A DNA stretch of 64,000 bases from Nitrospirota bacterium (GTDB lineage Bacteria > Nitrospirota > JACRHJ01): positions 1-64,000 of the forward strand of contig JACRHJ010000039.1 of assembly GCA_016212105.1 (NCBI GenBank). Direction: 5' to 3'. The notes under the pieces are model-generated. The model was not told the DNA's origin. It searched no databases and saw only the letters and a program-made list of their open reading frames with translations. The stretch's first letter is position 1; the number at the start of each line of letters is the position of its first letter. The position numbers and the translations under genes are program-made. Positions 1 through 64,000 of this stretch are shown here, one piece after another.

Positions 1-111
1 AGCCAAGAGGACATCGTGAAGAAAACCCGGTCGTTCATGAAAACACTGCAAACAAGACCACTGCACGTCAGCAGGTACTTCAAGCACGAGAAAGTAAATT
101 ACGCGGCGTGA
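1..111 (+). pseudogene. C-terminal end of a transposase-like protein (partial at window edge)
   Basis: An open frame runs from the first base to a TGA at 109-111 and encodes 36 residues ending HEKVNYAA. The basic tail, with a pattern like RSFxKxLQxRPxxVxxYF followed by a terminal YAA, resembles the C-termini of IS630-like DDE transposases. This is recalled similarity, not a search result. The 5' part lies outside the window, so it cannot be told whether the gene is intact. Its place directly before nuoK, where nuoJ normally sits, suggests an insertion in or next to the nuo operon. An unrelated short protein tail is the main alternative. Confidence 0.35.
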
Positions 112-140
112 TTGCCCTGTTTAACCACCGGGTTAATAAT

Positions 141-170
141 GTAGGGGCGGGTCCCCGTGCCCGCCCTGCC
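141..170. repeat. Intergenic palindromic repeat (GTAGGGGC family)
   Basis: This GC-rich imperfect hairpin (GGGCGGG...CCCGCCC) belongs to the GTAGGGGC family also seen near 38030-38135 and 60100-60260. It lies just before the nuoK ribosome binding site, between the transposase-like tail and the nuo genes. Confidence 0.5.
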
Positions 171-187
171 TTGGAGTTTAGGTGTTC

Positions 188-490
188 ATGGTCCCCATCT
201 CCCACATACTGATCCTCGCGGGCATGATATTCGCGCTCGGGGTGGTCTGCGTCTTCGCGCACAGGAACATCCTCATGATTTTAATCGGCGTGGAAATCAT
301 GCTCAACGCGGCGGGGCTCGCGTTCGTCGCGGGCAGCATGCGCTGGGGGATGCCGGAGGGCCAGATTTTCGTTCTGTTCCTTATGGCCATGGCCGCGTCC
401 GAGGTATCGGTCGGCCTCGCGCTCGTCGTGTACCTGCACAAGAGAAAACGCAGCGTGAACATAGACGACTTCAACGAGATGAAGGACTGA
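188..490 (+). CDS. nuoK: NADH-quinone oxidoreductase subunit K
   Basis: Small membrane subunit of complex I, part of the proton-translocating arm in the inner membrane. The ~100-residue product has three hydrophobic helices. It carries the family features GVEIMLNAAGLAFV (second helix, with the conserved buried Glu) and a conserved Glu in the third helix (MAASEVSVGLALV). The ATG at 188 gives the usual NuoK length. A GTG at 182 lies 5 bases after GGAG (173-176) and is an alternative start giving 102 residues. nuoL follows after one base, as in standard nuo operons. The expected nuoJ is not immediately upstream; a transposase-like tail and a repeat are there instead. Confidence 0.95.
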   Translation: MVPISHILILAGMIFALGVVCVFAHRNILMILIGVEIMLNAAGLAFVAGSMRWGMPEGQIFVLFLMAMAASEVSVGLALVVYLHKRKRSVNIDDFNEMKD

Positions 491-491
491 C

Positions 492-2372
492 ATGGCGAGT
501 CCCATCACATGGATACTCCTCCTGCCGCTTCTCGGCGCGTTGTTCAACGGCTTGCTCGGCTGGATGCTCAAACGACGCGTCGTGGAGACTGTCGCGTGCG
601 CGTCGGTCGCGGGCTCGTCCGTCGCAGCGTGTATCGCATTCGCGGGTATGGGCAACGGCACGGACGTCGTCCTGTACGACTGGCTCTCGGCAGGCGGTTT
701 CTCCGCCCCGTTTACACTGCGCCTCGACGCGATTTCCGCCACGATGGCCGTGATGGTGACCGGCGTCTCGTTCATCATCCACCTGTACTCCGTCGGATAC
801 ATGCGCGAGGACGAAGGCTTCGCCCGCTACTTCGCGCTGCTGAACCTGTTCGTCGCTGCGATGCTTCTGCTCGTCCTCGCGGGTAACCTGCCCCTGATGT
901 TCGTCGGCTGGGAGGGCGTCGGGTTCTGCTCATTCGGCCTCATAGGCTTCTGGTATTCCGACCCCGCGAACGCGACCGCGGGCCGGAAGGCGTTCATCGT
1001 AACGCGCATCGGAGACGTCGCGTTCGGCGTCGCGCTGATATGGCTGTTCTACCTCACCGGGACGACCGACATAGCGGCCATAAACGCCGCCGCCCCGGCC
1101 CTGCCGGCCGCCACGGCGACGTATCTCGGCCTGCTCCTTATGTTCGGCGCGGCGGGCAAGTCGGCCCAGCTCCCGCTGACCGTATGGCTCCCGGACGCGA
1201 TGGCGGGCCCGACGCCGGTCTCCGCCCTGATACACGCGGCGACGATGGTCACGGCGGGCGTGTACCTCCTGATGCGGATGTTCCCTGTTATCAGCGTCTC
1301 GTCGGACGCCCTCGCGGTAATCACCACCGTAGGCGCGGTGACGGCTTTCTACGCCGCGACGTCCGCACTCGGACAGCGCGACATCAAGCGCGTCCTCGCA
1401 TACTCGACCATAAGCCAGATAGGCTACATGGTCATGGCGGTCGGCGCTGGCGCGTTATCCGCCGCGCTCTTCCACCTCGTCGTACACGCCTTCTTCAAGG
1501 CGCTCCTGTTCATGGCCGCGGGCTGCATAATACAGGCCCTGCACGAGGAGCACGACATATTCAATATGGGCGGGCTGATGACCCGGATGCCCACGGTCTT
1601 CTGGTGTTTCCTCGCCGGGGCGCTCGCGCTCGCGGCAGCGCCGGGCACCGGCGGATTCTTTTCGAAGGACGAGGTACTCGCCGCAACCCTCGGACACGGA
1701 GGCGCGCTGTATACCGCCCTCTGGGCGCTGGGAGAGGTGACCGCCTTCGTCACGGCGTTCTACATCTTCCGCGTGGTGGCCCTGGTCTTCATGGGCGGAA
1801 TGAAGAAGGAGTCCGCCGGACTCCCCGCCCGGCTCCCGGGAACGATGGTATGGAGCCTCGTCCCTCTCGCCGTCCTCGCCATAGCGGGCGGCATAATCAA
1901 CCTGCCCGCGACCTGGGGCGGGTCTGGTTATCTCTCCGGTCTTCTCGCATCGCAGGGCCTCGCGCCGCATGCAGAGGCCGGCCACGGTTGGGCCGTGCAG
2001 GCCGTGTCAGCGGTGGTCTGCGCATCCGGCATAGGGGCCGCATATTACATGAACCTGATCAACCCCGCCCTGCGCGAAAGGCTCGCGGCGCGGTACGCAG
2101 ACCTGAACGATTTCCTGTTCCGTGCATGGGGCTTGGACGCGCTGTACTACCGGTTGTTCGTAACGCCGTTCGGGAACATCGCCGACCTGCTCTGGCACAG
2201 GGTGGACGAGGGCGCGATAAACCGCGCGCTGGACGGCATTGGTGACGGCCTCGCGTGGACCGGCTCGATGATGCGGCTGTCCGTCACGGGCCGGGCCTCG
2301 ACCTACATCATGGCGACCATCGTCGGCGCGGCCGCGATTGTCCTGTACTTCGCTGTCAACGGGGGCGTGTGA
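492..2372 (+). CDS. nuoL: NADH-quinone oxidoreductase subunit L
   Basis: Distal antiporter-like proton-pumping subunit of complex I (626 residues, normal length), with the long C-terminal lateral helix typical of NuoL. Landmark residues are in place: Glu141 in GWEG, Lys223 in GKSAQLP, and His248 in SALIHAATM, followed by the conserved HAFFKALLF segment near 332-340. It starts one base after the nuoK stop and ends in TGATG overlapping nuoM, so translation is probably coupled. No frameshift or missing block was seen. Confidence 0.97.
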   Translation: MASPITWILLLPLLGALFNGLLGWMLKRRVVETVACASVAGSSVAACIAFAGMGNGTDVVLYDWLSAGGFSAPFTLRLDAISATMAVMVTGVSFIIHLYSVGYMREDEGFARYFALLNLFVAAMLLLVLAGNLPLMFVGWEGVGFCSFGLIGFWYSDPANATAGRKAFIVTRIGDVAFGVALIWLFYLTGTTDIAAINAAAPALPAATATYLGLLLMFGAAGKSAQLPLTVWLPDAMAGPTPVSALIHAATMVTAGVYLLMRMFPVISVSSDALAVITTVGAVTAFYAATSALGQRDIKRVLAYSTISQIGYMVMAVGAGALSAALFHLVVHAFFKALLFMAAGCIIQALHEEHDIFNMGGLMTRMPTVFWCFLAGALALAAAPGTGGFFSKDEVLAATLGHGGALYTALWALGEVTAFVTAFYIFRVVALVFMGGMKKESAGLPARLPGTMVWSLVPLAVLAIAGGIINLPATWGGSGYLSGLLASQGLAPHAEAGHGWAVQAVSAVVCASGIGAAYYMNLINPALRERLAARYADLNDFLFRAWGLDALYYRLFVTPFGNIADLLWHRVDEGAINRALDGIGDGLAWTGSMMRLSVTGRASTYIMATIVGAAAIVLYFAVNGGV

Positions 2373-3928
2373 TGGGCATACGCCAGGGGATACTGCTCGC
2401 GCTCGTCTTCGTGCCCGTCCTCGCGGCAATCCCGGTGCTGCTTGTCCCGAGCGGGAGGGCGGCGCGCCTGATAGCTCTCATCATTACCGCGTTCGAGCTT
2501 GCCCTTTCCCTCGTCCCGTTCGCGGTGTTCATGCAGCCGCGCCCGGACGGCTGGCTCGTCCGGCTCGACCTCTCATGGATACCAGCCTTCGGAATAAACT
2601 TTTCGCTCGGCCTGGACGGGATCAGCCTGCTGATGGCCGCGCTGACCGCGTTTCTTTTCATGCTGTCAGTGCTGGTATCGTGGGACGCGATACGCGACAA
2701 ATCGCCGATGTTCCATTTCATGCTGCTCGTGATGGAGACCTGCGTGATGGGCGTGTTCCTGTCCACCGACCTCTTCCTCTTCTACCTCTTCTGGGAGGTG
2801 ATGCTCGTCCCGATGTTCTTCCTTATCGGCGTATGGGGGCACGGAAGGAAGGTCTACTCTGCGGTCAAGTTCTTCGTCTACACATTCACCGGCAGCCTGT
2901 TCATGCTGCTTGCAATTATCGGGCTGTACGTCATCCACGGGAGCCAGGCCGGCGAGTACACGTTCGCGCTGGAGGCCCTCAAGTCCACGCATGTCGAGCC
3001 TGCCACGGGGCTCTGGCTGTTCGCGGCCTTTTTCATAGGCTTTGCGGTAAAGGTCCCGGTATTCCCGATACACTCCTGGCTCCCGGACGCGCACACCGAC
3101 GCGCCGACGGCGGGCTCTGTAATCCTCGCGGGTCTGCTGCTCAAGACCGGGGCATACGGCCTGATACGCTTCGGGTTCCCGCTCTTCCCGGAGGCATCGG
3201 CCGCGTACATCCCCGTCATCCTCGCTGTCGGCATCATCGGAGTCTATTACGCGGCATGGATAGCCTATGCGCAGGAGGACATGAAACGGCTGGTCGCGTA
3301 CTCTTCCATATCGCACCTCGGCTTCGTGGTGCTGGGGATTGCGGCATGGAACGAGGTATCGCTCGCGGGCTCGGTGCTCCAGATGGTAAACCACGGCATA
3401 ACGACCGGAGCCCTGTTCATCATGGTCGGGATGCTGGACGAGCGCATGCACACGCGGGACATATCCGCCTTCGGCGGCCTGTGGTCGAAAGCGCCCGGCC
3501 TGTCCGCGTTCTTCCTGCTGTTTATCGTATCCTCGCTCGGGCTTCCGGGTCTGAACAACTTCGCGGGCGAGCTGCTCATCCTTGTCGGACTCTTTAAAGA
3601 ATACCCGTACCTCGCGGCGGCTGCATTCGCGGGAGTCGTGTTCACGCTTATATACCTACTGCGGCTCGCGCAGAAGGTCCTGTTCGGCCCGCCCGCGACT
3701 GACGCCGAGTTCCATGACCTGAGCCCGCGCGAGGCGGCGATACTCGTCCCGCTCGCAATACTCGTCGTGGTCATAGGACTCTACCCGCGCATCCTCATCG
3801 GCCCGATTGAAGGGCCGATAAAGGCGCTTGTCAGCCCCGTAGCGGCTGTCAAGACGGCCGGCGCAACTCCACAGGCCGCGACCGCTCCGGCACAGACGGC
3901 GGCCGCCGACAGGGGAGGCACGCCGTGA
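2372..3928 (+). CDS. nuoM: NADH-quinone oxidoreductase subunit M
   Basis: Second antiporter-like subunit of complex I (518 residues from the ATG at 2372). This start overlaps the nuoL stop as TGATG, and the longer upstream reading would run inside nuoL. The conserved Glu in FWEVMLVP (about residue 142) and the VKVPVFPIHSWLPDAHTDAPTAGS block of the proton channel are present. The C-terminus carries an Ala/Thr/Pro-rich tail of about 35 residues, somewhat longer than usual. It ends in a 4-base GTGA overlap with nuoN. Confidence 0.97.
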   Translation: MGIRQGILLALVFVPVLAAIPVLLVPSGRAARLIALIITAFELALSLVPFAVFMQPRPDGWLVRLDLSWIPAFGINFSLGLDGISLLMAALTAFLFMLSVLVSWDAIRDKSPMFHFMLLVMETCVMGVFLSTDLFLFYLFWEVMLVPMFFLIGVWGHGRKVYSAVKFFVYTFTGSLFMLLAIIGLYVIHGSQAGEYTFALEALKSTHVEPATGLWLFAAFFIGFAVKVPVFPIHSWLPDAHTDAPTAGSVILAGLLLKTGAYGLIRFGFPLFPEASAAYIPVILAVGIIGVYYAAWIAYAQEDMKRLVAYSSISHLGFVVLGIAAWNEVSLAGSVLQMVNHGITTGALFIMVGMLDERMHTRDISAFGGLWSKAPGLSAFFLLFIVSSLGLPGLNNFAGELLILVGLFKEYPYLAAAAFAGVVFTLIYLLRLAQKVLFGPPATDAEFHDLSPREAAILVPLAILVVVIGLYPRILIGPIEGPIKALVSPVAAVKTAGATPQAATAPAQTAAADRGGTP

Positions 3929-5391
3929 ACCTGAGCGAGCTACACGCGCTGCTCCCGCTCCTGATACTCGGCGTCGGCCCGGTGCTCCTGCTGCTTGCCG
4001 GGGCGTTCATACCCGGCCTCGACAGGAAGCGGCTGAACTTCATCGGCGGGGCCGTGGCCCTTCTGGCGGCAGTCGTCGCCGCGACGTACTCGCCCCCGGT
4101 CACGGAGGCCGGCGGCATGCTCGGCACCGGCCCGTACGGACGGATGGCCGCTTTCCTGGCCGGTATCACCGCCCTGCTGACCATACTGCTGTCCGTCGGC
4201 TACACAAGCCGGAGGCCGCTCGGAGACGAGGAGTACCCGTCGCTCGTCCTGTTCGCCGCCTTTGGGATGGCGGTGCTGGGCGGCGCGACCAGCCTGCTCT
4301 CTGTATTCCTCGGCCTCGAATGCCTGACGCTCGCCATGTACATCCTGCTCGCGTCGAACAGAGGCGACTTCCTCTCGGGCGAGGCCGGCATAAAGTACCT
4401 CGTCGTCGGGGCAGTGTCCACGGCCTTCCTCGCCTTCGGCCTCGCGCTCGTGTACGTCGCCACGGGCGACCTCTCGCTCGCGGGCTCGATGAAGGGGCTG
4501 ACGGCGTCCGGCGCGTTCGGCCCTGTAGGCCTCGCGGGCTGGGCGATGCTGCTCGTCGGGATCGGTTTCAAGGTCTCGCTCTTCCCGTTCCACCTCTGGG
4601 CCCCGGACGTCTACCAGGGCGGGCCCGCGCCGGTCGTGGGTTTTCTCTCCACCGGCTCGAAGGCCGCGGTCTGGCTTGCCTTCCTCCAGTTGGCCCTCGC
4701 AATGGGCGGCGACTGGGGCGCGCTCGCACCCGTCCTCTGGGTGATGGCGGCGCTCACGATGGTATACGGCAACCTCGCCGCGCTCACCACGAACAACGTC
4801 AAGAGGCTCCTCGCGTACTCGTCTATCGCGCAGATGGGGTATGTCCTGATGGCGCTCCTCGCCGCGCCCGTTGTCGGCGGGACGGCAATGCTTATCTATC
4901 TCGCGGTCTACGTCGCAATGGACCTCGGCGCTTTCGGCGTGGTGGCCGCGTTCTCGACGCGCGACCGCGACCTGGGCGACATCGAGTCCCTTCGCGGCCT
5001 GGGTTACGTACACCCGGTCCGGAGCGCGGTGTTTGCCGTATGCATGGTCTCTCTCGCGGGCCTGCCGCCTACTGCGGGCTTTATCGCAAAGTTCGGGATA
5101 TTCCAGGCGGCGGTAAAGGCGGGCTACGTCTACCTCGCGGTGATCGGCATCGCAACGGCGATAGTGTCGATATACTACTACCTGAGGGTGGTGGTAAACC
5201 TGTACATGCGTTCGCCTTTGGAGAAGGGGGTTGCGGCCACCGCCGGGACTCTCCTGCCGAGGCTCGACGACGCGAACCGCATCGCGTTCGCTTTAATCAC
5301 GGCGGCGATACTTTACCTGGGAGTGATGCCCGGCGGGCTGCTGGACCTGATAGGCGGGATTGCGGGCGGGAATGACGGCTTCAGGTGCTGA
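3925..5391 (+). CDS. nuoN: NADH-quinone oxidoreductase subunit N
   Basis: Third antiporter-like subunit of complex I (488 residues, about 14 predicted helices). The start is a GTG overlapping the nuoM stop (GTGA). Family blocks are visible: GFKVSLFPFHLWAPDVYQGGP in the middle and LAYSSIAQMGYVLM in the broken-helix region, with the channel lysine in KVSLFPFH. It is the last nuo gene here. No terminator is obvious in the 10 bases before the convergent cytochrome gene, so transcription may run on. Confidence 0.96.
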   Translation: MNLSELHALLPLLILGVGPVLLLLAGAFIPGLDRKRLNFIGGAVALLAAVVAATYSPPVTEAGGMLGTGPYGRMAAFLAGITALLTILLSVGYTSRRPLGDEEYPSLVLFAAFGMAVLGGATSLLSVFLGLECLTLAMYILLASNRGDFLSGEAGIKYLVVGAVSTAFLAFGLALVYVATGDLSLAGSMKGLTASGAFGPVGLAGWAMLLVGIGFKVSLFPFHLWAPDVYQGGPAPVVGFLSTGSKAAVWLAFLQLALAMGGDWGALAPVLWVMAALTMVYGNLAALTTNNVKRLLAYSSIAQMGYVLMALLAAPVVGGTAMLIYLAVYVAMDLGAFGVVAAFSTRDRDLGDIESLRGLGYVHPVRSAVFAVCMVSLAGLPPTAGFIAKFGIFQAAVKAGYVYLAVIGIATAIVSIYYYLRVVVNLYMRSPLEKGVAATAGTLLPRLDDANRIAFALITAAILYLGVMPGGLLDLIGGIAGGNDGFRC

Positions 5392-5401
5392 CGTCGCTTC
5401 C

Positions 5402-5746
5402 CTACCTCGCCGTCCTGCCAAGCGTATTAATAACATACTCCGCGATGGCCTTCGCGTCCTTGTTGGAGAGCGTCTTCTCGTCGTAAGGTATCATGCCGGG
5501 GCCGGGCTTCCTGATAAGCTTCACGACATGCTTTGGTTCGGTAACGCCGTTCGCCTTCATGTCCGACGCCTTGAGCGTCTTCTTGGGGTTGATGATGTTG
5601 CCGCCACCCCTGTGGCAGGACGCGCAGTACGTCTCGAACAGCGCCTGTCCGTTCGGGGCGGCGGCGTCCGCCGCGGCGGCTACGCTGTATGCCCCCAACG
5701 ATAACGTAATTGCGACTGCCGCAAGCAGCATGCCAAGTCTCTTCAT
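5402..5746 (-). CDS. Mono-heme cytochrome c (class I, c5/c6-like)
   Basis: Small secreted electron carrier of 114 residues. A Sec signal peptide (MKRLGMLL..., cleaved near the Ala-rich stretch around residue 23) precedes one heme site, CASCH, near residue 45. A Met in the segment GPGMIPY is a plausible distal ligand, and the C-terminal helix (KDAKAIAEYVINTL) is typical of class I c-type domains. The ATG at 5746 has GGAGGAGG just upstream; a longer reading would add 15 non-signal residues. The gene is convergent with nuoN and has its own promoter. The redox partner cannot be told from sequence. Confidence 0.88.
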   Translation of the reverse strand: MKRLGMLLAAVAITLSLGAYSVAAAADAAAPNGQALFETYCASCHRGGGNIINPKKTLKASDMKANGVTEPKHVVKLIRKPGPGMIPYDEKTLSNKDAKAIAEYVINTLGRTAR

Positions 5747-5805
5747 CGGTCCTCCTCCACGGTATGCACTGTTATAATCGTGTGACTCCAAAGGTTTGAT
5801 ACCCG

Positions 5806-5834
5806 AGTGTAAACTTTAACCGCCGGATTGTCAA
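5806..5834 (-). promoter_or_regulatory. Sigma70-type promoter for the mono-heme cytochrome
   Basis: On the minus strand, TTGACA (5834-5829) and TACACT (5811-5806) are separated by 17 bases. The start codon follows about 60 bases downstream, behind a strong GGAGGAGG site. Confidence 0.75.
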
Positions 5835-5852
5835 CCGCGCATTCAAAGCAAA

Positions 5853-5876
5853 AGGCCCACCCCGAGGGGTGGGCCT
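5853..5876 (-). terminator. Rho-independent terminator after the small lipoprotein gene
   Basis: A 10-bp perfect stem, AGGCCCACCC / GGGTGGGCCT, with a 4-base loop is followed on the minus strand by TTTT. It lies between the lipoprotein gene (5962) and the promoter of the cytochrome gene. Confidence 0.8.
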
Positions 5877-5961
5877 GAGATATATAACTCATCAAGACTC
5901 ATAAGTGGCCAGGTACTATATCCAGCCTGATCGCTTATTAGGCGTTCTCCCCAAGGGGAAA

Positions 5962-6150
5962 TTAGTGCGCACCTTCCGCCGGGGCCTCAGCCGGGGCAGC
6001 GGTGGTCACGTTCTCCATCGGGGCGGCTTCCGGGGCCGGGGCGGTGGCAGCGGGCTCAGCCGGAGGAGCAGCTTCTTCCTTCTGACCACAGCCAGCGACG
6101 AGCGCGAGGACGAACATGCCGGCGATCATGGCAATAACCAACCTCTTCAT
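5962..6150 (-). CDS. Small Ala/Pro-rich lipoprotein, function unknown
   Basis: A 62-residue product. A basic N-terminus (MKRLV) and a hydrophobic segment end in the lipobox LVAGC (Cys about residue 21), predicting a lipidated envelope protein. The mature part is low complexity: KEE followed by Ala/Pro/Glu-rich sequence with no recognisable domain. The ATG at 6150 is preceded by GGAG; a longer in-frame start would add a charged stretch before the signal peptide. It has its own sigma70 promoter and a strong terminator, so it is expressed as a single gene. Role unknown. Confidence 0.75.
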   Translation of the reverse strand: MKRLVIAMIAGMFVLALVAGCGQKEEAAPPAEPAATAPAPEAAPMENVTTAAPAEAPAEGAH

Positions 6151-6184
6151 AGTCTTTTTTCTCCTTTCGTCATAGTAAATGGCC

Positions 6185-6200
6185 GTCATTGAATAATGAC
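6185..6200. promoter_or_regulatory. 16-bp perfect palindrome in the lipoprotein 5' leader
   Basis: GTCATT-GAAT-AATGAC lies between the promoter -10 (6222-6227) and the start codon of the lipoprotein gene, near the transcript start. It could be an operator or an RNA hairpin. Confidence 0.4.
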
Positions 6201-6221
6201 CGGTCTCAACAGACTCCGCAA

Positions 6222-6250
6222 AGTGTAGACGAACTTATTTGGTTTGTCAA
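6222..6250 (-). promoter_or_regulatory. Sigma70-type promoter for the small lipoprotein
   Basis: On the minus strand, TTGACA (6250-6245), a 17-base spacer, and TACACT (6227-6222). The same -35, -10 and spacing occur before the neighbouring cytochrome gene. Confidence 0.75.
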
Positions 6251-6411
6251 TGAATATTTCAATCCCGGCGCTCATTATAATAGTTTGCCGGTCCGTCATT
6301 TTTCAGCTAATTTATTATCATGACTCAAATTATAACCTTAACCGCGCGTTTATCACGGCTCAGGCTGTATGGTACCGCATGCGGAAAGCTTCGTGCTCCA
6401 TTTGAAATCCC

Positions 6412-6439
6412 TTGACAAGAGCCTTCCATCCCCTATAAT
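6412..6439 (+). promoter_or_regulatory. Sigma70-type promoter for the zapB-like/zapA genes
   Basis: TTGACA (6412-6417), a 16-base spacer, and TATAAT (6434-6439), about 40 bases before the start of the coiled-coil gene. Confidence 0.8.
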
Positions 6440-6479
6440 ATCTCATGTCGAAACCAAACGCAACCCCAGAGGTGAACGC

Positions 6480-6707
6480 ATGTCGCTCGAAAAGATAGAG
6501 GCCCTTGAGGAACGTATAACGAAGGTCTTCGAGATGGTGAAGCATCTCAAGGACGAGAACAAGAGGCTCGACGGTGAGCTTCAGACCGAGACCCTGTCGA
6601 GGATGGAACTCGAGGAAGAACTGGCTAAGCTCAGGCAGGAAAAGGAGCAGGTGAAGGACCGGCTCGAAAAGATTCTGAGCGGGATAGAAAACCTGACCGG
6701 CCAATGA
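6480..6707 (+). CDS. zapB: Small coiled-coil protein, ZapB-like
   Basis: A 75-residue, highly charged, continuous heptad-pattern helix (EALEERITKVFEMVKHLKDENKRL...) with no membrane segment. Its length, coiled-coil nature and position directly before zapA, with a 4-base ATGA overlap, suggest the ZapB-type partner of the FtsZ-ring factor ZapA; this is inference from context. The ATG at 6480 follows AGAGGTG. A 37-codon extension upstream would overlap the promoter and is rejected. FtsB/FtsL-like proteins are less likely because there is no transmembrane helix. Confidence 0.7.
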   Translation: MSLEKIEALEERITKVFEMVKHLKDENKRLDGELQTETLSRMELEEELAKLRQEKEQVKDRLEKILSGIENLTGQ

Positions 6708-6994
6708 ACAATACCGAAGTAGAGATATTCGGCGGGACCTACACCGTGAAGGGCGACAGCGACCCGGCCTATGTCCGAGAGCTCGCCCGTTACGTGGACG
6801 AGAAGATGCGCACCCTCTCCCGTAAAAGCCCGCACGCGATCGGCGTCCAGAAGATAGCCGTCCTTGCCGCGCTCAACATAGCCGACGAGCTGTTCAGGCT
6901 CAAGCGGCGGGGCCAGGACGTGGACAAGCTTATAGTCGAGAAGACCGCCGACCTGTTCGACCTGTTGAAGGACGAAGGGCCGGACACCGAGTGA
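6704..6994 (+). CDS. zapA: Cell division protein ZapA
   Basis: FtsZ-associated protein that stabilises the Z ring. The 96-residue product has the family N-terminal domain (VEIFGGTYTVKGDSDPAYVRELARYVDEKM) and a C-terminal helix for dimer and tetramer formation (IAVLAALNIADELFRLK...). It overlaps the upstream coiled-coil gene by ATGA. The 6S RNA follows about 115 bases downstream, the same zapA-ssrS order known in many proteobacteria. Confidence 0.92.
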   Translation: MNNTEVEIFGGTYTVKGDSDPAYVRELARYVDEKMRTLSRKSPHAIGVQKIAVLAALNIADELFRLKRRGQDVDKLIVEKTADLFDLLKDEGPDTE

Positions 6995-7060
6995 CGCCGC
7001 AGACCTGATTATACGCCCGCTGCCGGCTTCCCTGATTTTCTCTCCTCCACCATTTTTCCC

Positions 7061-7089
7061 TTGAATTTCCCCCCCGGATACAGTATCTT
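7061..7089 (+). promoter_or_regulatory. Sigma70-type promoter for 6S RNA
   Basis: TTGAAT (7061-7066), a 17-base spacer, and TATCTT (7084-7089). Transcription would begin about 7096, slightly before the terminal stem of the 6S RNA. Confidence 0.5.
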
Positions 7090-7110
7090 AGTAGCTATGA
7101 AACAAGGGGA

Positions 7111-7304
7111 AAAACCCCTGCCCTGTGCGTGATTTAGGGTATTTTTTTGACCAACGCTCAAAAAACGGGAGCTGTGCCCCTGGAGACGGTGTGCATGCCC
7201 CGGGCGAAAGCCTACGGGGAAGCCTGAACTCTCCATCACGGCGCCCACCTGGTGAATGCCAGGCTCAAAAAAACACCCAACACGGCAGTTCCGGCGGGGG
7301 TTTA
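7111..7304 (+). ncRNA. ssrS: 6S RNA
   Basis: A regulatory RNA that mimics an open promoter and sequesters the sigma70 holoenzyme. The approximately 194-nt span folds as one long rod. AAAACCCC (7111-7118) pairs with GGGGTTT (7297-7303), then GCC/GGC, CGTG/CACG and GGGT/ACCC pair inward. The distal arm contains the conserved 6S block GGTG-GCATGCC ... GGGGAAGCCT ... CACCTGG (7189-7252), which I recognise from E. coli SsrS. The location after zapA supports the call. The ends are estimated from the base pairing. Confidence 0.85.
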
Positions 7305-7765
7305 TCTTTCAGGGCGGGTCGGGCATGCCGGCGTGGGCATTTTCCCATGCCGGCCCGGTCCCTCATCAGTATCTGTCGGGGTGGGCTGTGTTTCGGCCCG
7401 CCCTTTTGTGGGGACCGGGTTAGCGGTTACAACATGCTGGACTGTTTCAAGGCTGGTATCGATATGACATTCGGGTTTTACGCCGGGATTACCGTCGCCT
7501 TCATGATAATGCTCGCCGCCATGTTCCGCGCGGCCGAGGGCAGCGGCAATAGCGTTTATAACTGGGTAGTCCTCCGCGTCCACGAGATGGGCGGCGCCCG
7601 GTATATACACCATCCATACAGGGGAGTGAGCCCTCCCGTACTGCGTAACCTGACTGTCCACAGCCCTCACAGAGCCTCCAGTATTTCCCGCTAAACGTCC
7701 GGCCCCCCTATATCCGTCACGCATGGAAGCCCCCTTTTGTTTCAGGGAGGCGAAGGCGTATCATT
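7305..7765. other. 461-bp gap without a confident gene
   Basis: Between 6S RNA and rarA. A plus-strand frame around 7434/7464-7694 could encode a short protein with one hydrophobic helix (FYAGITVAFMIMLAAMF), but it lacks a ribosome binding site and its second half looks like non-coding sequence. A minus-strand frame (7302-7724) also exists without a usable start. No tRNA or clear terminator was seen. Confidence 0.4.
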
Positions 7766-9082
7766 ATGAACGTCCTTGCAGGTTTGACGACCGCCGAAGA
7801 CTCCGGCTCCCCGCTCGCCTGGCGCATGAGGCCAAGGGACCTGGACGAGTTCGTCGGCCAGACCCATATCATAGGCCCGGGCAGGATGCTGCGGCGCGCC
7901 GTCGAGGCCGACCGCGTCAGCTCGGTCATCCTCTACGGCCCTCCCGGCTGCGGCAAGACCGCGCTCGCGCACGTCATCGCGGCCCGGACCCAGGCCGCCT
8001 TCGAGACGCTGAACGCGGTCACGTCAGGGGTCGCCGACATCAGGCGGGTCGTATCCGAGGCAGCGGCCCGTAAGGCCATGTCCGGCGGCAAGACAATACT
8101 ATTCATAGACGAGATACACCGCTTCAACAAGGCCCAGCAGGACGCCCTCCTGCCGGACGTCGAACGCGGGACAGTCGTCATGATAGGCGCGTCCACCGCA
8201 AACCCGTTCTTCTCCGTCATACCCGCGCTTTCTTCCCGTTCCGCGATATTCGAGCTGAAGCCGCTTTCGCCCGGGGAACTCGGCACGCTCATCGACCGCG
8301 CGCTCTCCGATACTGAGCGCGGCCTCGGCGGGTATAATGTAGAGCTTTCGCCAGACGCGCGCGAGTTCATCGTGTCGCGGGCCGAAGGAGACGCGAGGCG
8401 CGCGCTGAACGCGCTCGAAGTAGGGGTGCTGACCACGCGTCCGGACAAAGACGGCGTGATACGGTTCGGCCTGGACGTGGCCGAGGAGTCGATACAGAAG
8501 AAGGCGGTGGTGTACGAGGAGGACGAGCACTACGACACCATCTCCGCGTTCATCAAGAGCATGAGGGGCTCCGACCCGGACGCGGCGGTCTACTGGCTCG
8601 CAAAGATGCTGTACGCGGGCGAGGACCCGCTGTTCATCGCGAGGCGCGTCATCATCGCGGCGTCCGAGGACGTGGGGAACGCCGACCCCGGCGCCCTCGC
8701 GGTCGCGGTTGCCGCCATGCAGGCGCTGGAGCACGTCGGGATGCCGGAGGGCCGCATCCCCCTCGCCCAGGCGGTGACGTACGTGGCAACCGCGCCCAAG
8801 TCGAACGCGGCCTACAAGGCTATCGGCGCAGCCCTGAAGGACGTCGAGGGCGGGGCAGTGCTGCCGGTCCCGGACCACCTGAAGGACACAAGCTACAAGG
8901 GCGCTAAGAGGCTCGGACGTGGCAAGGGGTACAAGTACCCGCACGACTACCCGGGTCACTGGGTGGAGCAGGAGTACATGGCCGAGAAAAGGGCGTACTA
9001 CACGCCCTCGGACCAGGGATACGAAAAAGAGGTAAAGAGGATACAGGAAAGCCGCGTGGGCGGAAAAAGCGAAAGACCATAG
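7766..9082 (+). CDS. rarA: Replication-associated recombination protein RarA (MgsA), AAA+ ATPase
   Basis: DNA-repair ATPase of the RarA/MgsA/WRNIP1 family that acts at stalled replication forks in the cytoplasm. The 438-residue product is of normal length. It has the N-terminal MRPRDLDEFVGQTHI motif, Walker A GPPGCGKT (58-65), Walker B LFIDEIHRF (about 112-120) and sensor 1 IGASTANPFF. The C-terminal tetramerisation domain has the typical ends (TSYKGAKRLGRGKGYKYPHDYPGHWVEQEY). The ATG at 7766 is the first start consistent with the family N-terminus; its ribosome binding site is weak. rny follows in the same direction after about 40 bases. Confidence 0.95.
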   Translation: MNVLAGLTTAEDSGSPLAWRMRPRDLDEFVGQTHIIGPGRMLRRAVEADRVSSVILYGPPGCGKTALAHVIAARTQAAFETLNAVTSGVADIRRVVSEAAARKAMSGGKTILFIDEIHRFNKAQQDALLPDVERGTVVMIGASTANPFFSVIPALSSRSAIFELKPLSPGELGTLIDRALSDTERGLGGYNVELSPDAREFIVSRAEGDARRALNALEVGVLTTRPDKDGVIRFGLDVAEESIQKKAVVYEEDEHYDTISAFIKSMRGSDPDAAVYWLAKMLYAGEDPLFIARRVIIAASEDVGNADPGALAVAVAAMQALEHVGMPEGRIPLAQAVTYVATAPKSNAAYKAIGAALKDVEGGAVLPVPDHLKDTSYKGAKRLGRGKGYKYPHDYPGHWVEQEYMAEKRAYYTPSDQGYEKEVKRIQESRVGGKSERP

Positions 9083-9124
9083 CACAGACATGCATTCATG
9101 AGATACAAGGAGGTTTGACAAGTG

Positions 9125-10675
9125 ATGACATACGTTTGGATAGCCGTAGCGGCCGTAGTCGGGTTCGTCATCGGCATGCTCATCAAGCGGGGCATGGCCG
9201 AGACGAAGATACAGGAGGCCGAGGAGCAGGCCAAGAGGATACTGAAGGACGCGGAGCGGGACGCCGACACAAAGAAGAAGGAGCTATTGCTCGAGGCAAA
9301 GGACAAGCTGTACCAGCAGCGTTCCGACTTCGAGAAAGAGGTCAAGGACAGGCGAAACGAGATTGCCGCCGTCGAGAAACGCCACCTCCAGAAAGAGGAG
9401 CACCTCGACAAGAAGTCCGACCAGCTGGACAAGCGCGACACTGACCTGACAAACAAGGAACGCGAACAGGCCAACCGCGAGAAGGCGATATCCGACAAGG
9501 AGCAGCGCTACGAGGAAGGCATTCAGGAGCAGAAGAAGCAGCTTGAGCGTATCGCCGGTATGTCCACCGAGGAGGCCAAGCGCGAGCTGGTCAACCGCAT
9601 GGAGGAGGAGGCCCGGCACGAGGCCGCCAAGTCCATCAAGCGCATCGAGGAGGAGGCCAAGTCCACCGCCGGCGCGAAGTCCAAGGAGATCATATCCCTC
9701 GCCATACAGAGGTATTCGAGCGACTACGTCGCCGAGTCCACGGTATCGCTCGTCAACCTCCCGAACGACGAGATGAAGGGCAGGATAATAGGGCGCGAGG
9801 GCAGGAACATACGCGCGCTCGAGGCCGCGACCGGCATAGACCTGATAATAGACGACACGCCGCAGGCGGTCATCGTCTCCGGCTTCGACCCCGTACGCCG
9901 CGAGGTGGCCAAGATCGCCATCGAGCGCCTCATGGCCGACGGCAGGATCCACCCGGGCAGGATAGAGGAGATAGTCGAGAAAATCAAGAAGGAACTCGAC
10001 GACACGATGCGCGAGGAGGGCGAGAAGGCGGTATTCGACTTGGCGCTCCACGGGATACACCCTGAAATAGTACGCCTCATCGGACGGCTCAAGTACAGGA
10101 CGTCCTACGGCCAGAACGTCCTGATGCACTCGCGCGAGGTCGCTTTCCTCGCGGGCGTCATGGCGGCGGAACTCGGTGTCGACGTCAAGCTCGCCAAGCG
10201 CGCCGGCCTCCTGCACGACCTCGGCAAGGCGGTAGACCACGAGATAGAGGGCACGCACTCCTCCATCGGCTTCGACATAGCAAAGAAGTACGGCGAGAAC
10301 CCGAAGGTCCTGAACGCCATCATATCCCATCACGGCGACGAGGAGGCCTCCTGCGTGGAGTCCGTGCTCGTTGCCGCGGCCGACGCCCTGTCCGCCGCGA
10401 GGCCGGGCGCGAGGCGCGAGACGCTCGAGACCTACGTCAAGCGCCTCGAAAAGCTGGAGGAGATCTCCAGCTCTTTCAAGGGCGTGGAGAAGACCTTCGC
10501 CATACAGGCGGGCCGCGAGATACGCGTCATAGTGAAGCCGGAGGACGTGGACGACGTGTACGCATCCCAGATCTCCCGCGAGATAGCGAGGAAGATAGAG
10601 GAAGAGATGGCCTACCCCGGCCAGATAAAGGTCACGGTCATCCGCGAGGCAAGGTACGTCGAGTACGCGAAGTAA
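9125..10675 (+). CDS. rny: Ribonuclease Y
   Basis: Membrane-anchored endoribonuclease that starts mRNA decay. The 516-residue product has an N-terminal transmembrane helix (residues ~3-20) and a charged coiled coil (~25-190). A KH domain follows ([20 protein letters not shown]). The HD domain carries [11 protein letters not shown] as the metal site and a later HHGDEE. The ATG at 9125 and the GTG at 9122 both follow AAGGAGGT (9108-9114); ATG is preferred. ymdB lies downstream, the common partner order, but here a 290-bp repeat-rich gap separates them. Confidence 0.96.
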
Positions 10676-10966
10676 ATGGCAGGGGCGCGGCTCTTCGCGC
10701 CGCACGTTAGGCAGTTGACGTCACCCCCGCGAAAGCGGGGGCCCAGTGACTTTGCACTGTACTTAATTACGCATGCGACTAAAGTCGCTTGATTCCCGCT
10801 TTCGCGGGAATGACAGACATATAATTTCTGGCCCCATCCTCTTGCTCCCCCTCTTAAGATAAGAGGGGGTTGGGCGTTATGAGCCTTTCGGTCGTGGGCC
10901 GGGGGGCGTTATGAAACAATGGATACCCGCTTTGCGTGAATGACAGGCTGTCAATAAAAAGGCATA
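10676..10966. repeat. Intergenic block of short palindromic repeats
   Basis: Four hairpins lie in the rny-ymdB gap. They are CCCCCGC-gaaa-GCGGGGG (10724-10741), ATTCCCGC-tttc-GCGGGAAT (10792-10811), a CCCCTCTTA/TAAGAGGGG hairpin near 10847-10868, and a decayed copy of the second at about 10920-10944. The ATTCCCGC core with flanking TGACA recurs in other gaps of this window. Confidence 0.75.
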
Positions 10967-11755
10967 ATGAAAATCCTCTTCATCAGCGACATAGTCGGCG
11001 GCCCAGGCAGGCGCGCCGTTAAGCAGCACCTGCAAGGGCTCCGCGAGAAACACTCGGTTGACCTGATAATCGCAAACGGCGAGAACTCGGCCGGCGGCTT
11101 CGGCATAACACAGAAGGTGGCCGAGGAACTCCTCGGCATGGGCATAGACATACTCACCTCCGGCAACCACATCTGGGACAAGAAAGAGGTAATGAACTAC
11201 CTCGGCAAGGAGGACAGGCTCATCCGGCCGGCGAACTACCCGCCGGGCGTGCCCGGCTACGGCAGCGCGCTGGTCACGGCGAAGGACGGCACCAGGGTCG
11301 GCGTCCTGAACCTCATGGGCCGTGTCTTCATGGCCAACCTCGACTGCCCGTTCAGGGTCGGAAGCGAAGAGGTCGAGAAGCTGAAGGACGCGGGCGCGGC
11401 GGTGGTATTCGTCGACTTCCACGCCGAGGCGACGTCCGAGAAGCTCGCGCTTGCGAGGTACCTCGACGGCAGCATCACCGCGCTGGTCGGGACGCACACG
11501 CACGTCCAGACCGCGGACGAACGCATACTCCCCAAGGGCACGGCGTACATCACGGATGTAGGTATGACCGGCCCGATGGACTCGGTCATTGGGGTCACGC
11601 CGGAGGCGGCGATAGAGCGTTTCCTTACGCACATACCGCAGAAGTTCGACACAGCGAAGGGCCCGGCATGGCTCCAGGCCGTAATCGTCGAAGCCGACCC
11701 CGCCACCGGCCTCGCGGACGGCATAACCCGCATATGCCTGGAGTCGGAAGCGTGA
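10967..11755 (+). CDS. ymdB: YmdB-type metallophosphoesterase
   Basis: Cytoplasmic dimetal phosphodiesterase (TIGR00282 type) reported in Bacillus to hydrolyse cyclic nucleotide monophosphates and affect RNA turnover and developmental decisions. The 262-residue product shows the metal-ligand motifs FISDIVGGPGR (~5-15), NGENSAGGFG, SGNHIWDKKE, VGTHTHVQTAD and ITDVGMTGP. It follows rny and overlaps xseA by TGATG, so it may share a transcript with xseA. The ATG at 10967 gives the family start MKILFISD. Confidence 0.93.
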   Translation: MKILFISDIVGGPGRRAVKQHLQGLREKHSVDLIIANGENSAGGFGITQKVAEELLGMGIDILTSGNHIWDKKEVMNYLGKEDRLIRPANYPPGVPGYGSALVTAKDGTRVGVLNLMGRVFMANLDCPFRVGSEEVEKLKDAGAAVVFVDFHAEATSEKLALARYLDGSITALVGTHTHVQTADERILPKGTAYITDVGMTGPMDSVIGVTPEAAIERFLTHIPQKFDTAKGPAWLQAVIVEADPATGLADGITRICLESEA

Positions 11756-12975
11756 TGCAGCTCGACCTCGGCCTGGGCATGCCCGTAACGGTATCGGAGC
11801 TAACCCGGAACATCAAGACGATGCTCGAGTCCGGCTTCCCGGACGTGTGGGTGTCCGGTGAGATAACCAACCTGCGCATCCCCTCATCCGGCCATATATA
11901 CCTCACGCTCAAGGACAGGGACGCCCAGATTAAGGCGGTCTTCTTCCGGCAGTCCGCGCGGTTCCTGAAGTTCGTACCGGAGGACGGGCTCGAGGTCACG
12001 GTAAGGGGCCACCTCTCCGTCTACGAGCTTCGCGGCGAGTACCAGATAATAGTCGAGTACATGGAGCCCAGGGGCCTCGGCGCGCTCCAGCTCGCGTTTC
12101 TCCAGCTCAAGGAGAAGCTCGAAAAAGAAGGCCTGTTCGACCCGGCCCGGAAGCGTCCTCTCCCCAGGTTCCCCAAGCGTGTCGGCGTGGTGACGTCACC
12201 CACCGGCGCGGCTGTCCGTGACATATTAAAAGTTTTGAGGCGCAGGGCGCCCGGAGTCCAGGTTGTTATCGCCCCCGCGTCCGTACAGGGCGAAGCCGCC
12301 CCGGCCGAGATAGCGAAGGCGATTGCGGACTTAAACGGGCTGGGCGGACTCGACGTGATGATAGTCGGGCGCGGCGGCGGCTCCATAGAGGACCTGGCCG
12401 CGTTCAACACGGAGGCTGTCGCCCGGGCAATCGCCGCATCCGGAATACCGGTCATATCCGCCGTAGGCCACGAGACCGACTTCACCATTGCCGACTTCGT
12501 CTCAGACCTTCGCGCGCCCACCCCGTCCGCCGCAGCCGAAATAGTCGCGCGCAGCGAGGAGGAACTGAAGGATGCCCTTGAAAACATGGGCCGAAGGATG
12601 GTATACTCGGTCGGGCACCGTCTGAAGCTCCTTCGCTCGCGTCTCGACTCCGAGGCACGCGCCCTGCCGGACATCCGGCGGACGGTGCGCGAGAAGATGC
12701 AGAGGGTGGACGACTTCTCGGCCCGGCTCGCGCGCAGCGCGGCTTACGACATGAGGTCGAGGCGGGACAGGCTCTCCGGCATAGCGGCGCGGCTCGATAC
12801 GCTGTCCCCCCTCGCGCCTCTTTCGCGCGGGTTCGCGGTCGCCACTGCCCTGCCGGGCGGCGAGGTCGTACGCTCCGCAGGACGGCTGTCGCCCGGAGAC
12901 CGGCTCCGGCTTCGCTTTATCGACGGCGAGGCGGACTGCCGGGTGGAAGATACAACAGCAAACAGCGGGTCATAA
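11755..12975 (+). CDS. xseA: Exodeoxyribonuclease VII large subunit
   Basis: Catalytic subunit of the single-strand-specific exonuclease VII, a cytoplasmic DNA repair enzyme. The 406-residue product has the N-terminal OB fold (VWVSGEITNLRIPSSGHIYLTLKD) and the catalytic domain with VGVVTSPTGAAVRDIL, GRGGGSIEDLAAFN and AVGHETDFTIAD. A long helical region and a short C-terminal barrel segment follow. The ATG at 11755 overlaps the ymdB stop; a longer in-frame reading inside ymdB is rejected. No xseB was recognised downstream, where a TPR lipoprotein follows instead. Confidence 0.94.
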   Translation: MQLDLGLGMPVTVSELTRNIKTMLESGFPDVWVSGEITNLRIPSSGHIYLTLKDRDAQIKAVFFRQSARFLKFVPEDGLEVTVRGHLSVYELRGEYQIIVEYMEPRGLGALQLAFLQLKEKLEKEGLFDPARKRPLPRFPKRVGVVTSPTGAAVRDILKVLRRRAPGVQVVIAPASVQGEAAPAEIAKAIADLNGLGGLDVMIVGRGGGSIEDLAAFNTEAVARAIAASGIPVISAVGHETDFTIADFVSDLRAPTPSAAAEIVARSEEELKDALENMGRRMVYSVGHRLKLLRSRLDSEARALPDIRRTVREKMQRVDDFSARLARSAAYDMRSRRDRLSGIAARLDTLSPLAPLSRGFAVATALPGGEVVRSAGRLSPGDRLRLRFIDGEADCRVEDTTANSGS

Positions 12976-12987
12976 GACAAGTCCCGC

Positions 12988-13012
12988 CTTTTTTGTAAAA
13001 AGGCGGCCCAAA
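12988..13012 (+). terminator. Possible terminator hairpin after xseA
   Basis: CCGCCTTTTTT-gt-AAAAAGGCGG forms a strong symmetric stem just after the xseA stop. The T run is inside the stem rather than after it, so termination is plausible but not certain. Confidence 0.45.
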
Positions 13013-13041
13013 AACTTTGGTTAGGTTACACGGGGGGGCTC

Positions 13042-14181
13042 TTGAAGAAACTCATAACTCTTTTTATACTGGCCGCGGCCATCACCATCGCCGCATGTTC
13101 GAACGGCACCACCAAGGAGAAACCGGAGGCCGCCGCGACGCCGCCGATGCCAGTCCTCAAGGTCGGTGTTGACCCGATGGACGTCCTGGTCCTGGAGCAG
13201 GACACATTCCACGTCCCGTTCTGGCTCGACAAGGGCATAAAGGGCCGGACCCTTGTCAGGATCTCGGCTGTGGACGGCCTTTCCGCCATTGCCCCTGACA
13301 ATATGGGCGCGATAAAGGACGCGGCCTTAAAGAGCGCCGACATGGACGCGCTTGCCAACATGGGCAATGCATTATGGAAGGATAAGCCTCTATATTCCAC
13401 TGAAAACACGGTTTACGTCGCTCATCAGCTTGGCATAGTCGACAGGGTCTACTGGGTCGTGCCCCGTTTTGGCAGCATCACCCATGAAGGTTTTCAGGAG
13501 TTTAAGCAATATCTCCTGAAGGCCAGCCCTGGCCAGCGGAAGGACGTGGACTCGCTTGTTCTCAACGGCAAGCTCGTCGAAGGCACGTTCGACGGCATGC
13601 CCGTAACATTCGTGGGCCTGCAGGACCTGCCGGCCCTGGACGGCCCAGTCCTGCTCCAGGTAGACATATCGTTTCTTTCCACCCTGTACATGAACGAGAA
13701 GTCGACACGCATCCTCGCGCTGGTATCCGGTTTCTTCGATACACTAAAGAAAAGTGGCATCAAGTCCGACTGCGTCACTGTCGTCACCTCAAATGCCAAC
13801 GGCCTCGTGCCTGTAAAGTTCCGGTTCCTCGCCGGATACCTTGCATCGATGTTCAAGGACCCGGCGCTGATTGCCAAAGACCCTCCTGCGCTCTGGTCCG
13901 AGAGCGCCGAGGCCTGGCTGATCGAGCAGAAGTCCCCCAAGGAGTCCATCGCGGTCTACAAGGATATTCTTAAGAAATACCCTGAGGTTGCCGCCACGCA
14001 CTACGACCTGTCTTACGCCTATTTCATGGTAAACGAACTGGAGTCTTGCAGGAAGGAGCTTGCCGAGGCCGCGAGGCTTGACCCAGGCTACGAGTCCGGC
14101 TACGCCGAGTTCGCCGCCGCGCTCAGGGAGGACGGAAAGAAGGCCGAGGCGGAGGGCTTCCTTGCGTCGTCCGCGAGATAG
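13042..14181 (+). CDS. Lipoprotein with C-terminal TPR motif, function unknown
   Basis: A 379-residue product with a lipoprotein signal: MKKLITLFILAAAITIAAC, lipobox IAAC, Cys at about 19. The central ~250 residues match no family I can name. The last ~100 residues contain TPR-like repeats (SIAVYKDILKKYPEVAATHYDLSYAYF, ELAEAARLDPGYESGYAEFAAAL). The start is a TTG at 13042 behind a run of seven G bases (13032-13038); it is chosen because it gives a complete signal peptide. The gene ends at a bidirectional terminator shared with the convergent beta-propeller gene. It is probably a protein-interaction factor of the envelope. Confidence 0.75.
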   Translation: MKKLITLFILAAAITIAACSNGTTKEKPEAAATPPMPVLKVGVDPMDVLVLEQDTFHVPFWLDKGIKGRTLVRISAVDGLSAIAPDNMGAIKDAALKSADMDALANMGNALWKDKPLYSTENTVYVAHQLGIVDRVYWVVPRFGSITHEGFQEFKQYLLKASPGQRKDVDSLVLNGKLVEGTFDGMPVTFVGLQDLPALDGPVLLQVDISFLSTLYMNEKSTRILALVSGFFDTLKKSGIKSDCVTVVTSNANGLVPVKFRFLAGYLASMFKDPALIAKDPPALWSESAEAWLIEQKSPKESIAVYKDILKKYPEVAATHYDLSYAYFMVNELESCRKELAEAARLDPGYESGYAEFAAALREDGKKAEAEGFLASSAR

Positions 14182-14212
14182 CGCGGGAGCAGAATACGTG
14201 CGGCCGTAACAT

Positions 14213-14246
14213 AAGGGCTGACGGCATCTTGCCGTCAGCCCTTTTC
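14213..14246. terminator. Bidirectional rho-independent terminator
   Basis: A 13-bp perfect stem, AAGGGCTGACGGC / GCCGTCAGCCCTT, with a 5-base loop and T residues on the plus side. It lies between the convergent genes ending at 14181 and 14269 and can serve both. Confidence 0.85.
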
Positions 14247-14268
14247 TATCTTGCGCATATCACGGGCG

Positions 14269-15237
14269 CTACTTCAGGAACAGCAGGTTTCTGGCCATCT
14301 TGGAGAGGTTAATCTGTTTCACGAGAGTCTTGGTGGCCGCATCGAACACCAGGACGGATTTTGAGTCCTCGGCGCCGGGCGACACGAAGACTTGCCTGCC
14401 GTCAGGGCTGAAAAGTATGTCCTGGAATATATGCCCGCACCTTGTCTCAAGCCTTGCCAGTTCCTTGTTCTCGGCGAGCGAATAGACGGTCACGAACCCT
14501 TCCGGACCGCCATACCACATCTCCTTCCCGTCACCGGAAAAAGCAAGGCCGTCAATATTATCGGCGGACATACGGCCTGCCACCTCAAGCGTGGCGGCGT
14601 CAAGTATAACGATTTCCTGGTCCGCGACGCTCTTGAAATATATCATCTTCCCGTCCTTGGAGTATACGACCTCATATACCTCCCGGGGAACGCTGATCTC
14701 CCTGACCGGCACAAGGCCGTCCAGGTTGAAGACCTGCGCCTTGTCCTCGGCGTTTGTAACAATCACTGTCTTGCCGTCCGGTGATATTCTGACGCCCACG
14801 GGCATCTGGAGCGCCTTCGCCTTGTTTATTACCTTCATCGAGGCGGTGTCCACGACGGATATATCGCCTTTTTCCGAAGAGTCAATTACCACCAGGCGCC
14901 TGCCGTCCCGTGTTATGTCAAGCGCGTATGCCTTTTCGCCTGCCTTTACCTTGCCGACGACCTTTAACGAGGCCGTGTCTATCACCTGCACCTCGCCAGT
15001 GCCATATATCGCGGCGTAGACGCGCGCCCCGCCTTCATCGGCAACCAGCTCGGACGGCCTGTTCCCTGTCTGTATCTCTCCGGCGACCTCAAGGATATCC
15101 GCGTCCACCACCGTTATGCTGGAGTCGTGGTTGTTCGATACAAGGAGCCTCCCGCCCTCCGCGTGGGCCTGTGAGTGCGTTATGGCAAGCAGCAGCATTG
15201 CCGCGGCTGCGATTAATACATTGACGTCTATCCTCAT
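14269..15237 (-). CDS. Secreted YncE-like beta-propeller protein
   Basis: A 322-residue product with a Sec signal peptide (residues ~1-27, ending AHA) and about seven propeller blades. The repeats have the YVTN/YncE pattern DSSITVVDADILEVAGEI..G..P and VSPDG-like turns (RISPDGKTVIVTN, LFSPDGRQVFVSPG). Such propellers in the periplasm are associated with redox or metal-linked systems (for example NirF/YncE relatives) or act as interaction scaffolds; the exact ligand is unknown. The ATG at 15237 follows AGGAGG. It lies downstream of the giant cytochrome gene on the same strand, separated by two hairpins, so a role alongside the cytochromes is an inference from position. Confidence 0.82.
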   Translation of the reverse strand: MRIDVNVLIAAAAMLLLAITHSQAHAEGGRLLVSNNHDSSITVVDADILEVAGEIQTGNRPSELVADEGGARVYAAIYGTGEVQVIDTASLKVVGKVKAGEKAYALDITRDGRRLVVIDSSEKGDISVVDTASMKVINKAKALQMPVGVRISPDGKTVIVTNAEDKAQVFNLDGLVPVREISVPREVYEVVYSKDGKMIYFKSVADQEIVILDAATLEVAGRMSADNIDGLAFSGDGKEMWYGGPEGFVTVYSLAENKELARLETRCGHIFQDILFSPDGRQVFVSPGAEDSKSVLVFDAATKTLVKQINLSKMARNLLFLK

Positions 15238-15414
15238 CAGTGCCTCCTGTTACTGTTTGGTATATACAATTATATCACAACTCCATGCCGGTCATTACAG
15301 ACAGTCACGGCGAACAGCCCCCCCCTGCAAAACGTGGCGACGGCCTTCGCCCCGCACACTCATCGGGTAGCCGGACAATGTCAGTACAGGCCATGTCTGT
15401 CCATCTTATCAACA

Positions 15415-15445
15415 GGAAAGGCCGGTACGATGTACCGGCCTTTCC
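15415..15445 (-). terminator. Strong hairpin after the 19-codon ORF
   Basis: A perfect 14-bp stem, GGAAAGGCCGGTAC / GTACCGGCCTTTCC, with a 3-base loop lies 22 bases after the stop of the small ORF (15468). On the minus strand the distal arm ends in CCTTTCCTGTT. It is a likely terminator for the cytochrome and small-ORF transcript. Confidence 0.65.
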
Positions 15446-15467
15446 ACAATCAGTCTTTGTTAATCCC

Positions 15468-15527
15468 TTAGCAGGGGTGGACGCTCGAGCTTGCAACCAC
15501 CTTCGGAGCAGTGTACTTGATCTTCAT
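15468..15527 (-). CDS. 19-residue peptide ORF, function unknown
   Basis: A short ORF encodes MKIKYTAPKVVASSSVHPC and ends in TAA. It has a good ribosome binding site (AAAGGGGG, 7-8 bases before ATG) and sits between the hairpin that ends the giant cytochrome gene (15575-15597) and another strong hairpin (15415-15445). The Lys-rich start, SSSV stretch and terminal His-Pro-Cys are unlike random sequence. The leader-like MKxKYxAPxV opening resembles precursor peptides of some modified-peptide systems, but no maturase is in this window and I do not recognise the family. It may be a small partner of the cytochrome, a modified peptide or a leader for the downstream propeller gene. Confidence 0.45.
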   Translation of the reverse strand: MKIKYTAPKVVASSSVHPC

Positions 15528-15574
15528 GGCTTACCCCCTTTCTGAGTTACTGGTTGACAAATATCGGTTTAACA

Positions 15575-15597
15575 GGGGCCCCCTGTCCGGGGGCCCC
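15575..15597 (-). terminator. Hairpin after the giant cytochrome gene
   Basis: A 9-bp all-GC stem, GGGGCCCCC / GGGGGCCCC, with a 5-base loop lies 14 bases after the stop of the 3807-residue ORF. On the minus strand it is followed by TGTTAAA, so termination may be partial and allow read-through into the small ORF. Confidence 0.6.
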
Positions 15598-15610
15598 GAT
15601 TCAGCCTGTC

Positions 15611-18600
15611 TTACCAAGGCGTCTTGTTGTTCCAGCCGCCAGGATACATCGCGTTGCTGCCGTTCTGCGAGCCTATCTTCGTGCTGTGGCAGGCAACGTT
15701 CCTGAGCATGGCGCCCGGCAGGGTCGCGCCAGTCGTGCCGGGTACCGCCGTCTGGTTGTAGTACGCCATCGTCGTATGCGCCACGCCCACGTTGTCGTTG
15801 TCGAGGCAGTTGGTCTTCATCAGCCTCGGCAGCCTCGAAACGTGCGGCGTGTGGCACTTGGAGCACGGGAACCGGTGGTAAAACGCCTGCAAGGTGCCCG
15901 CCGTCTGCTGCGTCGTGCCGCTGACACCCCAACGGTAACGATGCATGATGTTCATCGGGCCGGAGGTCGGGTCTTGGTTCGTCTGGTCGCCAGCAGGAGT
16001 CCCGGGGCCCGGGGTCAAGCCGCCGTCGGTGCTGTTGTATGTCATGTTGTGCATGGCGAACATCGGTCGCTGCGTGGAGCCGGGGTTGACGTTACGAGCG
16101 AAGACGTCCACTGCTATCGTGCCCGCCGTCCCGTTGGCCATGCCGGCGACGGTCTCGTGCGGCTTCGGCTGCCTGCGTGCGGTGCCGGTGCCGAGGGTGC
16201 CGGTGGTCACGTTGAGCAGCGCGATACCCGAGTTCTTCTGCCATGCGTGGCACTGGAAGCACAGGCCAGCGAAGTTGCCCGCCCTGCCCGTTGCCGCGAC
16301 GACGGTCGACATCTTCTTGAAGCCCATGTTCTGGTTGTAGTTCTTGAGCGTCGTGGTGCCGAACGTGTTCTCGTCTATGTAGTAGCCGTTCCAGCCCTTG
16401 CGCGCTATTGCCGTCGCCGAGGTGTAGCCGTAGTACACGGCCTGGCCGCCACGGCCGAAGCCGTCGCCCTGCAGCAGCGGTATGTTGAAGCCAGGAACGT
16501 AGCTGCCGGTCCTGAAGTCCGGGTTGCCTCTCGGGGCCGGGGCGCCTACGTCCCTGTTGGTCGTGGTGCTGGACGTGCCGCCGACCGAGTCGTCCCAGAG
16601 CCTTCTGGCGGTGCTGAGCGCCGGGTTGTAGGTCGTGTAGTCGTCCGCGTTGGTCAGGCCAGTAAGCCTCGCGGTGCCGCCAGTGGTGTCGGTCGTGTAA
16701 TCGCTCCTCGGAGCGCGGTCCTCCTTGTACGGGGAGTGCATCCAGGTACCCTTGAGCGCGGGCACCATGTACGTCTCGTCAAGGCCGGCCTGCCAGGTCC
16801 ACGTGTCGTCCGCGGTGTATGTCGCGGCGGCCCAGGCAGCCGTGATGCCGTTGTTTACGTAGTCCGCGCTGGTCGTGGTCGTCGTGGCCCATGTCCTGCC
16901 GCCGTTTGCGGATGCGCGGTAGGTCGCCGTGCCCTTCGCGCCGCCCGCGACAATCTGGAGGACGTAGACCAGAGACTCGTTGGCCGGGCCTGAGTAGGTG
17001 CCCGAGAGTACGGGGCCGCCGACCGTCGCCCCGAACGTGCGGACCGGCATGGTGTAGTTGACCGTCGTGGCGACGCCGTGCGGGTCATGGCACTTGACGC
17101 ACTGTCCGCCAATCGCAGTGCCCGGCGTCCCGGACTGCAGGTAGCCGCGCGAGTTGCCGAAGTGGCCGCCCTTGAAGGTGCCGTCCTTGTACGGGAAGGT
17201 GCCGCGCCACGTGTCGGCAGTCGACCAGCGGGTCGCGTCCTCTGTGGTCCACGTCGTGCCGACGCGCTCGTAGTAGCCGAGTATCCTCTGGTTGCGCGCC
17301 ACGCCGTAGGACGAGTAGTTCTTCAGCGCCGACGCGTCGTCGCCCATATGGCAGTCGAAGCAGAGGTCGGCGTCCGCGGCGTAGACGTTCTTCGTGCCGG
17401 ACGAGCCGCCGCCAGCCGGGAGGTACTTCCTCGTCGTGGACCTGTTGATGAATATACCGCCCGCGGTGTTGCCGCTGGTGTACGACGTGCCGCCCGTGAC
17501 GGTCGAGCCGTGCGAGTTGTGGCAGTCGTAGCAGGACATGTTCTTCGTGGCGACCGCGTCCGCGCCGGTCGCGCCGATGGTCTCCGCGACCGTCACGACG
17601 CGCTCGTTGGCGGTCGCGTTGCCGTGCGGGCTGTACGCCTTGGCGACCAGGTCGGCCGGGACGACGTTGTACAGCTTGGAGTCGAACTTGCCCCAAGGCG
17701 TCGTGCCGGTGTTGCTCCACTTCGCGCCGACGGCGTTGTAGTCCCATGCGTAGGTGTTCGGGGTCCTCGTGTCGCTGAACGGTGTAGCCGCCTTGTTGGT
17801 GTCGTTATGACAGCCAAGGCAGTGCCTGGTCAGCGAGGAGTTGTTCCTGAACGCCTTGTAGTTGATGACGTTGTTTACCGTCGGGTACGTCCCGTACACG
17901 TTGAGGTCGATTGCCTGACCTGCGGTCTGCGTATGGTACGTACCGTTGATGGAGCCGTCAGGGTTGCCCTCCGCGTGGCACTTGGCGCAGTCGGCCGGGA
18001 CGATGGACGCCCAGCTGGCTACTATGTGGTGCGACGCCTTCTCGAAGTCCACCTGTATGCTGCGCCTGCCGTTGACCACGCCAGCGCCGCCGGTGCCGTG
18101 GCAGCCGGTGCATGAGCCCGCGCCCTTGAAGCCCTCGCTGTGGACCAGCGTCGAGGTATGGCAGTCGGTGCAGAGAGTGGTGCCGTTGTGCGCGGCGTTC
18201 GCCGAGCGGCTGAACACCACCGTCGAGTTCCTCCTGTGGCAGACCTGGCATATGCCGTCGTAGGTCGCCGTCACGAAGCTCGCCCTCGAAAGGCTCGCGG
18301 GCCTCGTCGTCTCCGCCGGGAAGTCCATGGCCTTCGTCAGGTAGCTGGCGGTCGGATACGGCGCGCCGTAAGCGTTGCTGCCCGTTGTGTAGTTGACGAA
18401 CGCCTGAACCATCATGTAGTTGCGCTGCGTGGTGTCGTTGCCGCCGTTGTCACCGTGCGGGTCGTGGCAGTCAACGCACTTGGGCGTGAAGAACCAGGTC
18501 GCGTACTTCGTCCCGCCTGTCAGCGCCTTCTCATGGTTCTTTATGGCCGGCGACGTGTGGCAGGTCGTCGCGCACAGGGTGTTCGGCGCGGTCGGCCTGA

Positions 18601-21600
18601 TTGTGGCCGAAGAGACGAGCCTGAACGGGTTGCCCGCCGCGTTGTGCGGTGTCGCGTTCCTGTGGCAGCCGCCGACGGTGTTGGAGGACGACGAGCTCTC
18701 GCAGGAGAGGTTCGCGCCCGCCTGTGCGGTGTACCTGTACGTGCCCTTCTTGCCGTGGCCGACGGAAGTGTACTCGTAGAAGTTCACCGTCGCCTTCGTC
18801 GCGTCGCCGTAGTTGAAGTTGTTCGTCTCCGCCGCCGTCACCTGGTGGCAGGTCTGGCAATCGGCAGTGCCGCCCCACCTCATGCTGCTCGTGCCGTGGC
18901 ATGCAACGTTGGTGTTGGAGCAGGTCTTGGTCGCCTGTGTGTAGGTGCCGCCCAGCGTGAACGACACGTTCCGGAAGCCGTTTATGTGCTTGCCGGTGGC
19001 CAGTATCGTCGTGCCGTCGGAGGCTACGGTGTTCGCGTGGCACTTGAAGCAGTCAGCGGCTACCGAGACGTGAGCTGTCACATAGTGGCTGTTGTTGGAG
19101 TTGCTGCCCGTCGTGGTGACGTTCGTGTACTCCGGGGCGCCTGCCACATAAGTCGTGCCCTCCGAGCCGTGGCAGTCGTCGCAGCCGTAGTTCGTGGCCG
19201 CCGTCCAGGCAGCCGTCGTGCGGAACGCCGGGGTCGCCTGGCCGGAGCTGTGGCAGTAGTTGTTACGGCAGGTCAGCGAGCCGGAGATTCCGCCGGTGTA
19301 GCTGTTGAACGCCGTGAACGAGACGTTCCTGCTGCCGTTGACGTGGTTCGAGTATGTGCTGACCGTCGTGTCGCCGCTCACGGTCATCTTGTGGCATGCC
19401 ACGCAGCCGAAGTTCGCCAGGTTGCCCGCGTTGACATGCTGCGCGTGCTTGTTGGTCGTCAGCGTGGTCTTGCCGCCGTGACAGGTCGTGCAGGTCACCG
19501 CCGCGCCGTTCCAGGTCGGGTTGACGTAGGAAGGCGTGCTCGTGCCGGAGCTGTGGCACCAGACGTTCGAGCAGGTGCCGTTCGTCCACTTGCGGTTGAC
19601 GTTGACCGGGTCGGACCCGGCAAGGGTGCCCGCGACGTAGCCCGGCGTCATGGTCGTGCCGAGCGCGGCGTCCATCTCCTTGTAGCGGAACGCGTTGCCG
19701 CCGTTGCCGTAGATCTTCGTCCTCCAGACCGTTGACGCAGAGTGGAATATGACCTCTGCGGCCTGGTTGGCCGAGACGTCGCCCTCACCGTGCGCGATGT
19801 TGGTGGCCGCATTGATGGTCGCATGGCAGACCTCGCAGGCGTACTTGTACGTGGTCGAGTCGCTGTGCTTCTTGTGCTTGCCTGTCGAGCTGTGGTTCGC
19901 CCACGTGCCCGCGCCCTGGTCGCTGTGGCAGCTCTGGCAGTCCGCGCCGAGAGCGCCGCCCCATCTCATGACGGCGGTGCCATGGCACGCGGTGTTCGAG
20001 CAGCGCTTCGTCGTGGCGTTGTAGGACCCGCCCTGTGTGAACGAGACGTTCCTGAACCCGTTCAGGTGTCTGCCGGTCGAGAGTATGTCGCTCGCCGCGG
20101 AGACCGAGTTCGCGTGGCAGTCGAAGCAGTCGGAGGAGTTCAGGACGTGCTTCTGGTGGCCGTTGAACGTGTTCCTGTTCGACGTGGACACGTTGGCGTA
20201 GTTCGGCTCGCCTGCGACCGCGGCCCAGCCGCCGTCCGCGCCATGACAGTCCGCACAGCCGTATGTCGTCGCGCTGTCCCATGCCGCCGTAGTCCTGAAG
20301 GTCGGGGTCGCCTGTCCGGAGCTGTGGCAGTAGTTGTTCCGGCATGTCTTCGTGCCGGTCATCGCGCCCGTGTAGGAATTGAACGACTTGAAGTAGACGT
20401 CCTTCGTCGCGTTCACGTGCTTGTTCGGGCTCATTATAACCGTGTTGTTGCCGAACGTGACCGTCCTGACGTGGCAGTCCACGCACCTGAACATCGCTAG
20501 GTCAACGTCGCCGGCGTTGTTGATGTGCTCCTTGTGCTTGCCGGTGATTATCTCGTTCGCGCCCGCCGTGTACTTGTGGCACGTGGTGCAGGTCACGGTG
20601 GTGCCCCATGCCACATCAGTGCCCGCCGCGCCGCCGGCGCCGTTGCTGTGGCAGTAGTTGCTGCGGCAGGTGTTGGTGCCGGTATATGCGCCGGTCATCG
20701 TGCCGAACGTCGGGAAGTTGACGTTCTTGGCGCCGTTGACGTGCCTCGACTTGTCACTCACGACAGTGTTGCTTGAAACTACGTGGTCGTGGCAACCCAT
20801 GCAGCCGATGCTGTACTTGTCGGTGCCGACGTGCTGCGGGTGCGAGCCGCCGAGCATCACGGCAGCCTTGACCGCCGGGCCGCCGTGGCAGGACGTGCAG
20901 GACACGGACGCGACGTTCCAGGCTATGGATACCGGCGTGCCGCGGCCGTTAGAGTGGCAGTAAGTGTTGCTGCAGGTGCCTGCCGTGTACTTGAAGCCCT
21001 GTGCGTCGGTTCCCATGAGCGCGCCGGCCACGTAGGACGCCGACCCGTTGGCCGGAGCGGACAGCGTGTCGAATGCCACCTCGGCCGCCTGGTCAGCGGA
21101 GACGAAGCCCTGCGCGTGGTGTATCGCCGAGCCGCCGTTCGGGGTGTGGCACTTGCCGCAGGCGAACCTGTACATCGTCGCCGTGGACTCGTTCTTCGCG
21201 CCGTTGAAGGTCGGCAGCGTGGTCGAGCTGAAGTGCGCGAAGTGCTGCGCGTACCTGGGCGGCGAGGCGTGGCAGGACGCGCAGTTCGTCGTGCCCGAAC
21301 CCCATACCGGCGAGTTGCCGGCGCCGTGGCAGGTCGTGGCGTTGCATACACCGCCGCTGTATACCGTCGTACCGGAAAGCTGGTACGCGGTGGCCACGGA
21401 GACGTCCTTGGCGCCGTTGACGTGCTTGGCGCTGAAGCCGGACGCGTTGACGAACGGCGAGACAGCGTCGCCGCCGGCCGTCTTCCTGTGGCATATGCTG
21501 CAGCCGATGTTGCCGTTAAGATGCTTGGCATGGCTGCCGGTGGTCAGCGTCGCCTTGTCGCCGTGGCAGGAGCCGCAGCCGTAGTTGCCGGCAACCGTCG

Positions 21601-24600
21601 TCCAGCTCGGGAACCTCTGCGGGTCGCCGCCGTTGCCGTTGGAATGGCATATGACGGTGCAGCTGTCGTTACCATTGTTGTACGAACCCCAGTAGCCGAG
21701 GTACGTGTTCTGGGACGTGTAGTTGACGAGTGTGCTGATACCCGACATGTTCATGTACGACACCCTGAAGAATATGTCCTTCTGGCCGTCGTTGTGCTCG
21801 GTCGGTACTGCGCCCCTGAGCGTCGTATTGGAAGCCGCCGTGGCCGAATGGCAGTTCAGGCAGCCGACCCTGGCGCCGTAGCCGCTGTTGGCTGCGGGCT
21901 TGAGGTGCTTGTTGTGATTGTAGGAAAGCGTCTGGGCCGCTGTCCTCACGCCGTCGCCCGCGGCGTAGTAGCTGTTGCTGTGGCAGCTGGTGCAGGTCGT
22001 GCCAACAACGCTGGACCAGTTCATCTGCACATAATAGACGCTGCCGGCATATGGGTTGCCGTTGAAGTGGCAGGCGACCGAGTTGCAGGTCTTGTTGGTG
22101 CTGTTGTATGTGCCGCCCCACTTGGCCGGGTCCATCGCCACATCGACGCCGCCGTCTACGTGGTTGGCCTTGTTGGAGATGCTGTTGAGCGTCGTCGTCG
22201 TGTTGTGGCAGTCGCCGCACGAGAAGGTGTACACCGAAGACCATACGTGCTTCGAGTGCTTGCCAGACGACATTTTGTTTGTGGCGGACAAGACGCCGTT
22301 ATGGCAGCCGTCGCAGTTGATGCCAAGCTCGGTGGACGTCCAGTTATACAATGTGTTGTTTGGCGCGCCGCCCTTACCGTCGCTGTGGCACTTGTTTGTG
22401 CACGTACCGGCCGTATAGTGCCAGCCGTTGCCGTCCGTCTTGGACACGCCAGGCGTGTACGTGCCGCCGGTGTTATTGTAGCTGTTAGTCACGTTAATCG
22501 TGTTGTGGTTGGCCTCGGCCGTCTGCACGCCGGGGTTGATCTCGCCGCCCGCATGGGTCCTGCTGAAGTGGCAGAACCGGCAGTCGAAGTCGTACTGGCC
22601 CGCGGTCGATTTGTTCGCGTTGACAGTCGATATGTTGCTGTGGTTGCCCGCATTATGCGCGTCGTGCGCACCGACGCCCGGGTTCGGGTTGGTCGGTGAC
22701 TGCCCGTGGCAGCTCCCGCATGTGACCGTTCCGCCCCAGGTCGGAGGCGCGGTCAGTCCGTGGCAGTACGTGTTGGCGCACTGCAGGTTGCTGTGGCTGT
22801 ACGTAGCGCCCGCGTTCTCCTCGTCGAAGCCGACGTCAGGCGTGCCGTCGACGTGAAGCGTCGGCTGGATTGACGTGTATATGCTCGCGCCGTCGTCCCT
22901 GGTGGTGTCGTGGTGACACTTGGAGCAGCCGAGGCCGTTGCTGTCTACGTGCACCTCATGGCTGTTCGGCCTGGACGAAAGGTTGGCGTAAGAAGGCATG
23001 CCGTCCGGACGGCTGGTGCCGTGACAGTAGTTGCAGGTCTTCGCGCCGCTCGCCCAGACAGGCTCCCTGTAGGTTGTCGCCCAGTAAGGCTCGCCGGCCG
23101 CGTTGAGAAGGCCGTTGGAATGGCAGTATACGCTGTAGCAGGTCTTCACCGCCGTCGAGTAACGGCCGAACTGCATCGTGTTGTCGTTCGGGTCAAATAC
23201 CGCGTCTACGTCGCCGTTGACATGGTGCGTCTTGTCGGTGATGGGTATCACGCCCGTCCCTGGGGCCTTGGGTCCGGTCGTGTGGTAGTGGCACTTGTAG
23301 CAGTCAAACCTGTAGGCGTAGTTTGCGGTGACGTGCTTCTTGTGCGAGCCGGTCGACTGCGCAGTGAACGGCGTGGTGTCCGCGTAGTTTCCGTCATGGC
23401 AGGCGCCGCAGAGCGACGCGCCGCCGACATCGATATAGCCGTCCTTCCACTGCGGGGACGGGTTGCTGCCGCCCGCATTGAGAGTGCTGCCGTGGCAGTA
23501 GGTGTTGGTACAGGACCGGTTGGTCGTGTAGTTGAAGCCCTGGCCGTCCATACGGCTCGAAATCGGGTAGAACGCTATCTGCGTGTAGCTGCCGAGCGGG
23601 TTCTTCGGGAAAGAGTTGCCGTCGAACGCGACCTGCGCGTCCCTGACGCCAAGCTGGACCGAGCCGTCGACGTGGCTGGTGTGCTTTGACTGGGTCAGGT
23701 CAACGGTGTGACACTTGCCGCAGGCAAAGCCGTATTCCGTCGGGGTGTTCTGGAGGAGCGTGGTGTTCGCCTTCGGCGCCTCCGGCGTCGCGTTGATGAT
23801 AATGAAGTCGAGCGCGGTCGGCACTGAGCCGTTACCGATCTGGATCATCAGGTTATTGCCGCCGGTTATAAGGACTTCATGGTCGACGACCTTCTTGTAG
23901 AGCTTCTCGGGAAGCGTCTGGAAGTTATCCAGAAGCGCGTCCCACGTCGTGCCGCCGTTGCCGGACACCTTAACGGTCTGGCCGGACAGGCCGCCGGTGC
24001 CGCCAGATGCCGAGTCGCCAACGCAGACGGTGATGTACCACATGCCGTCAGGCAGCGTGAAGGTCTCCGTCGCGTTTGTCGAGCTGATGAACGTTGAGTA
24101 GCGCTCGTCCTCGTTGCCGCCGGACGCGCGTATGTTGCCCCTGTCGACCGCAGTGACCGAGCCGATCCATGCGGAGCCGTCGTCGTTGGTGTAGCCGCTG
24201 ACCTGCTGTGCGCCCGGGCCGAAGTTGACGTAGTGCTGGCCGGGGTGGTAGTGCTTGACGTGGCGGCCGGTCGCGGGCGGCGTCTCATGGCAGTACTCGC
24301 CGCAGACTATGCCCTCGAGGCCCCACCTGGGCGACGAGAGTCCCGCGCCGTGGCAGTACGTGTTCTGGCAGTAGCCGGTCATCTGCTTGTATGCGACGCC
24401 GGAAGAGTAGTTCTTGTACTTGTAGACGATGGTCGTCTCCATGAAGAACGTGCCGCCGGTGCTGGAAATACGTTCGGACTCGTTGCCGATCTTGCCGGGG
24501 CCGTTCAGGTCGATCTGGTCGTTCTGGTGCGTGAACTTGTACAGCGTGGTGTTGTTCCTCCACACCTCGCCGTTCGCGTGGCAGACGTTGCACTGCGAAG

Positions 24601-27034
24601 CGTCGCCGCCGCCCGCGTGTATCGGGAGGTAGTGCGCGCCGATGTTACCGGTGCCGCGCGGGTGCGCGCCGGGCAGGTCGTCGTCAGGAGGCATGAGGTG
24701 GCACTGGTTGCATGCGCTTATCTCGGGGTTGCAGAGCGTCGTCGCGTCCGGGCTGTTCGAGACGGGTGACGTGTTCTGGGACTCGTCAGCGACCTTGATA
24801 GCGAAATAATACTGGGTCATCGGCGCAAGGCCGGCTACCAGGTAGCTCTGCGTTGTGCCGGAGGGAAGCGGCTGCGGCAGGTTTGCGCCAACCGTGTGCC
24901 ATGCGTTGTCCCAATCGGTCTCCGTGATTATCGGGCTGTTCGAGTAACGTATCTCATAAGCCGTCGCGTTGCCGGTGATGCCGTCGTCGCCGGTGGCCTC
25001 CCACTGCAGGGTCACGTTGAACGCCTCGACGCTGCCAGGGATGACCCTGAGGCCGGTCGTTACGCCGTCTCCAGTGACAGCGTCAGGCGCTGTCACGTCG
25101 TGCGGGACGGCATAATAACTGGTCTCGAGCGGCGCGCTGACGTTTTTGGCCGTCTCGTCGTCATATGACCATATCGTATAGAAGTATGGGGTGCCGTTGA
25201 CCCTGTTCGTGTGCAGGAACGTGTCGGTAACGCCGGGCGTGCCGCCAAGCTTGTCGCCGGCCAGGTACGAGCCGTCCGAGCCGTCGTATGCAGTCGGCCA
25301 GCTGTCCGTCTTGTACCTGATCCTTACTCCCGCGAAGTCGCAGTCGTCAGGGTTGTTCCAGACCACCTCGACCTCCTGGTTGCCCTCGTTGAAGCCGGCG
25401 TTCGCCTGCGAGAAGGTCGGGGCGACCGTGTCGACGGGGGTGGTGGTGGCGTTGCCCAGCTGCAAGCCCGCGGAGTAGTTGAGCAGGTTGTCGAAGGTGA
25501 ATACCTTGTAGTAGTAAAGCTGTCCGTTCACCAGCCTCTGCGCCGGCACGCACGGGTCGCCGTTGACAAATGTCGTGCCTAACGATGTGTCGTAGAGGAC
25601 GACGTTGCTCGTGCCTATGGTGTTCGGACCGCCGACTCCGTACGGGTCGTATACCTGGCCCATCGTGGGAGTCTGCGTGATCGGCTGCGTGTTCCTGAGT
25701 ATCAGTACGCCATTGAAGTCCGCGTCTCCGGGGTTCGTCCAGGAGAGCGAGTTCCTGTTGTCGGTCGGCGTCGAGGAAAGCCCTGACACCTCGGCCGGCG
25801 GTGTGACGTCGCCAAGCATCGTGAAGTTGGAGGAGGCCGCGAAGTTTACTACCTGCGTCACAATTGACGTGTTTGTCGAAGCGGCGCTGACGTACAGCCT
25901 GTACTTGCCAGGCGCGGGTATCGTGATGGTCGAACGCCACGCGCCGTTCGAATAGGCCATCGCGGTGCCGTTCCACTGCGTCGTGGTAGTGCCGTCGTAG
26001 TTGTCGGCCTCGGTCACGCGGCAGGTCCATGTGTATGTACCACTCGTCTGCTCGGTGCCAAGGTAGTTATATATCCTGACCGCGACGTTGTAGGAGAACG
26101 TCGTCCCGGACGGGTTCGCGCACTTCCTGAGGTTCGTGCTGGTGGCGACGTCCTCCGGGAGGAGTTCCATCCAGTGGCAGTTCGGGTGCGTTGACGTAAG
26201 GACCGGAGCCGCCGCGTCGGAATACCACTGGGCGCGGGTGTCGAGCGCGCCCATTATCCCGGAGTCCGCGCTGCCCACACCAGGCGCGGCCTCGGCGGCC
26301 ACGCCGCCGTAGCTGTTGACGCTGGTAAGGCGGAGGTAGTACGTGCGGTTGTCGGTCGAGGTCGTCGTGTACGTCCTGGAATATACGGCGGCGCCGAAGG
26401 TGCCGTCCGTGCCGAACGCCCAGTCCGTCGTGTTTATGTTCACAGCGTTCCAGATGGCCGTCCAGGTCGTTGCGCCCGTGTTCCTGCGATAGAGCCTTGC
26501 CGTGATATACGACGTCGGGGCCCTCAGGTCGGTCGTGACGACGTTGCCTTCCCTGTCCAGCACCCTGAACTTGAACGTGACTGCGCCGCCGACCGGGAGT
26601 ATGGTGCCCCTGACGGGCGAAAGTATCTCTATCCGGCCGCCGTCGAGGAAGCGCGGGTTGTGGTACATCCTGACCTGCCAGCTGCCGGCCTTGTCAGTCG
26701 CCTGCGTCGCGTAGGAGCTGGTGCCGACGCCCGATGCGTCGGTCGCCGCCGGGCTCTGCTGGACCCACTTGACCAGGTCTGTGCCGTCGTCCACCGACGG
26801 TCCCCAGTATTCCGCGACATACGCCTTTGATGCGAGACCGGCGGTCATCTTGGTGTAGACGGTGTCAACGCCGCGACCGAACTCAGTCTTTGACGTCAAA
26901 TACGTGTTGCTGGAATAAGTGCCCACAGCGGCGGCGGCGTAGGCTATCAAAGCCCAGAGCAGCACCCCCATTACCATGGTCAGCACCGCGGCGGTGACCA
27001 CCCTGCCGGTTTTCATCTTTGTCATCTTCTCCAT
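15611..27034 (-). CDS. Giant secreted multiheme c-type cytochrome (3807 aa, about 41 CXXCH)
   Basis: One uninterrupted ORF of 3807 codons. An N-terminal hydrophobic signal or anchor (residues ~10-36) is followed by ~740 heme-free residues, including three fibronectin-III-like modules (about 407-535, 536-645, 646-775, each opening with a DxxxP-type motif). The heme region runs from about 777 to 3725. I count 41 CXXCH sites, interleaved with about 4 CX3CH, 12 CX4CH and one CX6CH. The alternating CX4CH...W...CXXCH pattern is that of the Geobacter CxxxxCH...CXXCH family. A carbohydrate-binding-like beta module (FTLPDGMWYITVCVGDSA...) sits at about 936-1081. The ATG at 27034 follows GGAG. The likely location is outside the inner membrane, with a role in long-range or extracellular electron transfer. 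The acceptor is unknown. Confidence 0.93.
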   Translation of the reverse strand: MEKMTKMKTGRVVTAAVLTMVMGVLLWALIAYAAAAVGTYSSNTYLTSKTEFGRGVDTVYTKMTAGLASKAYVAEYWGPSVDDGTDLVKWVQQSPAATDASGVGTSSYATQATDKAGSWQVRMYHNPRFLDGGRIEILSPVRGTILPVGGAVTFKFRVLDREGNVVTTDLRAPTSYITARLYRRNTGATTWTAIWNAVNINTTDWAFGTDGTFGAAVYSRTYTTTSTDNRTYYLRLTSVNSYGGVAAEAAPGVGSADSGIMGALDTRAQWYSDAAAPVLTSTHPNCHWMELLPEDVATSTNLRKCANPSGTTFSYNVAVRIYNYLGTEQTSGTYTWTCRVTEADNYDGTTTTQWNGTAMAYSNGAWRSTITIPAPGKYRLYVSAASTNTSIVTQVVNFAASSNFTMLGDVTPPAEVSGLSSTPTDNRNSLSWTNPGDADFNGVLILRNTQPITQTPTMGQVYDPYGVGGPNTIGTSNVVLYDTSLGTTFVNGDPCVPAQRLVNGQLYYYKVFTFDNLLNYSAGLQLGNATTTPVDTVAPTFSQANAGFNEGNQEVEVVWNNPDDCDFAGVRIRYKTDSWPTAYDGSDGSYLAGDKLGGTPGVTDTFLHTNRVNGTPYFYTIWSYDDETAKNVSAPLETSYYAVPHDVTAPDAVTGDGVTTGLRVIPGSVEAFNVTLQWEATGDDGITGNATAYEIRYSNSPIITETDWDNAWHTVGANLPQPLPSGTTQSYLVAGLAPMTQYYFAIKVADESQNTSPVSNSPDATTLCNPEISACNQCHLMPPDDDLPGAHPRGTGNIGAHYLPIHAGGGDASQCNVCHANGEVWRNNTTLYKFTHQNDQIDLNGPGKIGNESERISSTGGTFFMETTIVYKYKNYSSGVAYKQMTGYCQNTYCHGAGLSSPRWGLEGIVCGEYCHETPPATGRHVKHYHPGQHYVNFGPGAQQVSGYTNDDGSAWIGSVTAVDRGNIRASGGNEDERYSTFISSTNATETFTLPDGMWYITVCVGDSASGGTGGLSGQTVKVSGNGGTTWDALLDNFQTLPEKLYKKVVDHEVLITGGNNLMIQIGNGSVPTALDFIIINATPEAPKANTTLLQNTPTEYGFACGKCHTVDLTQSKHTSHVDGSVQLGVRDAQVAFDGNSFPKNPLGSYTQIAFYPISSRMDGQGFNYTTNRSCTNTYCHGSTLNAGGSNPSPQWKDGYIDVGGASLCGACHDGNYADTTPFTAQSTGSHKKHVTANYAYRFDCYKCHYHTTGPKAPGTGVIPITDKTHHVNGDVDAVFDPNDNTMQFGRYSTAVKTCYSVYCHSNGLLNAAGEPYWATTYREPVWASGAKTCNYCHGTSRPDGMPSYANLSSRPNSHEVHVDSNGLGCSKCHHDTTRDDGASIYTSIQPTLHVDGTPDVGFDEENAGATYSHSNLQCANTYCHGLTAPPTWGGTVTCGSCHGQSPTNPNPGVGAHDAHNAGNHSNISTVNANKSTAGQYDFDCRFCHFSRTHAGGEINPGVQTAEANHNTINVTNSYNNTGGTYTPGVSKTDGNGWHYTAGTCTNKCHSDGKGGAPNNTLYNWTSTELGINCDGCHNGVLSATNKMSSGKHSKHVWSSVYTFSCGDCHNTTTTLNSISNKANHVDGGVDVAMDPAKWGGTYNSTNKTCNSVACHFNGNPYAGSVYYVQMNWSSVVGTTCTSCHSNSYYAAGDGVRTAAQTLSYNHNKHLKPAANSGYGARVGCLNCHSATAASNTTLRGAVPTEHNDGQKDIFFRVSYMNMSGISTLVNYTSQNTYLGYWGSYNNGNDSCTVICHSNGNGGDPQRFPSWTTVAGNYGCGSCHGDKATLTTGSHAKHLNGNIGCSICHRKTAGGDAVSPFVNASGFSAKHVNGAKDVSVATAYQLSGTTVYSGGVCNATTCHGAGNSPVWGSGTTNCASCHASPPRYAQHFAHFSSTTLPTFNGAKNESTATMYRFACGKCHTPNGGSAIHHAQGFVSADQAAEVAFDTLSAPANGSASYVAGALMGTDAQGFKYTAGTCSNTYCHSNGRGTPVSIAWNVASVSCTSCHGGPAVKAAVMLGGSHPQHVGTDKYSIGCMGCHDHVVSSNTVVSDKSRHVNGAKNVNFPTFGTMTGAYTGTNTCRSNYCHSNGAGGAAGTDVAWGTTVTCTTCHKYTAGANEIITGKHKEHINNAGDVDLAMFRCVDCHVRTVTFGNNTVIMSPNKHVNATKDVYFKSFNSYTGAMTGTKTCRNNYCHSSGQATPTFRTTAAWDSATTYGCADCHGADGGWAAVAGEPNYANVSTSNRNTFNGHQKHVLNSSDCFDCHANSVSAASDILSTGRHLNGFRNVSFTQGGSYNATTKRCSNTACHGTAVMRWGGALGADCQSCHSDQGAGTWANHSSTGKHKKHSDSTTYKYACEVCHATINAATNIAHGEGDVSANQAAEVIFHSASTVWRTKIYGNGGNAFRYKEMDAALGTTMTPGYVAGTLAGSDPVNVNRKWTNGTCSNVWCHSSGTSTPSYVNPTWNGAAVTCTTCHGGKTTLTTNKHAQHVNAGNLANFGCVACHKMTVSGDTTVSTYSNHVNGSRNVSFTAFNSYTGGISGSLTCRNNYCHSSGQATPAFRTTAAWTAATNYGCDDCHGSEGTTYVAGAPEYTNVTTTGSNSNNSHYVTAHVSVAADCFKCHANTVASDGTTILATGKHINGFRNVSFTLGGTYTQATKTCSNTNVACHGTSSMRWGGTADCQTCHQVTAAETNNFNYGDATKATVNFYEYTSVGHGKKGTYRYTAQAGANLSCESSSSSNTVGGCHRNATPHNAAGNPFRLVSSATIRPTAPNTLCATTCHTSPAIKNHEKALTGGTKYATWFFTPKCVDCHDPHGDNGGNDTTQRNYMMVQAFVNYTTGSNAYGAPYPTASYLTKAMDFPAETTRPASLSRASFVTATYDGICQVCHRRNSTVVFSRSANAAHNGTTLCTDCHTSTLVHSEGFKGAGSCTGCHGTGGAGVVNGRRSIQVDFEKASHHIVASWASIVPADCAKCHAEGNPDGSINGTYHTQTAGQAIDLNVYGTYPTVNNVINYKAFRNNSSLTRHCLGCHNDTNKAATPFSDTRTPNTYAWDYNAVGAKWSNTGTTPWGKFDSKLYNVVPADLVAKAYSPHGNATANERVVTVAETIGATGADAVATKNMSCYDCHNSHGSTVTGGTSYTSGNTAGGIFINRSTTRKYLPAGGGSSGTKNVYAADADLCFDCHMGDDASALKNYSSYGVARNQRILGYYERVGTTWTTEDATRWSTADTWRGTFPYKDGTFKGGHFGNSRGYLQSGTPGTAIGGQCVKCHDPHGVATTVNYTMPVRTFGATVGGPVLSGTYSGPANESLVYVLQIVAGGAKGTATYRASANGGRTWATTTTTSADYVNNGITAAWAAATYTADDTWTWQAGLDETYMVPALKGTWMHSPYKEDRAPRSDYTTDTTGGTARLTGLTNADDYTTYNPALSTARRLWDDSVGGTSSTTTNRDVGAPAPRGNPDFRTGSYVPGFNIPLLQGDGFGRGGQAVYYGYTSATAIARKGWNGYYIDENTFGTTTLKNYNQNMGFKKMSTVVAATGRAGNFAGLCFQCHAWQKNSGIALLNVTTGTLGTGTARRQPKPHETVAGMANGTAGTIAVDVFARNVNPGSTQRPMFAMHNMTYNSTDGGLTPGPGTPAGDQTNQDPTSGPMNIMHRYRWGVSGTTQQTAGTLQAFYHRFPCSKCHTPHVSRLPRLMKTNCLDNDNVGVAHTTMAYYNQTAVPGTTGATLPGAMLRNVACHSTKIGSQNGSNAMYPGGWNNKTPW
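18845..19273 (-). repeat. Internal duplicated segment of the giant cytochrome, copy 2
   Basis: About 143 codons from TCRNNYCHSSGQATP to CQTCH match copy 1 (19924-20347) in order and in most residues, including TTAAW, DCFxCHAN, GFRNVSFT.GG and the C-terminal RWGG. They share four heme-type motifs each. Confidence 0.8.
19924..20347 (-). repeat. Internal duplicated segment of the giant cytochrome, copy 1
   Basis: The partner of 18845-19273, about 1.08 kb away. The section between them also resembles the section before copy 1 (both contain VSANQAAEV..., followed by CSN-type CX4CH and CTxCHGG), which suggests duplication of a unit of about 360 codons. Confidence 0.75.
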
Positions 27035-27058
27035 ATCTTTCTCCTTCTGGATTTAAAC

Positions 27059-27151
27059 TTAAAAGGTTAAAAACCTGTTCGTTGAAATGTTTCCTCGAAG
27101 AAAGCCGGCAGATGCCTCTCCGCCGATGCGCCTTTCGGTAAGCCTGTCCAT
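27059..27151 (-). CDS. 30-residue upstream ORF in the leader of the giant cytochrome gene
   Basis: An ATG at 27151 is preceded by AGGAGGAGG at good spacing and is followed by 30 codons (MDRLTERRIGGEASAGF...) ending in TAA, 25 bases before the cytochrome start. The ribosome binding site is stronger than that of the cytochrome itself. The product has no signal or known motif. It may be a translated leader ORF that couples or tunes translation of the giant gene, or a chance ORF in a long leader. Confidence 0.4.
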   Translation of the reverse strand: MDRLTERRIGGEASAGFLRGNISTNRFLTF

Positions 27152-27187
27152 AACTTCCTCCTCCTGGATACTTTAGTTAGCTTTTGT

Positions 27188-27193
27188 ATTATA
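27188..27193 (-). promoter_or_regulatory. Possible second -10 box before the giant cytochrome leader
   Basis: A perfect TATAAT on the minus strand, about 37 bases before the leader ORF. No good -35 element is seen at 16-18 bases, so it is weaker evidence than the upstream promoter at 27230-27259. Confidence 0.3.
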
Positions 27194-27229
27194 GCCGTAT
27201 CGTTTGATTCGCTCGAAACCACGCCCATT

Positions 27230-27259
27230 ATCATAAATCGTCTGGTGCGGTTATGTCAA
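27230..27259 (-). promoter_or_regulatory. Sigma70-type promoter for the giant cytochrome transcript
   Basis: TTGACA (27259-27254), an 18-base spacer, and TATGAT (27235-27230) on the minus strand. The leader of roughly 190 bases includes the 30-codon ORF. The promoter lies after the hairpin that ends the preceding cytochrome gene. Confidence 0.65.
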
Positions 27260-27302
27260 TGGGTATTGCTTCGCGTCACGCAGTTCTTTTGTCAGCCCGT
27301 AC

Positions 27303-27340
27303 TTGGGGCGCGGCCGTTGCCGAGGCAGGCCGCGCCCCAA
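27303..27340 (-). terminator. Strong hairpin after the 536-residue cytochrome gene
   Basis: A 13-bp perfect stem, TTGGGGCGCGGCC / GGCCGCGCCCCAA, with a 12-base loop, 10 bases after the stop codon. There is no T run after it. Confidence 0.6.
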
Positions 27341-27349
27341 TGTCCGGAT

Positions 27350-28960
27350 TTAGTGGAGCGGCTCACAGTCCCAGTTCTGGGAGGCGCCGTAGTGGCACTT
27401 GACGTCGCTGCAGCTCCTGGTCGTCAGGTTGTAGTACGACGTGCGGTTGTTGAACCAGTAGTCCGGGTGCACCCCGACGTTCACGTTCGCCCTGATGACC
27501 ACCCTCTCGCTCACGTTGTGGTGGTTGGCCGCGTTGCCGTCGCCGCCGCCGTCGTAATGGCAGGAGCGGCAGGCGTAGCCGCGCTTGGTGACGTGAGTAT
27601 AGTGGGCGCCGCCGCCGCCAGAGTAGTCCTCGAAGGACCTGAAGTTGGCGGTCCAGTTGGCATAGCCGGGCGCGCCTGAACCGACGTTGACGCCGTTCTG
27701 TTTGCCGTGGCAGGCATCGCACGACTCCTCGGTCCAGTCGCCGCTGACCATGAGTGTATGGCAGTATACGTTGGAACAGGTCTTCGTGCCAGTGTTAAAT
27801 GACGGCGGGTTGATATCGTCGCGGCCTATTCCGTTGTTTCTCCAGAGCATGTAGACCCTGGCGTTCTGGGACTTGACCGGGAGCGAGATGACGCCGGAGC
27901 CGGCCTCGCCGAGGGTCGAGTGGTTATGGAAGCCGCGCGCGCCATAGGTGGTGTCCGGGGTCCTGTGACAGTCGTCGCAGTAGATGTTCCTGTCCTCGCT
28001 CTGGAAGTTCCACGGGTTCAGCTTGTACTTGAACATGTGAGCCTCGTGGCGCTTGTTCGCGTTCTTGCTCAGGAAGCTCGTGGCGTGTCCAAAGGTCGCC
28101 GACTGGCTCGGCGTGCTGTGGCACTCGTTGCACTTGAGGTCCGTGTCGCCCCAGGCCGCGGACTGGTAGGTGCCGAACCGCTCCCTCTGGCCCGGCTTGA
28201 AGATGATGGTGTAGTTGCCGAACGGGTCGGTCGGGTTGTAGTGGCAAGACAGAGAGCAGGTGCCGAGGTTCGGGTCGGTGGCGTGCTTGCTGTACCCTAT
28301 ACCGGTGACGTTGACGTATGTGTGCGCCTCGGACATGTCCGCCTTCTTTGCGAAGGCCGGCGTGTTGATGTGCGTCAGGCCGGTGTCGCCGTCGTTGTTC
28401 GGGTGGCAGTGAACGCAAGTGATGGTCTCGCTCGTGTTGACCTTGATCGGTGAGCTGTAATGCTTGAACGACTTGTCGTTCGTCACGTGCAGGCCGGACA
28501 TGGCGTAGTTGCCGGTCGCGCCGTGCCTGAAGTGGCAGAGGTTGCAGTTGCCGCTGTCGCCCCAGACCGGGTTCGCTATATTGTCGTGGCAGGCGTTCGC
28601 GCAGGTCGAGTTCCCGCTGTTGTAGGACAGGCCGGGCGCCACGACCGACGTGATGTTGACCACGTTGTTGTTGTGGCCCGCCGTCGGGTGTCCGGGCGCG
28701 GCCACAGCTGGGTGGCAGCGTTCGCATGTGGTCAGGTCCGCTCCACTTGCATGCTGCGGGTGGCTTTTTGTAGTCTGCTTGCAGCCACCGTTGTCTGCGT
28801 CAGCCGGCGGGTTGCTGTGGCACTGTCCGCAGCTGATGGTAGCGGCTAGGGCTGTTGAGGGCCCCGCAATGCCGCCGAAGAGTGCCAGCCCGAGTATGAG
28901 GGCAAGCATCACCACCGGCAACCCCCACCTTCCGCCCTTAGTCTTGTTGACATATTCCAT
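27350..28960 (-). CDS. Multiheme c-type cytochrome (about 8 CXXCH plus 4 expanded sites)
   Basis: A 536-residue product with a Sec signal or anchor (hydrophobic segment ~14-40, ending ALAATISCGQCH). I count eight CXXCH motifs (CGQCH, CERCH, CNLCH, CVHCH, CNECH, CDDCH, CDACH, CRSCH), two CX3CH (CANACH, CSLSCH) and two CX4CH (CSNVYCH, CSDVKCH). This is the same alternating family as its neighbours. The ATG at 28960 follows AAGGAGG; a longer frame adds 31 residues including two Cys and is rejected for lack of a ribosome binding site. It is probably a periplasmic or surface electron carrier. It lies between the giant cytochrome and a 478-residue cytochrome on the same strand. Confidence 0.88.
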   Translation of the reverse strand: MEYVNKTKGGRWGLPVVMLALILGLALFGGIAGPSTALAATISCGQCHSNPPADADNGGCKQTTKSHPQHASGADLTTCERCHPAVAAPGHPTAGHNNNVVNITSVVAPGLSYNSGNSTCANACHDNIANPVWGDSGNCNLCHFRHGATGNYAMSGLHVTNDKSFKHYSSPIKVNTSETITCVHCHPNNDGDTGLTHINTPAFAKKADMSEAHTYVNVTGIGYSKHATDPNLGTCSLSCHYNPTDPFGNYTIIFKPGQRERFGTYQSAAWGDTDLKCNECHSTPSQSATFGHATSFLSKNANKRHEAHMFKYKLNPWNFQSEDRNIYCDDCHRTPDTTYGARGFHNHSTLGEAGSGVISLPVKSQNARVYMLWRNNGIGRDDINPPSFNTGTKTCSNVYCHTLMVSGDWTEESCDACHGKQNGVNVGSGAPGYANWTANFRSFEDYSGGGGAHYTHVTKRGYACRSCHYDGGGDGNAANHHNVSERVVIRANVNVGVHPDYWFNNRTSYYNLTTRSCSDVKCHYGASQNWDCEPLH

Positions 28961-29118
28961 TTTATCCTCCTTGAAGATAGAAACCGTAAACTGAAAAATG
29001 CTGTAAAGGGTTTGTTGTTTTTCTCTGTGCTTCTGACAGAGCATGCAAGGCACGTCCAGTTGTCGTCCGCCTTAAGGTCCGCCCTCTTGCATGGCCTGTT
29101 AGGAACACAGACTTCCTG

Positions 29119-29144
29119 GGGCCCCCGCCCGAAGGCGGGGGCCC
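29119..29144 (-). terminator. Strong GC hairpin after the 478-residue cytochrome gene
   Basis: An 11-bp stem, GGGCCCCCGCC / GGCGGGGGCCC, with a CGAA loop lies 20 bases past the stop. Flanking CTTCC / GGAAG extends it. It resembles the palindromic repeat family of this genome and may be one of its copies doing terminator duty. Confidence 0.5.
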
Positions 29145-29164
29145 GGAAGCTGCAAGTTATCGGC

Positions 29165-30601
29165 CTACCACCAGTTCGGGGTGGTCTTGCCGCTGTGGCA
29201 CTTCACGTTCGAGCAGGTCGCGTCAGAACCCGGAGTCGTGACGGTTATGCTGAAGTTGCCGCCGCAGTTGCCGTTGCCGTTGCCGGCGACGTCAGCCGTG
29301 CCGTTCCTGTGCGTACCGCCGCTGTGGCAGGTGTTGCAGGAGCCGCCAACGCCGACCTGAGTCGCATAGGCGGTCGAGCCGGAGGCGTCGAAGCCGGAGG
29401 CCTTCAGGTGCGTGTTGACGACAGGCGCGTCGTACCTGACATAGTGGCCGTTGCCAGCCGCCCAGTCCTTGCCGGCGACAGTCGGGTAGTTGTGGCATAT
29501 CGCGCAGGACGGTATGGACGACGGGTTGCCCCACGCCGGCGTGGTGTTGCCGTTACCGTGGCAGGCAGCGCCGTTCGAGGAGAACGTGCAGGTGTTCGCG
29601 CCGTCGTTGTAGCTCAGGCCGGTGCGGGTAACGGTCGCGTTGTCCTGGACGGTCGGCAGGGCCGAGGCGTGCGCCGTGTCGCCGGCACCCGGGACGGTGT
29701 GGCAGTCGGAGCAGACCGCGCCCTGGTCGAAGTGCGCATTGTGGCTGCCGCCGAGGTTGCCGGTGCCGGTGTTGTTGGCGCTGGCCGGTACTGCCTCCTG
29801 ATAGTGGCAGCTGTTGCAGGTCATGCTCTGGCCCCACTGTATGGTCGCCGAACGCGGGTGGCAGGAGGAGGCGCAGGTGTCGGTCGAGCCGGCGCCCCTG
29901 GAGGCGCTCAGGCCGGCGTCGAGCGAGGCATTGTCGGAGACGACGTTGGTGCCGTCCGCGGCGTGCGAGTACGCCTTGGCGGTACCGGCGTCCACGCCGG
30001 CAACCTTGCTCCAGTCGTTGACGTTGTTCGGGTGGCAGGCGTCGCAGTCCGCGTTCGTGCCGGCGCCGAGGCCGGTTACGGTGACGGTCGTGTCGAGGTG
30101 CTTGCCGTGCGCGCCGGACAGGTTGTTCGCCGCTGCGGCGCTGTCATCGTGGCAGCTGTTGCAGGAGAGCTGTATCGAGGCCGAGGTGTAGTTGCCCCAC
30201 TTCGCGGTCGCCGCCTCGTTCTTGTGGCAGGCGTTGGTGCAGGTCGCGGTCGCGGTCGTGTAGTCGAGGCCCGGGGCCGTTGCCGTGGACGTGACGTTTA
30301 CGTAGTTGTTGTTGTGCGACGTGGACGGCGCCTTTGTAGCTGTGGCGGTGTGGCAGTAGCCGCACTTGCCGTAGCTGGCGACGGTCTTCGGCATGCTGGC
30401 CGAGGAGTAGTTCACGTGGACGCCGTGCAGTCCGCGGCCGGTGTTGGCGCAGTTGTCAGCGTTGACCGGAAGCGGATCGTCTGTCGCCGCGGTGCCGTGG
30501 CAGTCGCCGCATGCGATCGTTGCCGCGGAGGCCATGCCCGCGAAGCCGAGTGTCATAACGGTCGCCAGGACCACCATGAACATCATCTTGAATTTACTCA
30601 T
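29165..30601 (-). CDS. Multiheme c-type cytochrome ending in TTPNWW
   Basis: A 478-residue product. The signal peptide (MSKFKMMFMVVLATVM...ASA) is cleaved just before ATIACGDCH. I count eight CXXCH, two CX3CH (CTNACH, CASSCH) and one CX4CH (CSNVKCH). A CX8CH variant (CTFSSNGAACH) also occurs. The C-terminal segment (TVTTPGSDATCSNVKCHSGKTTPNWW) is almost repeated at the end of the next cytochrome upstream (30778-32826), marking them as paralogues. The ATG at 30601 follows AGGAGG perfectly. It is likely cotranscribed with the upstream paralogue, since no strong terminator separates them. Role: periplasmic or extracellular electron transfer, partner unknown. Confidence 0.88.
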   Translation of the reverse strand: MSKFKMMFMVVLATVMTLGFAGMASAATIACGDCHGTAATDDPLPVNADNCANTGRGLHGVHVNYSSASMPKTVASYGKCGYCHTATATKAPSTSHNNNYVNVTSTATAPGLDYTTATATCTNACHKNEAATAKWGNYTSASIQLSCNSCHDDSAAAANNLSGAHGKHLDTTVTVTGLGAGTNADCDACHPNNVNDWSKVAGVDAGTAKAYSHAADGTNVVSDNASLDAGLSASRGAGSTDTCASSCHPRSATIQWGQSMTCNSCHYQEAVPASANNTGTGNLGGSHNAHFDQGAVCSDCHTVPGAGDTAHASALPTVQDNATVTRTGLSYNDGANTCTFSSNGAACHGNGNTTPAWGNPSSIPSCAICHNYPTVAGKDWAAGNGHYVRYDAPVVNTHLKASGFDASGSTAYATQVGVGGSCNTCHSGGTHRNGTADVAGNGNGNCGGNFSITVTTPGSDATCSNVKCHSGKTTPNWW

Positions 30602-30777
30602 TATTTCCTCCTGTTTTGGCGGCTTACGCCGCAATGTCAACTAATTTGACGTTTAAGCCTATTTTCTTACCGGTAAAGCCTCTCACCATCTCGTTCTTGC
30701 TGTAAGGTGTTGGTATTTAGTTACCAGCCTCCTCTCCCTTAACTAAGCTATATGTTAAATATCTTCCTACCGTTTAT

Positions 30778-32826
30778 TTAGTACCAGTTCGGCGTCGTCC
30801 CGCCGGAGCCGTGGCATGCCACGTTGCTGCAGGTCACGTCAGAACCGGTCGTCGTCACAGTAAGGGTGAACTCGCCGCCGCATGCGCCGAGCCCGTCGCC
30901 CGGGGCACAGTCCTTCAAGCCGTTCTTGTGCTTGTCAAGCGTGTTGTTGTGGCACTTGCCGCACATCCAGCCGGCCTGTCCGTAGGTCGTGTACGCCGCG
31001 TATATCGCGTTGCCCGCCCTCTTGAGGTGGGCGGTCGTCGCGCCGTCGAACATCACCGCATGCGCGTTGGTAGCCGGCGGGTAGCCGTGGCAGGAGTCGC
31101 AGCCGCCGCCGCCAGCCCAGGTCCTGGTACCGGTCGCCGGCGTGTGGCAGGAGACGTTGGAGCAGGTGTCGTCGGCCGTGTTGGCCTTGCCTATGGTGCC
31201 GTTGTCGGAGAACGTGCCGCCGCCCCAGGTCGAGGTGTCTATGCCGGCGGTGTTCTTGTTGGTGTTGTGGTCGCCCCTCGTGCCGCCGCCGTTGCCGTGG
31301 CAGCGGTCGCAAACGGCCGCCCCGCTGAGGTTGAACGGCGCGCCCTCGAGGTATATCTTGTGCGCGTGGTGCGCGTCTCCTGTAGTGTCGGCCCAGCCGG
31401 TCGGGCCCGCCTTTCCTGAATCCGGCGGGAAGCCGTGGCAGCTGCCGCAGTCGCCGCCCGCAGCGAAGCCAGCCGCATGGGAGTGGCAGGCGGTGCAGTT
31501 CGCGCCGGCGTTGTGGCCGGTGCCCGTGCCGTCCGCCTTGTGGTAGTTGGTGGCCGCGTGGCAGGCCTCGCAGACCGAAGAGCCGGTGTCGTTGCCGAAG
31601 CTGTTCGAGCCCGTGAAGTTGAGGAAGTTGACCCTCTTGCCGTTGATGACTTCCTTGATAAGCATTATGTTGTTCGTGTTGTGGCCGGTGTGGCAGTCGT
31701 TGCAGACCGTCGGCGAGGTATGCTTCCCGCCGTTGTGGTTCCCGAGGAGCGCCTGCGTGCTGTAGCCGTCGAAGCCGTTGACCTTGTGGCAGTCGGTGCA
31801 GATGTCAGAGCCGCCGTTGCCAGCGTTCCTGAGCATCGAGCCGGTGTTGCTCGGGGCGTTGTGCGGGTCGTGGCAGGAGGTGCAGAGGATGTTGCCACCC
31901 TCAAGGTATATGTTCGCGTCCGGCGTGGCCTTGAGCGTGTCGTTGAGGCCCTGTGTGTGGCCATATGCGAGTATCGCCGGATGGTTGTCCTTGGAGCCAT
32001 CGCCCGGGGCGTGCGAGACCGCGCTGTCGTTCCTGTTATTGTGGCAGTCGAGGCAGAGTGCGTTCGCCGTGTTGCCCGCGCGCATGTACGGCTGGAGTAT
32101 GTCGATATATATGAAGCTTGTGCCCTGGGAAGCCGAGAAGGTCACCATTGCTGTCGCATAGTCGTAGGTGTACAGCGAGGGAGAGACCAGGTACGTGTTC
32201 TTGGTGCGCGAGTTAGTCGGCCTGGTGGTCGACACGGTGTTCTTGTATACCTTGACATACTGCGCGAGGTGCTGGGAGGTGCTGGTGTAGCCGGTGATAC
32301 GATAGTTCATGTGGTCGCCCTGGTCGAGGCCCGCGACCCAGTCTATGTTCTGGTCGCCGGAGGTGGCCTTCTCCATCGCGTCGTGGCAGGTCTGGCAGCC
32401 GGCCTTGCCGTTGTCCATGTAGCCGACCAGCGTGGCGAGTGTCGGGGTGCGGGTGCCGGCGTTGCCGTTCGCGCCGTTCCAGCTGTGGGACGTACCCTTG
32501 TAGGAGCCTGGGACGAGGGTCGTCTGGCCGCTGTACACGTTGGTGGACGGCGAGCCGGCCGACTTGTTGTGCGCCTCGCCGGCCACGTTGTGGCATGTCA
32601 CGCAGAAGTCGTTGTAGTCCTTCTCGTTTGGCGCGATTGTCTTGTCGAGGGTGCTGGGCAGGAACGTGCCCTTTGTGATGGAGTGGCACGCGCTCGCCGT
32701 ATTACTACAGCCCCCAGCATAGCCCGTGCGGTAATCAATGTGTGGTCCGTTCACCGCCCCGGCGATGCCATAGGCTCCCGCCAAAACCACCAGCGCGACT
32801 ATCACACTCAATAAGGTCCTTTTCAT
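30778..32826 (-). CDS. Multiheme c-type cytochrome (about 12 CXXCH plus 3 expanded sites)
   Basis: A 682-residue product. The signal peptide (MKRTLLSVIVALVVLAGAYGIAGA) is followed by HIDYRTGYAGGC. I count twelve CXXCH motifs, two CX4CH (CSNVSCH, CSNVACH) and one CX6CH (CSNTASACH). A heme-poor stretch at about 150-245 separates the N-terminal sites from a denser C-terminal part with CHDPH and CHGFPPD motifs. It ends GGTTPNWY like its paralogue. The ATG at 32826 is preferred because AAGGCGG lies at better spacing than for the GTG at 32832. It is the first gene of the cytochrome run on this strand. Confidence 0.88.
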   Translation of the reverse strand: MKRTLLSVIVALVVLAGAYGIAGAVNGPHIDYRTGYAGGCSNTASACHSITKGTFLPSTLDKTIAPNEKDYNDFCVTCHNVAGEAHNKSAGSPSTNVYSGQTTLVPGSYKGTSHSWNGANGNAGTRTPTLATLVGYMDNGKAGCQTCHDAMEKATSGDQNIDWVAGLDQGDHMNYRITGYTSTSQHLAQYVKVYKNTVSTTRPTNSRTKNTYLVSPSLYTYDYATAMVTFSASQGTSFIYIDILQPYMRAGNTANALCLDCHNNRNDSAVSHAPGDGSKDNHPAILAYGHTQGLNDTLKATPDANIYLEGGNILCTSCHDPHNAPSNTGSMLRNAGNGGSDICTDCHKVNGFDGYSTQALLGNHNGGKHTSPTVCNDCHTGHNTNNIMLIKEVINGKRVNFLNFTGSNSFGNDTGSSVCEACHAATNYHKADGTGTGHNAGANCTACHSHAAGFAAGGDCGSCHGFPPDSGKAGPTGWADTTGDAHHAHKIYLEGAPFNLSGAAVCDRCHGNGGGTRGDHNTNKNTAGIDTSTWGGGTFSDNGTIGKANTADDTCSNVSCHTPATGTRTWAGGGGCDSCHGYPPATNAHAVMFDGATTAHLKRAGNAIYAAYTTYGQAGWMCGKCHNNTLDKHKNGLKDCAPGDGLGACGGEFTLTVTTTGSDVTCSNVACHGSGGTTPNWY

Positions 32827-32832
32827 ATCCAC

Positions 32833-33306
32833 ACCGCCTTTTCTCTAAGGTGTTAAACTTGATAAATCTGATAAACCGTGTTTTCTATTCTCGAATGTTT
32901 ACAGCACATTACCTTATGTCTGCGCTGCTTCTTATCAGGTATCCACCGTATATACCGGCCATATTGACACTACATCAGCATAGTCGGGTCTACTGATATT
33001 TCTGTTATTATATTTTGCAACATCCGTACCGGTTCCGGCCTAGCCCGAAAGAGTTATTCTTTTTTTCCGATGAATCATGCTGATAATCCTTTGATATTTA
33101 TCCGGAATATACTAAATTACACCTATGCGAAATATTTTATAAAAAACCTGCCGGGGCCAAAACTGTGCCCCGAAAACGGCCTTAAGGCACCTGTTGAGGG
33201 GTTATGCACGTGTTTGAAGCTTCTTTTCGCGCAGTTGCTCCCCTGCGCGCTTGAGCAAAACCGCTCATGACATCCAGCAACCTGTTTGATAACCCCCAGC
33301 ATAGAC
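32833..33306. other. Gap between cytochrome run and regulator
   Basis: An AT-richer stretch of about 470 bp. It should hold the promoter of the cytochrome run but I see no convincing -35/-10 pair on the minus strand. It contains the terminator-like hairpin of the regulator gene (33142-33172) and no credible ORF. No c-di-GMP riboswitch consensus was recognised. Confidence 0.4.
33142..33172 (-). terminator. Rho-independent terminator after the NarL-type regulator
   Basis: On the minus strand a CGGGGC / GCCCCG stem (33172-33167 with 33157-33152) is followed by CAGGTTTTTTAT, a good T run. It ends the kinase/regulator operon about 140 bases after the stop. Confidence 0.65.
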
Positions 33307-33984
33307 CTACCTGCCCGCATCGAGGACTACAATACCCTTTTTAATCGCATACTTGATAAGCCCGGCGACGTCGTGGAGGTCGAGTTTGGACATTATATGC
33401 GCCCGGTGGGTCTCAACGGTTTTGACACTGATGCCCATGAGCCCGGCTATCTCGTTGTTGGTGTACCCCTCCGCTATAAGCTGGAGCACCTCCTTCTCGC
33501 GGCTGGTAAGCTTCACGGCCTCGGCAGGTGCGCTTTTATCCGAGTCCTCCCTCAGGTAGCTCTCCATGATCTTCCTTGAGATGACGGGCGAGAAGAACGG
33601 CGTCCCGCTGTACACCGACCTCATGGCCTGCATCAGCTCGCCGGCCGCGGTCTCCTTCACCAGGTAGCCCGACGCGCCCGCCTTCAGTATCTGGAAGACG
33701 TACTCCTCGTCGTAATACATCGTGAGGGCGAGCACCTTGGTCTCCGGCAGCAGCTTCTTGATCTGCCGGGTTGCCTCCAGGCCGTTCAGGACCGGCATGG
33801 CGATGTCCATGAGGACGATGTCCGGTTTCAGTTCCGTCGCCTTCCTCACGGCCTCACGCCCGTTTTCGGCCTCGCCGGCCACCCTGAAGCCGTCATGGGA
33901 CTCGAGTATGGCCCTTAAGCCCTGCCTTAATATGGTATGGTCGTCCACAATGAGCACATTGAGGACCTTGAATCCGTCGTCCAT
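33307..33984 (-). CDS. Response regulator, NarL/FixJ family
   Basis: A cytoplasmic DNA-binding regulator of 225 residues. The N-terminal receiver domain has acidic pocket DD14-15, phospho-acceptor Asp60 (IVLMDIAMPV) and the switch residues T/Y-K (KET near 113). The C-terminal LuxR-type helix-turn-helix reads LTSREKEVLQLIAEGYTNNEIAGLMGISVKTVETHRAHIMSKL. It lies 4 bases after the sensor kinase gene, so they form one operon. Its place directly upstream of the multiheme cytochrome run makes the cytochromes plausible targets, but this is an inference. Confidence 0.93.
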   Translation of the reverse strand: MDDGFKVLNVLIVDDHTILRQGLRAILESHDGFRVAGEAENGREAVRKATELKPDIVLMDIAMPVLNGLEATRQIKKLLPETKVLALTMYYDEEYVFQILKAGASGYLVKETAAGELMQAMRSVYSGTPFFSPVISRKIMESYLREDSDKSAPAEAVKLTSREKEVLQLIAEGYTNNEIAGLMGISVKTVETHRAHIMSKLDLHDVAGLIKYAIKKGIVVLDAGR

Positions 33985-33988
33985 CCGG

Positions 33989-36667
33989 TCAGCCTCCTTT
34001 ATTCCATGGTATGTCGACCAGAATCCTCACGCCTTTTCCCTCGCCGGCGAATATCCTGAAGTTGCCGCCAAGGAGAGACACGCGCTCTTTAATGCCCATC
34101 AGGCCGAACCCCCCGTCTTTTCCGCCGGACTCCTCCCGCCCGGGGTCGAAACCTGCCCCGTCGTCCTCTATATACAGCCCTGCCGTCCCCTTGGCCGGGT
34201 CCCGGCTGAGCCGGACGGCGACCCTGCTCGCGTCCGAATGCCTGAGCACGTTCGTGAGCGCCTCCTGCACCACCCTGTAAAGCGTCAGCTCGTGCCCGGG
34301 CGGCAGCCGGTGGTCCGGCCCCTCCACGGTGAACTCGACCTCCAACCCGCTCCGCCTGCGGAAGTCGTTGATGAGTTTCCCAAGGACGGTATCGAGGCCG
34401 AGGTCGTCCAGCATCGGCGGCCGGAGCTCGAACGAAAGCCGGCGCACGCTGTCGAGCGCGGACGCCGTGAGGCCTGCCGCTTCCGCCAGCCTGCCGGCCA
34501 CCTGCCTCGGGTCGGTGGACATCCGTTCCGCCGTGAGGTCCAGGCTTATCTTGACCGCTGTAAGTATCTGCCCGAGCTCGTCGTGGAGGTCGCGCGATAT
34601 CCTCTTCCTCTCCTCCTCCTGAGCCTCGATTATGCGCCCGGAGAGCCTCTGGAGGTCCTCGTTGTATTTTTCGACCGTCCTTATATAGTATGACGACGTC
34701 TCTATGGCGAGGGCGGCCTGGCTGGCGAAGCCCATGATGAGCTTCAGCTCGTCCGGCACGACCGCCCCGCTCCGCCCCCCGGTGTCGAGCACGAGGAAGC
34801 CCAGCACCCTGCCCTTGGAGCTGAGCGTGACGAGTATGAACGGGCCCTTCCCGAACTGCTCGATGAACTCGCGCGGCACGTCATGCTTCCTGTCCCTCGG
34901 GTCGACGACCTTGACGCCTCCGTCCTCCATCGCCTCCCAGAAGACACCCGACGGGCTGAAAGACGCCGCCCCGGCGGCCTGGCAGTCGAACCCGAGCGCC
35001 ATCCGGCAGTCCACCCTGTTCATCTCCTCGTTGTACAGGAGTAGCTGGCAGCGCTCGACCTTCAGGAGCGACGCGGCCTCGGCCATAATTATCCTTAGCA
35101 GTTCGTCCAGGTCCAGGCTTCTGGTAAGTGCCTGCGCGGTATTGAACAACGCCCCCGCCATGGCGGCGTTCCTGTTCGCGTCTTCTATCCGTCCAATGTT
35201 CTCCATCCAGACGGCGATGTGGCCCGCGGCCGCCTCCAGGAACCTGAGCCTATCGGCAGCCGCTTCCTCGCCGAGGCCGGTTAGGTACAGCACGCCCAGG
35301 CTCCTTCCTCCGGCCCTCAGGGGTACCAGGACGAGTGCGCCCCGCGCCCGGCAGCCGCAGGCTATATGCCTCTCTGGCCCGGGCAGGGCTTCCGCCATGA
35401 CGGCCGGGACACCGTCCGCCATGACCCGCGAGCAGTAGCAGTCCGCCGGGGAGGGGCATGTACCGGCTTCCGCGAACATCTCCGGAATCCCTGTCTGGGC
35501 CGCGAGGACAAGCCCCCCGCCCTGCGGCGGGACGACCCGGACCGCCGCCCCGGATGCGCCTGTGTCGGCCTTGATTATGGCCACCGCGCTCCGGAGCATG
35601 CCCGCGGTGTCGTCTACCGCGCCGAGCGACCTGGTGAGGTCGTCGAGCGTGGCCATCTCCCTGTCCCTGAGCGCGAGCAGGCCGGCCAGCCTTTCCCTTT
35701 CGCGCGCCCCGCGCCTGCCCCTGCCGGAGCCGACGAGCGAGACCAGGCTCCATGCAAACGCAATGGACATGAAGCCGGCCACGGCGAGGGACAGGGCAAG
35801 CTCCCTCCACGAGCCCGCACGCGCCGCCATCGCCGGGTATGCCACCCCGGCCGACCATATCCGCCCCTCGAACCTGACGGGAGAATACGCCACGAGCCTG
35901 GCGGTCTTCTCGTCCCCGCCCATATGGAGCGAACCCTCCTCGCCGCTTATCATCTTCTGGAGAAGCGGGCTGGAGTTCTCGACCTGGTACAGCATGCCGC
36001 TCCTGTCCCCGGCAAGCACGCGGCCGCTGTCGTCCACCAGCATCGCGTAGACGTCGTCACCCTGCTCAATCCCGTCCGTCAGGACGTCCTCCAGAACGCG
36101 CACGTCCAGCCGCTCGGCCGCGACGCCCAGGAACCTTACGCGGCCGTCCGCGCCGCCCGAATAGACCGGCACGGCCAGGACTACCTCCCAGCCGCCCTTC
36201 CCGTCGGAACGAGCGGCGCCCATATGGAACCGCCCGCCCTTCACCGCCTCGATAAAATACGGCTCGGCCGAGAGGTCCTGCATCCTCCGGTCTATGAGCT
36301 GCTCAGGGGCCGAGTACAGGAAACGCCCGGCGGGGTCGAGGACAAAGAAGGACACGAGCTTGCGCTTCCTGACGCCGGACCAGAACTGCGCCTCGGCAAG
36401 CGGCCTGCCCCTGCCGATGTCACCGGCAAGCGAAAGGGCGGCGGAGATGCCCGCGAGGTTGTCGCGCTCACCCTCCAGGAACTGCCGGACACGCGTCGCC
36501 GAATACCGGGCCGCCCGGACCTTATCCGCGTCGTATGCGCGGCCGCGCTCCGCGCTGGCCTTCGTGTAATGCGCATAGATGAATACAAGCGAGAGCACGG
36601 ACACAGCCGCCATCACCGCAAGCGGCATGTGCCCGGACCTCCTGAACCTGTTGAACAGTTCTTTCAT
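33989..36667 (-). CDS. Membrane sensor histidine kinase (Cache-like, two GAF, HisKA_3)
   Basis: About 892 residues. A helix near residues 17-35 and another near 290-312 flank an extracytoplasmic Cache-like sensor (LYSAPEQLIDRRMQDLSAEPYF, a double-Cache motif). Two GAF-like domains follow (~340-495 and ~510-665). The first has a Cys-rich set, CPSPADCYC ... HIACGC, that could bind a cofactor. The kinase core has the HisKA_3 box RISRDLHDELGQ (phospho-His about 695) and the ATPase motifs VVQEALTNVLRHSDAS and DDGAGFD. The ATG at 36667 is used; a GTG at 36673 is possible, and a TATAAT lies only about 10 bases upstream. It pairs with the NarL-type regulator 4 bases downstream. Confidence 0.9.
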   Translation of the reverse strand: MKELFNRFRRSGHMPLAVMAAVSVLSLVFIYAHYTKASAERGRAYDADKVRAARYSATRVRQFLEGERDNLAGISAALSLAGDIGRGRPLAEAQFWSGVRKRKLVSFFVLDPAGRFLYSAPEQLIDRRMQDLSAEPYFIEAVKGGRFHMGAARSDGKGGWEVVLAVPVYSGGADGRVRFLGVAAERLDVRVLEDVLTDGIEQGDDVYAMLVDDSGRVLAGDRSGMLYQVENSSPLLQKMISGEEGSLHMGGDEKTARLVAYSPVRFEGRIWSAGVAYPAMAARAGSWRELALSLAVAGFMSIAFAWSLVSLVGSGRGRRGARERERLAGLLALRDREMATLDDLTRSLGAVDDTAGMLRSAVAIIKADTGASGAAVRVVPPQGGGLVLAAQTGIPEMFAEAGTCPSPADCYCSRVMADGVPAVMAEALPGPERHIACGCRARGALVLVPLRAGGRSLGVLYLTGLGEEAAADRLRFLEAAAGHIAVWMENIGRIEDANRNAAMAGALFNTAQALTRSLDLDELLRIIMAEAASLLKVERCQLLLYNEEMNRVDCRMALGFDCQAAGAASFSPSGVFWEAMEDGGVKVVDPRDRKHDVPREFIEQFGKGPFILVTLSSKGRVLGFLVLDTGGRSGAVVPDELKLIMGFASQAALAIETSSYYIRTVEKYNEDLQRLSGRIIEAQEEERKRISRDLHDELGQILTAVKISLDLTAERMSTDPRQVAGRLAEAAGLTASALDSVRRLSFELRPPMLDDLGLDTVLGKLINDFRRRSGLEVEFTVEGPDHRLPPGHELTLYRVVQEALTNVLRHSDASRVAVRLSRDPAKGTAGLYIEDDGAGFDPGREESGGKDGGFGLMGIKERVSLLGGNFRIFAGEGKGVRILVDIPWNKGG

Positions 36668-36696
36668 TACCACCAGGTATTATAAGTGCTCTTGTC

Positions 36697-36815
36697 TCCC
36701 CGTGCTTGACACGGGGTCCAGGAAGTTGCAAGTTCCTGGATTCCCGCCGGAGTTTACCCCGGTATGCCTAAAACCGGGGCGGGAATGACGATCGGTGGGC
36801 GTAGCCCACCCTACA
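36697..36815. repeat. Palindromic repeat block
   Basis: CCCCGTG-cttga-CACGGGG (36699-36717) is followed by the composite element CTGGATTCCCGCC ... CCCCGGT/ACCGGGG ... GGCGGGAATGACG (36736-36789). A near-identical copy of the composite lies at 46796-46853 and a variant at about 60320-60371. Confidence 0.75.
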
Positions 36816-36817
36816 AG

Positions 36818-37957
36818 TTACACGACCAGCTTCCCGTCTTTCAGTATCACTGTCCCGGCCCCGGCCTTGAATACCGTGAGCGTCGGGCCGAAGTACACGA
36901 AGTCCTGGTGGAACGGGGTGCTGACGACGCCGCCCATCGAGCTGTTGTCGCCGAACGCCATGTGCACCGTGCCGAGTATCTTCTCGGACTCGAGGATGTT
37001 ATCCGGCCTAGTCGCCCTGTCGTTCGTGCCTATGCCGAGTTCTGCGATGTTACGGTTGTCCGGGAACCTGTCGAGGCCCTCGACGAGACGCTCCCTGTAC
37101 GGGTCGTCGCCGGTGACCTTCGCCGCCCGGCCGTCCACCACCGTCACCCGGAGCGGGGATGCCAGCCTGAAGTTGGGCGCCCAGTTGATGACGAGGACGC
37201 CGTTCGCGGTGCCCTCGACCGGCGCGGTGTAGACCTCGCCCGCAGGCAGGTTGCTGAAACTCCCCGGCTCCCGGAGCATGCCGGTGTCTTCCCTGGCCGG
37301 CCTGCCCTCGATGCTGAACGTGATGTCCGTGCCGTCCGCGGTAGTGACATGCGCGGTCTCCGCACCCCGCATCGCGGCCGCGACCCTGCGGGTGCGGTCG
37401 GCGACCTTGTCCCAGTCCACGTCCATCGAGCCCCAGAGCATATCCTCCTCGAAGAGCGGCATGCTCGCGTATCTTGCCCCGGTCTCGGACGTAAGCAGGT
37501 CTCTGTACCGCGTGTGGCTGGTCGAGTAGTTGGACAGCGCGATTACGGCGTTGACAGCGCCGGACTTGTGCGTGCAGATTATCTCCCTCGCCTTTGCGAT
37601 ATGCTCCGGCGTCGCCTTCTTCTCGCGGATTACCGCGAGGAGGCCCGCTCCCTTGAGCGCGTCCACGGCCTCGTCACCGAACGACAGCCGCCAGAGGCCT
37701 TCATCAGGCTCGGTGCCGTGGCTTCCCAGGGCTATGAACTCGGAATACCTTATCGTGAGGCCGAGTTCCTCACCCGCATCACGCGCCGCGCGGGCGACGC
37801 GGACTAGGCCTTCGCGCCTGCCCTGCTCGACCGGCTCTATATCCGCGCCGTCGGGTATCAGGTCGGTGAAGACCAGCACCCGCTCGCCCGGCTTCGCTGC
37901 GAGGTTTACGTTGTAGACGGCCTTGAGGGTGGTGACGAGTTTGCTGGTGTCGGGCAT
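36818..37957 (-). CDS. Aminopeptidase of the M29 (AmpS/aminopeptidase T) family
   Basis: A cytoplasmic dimetal exopeptidase that removes N-terminal residues from peptides. The 379-residue product is of usual length. Family signature segments are present: ETAHVTTADGTDITFSIEGRPA in the middle, then NIAELGIGTNDRA, SEKILGTVHMAFGDNSSMGG (His ligand) and PFHQDFVY (His and Asp ligands) in the C-terminal metal-binding half. The ATG at 37957 gives a natural N-terminus. It is flanked by repeats on both sides and probably transcribed alone. Confidence 0.9.
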   Translation of the reverse strand: MPDTSKLVTTLKAVYNVNLAAKPGERVLVFTDLIPDGADIEPVEQGRREGLVRVARAARDAGEELGLTIRYSEFIALGSHGTEPDEGLWRLSFGDEAVDALKGAGLLAVIREKKATPEHIAKAREIICTHKSGAVNAVIALSNYSTSHTRYRDLLTSETGARYASMPLFEEDMLWGSMDVDWDKVADRTRRVAAAMRGAETAHVTTADGTDITFSIEGRPAREDTGMLREPGSFSNLPAGEVYTAPVEGTANGVLVINWAPNFRLASPLRVTVVDGRAAKVTGDDPYRERLVEGLDRFPDNRNIAELGIGTNDRATRPDNILESEKILGTVHMAFGDNSSMGGVVSTPFHQDFVYFGPTLTVFKAGAGTVILKDGKLVV

Positions 37958-37974
37958 TTGTGTCCTTGGCCTTT

Positions 37975-38400
37975 AACAATCCCCTCTCCTCGCGGGAGAG
38001 GGGCTGGGGTGAGGGGTCTCCACCTGTAGGGGCCGACCGTCGTGTCGGCCCGTCATGTTCTTGTGTAGGGGCACCCCCCTGTGGGTGCCCTGCCTTAAAA
38101 CCAGGGCAGGCACGGGGGCCTGCCCCTACATTAAAAAAAAACAACTTCCTGGATTCCCGCCTTCGCGGGAATGACGACAAACGGAACGGCGCGCCGAGGG
38201 CACAGCCTGCCCCGGTATGCCTAAAGCCGGGGCACCCTACAAATACGCCCGATGAATCGGGCAGCTACAACTTGAAGAATTGGTGGGCATAGCCCACCCT
38301 ACAATTAACCCATTCCCGCGATGCGGGAATACCCTGTTACACCCCTCTCCTCCCGGGAGAGGGGCCGGGGGTGAGGGAGAGCATTTGCCGGGGGTGAGGG
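37975..38400. repeat. Long intergenic repeat block
   Basis: This 440-bp gap contains at least five repeats. They are the CCTCTCCTCGCGGGAGAGGGG type (about 37982-38014 and 38343-38400), GTAGGGGC types (38029-38060 and 38066-38131, the latter a long hairpin of GGGGGCACCC-like arms), ATTCCCGCC-ttc-GCGGGAAT (38151-38172), and GATGAATCGGGC / GGTGGGC types (38250-38300). No gene was seen. Confidence 0.75.
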
Positions 38401-38401
38401 C

Positions 38402-39451
38402 CTAATACACCCCCATCAACTGCAGCGCCTCCTCGGCCTTCGCGCGGACGCCGTCGGACTCGTACTTGTCGGCGGCGATGTCCTGAAGCATCCTGACTGC
38501 GGAGTCCGGACGTACTGACTCTATCGTGTCTATCGCCTGCCAGCGCACCTTGGGACTGCCGGAGCGGAGCGCCTCGACCAGCGGCTCGCCCATCCGTGCG
38601 TCCCCTGTGAACTTTAGCGCCTTCATCGCGGCCACGAGCGCGGTCTCGTCCTTCTCGAAGTACAGCGCGGAGATGAGCTTGTCCACCGCCTGCTTGTCGC
38701 CCCGCATCCCGAGCGACTCGGCGGCGGCGGCCCGGACGGATGAGTTCTTGTCGTGCTCCAGGGCGTCCATCAGCGCGGCCAGGGACTTCGGGCCCTCGAA
38801 CCTTCCGAGCTGCGACGCGGCCATGGCCCGCACCTCGTAGCTCTCGTCGGCCCTCAGGGCGTCTGAGAGAGCGTCCTCTGTGTCGGCCGTCCGGTTCCAG
38901 CCGTGCGCGCTGTATTTACCCAGTATGCCCGGGTTCCCGAGCGCGAGCGCCGCTGAGCGCCTGACCTTGGGAGAGGGGTCGGTGTTCAGGGCGCCCATCA
39001 GCGCGCTGTGAGCGGTCTCGTCCCAAAGGCCGGACATCGCCTCCGCCGCGCTCCTCCTGACAAGCTCGCTCCTGTCCTTTATGGCGCGGACGTAATAGGC
39101 CAGAAATGACCTGTCCCCGATGGCGACGAGCGCGCCGAGCGCGGCGAGCCTGACCGACTCTTCTCCGTCTCCTCCGAGGACGTCAGCCAGCGCGGGGCCG
39201 GCGCTTTTGTCCAGCGACTCGCCTAGTGCGCGCGCGGAGCCCTGCCTGACCAGCGGGTCGTCGTCCTTCAGCGACTGCATGTAAGCAGTCCCGGAACCGC
39301 CCGGACCGCCCTGCATCCCTCCCCGTGAGGCGTCCGCCGGACGCTCAGCAGGACGCTCAGCAGGATTTCCGGACGTCCCGGCAAGGGCGCACTCGCACGG
39401 CTGCGCGGTAAGCGCGGCCACAAGACACAGGACGGCCGTTCTCCTCTTCAT
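38402..39451 (-). CDS. Secreted HEAT-repeat protein
   Basis: A 349-residue product with a Sec signal peptide (MKRRTAVLCLVAALTAQPCECALA). A Gly/Pro-rich linker of about 35 residues follows. About seven HEAT/PBS-lyase-type helical repeats run to the end (for example DDDPLVRQGSARALGE, DKNSSVRAAAAESLGM, SGSPKVRWQAIDTIES). HEAT repeats build protein-binding solenoids; no catalytic motif is visible. The ATG at 39451 lies 4 bases after the stop of the giant TPR gene with GGAGG at good spacing; the longer frame is rejected. It is the last gene of a three-gene envelope cluster. Confidence 0.85.
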   Translation of the reverse strand: MKRRTAVLCLVAALTAQPCECALAGTSGNPAERPAERPADASRGGMQGGPGGSGTAYMQSLKDDDPLVRQGSARALGESLDKSAGPALADVLGGDGEESVRLAALGALVAIGDRSFLAYYVRAIKDRSELVRRSAAEAMSGLWDETAHSALMGALNTDPSPKVRRSAALALGNPGILGKYSAHGWNRTADTEDALSDALRADESYEVRAMAASQLGRFEGPKSLAALMDALEHDKNSSVRAAAAESLGMRGDKQAVDKLISALYFEKDETALVAAMKALKFTGDARMGEPLVEALRSGSPKVRWQAIDTIESVRPDSAVRMLQDIAADKYESDGVRAKAEEALQLMGVY

Positions 39452-39455
39452 GACG

Positions 39456-42400
39456 TCAGCCTCCAAGTCCGGCCAGCGCGGCCTCGGCCTCAGGCCTCCT
39501 GCCGCCCGCGGGGTACGAGTCGATGTACTTCCTGTAGGCGGCGGCCGCCTTGTCCTTTTCGCCCAGCTCCGCATAGCAGTCCGCCACGCCCATCATCGCG
39601 TCAGGCTTCGACTGCGTCTCGCCCAGGACGATGCACTTCGTGTACTCGACCACCGCATCCTTGAACGAGTCCTTCGCAAAGTACGCCCGGCCCGCGAGCA
39701 GGTAGCCCTCGGCCCTCACGTCGTCCGTCGCCGTGGCGTCCGAGGCCTTGCCGAGAGCCACGAGCGCGTCGTCGTATTTCTTCGACGCGACGAGAGAGCG
39801 GCCCTTGCCGACCAGCGCCTCGGCGGTATAGTCCGGAGAGCCGGCGGCGATGTCGTACTGCGCCGCCGCCTCGTCTGGTCGCCCGAGCTTTTCGAGCAGG
39901 CCGCCCGCCTTCAATGCCGCCGGTGCGGAAAGCGGCCCGCCGGACGCCGACGCTGCAATGAACGCCTTGGCCGCCTCGTCGTCCCTGCCGAGCGCCGCGA
40001 GCCCTTCTCCCATCTGGTAGTTCGCGTCCGCGACAAGGTCTCCGGTGCGCCTGAGTTTCAGGTATTCGGAGAAGGCCGTGACGACCTCCGCATGGTCCTT
40101 GCGCCTGTATGCGTACTCGCCCGCCTTGTACCATGACTCGGCCGCGTGCGGGCCGTCGGGGTATGCGCCCGCGACGTCCTTGAACGCGGCCGCTGCCTCG
40201 TCCGGCCTGCCGAGCTTGTCATAGGCCCACGCGCGTCCGTACCTTGCCTCAGGCAGGAGCGGGTTCGCGGGATACTGAGATACGAACCGGTCATACATCC
40301 TGAGCGAATCGTCGAAGCGGCCGAGGTTGTAGTATGTATCCGCGAGCCAGTAGACCGCGTCCGCGAGGACTTCGGACTCGCCCGCCTCGACGACCTTGGC
40401 CAGTTCGTCCGCCCCCTTCGCGTAATCCTTCAGGTTCAGGTTAGAAAGGCCCAGGTAGAACCTCGCCCGGACCGTGTACCTGCCGGAGGGGTAGGACGCA
40501 AGGAACCCGGACAGGGAGTCCGATGCCTCGGAGAACCGCCCCTCGTTGAACCGCACGAGGCCGAGTTGAAAGGCCGCCTCTTCGCTTATGTCGGACGACC
40601 CGCTCTTCGCCAGCTCGCCGAGCATCGCGGCTGCGTCCTGCCCGCCCTCGGAGCCAAGCACCTTGGCGAGCTGGAGCGTCGCGCGCGAGCCCAGCTCGTT
40701 CCCGGACTGCGAGACGGAGAGCTTCTTTAGGAGGGCGGCGCCATCCTCCTTTTTCCCCTGTCTCACGAGGATGAGCGCCCTCTGGTAGTCGGCCTCCGGC
40801 GCGAGCGGGTCGGACGGGTTACCCGAGACGAAGGCCTCGAAGCCCGCCGCCGCGTCCTTGTCGTTCCCGGTCTTCATCAGCGCCCATGCGTGGACGTAGC
40901 CGGCCTTGCGCGCGGGCTCGGTGCCGGGGTATTTGTCCATGACCGACCTGTACACCGCCGCCGCCTCCTGGTATCGCTCCAGCGCGTACAGCGCCTCGCC
41001 TATCTCCAGCCTGGAGTCGGCCGCGAGCGGGCTCGACGGGTACTCCTTTATCAGCCTCTCGAAGCCGTCCATCGCGGCCTGGTATTCCTTTGTCCCCATC
41101 CTCGACCACGCGAGTCCGTATACTGCCTGGTCACGGAGCGCGCCTTTCGGGTACTTCGTCAGGTAGGCGTCGTAGTTGGCCGCCGCATTGGCATAGTCCT
41201 TCGAGCCGTAGTACGCCTCGCCGATGCCGAAGTACGCGCGTTCGTGGAACTCGGAGCCGGGCATGCCTGAGAGCAGCTCCCGGAAGCCCTCGACCGCCTG
41301 CGCGTAGTTCTCGTGCTCGAGGTAGTCGCGGCCTATGTTGAAGTACGCCTCCGCCTTGCGCGTCGAGTCCGGGTAGTCCTTTATGAGGCGCTTGTACGAG
41401 TTTATCGCCTTGTACAGCTCCTCGTGCCGCTCGTAGGCCTCGGCAAGGCCCATCAGCGCGTCCGGGGCGAGCGGGCTTTCCGGGTGTCTGTCCGCGACGT
41501 CCGCGAACCCTTCTATCGCGGGCAGGAAGTTGCCCGCGTAAAGCCTGCACCTCGCAAGCAGGTACTTCGAGTCGAGCGCGTCCTGCGCGGTACTGTCCTC
41601 GGCGAGTATCTCCTCCAGGGGCACTGCGGCCTCCGCGTATTTGCGCTCCTGGTAGTACGCCCAGGCGAGGCCGTACCTGGCCGTCCGGGTCGTCTGCCTG
41701 TCGTCCGTCTTCGCTATCGCCTTCCTGAAGGCCTCGGCCGCGCCCGTGTAGTCGGACTTCCTGGTCTTTATCTCGCCTGCCTTCAGGAGAGAGGCAGGGA
41801 CGTAGCCGGAGTCCGGCGCGGTCTCGATGAGCCTTGAGAACGCGTCGAGCGAGTCGTCCAGCCTTTCCTGCTTGAAGTACGCCCAGCCCAGCCCGTGCAG
41901 GTATCTGTCGCTCCCCGTACCGACCGGGTACTTCCCGATAAGCCCGAGGTACTTGTCCACCGCCTTCGCGTACTGCTTCTTCTGATAGTACGCCTCGGCC
42001 ACGCGGTACTCGACGTCCGGCAGAAGCTCGTGCGCGGTGTACTTGTTCTCGAACATGTCGTACTGGATGAGCGCGTTCTCGACGTCGCCCGACTTGAGGT
42101 ACACGTCGCCCAGCTCCATCCTCGCAAGTGGCGCGTCTTCCGAGTCGGGGTACTTGGCCAGAAACGCCTCCAGCCCCTTCTTCGCCGCGACGTAGTCGCC
42201 CGCGAGAAACGCCGACTCCGCCATGCTGAACGAGGCGCGGTCACCGTACTTGCCGTCCGGGTCCTTTTCCAGGACGTATGCGTAGCCCTTGGACGCGCCG
42301 TCATGGTCCCCGGCCTGCGACAGGGACTCGCCCGCGAGGAAGGCGGACTCGACCGCACGTGCGCTCGCCGGGTACTTCGTGTAGACCGACGCGAACGCGC

Positions 42401-42872
42401 TGCCCGCCTTTTCGTAGTCTTCGAGCTTCGAGTACGAATGGCCCATCATGAAGCAGGCGTCCGCGCCGAGCGGGCTTTCGGGATATGCCGCGAGGAAGGA
42501 CTTGTATGCCTCGACCGCCTTCGTGTATTCCCTGAGCAGGTACTGGCAGTCGCCCTTCCTGATGGCCGCGTCGGCGGCCTTCGCGGTTTTGGGGAACTCA
42601 GTCAGGAGCCTGTCGAACGTGGCGAGCGACTCCTTTACCGCGCCCCGCGCAAAATAGGACTCGCCCAGGCCGTACAGCGCGTCCGGGGCCTTGGGGTCTC
42701 CGGGGTAACTCTCGATGAACTTCTCGAACTGGCCGGCGGCCAGGTCGTAGTCCGCGTTCTGATAAAGCTGGACGGCGGTCCTCATCAGTTCGTCCGGGGT
42801 CTCCGCCCGCGCGGGCACTGCACATAGCGTCATGACAAGGGCGGCCAAGAACGCGGCAAACGTCTTCTTCAT
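39456..42872 (-). CDS. Large secreted TPR solenoid protein
   Basis: A 1138-residue product with a clear signal peptide (MKKTFAAFLAALVMTLCAVPARA). It is then nearly all tetratricopeptide repeats, roughly thirty units of about 35 residues with the pattern A.Y.LG..Y...G.Y..A...F..F...YP.S. The YPxS/YPGD loops are typical of outer-membrane TPRs (YfiO/YbgF/AglT-like). No catalytic domain was seen. The ATG at 42872 follows GGAGG 5 bases past the upstream stop. It is probably a periplasmic assembly platform for the 1105-residue membrane protein encoded upstream and the HEAT protein downstream. Confidence 0.85.
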   Translation of the reverse strand: MKKTFAAFLAALVMTLCAVPARAETPDELMRTAVQLYQNADYDLAAGQFEKFIESYPGDPKAPDALYGLGESYFARGAVKESLATFDRLLTEFPKTAKAADAAIRKGDCQYLLREYTKAVEAYKSFLAAYPESPLGADACFMMGHSYSKLEDYEKAGSAFASVYTKYPASARAVESAFLAGESLSQAGDHDGASKGYAYVLEKDPDGKYGDRASFSMAESAFLAGDYVAAKKGLEAFLAKYPDSEDAPLARMELGDVYLKSGDVENALIQYDMFENKYTAHELLPDVEYRVAEAYYQKKQYAKAVDKYLGLIGKYPVGTGSDRYLHGLGWAYFKQERLDDSLDAFSRLIETAPDSGYVPASLLKAGEIKTRKSDYTGAAEAFRKAIAKTDDRQTTRTARYGLAWAYYQERKYAEAAVPLEEILAEDSTAQDALDSKYLLARCRLYAGNFLPAIEGFADVADRHPESPLAPDALMGLAEAYERHEELYKAINSYKRLIKDYPDSTRKAEAYFNIGRDYLEHENYAQAVEGFRELLSGMPGSEFHERAYFGIGEAYYGSKDYANAAANYDAYLTKYPKGALRDQAVYGLAWSRMGTKEYQAAMDGFERLIKEYPSSPLAADSRLEIGEALYALERYQEAAAVYRSVMDKYPGTEPARKAGYVHAWALMKTGNDKDAAAGFEAFVSGNPSDPLAPEADYQRALILVRQGKKEDGAALLKKLSVSQSGNELGSRATLQLAKVLGSEGGQDAAAMLGELAKSGSSDISEEAAFQLGLVRFNEGRFSEASDSLSGFLASYPSGRYTVRARFYLGLSNLNLKDYAKGADELAKVVEAGESEVLADAVYWLADTYYNLGRFDDSLRMYDRFVSQYPANPLLPEARYGRAWAYDKLGRPDEAAAAFKDVAGAYPDGPHAAESWYKAGEYAYRRKDHAEVVTAFSEYLKLRRTGDLVADANYQMGEGLAALGRDDEAAKAFIAASASGGPLSAPAALKAGGLLEKLGRPDEAAAQYDIAAGSPDYTAEALVGKGRSLVASKKYDDALVALGKASDATATDDVRAEGYLLAGRAYFAKDSFKDAVVEYTKCIVLGETQSKPDAMMGVADCYAELGEKDKAAAAYRKYIDSYPAGGRRPEAEAALAGLGG

Positions 42873-42877
42873 ATGCG

Positions 42878-45800
42878 TCAGTCCTCCAGGAAGATGCCCT
42901 CGGGCATCTTGAACTTGGTTACCTCCCAGGTGTCCTCGCCGGTCTTCGTGTCCACCTGCAGGTGGGGGCCGAAGACCCGGACTATCCTCCGGGACGGGTT
43001 GTCTCCGTAAAGTATGACCGTGACGGTGGCGTTGGAGTTGCCGTCGCCGCCGCTGTAGTAGTAGTTGGACTTTATGGTGTACGTGCCCTTGTCGGTGCGC
43101 TCCTGCGTGAAGACCTCCGGGCCGAAGTTGCCTTTCGCGTCCTGTTCGAGCTGCGCGCCCGCGATGGCCTCGCGCGACTCGTATATGTTCGGGTTCTTGT
43201 AGAACGTGTGTCCGCCGAGCGGGCCGTATATGTGGAGGTCCATGTCGGCGTGCGGCTTGTCCCAGCCCAGTATGACCATCACGTCCTTGGGACGCGCGTT
43301 CATCGTGTTGACCGTGACCATCCCGCTCCGGGAGACCTCGCCGTCCGCCGTGACCGCCTCGACCAGCAGGGTGTTCTTCTCCTCGACCAGCGCGACCTTC
43401 TGCTCGAAGTAGCCCCGGTCCACTATGATGTCCATCGGGTTGCCGTTGAATATCAGCTTCGCCCGCTTGATGTCCTGGTCGCCTATCGTGCCCTTGACGG
43501 TGACGACGCTTCGCTCGCTCACGTCGAACACCTGGCCGTCCCTGGGGGAGAGTATGTTTACCGGCGACCCGGCGGTCGGCTCGACGTAGTCCACCGTGAC
43601 CATGTCCTTGCCGACGTTTCCGTGAAGGTCGAAGGCCATCACAGTGATGACGTTCCTGCCCTTCCTGAGCGAGACCACCGCCTCGAAGTTTCCCCGCTCG
43701 ACGGATATGACCCTGGAGTCGTTGTTGACCGTGAGCGTGGCCTTACGCGCGGCCCAGTTGGAGACCGTGCCGGTGACTACCTGGGACAGGCTCTTCGTGT
43801 CGCCGGGCGCGGGTGTTACGATTGATACCACCGGGCCCTCGGACGGCTTCGCAAGGCCGCGCCCTCCGGACAGTGCCGCCTGTTTGTCGCCCTCCTGCTG
43901 ACGCCCCTTGACCCTGCCCGCTGACGCGTAACGCTCGTCGCCCGCGCCGCCCGGCACGCCGAGCGCGCCCGCGGCCATGCGCTTGCCGTCCGCGTCGGCG
44001 GCCCTGCCGCCCCCGGACAGGCCGCTGCCGGAGCCTCCTGAGCCGGGCGCGATAACACGCGCCTTTTCTCCGCTTCCGAGCCGGACGCCGCCGGCACCCT
44101 TGCCGCCCGCGCCGCCTCCGCCCTGGCCCTTGTCACTGCCCGAGCCGCCTGCCGGTGCAAGCCCGGAGAGGTCGCCGACGCGCATATCGCCCGCGCCCGC
44201 GTCACCCGCGCCCCCGCCACGTCCGCCGCCGCCCAAGAAGTCCGAAACCTTCTTCGACAAGCCCGCGAACAGACCGCCGGACTCGCCCTTGCCTTTGCCC
44301 GCGCCCGGCCCGCCGAGCGTGCCGCCCGACCTCTTGCCGGTCAACGAGCCGGGGCTGTAACCCGCGCCGGAGCCGTCCGCGCCCGATGCCGCCGTACCCG
44401 CGCCGGGGGTGGCCGGGGCCGCGCCCTTTCCCCTGCCTTCTATGCCAGCGAGGCTTACGCCGCCTGTTCGCCCTGCGCCCTTGCCGCCGGACGCGCCGCC
44501 CGCGCCCATGTCGAGGCCCCTTATCGACGGGGCCGCGTCCGCGAGACCTTTTCTGCCGCCGCCCGCGCCGCCGGCCGGTAGGTCGATGCCGCGCTCGCCG
44601 CCGCCGAGTGCCCTGACAGAGCCTGGCCCGCCCGCGCCGCCCGCCGAAATGCTGCCTCGCTGCTTGCCTCCGCCGATGCCGCCGCGCGCGCCGGACTCGG
44701 CGCCAACCCCCGCAAGTCCGCCCGCTCCGCCATCAGCGGCGACCCCCTCGCCCCTATCCACGGAGCGGAGCGAGCCCGCGCCTCCGCCAGACCTGCCGGT
44801 CGCGGACGACCGTGAGCCGCCCGTATCTATGCCGAGGCCGCGCGCCATCAGGTCGCCCGCCTCGATTCCCTGTCCTTTTAAACTGCGCGCGCCGGACGAG
44901 CCTACGTCGAGGCCCTTTTCTCCGCCCCCCGCAAGGCCCGCCGGGCCACCTCCTTGAGACGGCGCATCGCCGCCTTTCAGGCTGCCCCTGCCCTTGCTGA
45001 AACCCTTGCCACGGGAGCCTTTGTCGCCCCCCATGAATATCCCGTCGCCATCGCCTGACTGGGCCGGCGCGGAGCTTCCGCCCCTCTCGGATATTCCGCC
45101 GACGTCGGCGGCCCGTCCGCCTCCGGCAGAGGCCGCGCCGCCTCCCGCCGCGCCGCCGAGGCTCCTCTTCAAGAGGTCCACGTCGCCGCTTATCCCGTGC
45201 GTTGAAGACCGAGGTGCTGACGCGACGTCGAGGCCCTTCTCGCCGCCCATCGCCTGCGCTGCAATATCCTCCGGCCCCCCGTCCTGGCCGATGTCTCCAC
45301 TTGCCTTTTCACCAACCTGCGCGCGCTCCGGGCCGGCGCCGGACTCGCCGAGCCTCGCCTGGCCGGGCGACACCGCGCTTCCGCCTTTTTCCATGCTCGC
45401 GGTCTTTACGTCGCGTGCCTGCCCCGTGCCGCTTCTGGAGGGCCTGCTTTCGGCCTCGGCCGCCTGGGGCGCGGTCGCCTGAGCCTCGGTCTCATCCGGC
45501 ATCGGCTCTTCCCCGGCGCCCACGTCGACGTATGTAAAGTCCTCCTTGAACGTGTCCTCTACCCGCAGGTCGTGCGTGAACAGGAACCCCATAACAAGAA
45601 ACAGGATGATGTGGGTCACGACCGACGGAAGCACGAACAGCGCCTGCCTGCGCCTCATGTCCCAGCGGTCGAGCTCCGTCCGCAGGAAGTCCGGCCTGCC
45701 CTCCTCGTCCGTGCCGTCGGTGCCCGCGTCCTCCGCCTTCTTCCTTGCGAGGCCGTGGTAGTATTCCAGGACGCCGGTGTGTTTCTGGTCGAGCTTCCTG

Positions 45801-46195
45801 TCTATCGACAGGGCGTAGGCGAACGTCTCCTCGGCGCGCGCGAACAGGCTGCGGCGCATGTACAGCGTCCCGAGCGTCTCCAGGTACGTCGTCTCGCCCG
45901 CCGGGTCGAGCTCCAGCGCCTGCCTGAGGCATTCCTCCGCCCGCGCGAACTCCGTGTCCTGCAGGATGCATGTACGCGCGAGCAGGTGGAACGCGGAGGC
46001 GTCGCCGGGACGCAGTTCCACGTAGCGTTCGAGGTATCCCCGCGCGGCCTTGTAGTCCCTGTCACCGAATGAACGCGAGCCCCGGCGGTAGAGTTCCTCC
46101 GGGGACAGCCCAAAGGCGGACACGGACCGGCTTCCGGCATCGGCCCCGCCTGCGGAGGCCCTCCGGCCCGGCCCGTTTTTTTTTCGTTTCGACAT
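42878..46195 (-). CDS. TPR / single-TM / Gly-rich / DUF2135 protein
   Basis: A 1105-residue product. N-terminal cytoplasmic TPR repeats (~33-160) precede one transmembrane helix (~186-206, FVLPSVVTHIILFLVMGFLF). A low-complexity Gly/Ala/Ser-rich segment of about 560 residues (~235-795) carries recurring GGGEKGLDV-like and SLKG-like motifs. Two Ig-like modules (~800-960) and a C-terminal DUF2135-like domain (~965-1105, MVILGWDKPHADMDLHIYGP) follow. The topology suggests an inner-membrane protein whose long flexible arm spans the periplasm, somewhat like TonB or AgmX designs. The substrate is unknown. It is first of three genes with short spacing and has its own sigma70 promoter. Confidence 0.82.
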   Translation of the reverse strand: MSKRKKNGPGRRASAGGADAGSRSVSAFGLSPEELYRRGSRSFGDRDYKAARGYLERYVELRPGDASAFHLLARTCILQDTEFARAEECLRQALELDPAGETTYLETLGTLYMRRSLFARAEETFAYALSIDRKLDQKHTGVLEYYHGLARKKAEDAGTDGTDEEGRPDFLRTELDRWDMRRRQALFVLPSVVTHIILFLVMGFLFTHDLRVEDTFKEDFTYVDVGAGEEPMPDETEAQATAPQAAEAESRPSRSGTGQARDVKTASMEKGGSAVSPGQARLGESGAGPERAQVGEKASGDIGQDGGPEDIAAQAMGGEKGLDVASAPRSSTHGISGDVDLLKRSLGGAAGGGAASAGGGRAADVGGISERGGSSAPAQSGDGDGIFMGGDKGSRGKGFSKGRGSLKGGDAPSQGGGPAGLAGGGEKGLDVGSSGARSLKGQGIEAGDLMARGLGIDTGGSRSSATGRSGGGAGSLRSVDRGEGVAADGGAGGLAGVGAESGARGGIGGGKQRGSISAGGAGGPGSVRALGGGERGIDLPAGGAGGGRKGLADAAPSIRGLDMGAGGASGGKGAGRTGGVSLAGIEGRGKGAAPATPGAGTAASGADGSGAGYSPGSLTGKRSGGTLGGPGAGKGKGESGGLFAGLSKKVSDFLGGGGRGGGAGDAGAGDMRVGDLSGLAPAGGSGSDKGQGGGGAGGKGAGGVRLGSGEKARVIAPGSGGSGSGLSGGGRAADADGKRMAAGALGVPGGAGDERYASAGRVKGRQQEGDKQAALSGGRGLAKPSEGPVVSIVTPAPGDTKSLSQVVTGTVSNWAARKATLTVNNDSRVISVERGNFEAVVSLRKGRNVITVMAFDLHGNVGKDMVTVDYVEPTAGSPVNILSPRDGQVFDVSERSVVTVKGTIGDQDIKRAKLIFNGNPMDIIVDRGYFEQKVALVEEKNTLLVEAVTADGEVSRSGMVTVNTMNARPKDVMVILGWDKPHADMDLHIYGPLGGHTFYKNPNIYESREAIAGAQLEQDAKGNFGPEVFTQERTDKGTYTIKSNYYYSGGDGNSNATVTVILYGDNPSRRIVRVFGPHLQVDTKTGEDTWEVTKFKMPEGIFLED

Positions 46196-46243
46196 CGTAA
46201 AGTGTTCGTACAGCTTGAGAAAATAGTCCTATAAGCCCAGTAT

Positions 46244-46272
46244 ATTGTACTTTAACGCAGGCGTGATTTCAA
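46244..46272 (-). promoter_or_regulatory. Sigma70-type promoter for the TPR/HEAT cluster
   Basis: On the minus strand, TTGAAA (46272-46267), a 17-base spacer, and TACAAT (46249-46244), about 50 bases before the start codon at 46195. Confidence 0.6.
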
Positions 46273-46317
46273 GACATATTTGGGTTCGTGGGAGGTACAG
46301 GTGAGAGCATTCAAGGG

Positions 46318-46584
46318 CTATTTCTTCATGACGTCCATCACGAAGAGGCCGATCATCGAGACGACGAAGAAGAAGCCGCATACGATGAGCAGGTATGTGA
46401 GGACGCCGGGGTGGCCCTTCTTCGCGGTGCTCTGGCGGACGTATGTGAAGACGATGCCCGCGACGTGCGGCGGCTTGCCTGTCGAGCGGTAGACGCTGAT
46501 GTACATCAGCAGGATCGATATGAGCGCGAGCGGGCCGAAGCAGGTCAGCGAGAACTTGGCGAGGCCGTGGTAGAAGTCGGGCAT
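46318..46584 (-). CDS. Small membrane protein, function unknown
   Basis: An 88-residue product (MPDFYHGLAKFSL...) with two predicted transmembrane helices (about 13-33 and 64-84) and a basic loop between them. I do not recognise the family. The ATG at 46584 is chosen because the hydrophobic part follows at once; the ribosome binding site (GGAT) is weak, and a 26-residue extension is less likely. It precedes the TPR/HEAT cluster on the same strand, but that cluster has its own promoter. Confidence 0.6.
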   Translation of the reverse strand: MPDFYHGLAKFSLTCFGPLALISILLMYISVYRSTGKPPHVAGIVFTYVRQSTAKKGHPGVLTYLLIVCGFFFVVSMIGLFVMDVMKK

Positions 46585-46616
46585 GTACTGTATCCTTGGC
46601 GTTAAGGTGTCATTCT

Positions 46617-46857
46617 GAGTGATGCTAAGAATCCGCCTGTCGGTTGTAGCTGCCCGATTCATCGGGCGGTTTTATTACAAGGGCCGACACACGGGCCGGC
46701 CCTTTGCAATCCGGCGCGCCGGGGGCGTCGCGCCCTACAAAATCAGGGCGGGCATCCCGCACAAGGTGCGGGACCCCTACACAAAAGCCAATTCCTGGAT
46801 TCCCGCCGGAGTTTACCCCGGTATGCCTGAAGCCGGGGCGGGAATGACGACAAATTG
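46617..46857. repeat. Intergenic repeat block
   Basis: Several repeats are packed between the small membrane protein and proline dehydrogenase. These are a GATGAATCGGGC element (about 46651-46668), a GGGCCG...CGGCCC hairpin (46681-46702), a GGGCGCG/CGCGCCC arm (about 46711-46735), and the composite CTGGATTCCCGCC...GGCGGGAATGACG (46796-46853) that is nearly identical to the one at 36736-36789. Confidence 0.7.
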
Positions 46858-46859
46858 AT

Positions 46860-47714
46860 TTATCTCCCAGCCAGCCCCTCGGCCATGTACAGGATGTTCC
46901 TGCGCTTCTCCTTGAGACGCCGCATCCCGTAGCCGTACCATTCCGTGCCGTAGGGGACATACTCTACGACCCGGAAACCGTCCCGGACAAGCTGCCTCTT
47001 GAGGCGGTCCCGCATCCCCATAAGCATCTGGAACTCGAACGGCGCGCGGCGCGCGCCCGCTATCTTCAGCGCGGTCTCGACCAGCGCCTTGTCGTGCGTT
47101 CCGACGGCAAACCGCGACCCGCTGTCGAACAGGTATACCATCATCCCGGTGAACTGGGCGCGGATGTCGGCCATGTCCTGGAGCGCGATTTCCGGAGGCT
47201 CGTCGTACGCCCCCTTGACCAGGCGTATGATACCGCCCTCAGGGACGAGCGAGCGTATGTCCCTCCAGGAGCGCAGAAGCGACGCCTGTATCGCCACGCC
47301 GACCATGCCCCTGTGCAGCCTGATGAGTTCGCGGTACACGCCGAGGATGTTTTCCGTGTGGCGCGAACCTTCCATGTCCAGCCAGAGGAATAGGCCTTCG
47401 GCCTCCGCCTGGGCTGCAAGCTTCAGTGCGTTATTCTCCGCGATTTCGCGGCCCATGTCAAGGCCAATGTGGGTGAGCTTTACCGATACCGAGGCGCCGA
47501 GGCCCTCCCGCTTTACCGAGTGTATCGCGCGCGCGTACTCCTCGAACGCGGCGTCCGCCTCTGCTGAGTTCGTGACGTCCTCGCCCAGGAAGTCGACGCT
47601 CGCGCCCATGCCCTTTGCGTTCAGCCCCCGGACACGGGAGACTGCATCCGAGAGGCTCTCACCGGCAAAGAACTTCCTGGCGAACGGATATACGACTGCC
47701 TCCCTGATGCTCAT
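46860..47714 (-). CDS. Proline dehydrogenase family protein
   Basis: A 284-residue stand-alone PRODH domain that would oxidise proline to pyrroline-5-carboxylate with FAD and pass electrons to quinone. Family segments are visible: VDFLGEDV near the start, SVKLTHIGLDMG, LFLWLDMEGSRHTE, GVAIQASLLRSW, IRLVKGAYDEP, FAVGTHDKAL, FEFQMLMGMR and the C-terminal RVVEYVPYGTEWYGYGMRRLKE. The ATG at 47714 (MSIREAVVYPFAR) is preferred; a longer frame runs into the acs terminator. No P5C dehydrogenase gene is adjacent. It has at most a short upstream gap after acs. Confidence 0.9.
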   Translation of the reverse strand: MSIREAVVYPFARKFFAGESLSDAVSRVRGLNAKGMGASVDFLGEDVTNSAEADAAFEEYARAIHSVKREGLGASVSVKLTHIGLDMGREIAENNALKLAAQAEAEGLFLWLDMEGSRHTENILGVYRELIRLHRGMVGVAIQASLLRSWRDIRSLVPEGGIIRLVKGAYDEPPEIALQDMADIRAQFTGMMVYLFDSGSRFAVGTHDKALVETALKIAGARRAPFEFQMLMGMRDRLKRQLVRDGFRVVEYVPYGTEWYGYGMRRLKEKRRNILYMAEGLAGR

Positions 47715-47776
47715 GACAGCGCCTCGCTCACTATAAAGTATAACACCTGAGAGGGCCGGGATTTGATGGTGCATCA

Positions 47777-47815
47777 AACAAAGATGGCCCCGCTTTCGCG
47801 GGGCCATCTTTGTTT
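47777..47815 (-). terminator. Rho-independent terminator after acs
   Basis: A very strong stem, AAACAAAGATGGCCCCGC / GCGGGGCCATCTTTGTTT, with a TTTC loop lies about 55 bases after the acs stop. It is symmetric enough to work in both directions and ends the acetate operon. Confidence 0.85.
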
Positions 47816-47871
47816 GCTCAGGTTGCCGCGTCGTCCCGCAACTCGCGGGACTCCTCGCAAAGACAGGCCGC

Positions 47872-49851
47872 CTACAGCCTGCCTGCGACCAGGTTGTCCA
47901 CCACGGCCGGGTCGGCGAGCGTGGACGTGTCGCCCAGCTCCCCTACCTCGCCCCAGGCTATCTTCCTGAGTATGCGCCTCATAATCTTCCCGCTTCTGGT
48001 CTTGGGCAGCCCCGGCGCGAACTGGAGCTTGTCCGGCGTAGCTATGGGGCCGATCACCGCGCGGACGTGGCCGGTGAGTATCTTCTTCAGGTCGTCGGAC
48101 GGCTCGAACCCGTCTTTCAGCGTGACGTATACGTAGATGCCTTCGCCCTTGATGTCGTGCGGGTACCCGACGACCGCGGCCTCCGCGACAGCCTCGTGAG
48201 AGACGAGAGCCGACTCCACCTCGGCCGTGCCCAGCCTGTGGCCGGAGACGTTCAGGACGTCGTCGATGCGGCCCATCAGCCAGTAATCACCGTCCTCGTC
48301 AACCCTCGCGCCGTCGCCGGAGAAGTATACGCCGGGGAACCGGCTGAAGTAGACGTCCTTGATGCGCTTGTTCTCCGGGTCGCCGTATGTGCCACGGAGC
48401 ATGCCCGGCCACGGGTGCTCTATGACGAGGTAGCCGCCCTCGTTAGGCGCGGCCTCGGAGCCGTCCTCCCGGAGTATCCTGGGCTTGACGCCGGGGAACG
48501 GCCTTGTGGCCGAGCCCGGCTTGAGCTTCGTCGCGCCGGGAAGCGCGCTGATGAGTATTCCGCCGGTCTCGGTCTGCCACCACGTATCGACAATCGGAAG
48601 CTTCTCCTTGCCGATGTTCCTGTGGTACCACATCCAGGCCTCGGGGTTTATCGGCTCGCCGACGGTGCCAAGCACCCGGAGCGAGGAGAGGTCGTAGTCC
48701 TTGACCCACTTCTCACCTTCCTTCATGAGCGCCCTTATGGCGGTCGGGGCGGTATAGAATATGTTCACGCCGTACTTGTCCACTATGTCCCAGAACCGCC
48801 CCGCGTTCGGGTAGGTCGGGACGCCCTCGAACATCAGCGTGGTCGCGCCGTTACTTAGCGGCCCGTACACGATGTAGCTGTGTCCGGTGACCCAGCCGAT
48901 GTCCGCGGTGCAGAAGTGTATGTCCTCCTGCTTGTAGTCGAATATCCACCGGAACGTAAGGTTGGTGTAGAGCATGTAGCCGCCGGTGGTGTGGAGGACG
49001 CCCTTGGGCTTTCCGGTCGAGCCTGATGTGTACAGGATGAACAGCGGGTCCTCCGCGTCCATCCACTCCGGCTCGCAGTAGTTGGCGACGTCCGGTGCGG
49101 ACATCTCAGCGTCCCACGAGAAGTCGCGGCCGGGCTCCATGTCTATGTTCTTGTTCCCGGAGCGGCTCAGCATTATGACCGTCTTGACCGACGGGCATTC
49201 GTTCAGCGCCTCGTCCGCGTTGACCTTGAGCGGGACGTGGCGGCCGCCCCTCACGCCCTCGTCCGCCGTGATGAGGAGAGACGAGTGGCAGTCCTGTATC
49301 CTGTCCCGGAGCGAGCTTGCCGAGAACCCGCCAAATACGATGCTGTGAATCGCGCCGATGCGGGCGCATGCGAGCATGGAGATCGTCAGCTCCGGCACCA
49401 TCGGCAGGTAGATGGTCACCCGGTCGCCCTTCTTCACGCCCCTTTTCTTCAGGACGTTTGCGAAGCGGTTGACCTCGCGGTAGAGCTGCTGGTAGGTGTA
49501 TGTCTTGTACGAGCCGTCGTCCGCCTCCCAGATGAGCGCCGCCTTGTTCCTGAAGGCCGGGGCCGATACGTACCTGTCGAGGCAGTTGTACGACGCGTTC
49601 AGCTTCCCGCCCTTGAACCACTTTATCTCGGGCTTGTGGAAGTCGTACTCCAGCACCTTGTCCCACTTCTTGTACCAGACGAGGTTCTGCTCCGCCATCT
49701 CCGCCCAGAAGTCCTCCGGGTCCTCGACGGACCACTTGTAAAGCCTCTCGTACTCTTCGATGCTCTTGACGTGGGCGTTCATCGAGAACCGCTCGCGCGG
49801 CGGGAACACCCTCTGCTCGTCGAGATGCACCTCTATGCCTTTGTCGGACAT
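47872..49851 (-). CDS. acsA: Acetyl-CoA synthetase (AMP-forming)
   Basis: Cytoplasmic enzyme making acetyl-CoA from acetate, ATP and CoA. The 659-residue product is of normal length. It shows the adenylate-forming motifs [11 protein letters not shown], the substrate region [45 protein letters not shown] and, near the end, [11 protein letters not shown] with Lys622, the residue acetylated in homologues. The ATG at 49851 is preceded by GGAGGAT. It lies 27 bases after the porin gene and in line with the actP group, and is followed by a strong terminator. Together these form an acetate uptake and activation operon. Confidence 0.97.
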
Positions 49852-49878
49852 CCTGTCATCCTCCTGTAACCTGTGATA

Positions 49879-51342
49879 TTAGAACCAGACCTGGACCGCC
49901 GTGGTCAGCGTGTTGTGGTCGAAGTTGCTGTTGTCCGAGCCCTGGAGCGTAAAGTTGTTCAGCTTCCTGCCGGCCTCGACCATTTCATAGTTTACCATAA
50001 GCCTGGTGTACTTGTTGAAATAATAGTTGAAGCCGAGCGTGGCCTTGTCGCGCTCGTTGTCCGGGATGGTGGTGTCCTCGTCGAACTCCTCGTAGCGGAT
50101 GACCGGTTCGAGGTCGTTCAGGAACTTCGCGCTGCCTTCGAGGCCGGATATCCTGTACGCGCCAGTTGCGTACCAGCCCTTGGCGTCGGCGTACCTGTTC
50201 ATGCCGCCGTTGGTGAAGAACCTCTTCTGCCACATGTACTCGCCCCGAAGAGTCAGGCCCTTGGCGAAGGAAGGCGCGTAGTCGAACTCCGTCGCCCAGC
50301 GCTGGTGCGCCCTGTTGGACTCGAGCCCGGCGAGGACGTGCCTGGTCTGGCCGGTATAGAACGATCCGCCGACGGACAGCCCCTCGACGAACGGGTTTAC
50401 GTACACGCGCCCCATCACGTCCTTGTAGTCGTTGTCGTCCGTGCCGGCGGTCGTCCCGGCCGCGACCGCGCCGTTGATGGCCGACAGGCCGTATCCGACG
50501 CTGTACGGGCGGCCGGACTCCGTCTTGCCTGCGTACTTGCCGGAGAGCATCACGCCGAGCGACCTCGACGTAGGCACCTGTATGAAGGTGGAGGCCATCG
50601 AGTAGTTGATCGTCGGGACGTCCATCGGGGCACGCCACACCTCGTCGCCGAACGGCGTGAGGTACTGTCCGAGCGTCACCTTCGCGTACGGTATGTGGTC
50701 GAAGTATACGAAGGCGTCCCTGAATACGGTCGAACTCGTCGGGGCCGCGTCGAACATAACGCGAAAGCCTATCTTGTCGTCGAGCTTGCCGTTGAAATAG
50801 AGCCTCGCGTACCGGGCGTAGAACTGGTTGGCGGAGGTCGCGGATGCGCCGTTGGCCACGCCGGGGAAGTAGGTCGAGTTGCCGAGGTCGTCGCTCAGCC
50901 AGCCGAACTGCATCCAGGAGCCTATCTTCATCTTGACCTTGTCGCCGGTGAGGCGCGCGAACCCGTCCTCGGCGGCCGCGAGGACCTCAGCCATCGGGCG
51001 GTCGTCGGCAGGCTTGGGAGCCACGGCGGTGGACTGCGGCGCGGTGTTCATCGCAGTGCTCAGGGCGGCCTTCTCGTCCGCCGCCTTCGCCGAGAGCATC
51101 TTGTACGACGCCTCGTCTATGACGCCCTTGTTGAACAGTATGTCGGCGAGCATCTGGTTGGCGCCCATGTCGCCTCTTGCCTGCGCGTCCTTCACCTGGA
51201 TGTACGAGGCGTCGTCTATCACGCCCTTGCTGTGGAGTATGTCGAGAAGCGTGCCGTTGAAAGACTGCCCGTCCGCGAAGGCGGGGACAGCCGCGAGGAC
51301 CGTCAGCGACAGCGCCAGTATTGCCGTGTAGATAAACCGCAT
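49879..51342 (-). CDS. Outer-membrane porin, OprO/OprP-like
   Basis: A 487-residue product with a signal peptide (ending VPAFA). Two tandem SHOCT-like helical motifs follow (DILHSKGVIDDASY near 33 and DILFNKGVIDEASY near 65), then a 16-strand-type beta-barrel region to the end. The final residue is Phe (VQVWF), the typical outer-membrane assembly signal. YARLYFNGKLDDKIGFRVMFD and GQYLTPFGDE resemble phosphate-selective porins O and P. Its location between actP and acs suggests it admits small anions such as acetate, which is inference from context. The ATG at 51342 follows GGAG at slightly long distance. Confidence 0.85.
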   Translation of the reverse strand: MRFIYTAILALSLTVLAAVPAFADGQSFNGTLLDILHSKGVIDDASYIQVKDAQARGDMGANQMLADILFNKGVIDEASYKMLSAKAADEKAALSTAMNTAPQSTAVAPKPADDRPMAEVLAAAEDGFARLTGDKVKMKIGSWMQFGWLSDDLGNSTYFPGVANGASATSANQFYARYARLYFNGKLDDKIGFRVMFDAAPTSSTVFRDAFVYFDHIPYAKVTLGQYLTPFGDEVWRAPMDVPTINYSMASTFIQVPTSRSLGVMLSGKYAGKTESGRPYSVGYGLSAINGAVAAGTTAGTDDNDYKDVMGRVYVNPFVEGLSVGGSFYTGQTRHVLAGLESNRAHQRWATEFDYAPSFAKGLTLRGEYMWQKRFFTNGGMNRYADAKGWYATGAYRISGLEGSAKFLNDLEPVIRYEEFDEDTTIPDNERDKATLGFNYYFNKYTRLMVNYEMVEAGRKLNNFTLQGSDNSNFDHNTLTTAVQVWF

Positions 51343-51398
51343 TGCCTGAAACTCCTTTCGGTTGTGTAAAAAGTGACCATCGGATTCACCCGCGCCTC

Positions 51399-51566
51399 AG
51401 AAACCATCCCTCACCCGGCCCTTCGGGCCACCCTCTCCCATTGAAGGGAGAGGGTACATCTTTAATCCCCCTCTCCCCTTGTGGGAGAGGGGGTTGGGGG
51501 TGAGGGCTTACCTTATTCTCCCCTCTCCTACCGGGAGAGGGGTTGGGGGTGAGGGTTCTTTGGGGC
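51399..51566. repeat. Three tandem GGGAGAGG-type repeats within the acetate gene cluster
   Basis: Copies near 51405-51453 (CCCTCACC...CTCTCCC...GGGAGAGGG), 51464-51508 (CCCCCTCTCCC...GGGAGAGGGGG) and 51517-51558 (CCCCTCTCC...GGGAGAGGGG) fill most of the 234-bp gap between actP and the porin gene. They could form RNA hairpins that partly end or stabilise the transcript. Confidence 0.75.
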
Positions 51567-51576
51567 GTCTTTACAT

Positions 51577-53325
51577 CTACTCCGCGCCGACGCCCAGGTA
51601 AGTCCTGAGCTTCTCGTCCTCGAACTTCTCCTCCGCCGCCTTCTCGGCGCCAAGGAGCGACACGACTATTCCCACGAGGAACGCGCCCACGAGCGAGAAT
51701 ATCGCCGGGTTCTTGAGCGGGACTATCGGGGCCGGGACCTGCGACATGATGTCCTTCTTCACGACGTCGAACGCGGCCTTCTCGGAGGTTATCGCCGCGT
51801 CAGCGGCGGCGTTCAGTGCAAGCTGCTCCGGTGCCAGGGCCGCGCCCTGTACCTTGCCCGCCTCGTATGCCGCGACCTTGGCCTTGGAAGCGGTCTCCGC
51901 CTCCTTTACCTGCGCCTCGGCGGCGGCCTTCTCCTTGGAGTGGATGACGTCCACCCATACCGTCGGAGACAGCACGATGAGGACGACCGCGAGGACGAGG
52001 CCGGTCAGCATGCTGGCGACCGCGCCGGTGGTCGTGAACCTCTTCCAGACTATGGACATGAGGAGCGCCGGGAAGTTCGCGCTCGCCGCGATGGCGAATG
52101 CGAGGCCGACCATGAACGCGACGTTCTGGCCCTTGAACAGGATGCCGAACATCATGGCGAGTACGCCGAGGATGACCGTCGCGGCCTTTGCCACCTTGAC
52201 CTCGTCCTTCTCGTTGGACACGCCGTTACGGACGACGCCGACATACAGGTCGTGCGAGAGGGCGGAGGCGCCCGCGAGCGTCAGGCCCGCAACGACCGCG
52301 AGTATCGTGGCGAAGGCGACCGCGGCGAGGAAGCCGAGGAAGACGCTGCCGCCCATGACCTCGGCCAGCATCAGCGCAGCCATGTTGCCGCCCTTGTCTA
52401 TGCCCATTATCAGGTCCTTGCCGACCAGGACCGCCGCGCCGAAGCCGATGGTGAAGGTCAGTATGTAGAAGTAGCCGATGAAGCCGGTCGCGTAGAAGAC
52501 CGACTTCCTGGCCTCCTTCGCGTTCGGGACGGTGTAGAACCTCATCAGGATGTGCGGGAGTCCGGCGGTGCCGAACATCAGGGCGATGCCGAGCGATATG
52601 GCGTCGAGCGGGTTGGACACGAGGCCGCCCGGCTCCAGGAAGCCGTGTCCGTAGAGGTCCTTGGCCCTGCCGAACAGGTTGTTGTAGCTGAAGTTTATCC
52701 CTTCGCTCGCAAGGACCATGACGACGAGGACGGTGGCCGCGCCGAGGAGGAGCACCGCCTTTATTATCTGTACCCAAGTGGTCGCAAGCATGCCGCCGAA
52801 CAGGACGTAGGCCATCATGAGTATTCCGACCACGACGACCGCGAGCTCGAACGGCAACCCGAACAGGAGCTTGACCAGCGTGCCCGCGCCGACCATCTGC
52901 GCGATGAGGTAGAAGAGCACGGTGGTGAGCGAGCCGAGCGCGGCCGCGGCCTTAATCGGCCTCTGCTTCAGCCTGTACGCGACGACGTCGGCGAATGTGT
53001 ACTTGCCGAGGTTACGGAGCGGCTCTGCTATGAGGAACATGACTATCGGCCACCCTACGAGGAAGCCTATGGAATAGATGAGTCCGTCGTAACCCTTCGT
53101 GGCGACCAGGCCGGCGATGCCGAGGAATGAGGCCGCGCTCATGTAGTCGCCCGCCAGGGCCAGGCCGTTCTGGAAGCCGGTGATGCTCCTGCCCGCCGCG
53201 TAGAACTCCTTTGTGGTCCTTGTCCTCTTTGCCGCCCAGTACGTGATGCCGAGCGTCGCGGCGACGAACAGGAAGAAGAACGTGATGGCTACCGGGTTAA
53301 GCTGTCCTATGATAGACTCTGTCAT
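51577..53325 (-). CDS. actP: Cation/acetate symporter (SSS family)
   Basis: An inner-membrane sodium-solute symporter of 582 residues with about 13 helices, resembling ActP. Family signatures include [60 protein letters not shown] and a long-helix sodium-site region. A charged Ala/Lys/Glu-rich insert at about 465-545 ([16 protein letters not shown]...) lies between the last helices and is probably a cytoplasmic or periplasmic coiled coil; E. coli ActP lacks a comparable one. It begins 1 base after the DUF485 gene, the usual yjcH-actP order. Acetate is the likely substrate given acs in the cluster. Confidence 0.9.
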
Positions 53326-53326
53326 T

Positions 53327-53632
53327 TCAGTCTCCTATCTTCGCTTTGACTTTTTCGACCATGTCGTCGTAGCTGCCGTTCGCCCACTGCACGTAGATGC
53401 CGGTGACGAGCCACGAGAACACTATGACGCCTATGCCGATGGGTATGCCGTAGGTTATGCTGCCGGAGAGGTCCTGCGCGAGGAACTCCTTGTTGAACGC
53501 GATGAGCGCGATGAACCCGAAGTAGACCACCAGCTCTATCACCGTAAGCACCAGCGATATGGTGTTCTTGGTGGACGCCATCTGTTTGAAGTCTTCGTCG
53601 TTCAGTATGTCTTTCTTGGTCTTGGATGTCAT
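53327..53632 (-). CDS. DUF485 membrane protein (YjcH family)
   Basis: A 101-residue protein with two transmembrane helices (about 27-50 and 60-85) and a charged N-terminus, matching the DUF485/YjcH family that accompanies ActP symporters. It ends 1 base before actP, so translation is likely coupled. The role is not settled; stabilising or modulating the transporter is the usual inference. It lies 27 bases after the exonuclease gene. Confidence 0.88.
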
Positions 53633-53659
53633 TGTCTTACCTCCGTTATGTTGCCGTAT

Positions 53660-54355
53660 CTAAAAGTTCTGGAGCCCGCCCGAGCCGCCGAAATACTCAC
53701 CTCCTTTTCCGGGCGCCCCTATTTTGAGAAGATCGTCGAGTTGTGTTATACCGCCCTGTGCCAGCAGAGGCATGAACCTCTGGAACACCTGGGCGGTGAT
53801 GTATGCGTCCATCAGCGAGTTGTGCGCCCCGTTTACCGGGACGCCAAGTAGGCCCGCTATCGCGTATATCCTGTAGTCGGGCGGGCCGGACTTCCCGCCC
53901 TCGGGCATCACGCCGCGCTTTTTTGCCCAGCCGTAGAGAGAGAGGGTGTCGATGGCGGGGTTGTCAAGGCCCTTGCCCATGTGCTTATTCATCTCGCGCC
54001 CGATGAACTCCATGTCAATCGAGACGCAGTGGCCGACGATTACGTCGCCGCCCACGAACGTCACGAGGTCCGTCAGGACGTCCTCTATGCGGCCCTCCTC
54101 CATCACGTCCGACGGCGTGATGCCGTGGATGACCACGCTCGCGCGGGTGAGCGCCGTCTTGGGCCTCGTCAGGCGGTAAAACGTCTCTCCCGCCCTTATG
54201 CTGCCGCCGGTCATCCTGACCGCGCCTATCGAGACTATCGAGTCGGACTTCTCGTCCAGGCCGGTAAGCTCGGTGTCCAGGACGACGAACCCGGACTCGG
54301 ATACCGGCCGGTCAACGTGAGCCTGCCTGTTAAGAAACCTCGACAATGCGTTCAT
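53660..54355 (-). CDS. DEDDh 3'-5' exonuclease (DNA polymerase III epsilon-like)
   Basis: A 231-residue cytoplasmic nuclease. Exo I reads VVLDTELTGL (Asp and Glu metal ligands near 27 and 29), Exo II reads VGHCVSIDMEF and Exo III reads GAHNSLMDAYIT (the catalytic His and Asp of the DEDDh type). It is not the replicative subunit: it sits inside the acetate cluster, 4 bases after the cNMP/CBS protein. From memory, the same pair occurs next to acs and crbS in Vibrio. Substrate unknown. Confidence 0.87.
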   Translation of the reverse strand: MNALSRFLNRQAHVDRPVSESGFVVLDTELTGLDEKSDSIVSIGAVRMTGGSIRAGETFYRLTRPKTALTRASVVIHGITPSDVMEEGRIEDVLTDLVTFVGGDVIVGHCVSIDMEFIGREMNKHMGKGLDNPAIDTLSLYGWAKKRGVMPEGGKSGPPDYRIYAIAGLLGVPVNGAHNSLMDAYITAQVFQRFMPLLAQGGITQLDDLLKIGAPGKGGEYFGGSGGLQNF

Positions 54356-54359
54356 GCCC

Positions 54360-56264
54360 TCACCATATCATCTGCTTGTACCGCTCGATTATCTGCTCCT
54401 GCACCGTCGAGATTACCCTGAACGCCTCTTTTATGGTCTTCTTCTCGAGCCCGCTCAGGCGGTCCGGGTTGATGAAGTTGTCCGGGCGGACGCCCATCTC
54501 TATCTGGCCCGCCTGGTGGTAGATCCTGAGGTAGGATATGAACTCGAATGCCTGCTCCAGCTCCTCCGCGTACTCGCCGACGATGGTGTGCCTGTCCTTG
54601 AGCGCGTGCAGCCTCTCCAGCGTGGACGTCTCCTTCACGCCCTTCTCGAGCGCGAAGAGCCTGAGCGCGTCCACGAGCGGCGCGACGCCCTTGATCTTTA
54701 AATTCAGCTCGTCCTTGTGCTCGCCGCCCTTTTCCACGACGAACGTCTTGAAGAAGCCGACCGGAGGCCTGTTGGATATTATCTGGTTAGCCATGAACCC
54801 GAGGAACACCTTCTGGTCGTCGAGTTTGGATACGAGGTAATCCCTCAGTGTCCCGGCGAGCGCCGCCTCCCCGTATACATGCCTGAAGTCGAACATAACC
54901 AGAGACGACATCACCGCCTCTGGGGTCGGGTTGTTTATCCAGTCCTTGAAGTACTCCTTCCATGCCTTGAGCGGCTGACACCACCTGGGGTTCATCGCCA
55001 TGTAGTCGGCCGGGCATGCGGGGAACCCGCAGCGGACGAGCGCGTCGGCCGCGTCGCGGGCGAAGGACGCAAAGTAGGCCCTCGCGGCCTCGGCCTGTGC
55101 CTCGTCCGCCGGGTCGGCGTATATGATGGCGTTGTCCTGGTCCGTGCGGAAGGTCTGCTCCTTCCGGCCCTCGCTGCCGAGCCCGACCCAGCAGTACGCG
55201 ACCGGCGGCCTGCCGTGCCTCTTCTCGACTATCCTGAGCGCCTGCCGGACGACCCTGTCGTTTATCTCGGATATTATCCTGGTTATGTTGCCCGCGCGCG
55301 CCCCGTCCTTTACGAGCAGGGATATTATCCTGTTCACCTTTATGGACGCGGCTGCCAGTTCCTCGATCGTATGCCTGCTCTCGATCTCCCTTGCGACGGA
55401 TACGGGAGATGTGCCCTGTAACAGCATAAAATCGTGGTTGGTGACGACGCCCCTGAGGCGGCCGCCCTCGACCACGACCAGGTGGTGTATGCCGTACCGG
55501 ACCATCTTGAGGAGCGCCTCGAAGCAGAACTCGTGCGCGTCCGCCCGCACGAGCGACACGCTCATGATGTCCCTGACCGGGCCGGATACGTCACGCTCCT
55601 TCGCCGTGACCTTGGAACGCATGTCCTTGTCCGTGACGATGCCGGAAGGCATACCGTCCGCGTTCAGGAGCACGAGCGAGCTTATGTTGTTCTTCGTCAT
55701 CTTGACCGCGGCGTCCTTTATGCTCACGTCCTCGCTGTCGGTCACGGCCTCCTTGGTAATCAGCTCGCCGACCTGCGTCGTGAAAAGCAGCTTGTCGCCG
55801 CCGCCGTAGTACAGGCCGCGCTCGTGCATCTCTTTGTAAGTGCGGTCGATGGATTTTATGAGAAACGACTTTAAGTAGTACTCCATGAAGGCAGGGTTCG
55901 TGTCCATCAGCTTCAGGACGGCGGCCCTCTCCACCTGGTAGCAGAGCGTGTCGTCCAGCGCGGTGATGTTAAGACGCGCGCGGTCCCCGGAGATGAGCGA
56001 GATGAAACCGAAGCTGTCCCCCTCGCCCCGGTAGTCCATGACGATGTCCTCGCCGCCGGAGCCTGCCGAGACCTTGACCCCGCCCTTCTTCACGACGCTC
56101 AGGTACCGGCTCGGCCCTCCGTCCTCGGTGAGGATCGCGGTGCCCTTGGGGTAATACTCGACCGAGACGCCCCTGGCGACCATGTCGAGCTCGCCCTCGT
56201 CCAGGAACTGGAACGGCGGCACGGCCTTCAAGAAATCCTTGACTTCCTGCGTGATAAGCGACAT
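54360..56264 (-). CDS. Cyclic-nucleotide/CBS/DUF294 nucleotidyltransferase-like protein
   Basis: A 634-residue cytoplasmic signalling protein. A cNMP-binding fold (~10-130), a pair of CBS domains (~165-285), a DUF294 nucleotidyltransferase-like domain with GLGSEGRKEQTFRTDQDNA (~360-395) and a DUF294 C-terminal helical domain (~480-630). The ATG at 56264 follows GGAG by 8 bases; the GTG at 56273 is less likely. It heads the acetate operon, directly downstream of an exact sigma54 promoter. Proteins of this layout adjoin acs/actP genes in many proteobacteria and may sense nucleotide state; the reaction, if any, is unknown. Confidence 0.9.
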   Translation of the reverse strand: MSLITQEVKDFLKAVPPFQFLDEGELDMVARGVSVEYYPKGTAILTEDGGPSRYLSVVKKGGVKVSAGSGGEDIVMDYRGEGDSFGFISLISGDRARLNITALDDTLCYQVERAAVLKLMDTNPAFMEYYLKSFLIKSIDRTYKEMHERGLYYGGGDKLLFTTQVGELITKEAVTDSEDVSIKDAAVKMTKNNISSLVLLNADGMPSGIVTDKDMRSKVTAKERDVSGPVRDIMSVSLVRADAHEFCFEALLKMVRYGIHHLVVVEGGRLRGVVTNHDFMLLQGTSPVSVAREIESRHTIEELAAASIKVNRIISLLVKDGARAGNITRIISEINDRVVRQALRIVEKRHGRPPVAYCWVGLGSEGRKEQTFRTDQDNAIIYADPADEAQAEAARAYFASFARDAADALVRCGFPACPADYMAMNPRWCQPLKAWKEYFKDWINNPTPEAVMSSLVMFDFRHVYGEAALAGTLRDYLVSKLDDQKVFLGFMANQIISNRPPVGFFKTFVVEKGGEHKDELNLKIKGVAPLVDALRLFALEKGVKETSTLERLHALKDRHTIVGEYAEELEQAFEFISYLRIYHQAGQIEMGVRPDNFINPDRLSGLEKKTIKEAFRVISTVQEQIIERYKQMIW

Positions 56265-56290
56265 TTTTGACACTCCTGCGACAATATTAG

Positions 56291-56306
56291 AGCAATATCG
56301 GTGCCA
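56291..56306 (-). promoter_or_regulatory. Sigma54 (RpoN) promoter of the acetate operon
   Basis: On the minus strand TGGCAC-CGATA-TTGCT matches the -24/-12 consensus TGGCAC-N5-TTGCW at every defined base. The expected start is about 56280, giving a leader of about 16 bases before the ATG at 56264. Such promoters need an AAA+ activator; an NtrC-family one is encoded at 58691-60037. Confidence 0.88.
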
Positions 56307-56333
56307 GGAGCGGCGAGGGGTGTTTATTCGGCT

Positions 56334-56531
56334 GTAACAGGCTGATTTATCTGGATATTATCTGACGGATGGCGTGGATTAGGGGTATTTATCGGGCAAG
56401 CGGATATTGCTACAATAGGTTACGCGGAGTGTTACAGCGTGGTTTTTATGTTTATTTGCAGACGGTTAGCATGCGTTACCGTTTGTAGCGCGGGATATAT
56501 GACTACATTACTTATCGTTACTGATAGTTAC
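56334..56531. promoter_or_regulatory. Cluster of GTTAC half-sites upstream of the sigma54 promoter
   Basis: GTTAC occurs at 56419, 56431, 56475, 56517 and 56527, with an imperfect inverted partner (GTAGC) at 56485 and an inverted GTAAC at 56334. The main group lies about 110-225 bp upstream of the -24 element, a normal place for activator binding. A perfect GTTAC palindrome also overlaps the kinase operon promoter at 63648-63662. Confidence 0.5.
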
Positions 56532-56550
56532 AATTATCAGGTATGGTGAG

Positions 56551-56750
56551 GGACATGGGTGAGGGTGTATTTAATCCCCTCTCCCCTGGCGGGCGAGGGG
56601 CTGGGGAGAGGGGGATGGACCGAACCTACCCTTCCCTCTTATCCCCTCCCTGTGCAGGGAGGGGAAGATTGGTTGAAGCCCGTATAAAAATAGCCTGGCC
56701 TCGACGAATCTCCCGCCCCCTGCATAGGGGGAGGGCCGGGGTGGGGGTAG
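56551..56750. repeat. Repeats in the gap before the DUF294 operon
   Basis: GGGAGAGG-type copies occur near 56568-56615 and 56638-56665, and a GGGGGAGGGCCGGGG type near 56715-56750. The rest of the gap (56265-56550) holds the sigma54 promoter and GTTAC sites and no gene. Confidence 0.65.
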
Positions 56751-56751
56751 G

Positions 56752-56955
56752 TTACTCCGTGACGACGTTTATCGTCCCCGCGTCGGCGGTCGGGTCCTTC
56801 TCGGAAACCTTCATCGGGCCGGGGCTGTTCAGCACCCTGTACTTCTTGCCGCCGGACGTGTCCACGGACAGGAGCAGGACGTACTCCTCCTCGCCCAGGT
56901 GGTCGAAGGTGAAGCGGCCGGAGGCGTCGGTGGTGGTGCCGTCGGTGACTTTCAT
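56752..56955 (-). pseudogene. Fragment of a carboxypeptidase-regulatory-like (Ig-fold) domain
   Basis: A 67-codon ORF (MKVTDGTTTDASGRFTFDHL...) starts 1 base after the ankyrin gene stop. It begins in the middle of a CarboxypepD_reg/CNA_B-type beta sandwich (TDASGRFTFDHLGEEEYVLLLSVDT). There is no signal peptide and no clear ribosome binding site. It looks like the 3' remnant of a larger secreted protein, perhaps cut off when the ankyrin gene arrived. A small real protein translated by coupling is possible. Confidence 0.5.
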
Positions 56956-56956
56956 G

Positions 56957-58420
56957 TTATTGCGGCCAGTCCATATCGCACCACGCATCGGCTGCCAATG
57001 CTTTCACCGGCCTTCCTGTGCTATCATTTGTATTATAATTCGCGCCCCTGGCTAATAAAGCCTTTTCAATATCCTTGTTATTCCTTAATACTGCCCAATG
57101 GAGTGCTGTCATACCATTATTGTCTCTTAAGTTAATATCTGCCCCAGCGTCGATAAGCATTCTGATGATCGCTTTATCTTCTTGGCTATTGCATCTACCA
57201 ATAGCCAGCATCAAAGCTGTTATTCCGTTCACAGCCTGACAATCAAGTTCTGCTTTGTATTTCAACAACATCTCTATTGTATCGAGTTGGGCATTTTCAA
57301 AGGCCGCCATCAACGCTGTAGTACCGTTATTGGATATGTCATTTATTTTCGCACCGTAACTCAATAATTCCTCAACTTGCCTGGCATCACCATGATTAGC
57401 TGCGTACATTAACGCAGTATGGCCTGCTTTGCTTTTCAGATTAACATCGGCGCCTGCACTCATCAGAGCACTTGCAGTAGAAATGTCGCCGCATCGCTCT
57501 GCAAGTATTAATGGAGTTCTGCCTTCTTTGTCCCTTGCATTTATATCTGCTCCGAACGCTAAAGCGCGGCTAACCTCTTCGTATTTACCTTGCATCGCGA
57601 TGTCTATCAGAATATCATCCCACTTCTTGCCGCCGGGTGGAAGGGCGGCACCGGCTTCATGCAATAGATTTATCGCGTCCTCGTACCGTTCCGCTTTCGC
57701 GTAATTGACGGCGGTATAACCGCATTTACTCTTTGCATGAATATTTGCACCTTTGCTAATCAAATATTTCACCGCATCAATGTGTCCACTCCCAGCAGCC
57801 TCCATCAAAGCCGTCTCACCATAGTTGTCTGCCGCGTTAACATCGGCTCCATTGTCGAGAAGCAGCTTTAGACCTTCCATATTCCCTTGACAGGCAGAGT
57901 AGTATAGAGCAGTTATTCCACTACCGTTGCGTGCATTGACGTCCAGCCCTTTCTCTATCAACATGCGCATGGTATCGGTATGCCCGCCAGAAGCGGCGTA
58001 GATCAGGGCAGTGTCCCCCCATCCGGTAGGCGCAACCGAGGCACCTTTTTCTATCAGCAAAGCCACAATCTCGTTCTCTCCCGATTGAGCAGCCTCCAGC
58101 AACACCGTCTCTCCCTCACCAACATCCGCCTCCATATCCGCGCCGTTATCAATCAATATCCTAGCAGCTTCAACATTCGAAGTCATGGATAGCGGTGTAT
58201 AGTATTGGGTGCCTTCTCCTGGAATATCTATATAGCTTGGGTCCGCTCCAAGTTTAATCAATTCTATAATTCTCTTCGCGTTGCCATCTCTAGATGCATA
58301 GAGAAGCTCTTCGTTCAATTTTGCATTATTTGAATGGACAGTCCAACCGCCGAACGCCACAACAACTAGCAAAACGGCGGAAATGACTAATATGCGCTTT
58401 AGGCTAGGTTTTGAAGTCAT
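56957..58420 (-). CDS. Membrane-anchored ankyrin-repeat protein
   Basis: A 487-residue product. A short basic N-terminus and one transmembrane helix (about 11-28, ILVISAVLLVVVAFGGW) precede about twelve ankyrin repeats of 33 residues (pattern DxxGxTALMxAAxxGHxDxVKxLIxKGANI). A spacer near 245-270 (EAGAALPPGGKKWDD) interrupts the solenoid. The repeats are probably periplasmic and protein-binding. The ATG at 58420 follows GAGGAT. Codon use is visibly AT-richer than in all neighbours, a sign of transfer. The domain fragment just downstream may mark the edge of the inserted piece. Confidence 0.85.
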   Translation of the reverse strand: MTSKPSLKRILVISAVLLVVVAFGGWTVHSNNAKLNEELLYASRDGNAKRIIELIKLGADPSYIDIPGEGTQYYTPLSMTSNVEAARILIDNGADMEADVGEGETVLLEAAQSGENEIVALLIEKGASVAPTGWGDTALIYAASGGHTDTMRMLIEKGLDVNARNGSGITALYYSACQGNMEGLKLLLDNGADVNAADNYGETALMEAAGSGHIDAVKYLISKGANIHAKSKCGYTAVNYAKAERYEDAINLLHEAGAALPPGGKKWDDILIDIAMQGKYEEVSRALAFGADINARDKEGRTPLILAERCGDISTASALMSAGADVNLKSKAGHTALMYAANHGDARQVEELLSYGAKINDISNNGTTALMAAFENAQLDTIEMLLKYKAELDCQAVNGITALMLAIGRCNSQEDKAIIRMLIDAGADINLRDNNGMTALHWAVLRNNKDIEKALLARGANYNTNDSTGRPVKALAADAWCDMDWPQ

Positions 58421-58599
58421 TTTATCCTCGATTAGCTCTTCGGACCATACAGCGATATACGCACCCCCGCCAGCGTCCAAATCATCCCAAACCAGAACGT
58501 GCGTTTCATAGGCTACCTGTTAATGTGAGGTTTCGGGTGGGGTATTGCGAAGGCAGTTCGATTAGACCACAATTTATTTGCCCGGTCAAGGCATTTGAA

Positions 58600-58675
58600 C
58601 GAGGCCATGCCTTCCCCCTCCCCTCAGTCCCCTCCCGCGAGGGGAGGGGATGTTTTCTAACGGGCGAGGGGCTGG
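58600..58675. repeat. GGGAGGGG-type palindromic repeat
   Basis: CCCTCCCCTC...CCCTCCCGCGAGGGGAGGGG followed by a GGGCGAGGGGCTGG copy, just past the end of the NtrC-type regulator gene. It may act as its terminator; no separate one was seen. Confidence 0.55.
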
Positions 58676-58690
58676 TGGGCGTCTCTTCCG

Positions 58691-60037
58691 CTACCCCTTG
58701 GGTATCCCCCACCTCTTCCTCTTCTCCCACAGGGACTTGCGTGTGATGCCGAGCATGTCGGCTATCTTCTGCTCGGAGAGGGTCTCCTGGTACATCAGTA
58801 TCGCGGCCTTGGTGTAGTCCTCTATGGACAAGCCCTTCATGGCGCTTTCCGAGACTATCGTCCTCTCGCCGCGGATCGCGTCCGGCAGGTGTTCCGGGCT
58901 TATGGTGTCCGAGTCCGCGACCAGGACCGCGCGCTCTATGATGTTCTTCAGCTCCCGGACGTTGCCAGGCCAGTTGTAGTCCCTGAATACGGAGAACGTG
59001 TCCTCGGATATGCGCCTGACCGGCTTGCCCAGCTCTGCGGAGAACTTGTCGAGGAAGTACGCGGACAGCCTCGGCAGGTCCTCCGGACGGTCCCGGAGCG
59101 GGACGAGCGTCAGGCTTATCGTGTTTATCCGGTAGAACAGGTCCTCCCGGAATGACCCGTCCGATATTGCGCGGGTAAGGTCCTTGTTGGTCGCGGCGAT
59201 AAAGCGGAGGTCCACCTTTACCGACTGGTTTCCGCCGACCGGGCGCACCTCCCTGTCCTCGATTACGCGGAGTAGCTTGGACTGGAGCGCGGTGGACATC
59301 TCGCCTATCTCGTCGAGGAATACCGTCCCGCCGACCGCCTCCTCGAACAGGCCCTTCTTGGCCCCGGCCGCGCCGGTGAACGCGCCCTTGACGTGCCCGA
59401 ACAGCTCGGACTCCAGCAGGTTGTCGGGTATCGCCGAGCAGTTGATGGGCACGAAAGGCTTCTCGCGCCGGTTGCTGTTGTGGTGTATGGCCCTGGCAAA
59501 AAGCTCCTTGCCGGTGCCCGTCTCGCCGAAGAGGAGGACGTTGCTCCGGGAGTCGGCGATCTTCGCTACTTCCTCCAGTATCCTCTTTATGCCGGGGTTG
59601 TCGCCTATGATGTGGCTGAAGTCGTACTCCTTCTCTATCTGCTTCTGGAGGATCCGGTTGCCCGCGCCGAGCGAGCGCTGCCGGAAGGCGTTTTTTACTA
59701 AGTGTTTTATCTCTTCGTGTATGATGGGCTTCATGATGTAGTCGTGCGCGCCCGCGCGGAGAGCCTCCACGGCCGTTTCGAGCGAGGCGTAGGCCGTGAT
59801 GATGATGACGAGCTGCTCGGGGTTTTTCTCCTTGACCTTCCGGAGCACCTCGATGCCGTCGATACCAGGCAGTATTATGTCCGAGATAACAAGGTCGTAC
59901 GCGGTCGCGGAGTACAGCTCCAGCGCGTCCTCGCCGCTGCCGGTCGTGGTCACGTCGTAGCCCTCGCGCGTCATAAGCCTGCCGAGCGATTCGCGCAGGG
60001 TTTCCTCGTCGTCGATTAATAATATTGATTCGGCCAT
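58691..60037 (-). CDS. Sigma54-dependent response regulator, NtrC family (CbrB-like)
   Basis: A 448-residue cytoplasmic activator. The receiver domain has phospho-acceptor Asp53 (LVISDIILPG) and a Lys at 103. The AAA+ domain has Walker A GETGTGKE (171-178), the sigma54-contact loop GAFTGA (218-223) and Walker B GTVFLDEIGEM. The C-terminal Fis-type helix-turn-helix reads SEQKIADMLGITRKSLWEKRKRW. The ATG at 60037 lies 5 bases after GGAGG; an upstream TTG is rejected. It is downstream of the SSS-fused kinase gene on the same strand, the CbrA/CbrB arrangement. It is the obvious candidate to drive the sigma54 promoter at 56291-56306. Confidence 0.95.
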   Translation of the reverse strand: MAESILLIDDEETLRESLGRLMTREGYDVTTTGSGEDALELYSATAYDLVISDIILPGIDGIEVLRKVKEKNPEQLVIIITAYASLETAVEALRAGAHDYIMKPIIHEEIKHLVKNAFRQRSLGAGNRILQKQIEKEYDFSHIIGDNPGIKRILEEVAKIADSRSNVLLFGETGTGKELFARAIHHNSNRREKPFVPINCSAIPDNLLESELFGHVKGAFTGAAGAKKGLFEEAVGGTVFLDEIGEMSTALQSKLLRVIEDREVRPVGGNQSVKVDLRFIAATNKDLTRAISDGSFREDLFYRINTISLTLVPLRDRPEDLPRLSAYFLDKFSAELGKPVRRISEDTFSVFRDYNWPGNVRELKNIIERAVLVADSDTISPEHLPDAIRGERTIVSESAMKGLSIEDYTKAAILMYQETLSEQKIADMLGITRKSLWEKRKRWGIPKG

Positions 60038-60057
60038 GCTGTCCTCCAAATTACTCT

Positions 60058-60455
60058 CTCCGTCATGCCCGCGAAGGCGGGAATCCAGGAACTTTCAGTT
60101 TTTGTAGGGGCCGTACCAAGGCCCATCTTTTGGGCCGCGTGTCGGCCCTGCTTGTTTCTTGCCTGTGTCATTCTGAGCAACGCAAAGAATCTGCCTGTAT
60201 ACAATTCTATTGGGCGCGCATTTTGCGCCCGGCCAAATTGTAGGGGCCGACCGTCGTGCCGGCCCTGCATGTCACCCCCGTGAAAACGGGGGTCCATTTT
60301 GACGTTGAAGTCTTTCAATGGATTCCCGCTGGAGCCTGCCCCGGTATGCATAAAGCCGGGGCGGGAATGACAAATATGGTGCGGGCGCGGAATCCGCGCC
60401 CCTACAATATCTGATACAGGCGGATTCTTCGGCTAACGCCTCAGAATGACACCGT
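60058..60455. repeat. Dense repeat block between kinase and regulator genes
   Basis: The 423-bp gap holds CATGCCCGC-gaa-GGCGGGAAT (60064-60083), GTAGGGGC types (about 60099-60152 and 60240-60266), GTCACCCCCGTG-aaa-ACGGGGGT (60270-60295), and the composite GATTCCCGC...CCCCGG/CCGGGG...GCGGGAATGACA (60320-60371). A further GGCGCGG/CCGCGCC hairpin lies near 60385-60402. No gene was seen. Confidence 0.75.
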
Positions 60456-60460
60456 CAAGA

Positions 60461-63436
60461 TTACACCGGCAGCGTAATCGTAAACTCCGTCCCCCTGCCC
60501 ACCGCGCTGTCCACGGTTATCGTGCCGCCGTGTTCCTTGACTATGCCGTAACATATGCTCATCCCGAGGCCGGTGCCCTTGCCCGGCTGCTTGGTCGTGA
60601 AGAACGGGTCGAAGACCTTGCCCGCCGTCTCGACGTCCATCCCGGCGCCGGAGTCCCGGAAGACAATCCTCACCGACCCGTCCGCCTTCTTTATGGCTAT
60701 CGAAAGTCTGCCTCCGTCCGGCATCGCGTCCAGCGCGTTCAGTATCAGGTTCAGGAAGACCTGCTGTATCTGGTCGGGGTTTATCTTCATCGGCGGGACG
60801 TCCTCGATGTCTTTAGTCACTACGACCTTCCTGAACTTCTTGTCGTAGCGCGTAAGTTCCAGCGTCTTCTCCAGCACCTCGGCGATGTTCGACGAGACGA
60901 GGTCCTTGCTGTACAGACGCGCGAAGTCACCGAGGCTCCGGACGATGCGGACGATTCGCTCGATATGGCGGGTCACGACGTCGAGCGAGTCGCGAGTGAA
61001 CTCCGGCGAGTCCACCGCCTGTATCTCCTGCACAAGAGAGGATATTGAGGCGAGCGGGTTCCCTATCTCGTGGGAAATGCCCGCGGTCAGTTTTCCGATG
61101 CTCGCGTACTTGGATGCCTGGAGGAGTTCGCTTTCGTGCCGGAGCTTCTCGGTGATGTCCTCCAGGACGAGTATGTACCCGCCGCGCGGGTCGTTGAACG
61201 TCCCGACCGAAAGCTTAATGGTCGCATGCCCGGAGGCGCGCCTCTTGCAGGTGTACTCGCCGCCCTTCAGCCCGCCCGCGAGTATGTCCGGCTCCATGCA
61301 GATGGGCAGGTCCGTTATCAGGCCGCCGTGCGCCTGCTCCCTCTGTATGCCGGTAATCGACTCCATCTGCCGGTTCCAGTATGTCACGCGGAGGTCCCGG
61401 TCGAGCGTGGCGATGCCCTGCGGCACGGACTCTATTATGTTCTGGCTGAACTCCTTGAGGTATGAAAGCTCGCGGTTCGCGTCCTCCAGCTCCTCGCGCG
61501 AGAGCTTCAGGCGGTCGCTCATCTGGCGTATGGAGGAAGACAGCTCCTCGTCCATCACGAGCTTCTCCCGCATGACGAGGGTCGCTATGGCGGAGCCTAC
61601 CGCGCCGGAGAGGAGCCGCTCCGCGTGCGCGTGCAGCTCCGCCATCGTCTCCGTCGGCAGTCCTTCGCGCCCCTTTCCCAGGGCGGCCAGGAACTCGTCA
61701 ACCGCGCGCCCGGCCTCGGCACGTCCGATGTATCGCCCGAGCAGCTCCTCGACTTCGTCCGCGCCGGAGAAACCGGTGGCGAACCCGCTTGTAATCCCGC
61801 CCGCCGCGCCGCCCGCGTATCCTGCATAGGCCTGCGCGCCCGCCTGCGTGTACGAGTCAACGAAGACGAGCGCCTGCTTATCGTCGTCCATGCTCCGCGA
61901 CGTGAAAAGCGACACGCCGAAGTAGAAAAGGAGATTGAGCGACATGCTCCAGAAGAGCGAGTGCGTCCATTTGTCCAGCCCGGCAACGCCGAAGAGCGCG
62001 AGCGGGTTCCCGTACTCGGAGCCGAAGAGCCGGCCGAGAAGGTGGCTCTCGCCGACGACGCCTGCGCGCATCAGCGCCGGGACGAGGAGCGTGTACAGCC
62101 AGACGGCGAAGCCCGCGAGAAGGCCCGCGGCCGCCCCCTTCCAGTTCCCCTTCTTCCAGTAAAGCCCGAGGAACACCGCCGGTGCGAATAGCGTCACGGC
62201 CTCGAACGACTTGAGCCCCATATCCACCAGCGAGTAGAACTCGCCGACCGAGACCGCGAAGAAGTACCCCAGGAAGACGCAGCCGAGTATGACCAGCCGC
62301 TTGACGTTCAGGATGAAGCCGGGAAGGCCCTCCGGCCTGTACGTCCTGTATACGACGGGCATGACGAGCGAGTTCATGACCATCGTGGACAGCGCGAGCG
62401 ACTCGACTATGATCATCCCGGTCGCGGCGGAAAACCCGCCGAGGAAGACGAGGAGGGCGAGGCTGGACTGCCCCTGTTCCAACGGGATTGTAAGCACAAA
62501 ACTGTCCGCCTGGGCCGCGCCGCCTCCGAGCAGCAGCCCGCCGAAGGCGACCGGCAGGACGAAGACGTTTATCAGGAGGAGGTACAGCGGGAAGAGCCAC
62601 ATGGCCTTGGCGATGTGGCGTTCGTCGGAGTTCTCTACAACCGCTACGTGGAACTGCCTCGGCAGGAACATGATAGCCATCATCGACAGGAATGTGAGCG
62701 AAGACCATTCGAGGAAGGACACGGAGCCGCCCCCGCCGATGGTCATCAGATCAGACCGCCCCGCCTCCTGAATGCGGCCGAATATGTCGCCGAACCCGTC
62801 GAACAGCCCGTATGTCACGAACGCGCCGACGGCGATGAAGGCGACAAGCTTGACTATGGACTCGAACGCGATGGCGAAGATCAGCCCCTCGTGCCGCTCG
62901 GATGCGTCGAGCCTCCGCGCGCCGAAAATGATGGAGAATACTCCGAGGAAGAGCGCTATCGACCAGCCGGATACAAGCCCGCCTGCCTCCTGTCCGGCCA
63001 TTATCCGGAGCGTGTTCGATATGGACTTTATCTGAAGTCCCAGGTACGGCGTGATGCCGACCAGCGCGACTACCGCGACAAGGGCGGACAGCGTCAGCGA
63101 GTTACCGTACCGGGAGCCGATGAAGTCGGATATCGTGGTTATACGGTTCTTCTTGGCTATGCCGACTATCTTTCTGAGCACGACCCACCACAGGCAGGCC
63201 ATGAGCGTCGGGCCGAGGTAGGTCGTGAGGAACGACAGCCCGGAGGTCGCCGCCTTGCCGACGCTGCCGTAGAACGTCCAGGATGTGCAGTAGACCGCGA
63301 AGGACAGCGAATAGACGTAGGGGTTCGAGACGATGCTCCGCCCCGTCTTCTCGCGGTGCTCGGCATAGTACGCGAGGACGAACAGGAGGAGCAGGTAACC
63401 CAGGACGGTCAGCGAGAGTGCGAGCGGGGTAAACAA
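60461..63436 (-). CDS. SSS transporter-fused sensor histidine kinase (CbrA/CrbS-like)
   Basis: A 991-residue inner-membrane protein. A sodium-solute-symporter domain with about 13 helices (~1-520) precedes a STAC-like linker helix region (~570-635). A coiled coil and PAS domain follow (~660-770, [26 protein letters not shown]). The kinase core has the H box [10 protein letters not shown] (phospho-His789), N box [17 protein letters not shown] and GTGLGMSI. The TTG start at 63436 directly follows the stop of a 59-residue membrane-protein gene, with GAGGGCGG inside that gene serving as the ribosome binding site. The layout matches CbrA (Pseudomonas) and CrbS (Vibrio). The ligand is likely a carboxylate such as acetate, by inference. 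Confidence 0.95.
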
Positions 63437-63616
63437 CTAACCGCCCTCGCCTTCGCGCGCCGCCCGCTTCGAAAGCAGATAAAGCGCGGCGATGAGCGCA
63501 AGCCATGCGGCAAAGAGGTACGCGGGCAGGCTGTCGCGAAAGATGGCGAGCAGCGGCCAGTCGAGTGCGACCGCCCCGACGACGAACAGGAATATCCAGA
63601 GTTCCTTGTCTTTCAT
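63437..63616 (-). CDS. 59-residue membrane protein upstream of the SSS-kinase (CbrX-like position)
   Basis: Encodes MKDKELWIFLFVVGAVALDW and 39 further residues, with two hydrophobic helices (about 6-20 and 30-49) and a charged C-terminus. The ATG at 63616 follows GGGGGG. Its TAG stop abuts the TTG start of the kinase, which implies translational coupling. Pseudomonas cbrA is likewise preceded by a small coupled ORF, cbrX. I infer a similar expression-control or accessory role; sequence homology was not tested. Confidence 0.75.
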   Translation of the reverse strand: MKDKELWIFLFVVGAVALDWPLLAIFRDSLPAYLFAAWLALIAALYLLSKRAAREGEGG

Positions 63617-63647
63617 GAACCCCCCTGAACATAAGCGGGCCGATTAG

Positions 63648-63662
63648 GTTACATAATGTAAC
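63648..63662. promoter_or_regulatory. Perfect palindrome overlapping the kinase operon promoter
   Basis: GTTACATAATGTAAC is a 15-bp perfect inverted repeat that covers the -10 element (63655-63660) and the expected start point. Its GTTAC arms are the same sequence found in the cluster upstream of the acetate operon. Confidence 0.6.
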
Positions 63663-63683
63663 ATGCGGCGGGACGGTTGTCAA
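63655..63683 (-). promoter_or_regulatory. Sigma70-type promoter of the small protein/kinase operon
   Basis: On the minus strand, TTGACA (63683-63678), a 17-base spacer, and TACATT (63660-63655). The leader is about 30 bases. Confidence 0.75.
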
Positions 63684-63698
63684 CGGGGTAAATTTCCC

Positions 63699-63727
63699 TT
63701 GTATAACGATGTCCCGCCATTTATAAT
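63699..63727 (+). promoter_or_regulatory. Sigma70-type promoter for the MNT nucleotidyltransferase gene
   Basis: TTGTAT (63699-63704), a 17-base spacer, and TATAAT (63722-63727). It is divergent from the kinase operon promoter and only about 15 bases from its -35 element, so the two may affect each other. Confidence 0.7.
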
Positions 63728-63751
63728 GGGTACCGAGGTGACACTTTGGAC

Positions 63752-64000
63752 ATGCAGGAATCCATAGTAAAGGCGGTGCTCGCGGAATACCCGGACACAC
63801 AGGCCGTGTACCTGTTCGGGTCCTACGGGACGGAGGACGAGTGGCCGGACAGCGATGTGGACATCGCGGTGCTCCTGCCCCCTGTCGAGGCGAAGGCCGC
63901 GGGCTCGCTCGTTATGGGAGACCTGCACCACGCGCTCGGGCGCCTGCTGACCAAGGACGTAGACCTGATAAACCTCCGCCGCGTGCCGACGGTCCTCCAG
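63752..64000 (+). CDS. MNT-type minimal nucleotidyltransferase (partial, 3' end outside window)
   Basis: The visible 83 codons encode the N-terminal part of a MntA-like nucleotidyltransferase. The catalytic signature GSYGTEDEWPDSDVDIAV (Gly-Ser plus two Asp) is at about 24-41, and VDLINL at about 73-78 carries the third acidic position. MntA proteins are antitoxins that adenylylate HepT toxins, so a HepT gene may follow beyond 64000; this cannot be checked here. The ATG at 63752 is used. A TTG at 63746 is closer to GAGGTG (63735-63740) and is an alternative. Confidence 0.8.
   Translation, partial: MQESIVKAVLAEYPDTQAVYLFGSYGTEDEWPDSDVDIAVLLPPVEAKAAGSLVMGDLHHALGRLLTKDVDLINLRRVPTVLQ

Follow-up and report, generated by a model that had tools for sequence, protein, structure and literature searches.

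A 3807-residue multiheme cytochrome of a Nitrospirota bacterium that looks like a fusion of a triheme array protein and a cap protein

Gene content of the cytochrome cluster

The window analysed here comprises 64,000 nucleotides at the beginning of contig C24 in a Nitrospirota draft genome of 61 contigs (3.05 Mb, 93.8% complete). On the minus strand of the window, a frame of 3807 aa (15611 to 27034) with an ATG start and zero internal stops encodes a giant multiheme cytochrome with 58 CX2-6CH motifs, one CX11CH and a terminal CX38CH. A ribosome-binding-like AGAAGGAG was found ahead of the ATG, and a promoter-like TTGACA-18-TATGAT on the same strand (27230 to 27259) matched the consensus at 11 of 12 positions, a consensus match only. 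Motif scanning identified three further array cytochromes upstream, all on the minus strand and all stopping after a CX4CH. With E for CX3-6CH and c for CXXCH, the nearest (27350 to 29053, 567 aa) carries 12 motifs as (ccE)4, followed by proteins of 491 aa with 11 motifs (29165 to 30640, ending ..TPNWW) and 684 aa with 15 motifs (30778 to 32832, ending ..TPNWY). Including the giant, the four cytochromes add up to 96 CX2-6CH motifs. Beyond them on the minus strand lie a LuxR-type response regulator (33307 to 33984), identified by domain scan and kept in place in the sister genus, and a histidine kinase with dCache and GAF domains (33989 to 36673), which is likely the sensor for the cytochrome cluster. 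Downstream of the giant gene, the domain scan identified a YVTN-type beta-propeller protein (14269 to 15237, minus strand) without a match in the cluster of the sister genus.

A scan of the genes between 11.7 and 46 kb found no outer-membrane porin in the cluster; a Porin_O_P gene located at 49879-51342 is grouped with acetate genes. The cytochromes of the genome were surveyed via family searches, and MtrB/PioB-like matches were located elsewhere in the genome (C32:4-1836, C42:18004-18546 and C55:87708-88718), as were ResB-type cytochrome c maturation genes, so that the genome has both a trans-membrane route and a means of attaching heme. The MtrB/PioB-like genes, two of which are at contig ends, adjoin 10-motif cytochromes and represent a separate outer-membrane conduit. 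At 39456-46195, two large TPR proteins (1138 and 1105 aa) lie side by side, of which the second contains glucodextranase-B-like domains; neither shows any visible relation to the cytochromes.

Motif content and N-terminal parts of the giant cytochrome

A preliminary description of this DNA had reported a single uninterrupted ORF of 3807 codons with about 41 CXXCH and about 17 expanded motifs, spanning residues ~777 to ~3725. The frame was confirmed without any stop, and the automatic count gave exactly 41 CXXCH and 17 expanded motifs (4 CX3CH, 12 CX4CH and 1 CX6CH). The first CXXCH lies at residue 775 and the last at 3724. In addition to these 58 CX2-6CH, residue 2778 bears a CX11CH. The plus strand over the same span contains 18 stops and no CX2-12CH. 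The GC3 was 0.83-0.92 across all 1-kb in-frame slices, and this flat course along the gene excludes a hidden frameshift.

A Sec-type signal peptide was read by eye at about residues 1-33 (26936 to 27034, with a putative cleavage site); no lipobox was seen in it. By this signal peptide the giant is a predicted exported protein. The signal peptide is followed by a heme-free region (residues 34-774; 24713 to 26935) that is possibly Ig-like and shows a weak fn3 match at residues 673-752, below the Pfam cut-off. The motifs begin with an irregular entry section (23513 to 24712), defined by the positions of five motifs at residues 775, 815, 889, 911 and 1105. All of these parts are on the minus strand, as are the array and cap below.

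The triheme array

The motif order defined a triheme array at residues 1175-2725 (18860 to 23512), made up of 13 complete units of the form CX3-6CH/CXXCH/CXXCH and closed by a CX6CH at residue 2705. Over residues 1175-2713, the motifs follow an E c c period of three with 0 exceptions over 40 motifs, which rules out a simple one-to-one alternation. The preliminary description had assigned the protein to an alternating CxxxxCH/CXXCH family; the family held, as TIGR01904 matched 15 stretches of the giant (E 4.3e-102; 334 bits against a cut-off of 27), and the alternation gave way to the three-heme repeat. PF09698 scored 87.6 bits against a cut-off of 21.7, and PF14522 (c7) was also above its cut-off.

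The units of the giant are ~115 aa long, ranging from about 100 to 143. An alignment of 62 units from seven proteins of five genomes showed that C30, H31, C51, C54, H55, H69, C86, C89 and H90 were invariant, and that C25, W45, H72 and H108 were conserved at ≥90%. The positions conserved at ≥90% are thus the nine motif residues, the Trp after CX4CH and three non-motif His (HxxH, HVNG), and each unit in the window has at least three non-motif His. Free His makes up 3.24% of the array versus 0.79% of the heme-free N-terminus. This His stoichiometry is as would be expected if every heme were bis-His coordinated. Read from HxxH, the unit order is HxxH, CXXCH, H, CX4CH, W, CXXCH. Modelling of a five-unit array piece with AlphaFold2 (42 rows) produced a mean pLDDT of 45.8, too low for the model to be used.

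The C-terminal cap

The C-terminal cap (residues 2726-3807; 15614 to 18859) starts with ccE and continues with CXXCH motifs. It is conserved to the Geobacteraceae, and the module is common to many Geobacteraceae, Desulfuromonadales and other MAGs (56 loci). The preliminary description had overlooked both the cap as a separate part and the array/cap organisation of the genes. The second c of the cap start is the CX11CH (residues 2778-2791; 18662 to 18703). The same position is a plain CXXCH in the orthologue and most relatives, so that the motif was opened by a 9-residue insertion; the widened heme motif is kept in a paralogue.

Across 40 proteins the end of the cap is nearly invariant and reads CxKCHxPHxxxLPRLMxTNCLD, 20-94 variable residues, CH and WNxxTPW. 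In the giant it contains C3743-x38-C3782-H3783 (15686 to 15808), a candidate very expanded heme motif with a spacing of x20-94 in the 40 relatives, and the conserved C-terminus GGWNNKTPW (15614 to 15640). The lone Cys and terminal CH may together serve as a very expanded heme site or, alternatively, be joined by a disulfide. The CX14CH loop of OmcZ is comparable on a smaller scale (PMC11208441). AlphaFold2 on the cap (44 rows) produced a mean pLDDT of 41.5 and was fairly confident only at residues ~2972-3140; Foldseek with this model returned no match.

Relatives in the sister genus, the genome and the phylum

The closest relative of the genome was 'Nitrospirae bacterium isolate DBS2-1.bin100' (JAJYHX010000001.1). 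The preliminary description had linked the motif family to Geobacter-like metal reducers; with a 'Nitrospirae bacterium' MAG as its nearest named relative, the genome is not Geobacter-like. The syntenic orthologue of the giant in this sister genome is 2904 aa long and lies inside a contig of 622,901 bases, where the gene order is that of the window: TPR, HEAT, M29, response regulator, four array cytochromes, the 2904-aa giant, TPR lipoprotein and xseA. It shares 54% identity with the giant over the C-terminal 1108 aa. Its motifs number 24 CXXCH and 5 expanded, so that the heme number differs greatly between the two copies.

A second array cluster of the window's genome (L009, G000:C29:55000-74500) encodes proteins of 553, 2000 and 2184 aa and is a split paralogue of the last two genes of the cluster in the window. 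The 2000-aa protein (C29-2000) contains a four-unit block repeated at 60-74% identity; by sequence, arrays grow via duplication of multi-unit blocks. A protein cut by a contig edge and at least 2066 aa long (L037, G000:C14:1-6203) combines 14 RCC1 and 13 thrombospondin type 3 repeats with a cytochrome cap that is 71% identical to that of the giant. As RCC1 propellers and thrombospondin type 3 repeats stand there in place of a heme array, the cap is portable. On contig C3 of the same genome (L010/L049), neighbouring frames of 4204 aa with 44 CXXCH and 1884 aa with 41 were observed; in these giants the CXXCH motifs come in pairs and do not form the triheme lattice.

The array unit was found at E <1e-12 in 25 of 148 sampled genomes of the phylum. 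Among the matches listed for these 148 genomes the window ORF was the longest, followed by 2904, 2811 and 2761 aa, and among all relatives examined its 58 motifs compare with a next-highest number of 51.

Split and fused forms of array and cap

Other members of the phylum often encode array and cap in two neighbouring genes. In this split form the array protein ends right past its CX4CH and the cap opens with the next two CXXCH. Many array cytochromes end no more than 20 residues past the last motif, usually CX4CH, and were termed open-ended. In 22 of 35 short-tailed array cytochromes the last motif was E, a class that makes up 22% of all motifs. At cap-selected loci, a same-strand multiheme gene came next after 26 of 29 open-ended proteins versus 3 of 46 cap proteins (Fisher 1e-13, the cases being not independent as the loci are related and partly cap-selected). 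Because these loci had been chosen by the cap, the rule was rechecked on 20 regions for which the array unit was the sole selection criterion. There, 7 of 8 canonical CX4CH-ended proteins with room downstream were followed by a cytochrome starting CXXCH-CXXCH-CX4CH (L122, with 2076 aa, L130, L132, L133, L134, L135 and L136). No multiheme gene was found downstream at L131 or at the differently ended L123 and L129, and the same was true for two of three Ec-ended array proteins.

The split array of L133 aligned to residues 1172-2720 of the giant and its separate cap to residues 2811-3384, while the split arrays of L134 and C29-2000 each gave one alignment ending at residue 2720, a position past the final CX6CH (2705) and short of the following CXXCH (2726). 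In the giant of the window, an array protein and a cap protein appear to have been fused exactly at this E/cc step. Such a fusion is a classic sign that the separate forms touch at that step, and the split pieces probably dock at the E/cc join. The separate caps examined had their own signal-like N-terminus, as judged by eye, which would bring array and cap together outside the cytoplasm.

All 20 CX4CH-ended proteins retained the His before their last motif, and no partner CXXCH follows in cis. Many partner proteins have a CXXCH a few residues past the signal peptide with no His ahead of it. The orphan His and the His-less starts together suggest that the His may be donated in trans. The proposed donation resembles OmcS, in which one axial His is supplied by the neighbour subunit (PMC6584659).

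Comparison with known multiheme cytochromes

The giant shares the motif pair of the CxxxxCH/CxxCH domain cytochromes (TIGR01904/PF09698, 'GSu_C4xC__C2xCH'), with its 15 stretches above cut-off. The curated domain, however, covers the CX4CH-CXXCH pair only, whereas the unit of the giant comprises three heme motifs and three candidate distal His, is present in 13 complete copies and is fused to a cap. Serial triheme domains in one chain are known from GSU1996, which has four (PMC10138318) and belongs with GSU2210 to the monomeric 'nanowires of hemes' with 12 and 27 hemes. TIGR04257 (nanowire_3heme) did not match the giant.

The units and the c7 genes of the same genome have the order HxxH, heme, ligand, heme, heme in common. 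The units are longer (~115 aa versus ~70), their middle heme site is a CX4CH, and the place that we take to hold the third ligand is occupied by His in the giant and by Met in the c7 genes. The hhalign comparison with these c7 domains gave a probability of 40% over 23 columns covering HxxH-CXXCH only, and no c7 chains were present among the PDB sequence matches. The likeness to c7 appears to be one of layout rather than proven homology.

The preliminary description had measured the protein against the six hemes of OmcS and the eight of OmcZ. This was the wrong yardstick, as proteins with 27-34 hemes in Geobacter metallireducens (PMC10989804), bacterial proteins with 45 and 49 hemes (PMC7399161) and an ANME-2c protein with 86 heme sites (PMC9012536) have been published; by the last of these, the giant is not the overall record in heme number. 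OmcS and OmcZ resemble the giant in proposed function, as bis-His heme chains for long-range transfer, and are polymers of 6- or 8-heme subunits. Membership in their sequence families was rejected, because phmmer and profile searches against solved structures in the PDB found no match for the full protein, the cap or the tail.

The large Geobacter cytochromes of the OmcN type or with 27-34 hemes (Gmet_0581, Gmet_0571, Gmet_2470) are, like the giant, very large multiheme proteins, predicted to lie on the outer surface, but have fewer hemes; the likeness to OmcN is by description only. Gmet_0581 contains an Ig-like domain and is required for some DIET partners (PMC10989804). Geobacteraceae genomes also hold array-plus-cap relatives of the giant. 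The giant S-layer cytochromes of ANME, with 20-86 hemes, have a comparable or larger heme number per polypeptide (PMC9012536), but they are archaeal and contain S-layer and peptidase-M6-like domains, both absent from the giant: the Pfam scan detected no S-layer domain, and the C-terminus is the polar GGWNNKTPW. The cluster does not match a porin-cytochrome conduit (Mtr/Pcc), whose mark is an outer-membrane porin gene in the cluster.

Proposed function and alternative explanations

From its sequence, we consider the giant to be an exported electron-conducting protein, the fused form of an array and a cap kept separate in many relatives, with a probability of about two in three. Each unit would bind three hemes, with one His ligand of each heme coming from the heme motif and the second from among the three extra His (HxxH, HVNG); the ligands would follow the same order as in triheme c7. 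The array would fold as a heme chain along which electrons hop from end to end, with the cap as the terminal contact. At the spacing of OmcS (4.8 nm per 6 hemes), 58 hemes would by extrapolation span ~46 nm; the wire of tens of nanometres suggested in the preliminary description is likewise an extrapolation. The upstream cytochromes ending on a CX4CH half-unit would dock head to tail on proteins starting with two CXXCH, and the operon with its 96 motifs may build one composite conductor for extracellular electron transfer. We infer that the cluster is a regulated extracellular electron-transfer system. Known filament structures are built of small subunits; at issue here are the organisation of giant cytochromes and a wire made of a single polypeptide. 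The triheme unit, open ends, cap and fused or split forms provide a sequence grammar that makes the wire question testable. The array/cap architecture is shared by Geobacteraceae, Nitrospirota and other lineages, and provides a modular building block for protein electronics.

Instead of a conductor, the giant could be an electron store in the periplasm or on the surface, with hemes on a flexible chain and without one continuous path. Such roles have been proposed for GSU1996 (PMC10138318), the varying unit length (101-143 aa) would suit loosely tethered domains, and the cluster is without a porin. However, the CX4CH-to-CXXCH step with its conserved Trp continues through successive units and over the array/cap join, and this speaks for continuous packing; the cap, moreover, is well conserved. 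A store is considered unlikely. Still less credit is given to a surface adhesin or scaffold with structural or partly empty heme sites, whose main task would be contact with minerals or partner cells. The 740 heme-free N-terminal residues with their weak fn3 match would fit such a role, as would the C14 paralogue, in which the same cap is combined with RCC1 propellers and thrombospondin type 3 repeats. Conservation is, however, highest at the motif and distal-His residues of units that are otherwise only 25-60% alike, and we regard this role as improbable.

Mis-assembly or fused frames could also have enlarged the ORF, given the known risk that repeats pose to assembly, the draft state of the genome (61 contigs) and a paralogue cut at a contig end. 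The protein sequences of the giant's units, however, are no more than 60% alike, so that reads would not collapse and repeat collapse or expansion is unlikely. Paralogous genes of 2000 and 2184 aa are present on contig C29. The locus is syntenic in the sister genus, with an orthologue 54% identical over the 1108 C-terminal residues, and the GC3 is uniform. The preliminary description had named an assembly error as what would overturn its reading, and the synteny and uniform GC3 contradict one; of the explanations weighed, an artefact is the least credible.

Within the preferred reading of the giant as a conductor, a more specific and tentative proposal, which we hold to be rather doubtful, is that head-to-tail complementation builds multi-gene heme wires. 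The spare HVNG His of a half-unit would ligate the first heme of the next protein, the cap would end the wire with its last heme held by a Cys 20-94 residues from the CH, and the protein of the window would be a natural fusion revealing the rule. In the open-licence literature, no paper describing the fused/split grammar or the terminal motif was found, and both may be new. If the proposal is true, the Cys-x20-94-CH of the cap would be a heme-attachment motif far longer than CX14CH or CX15CH.
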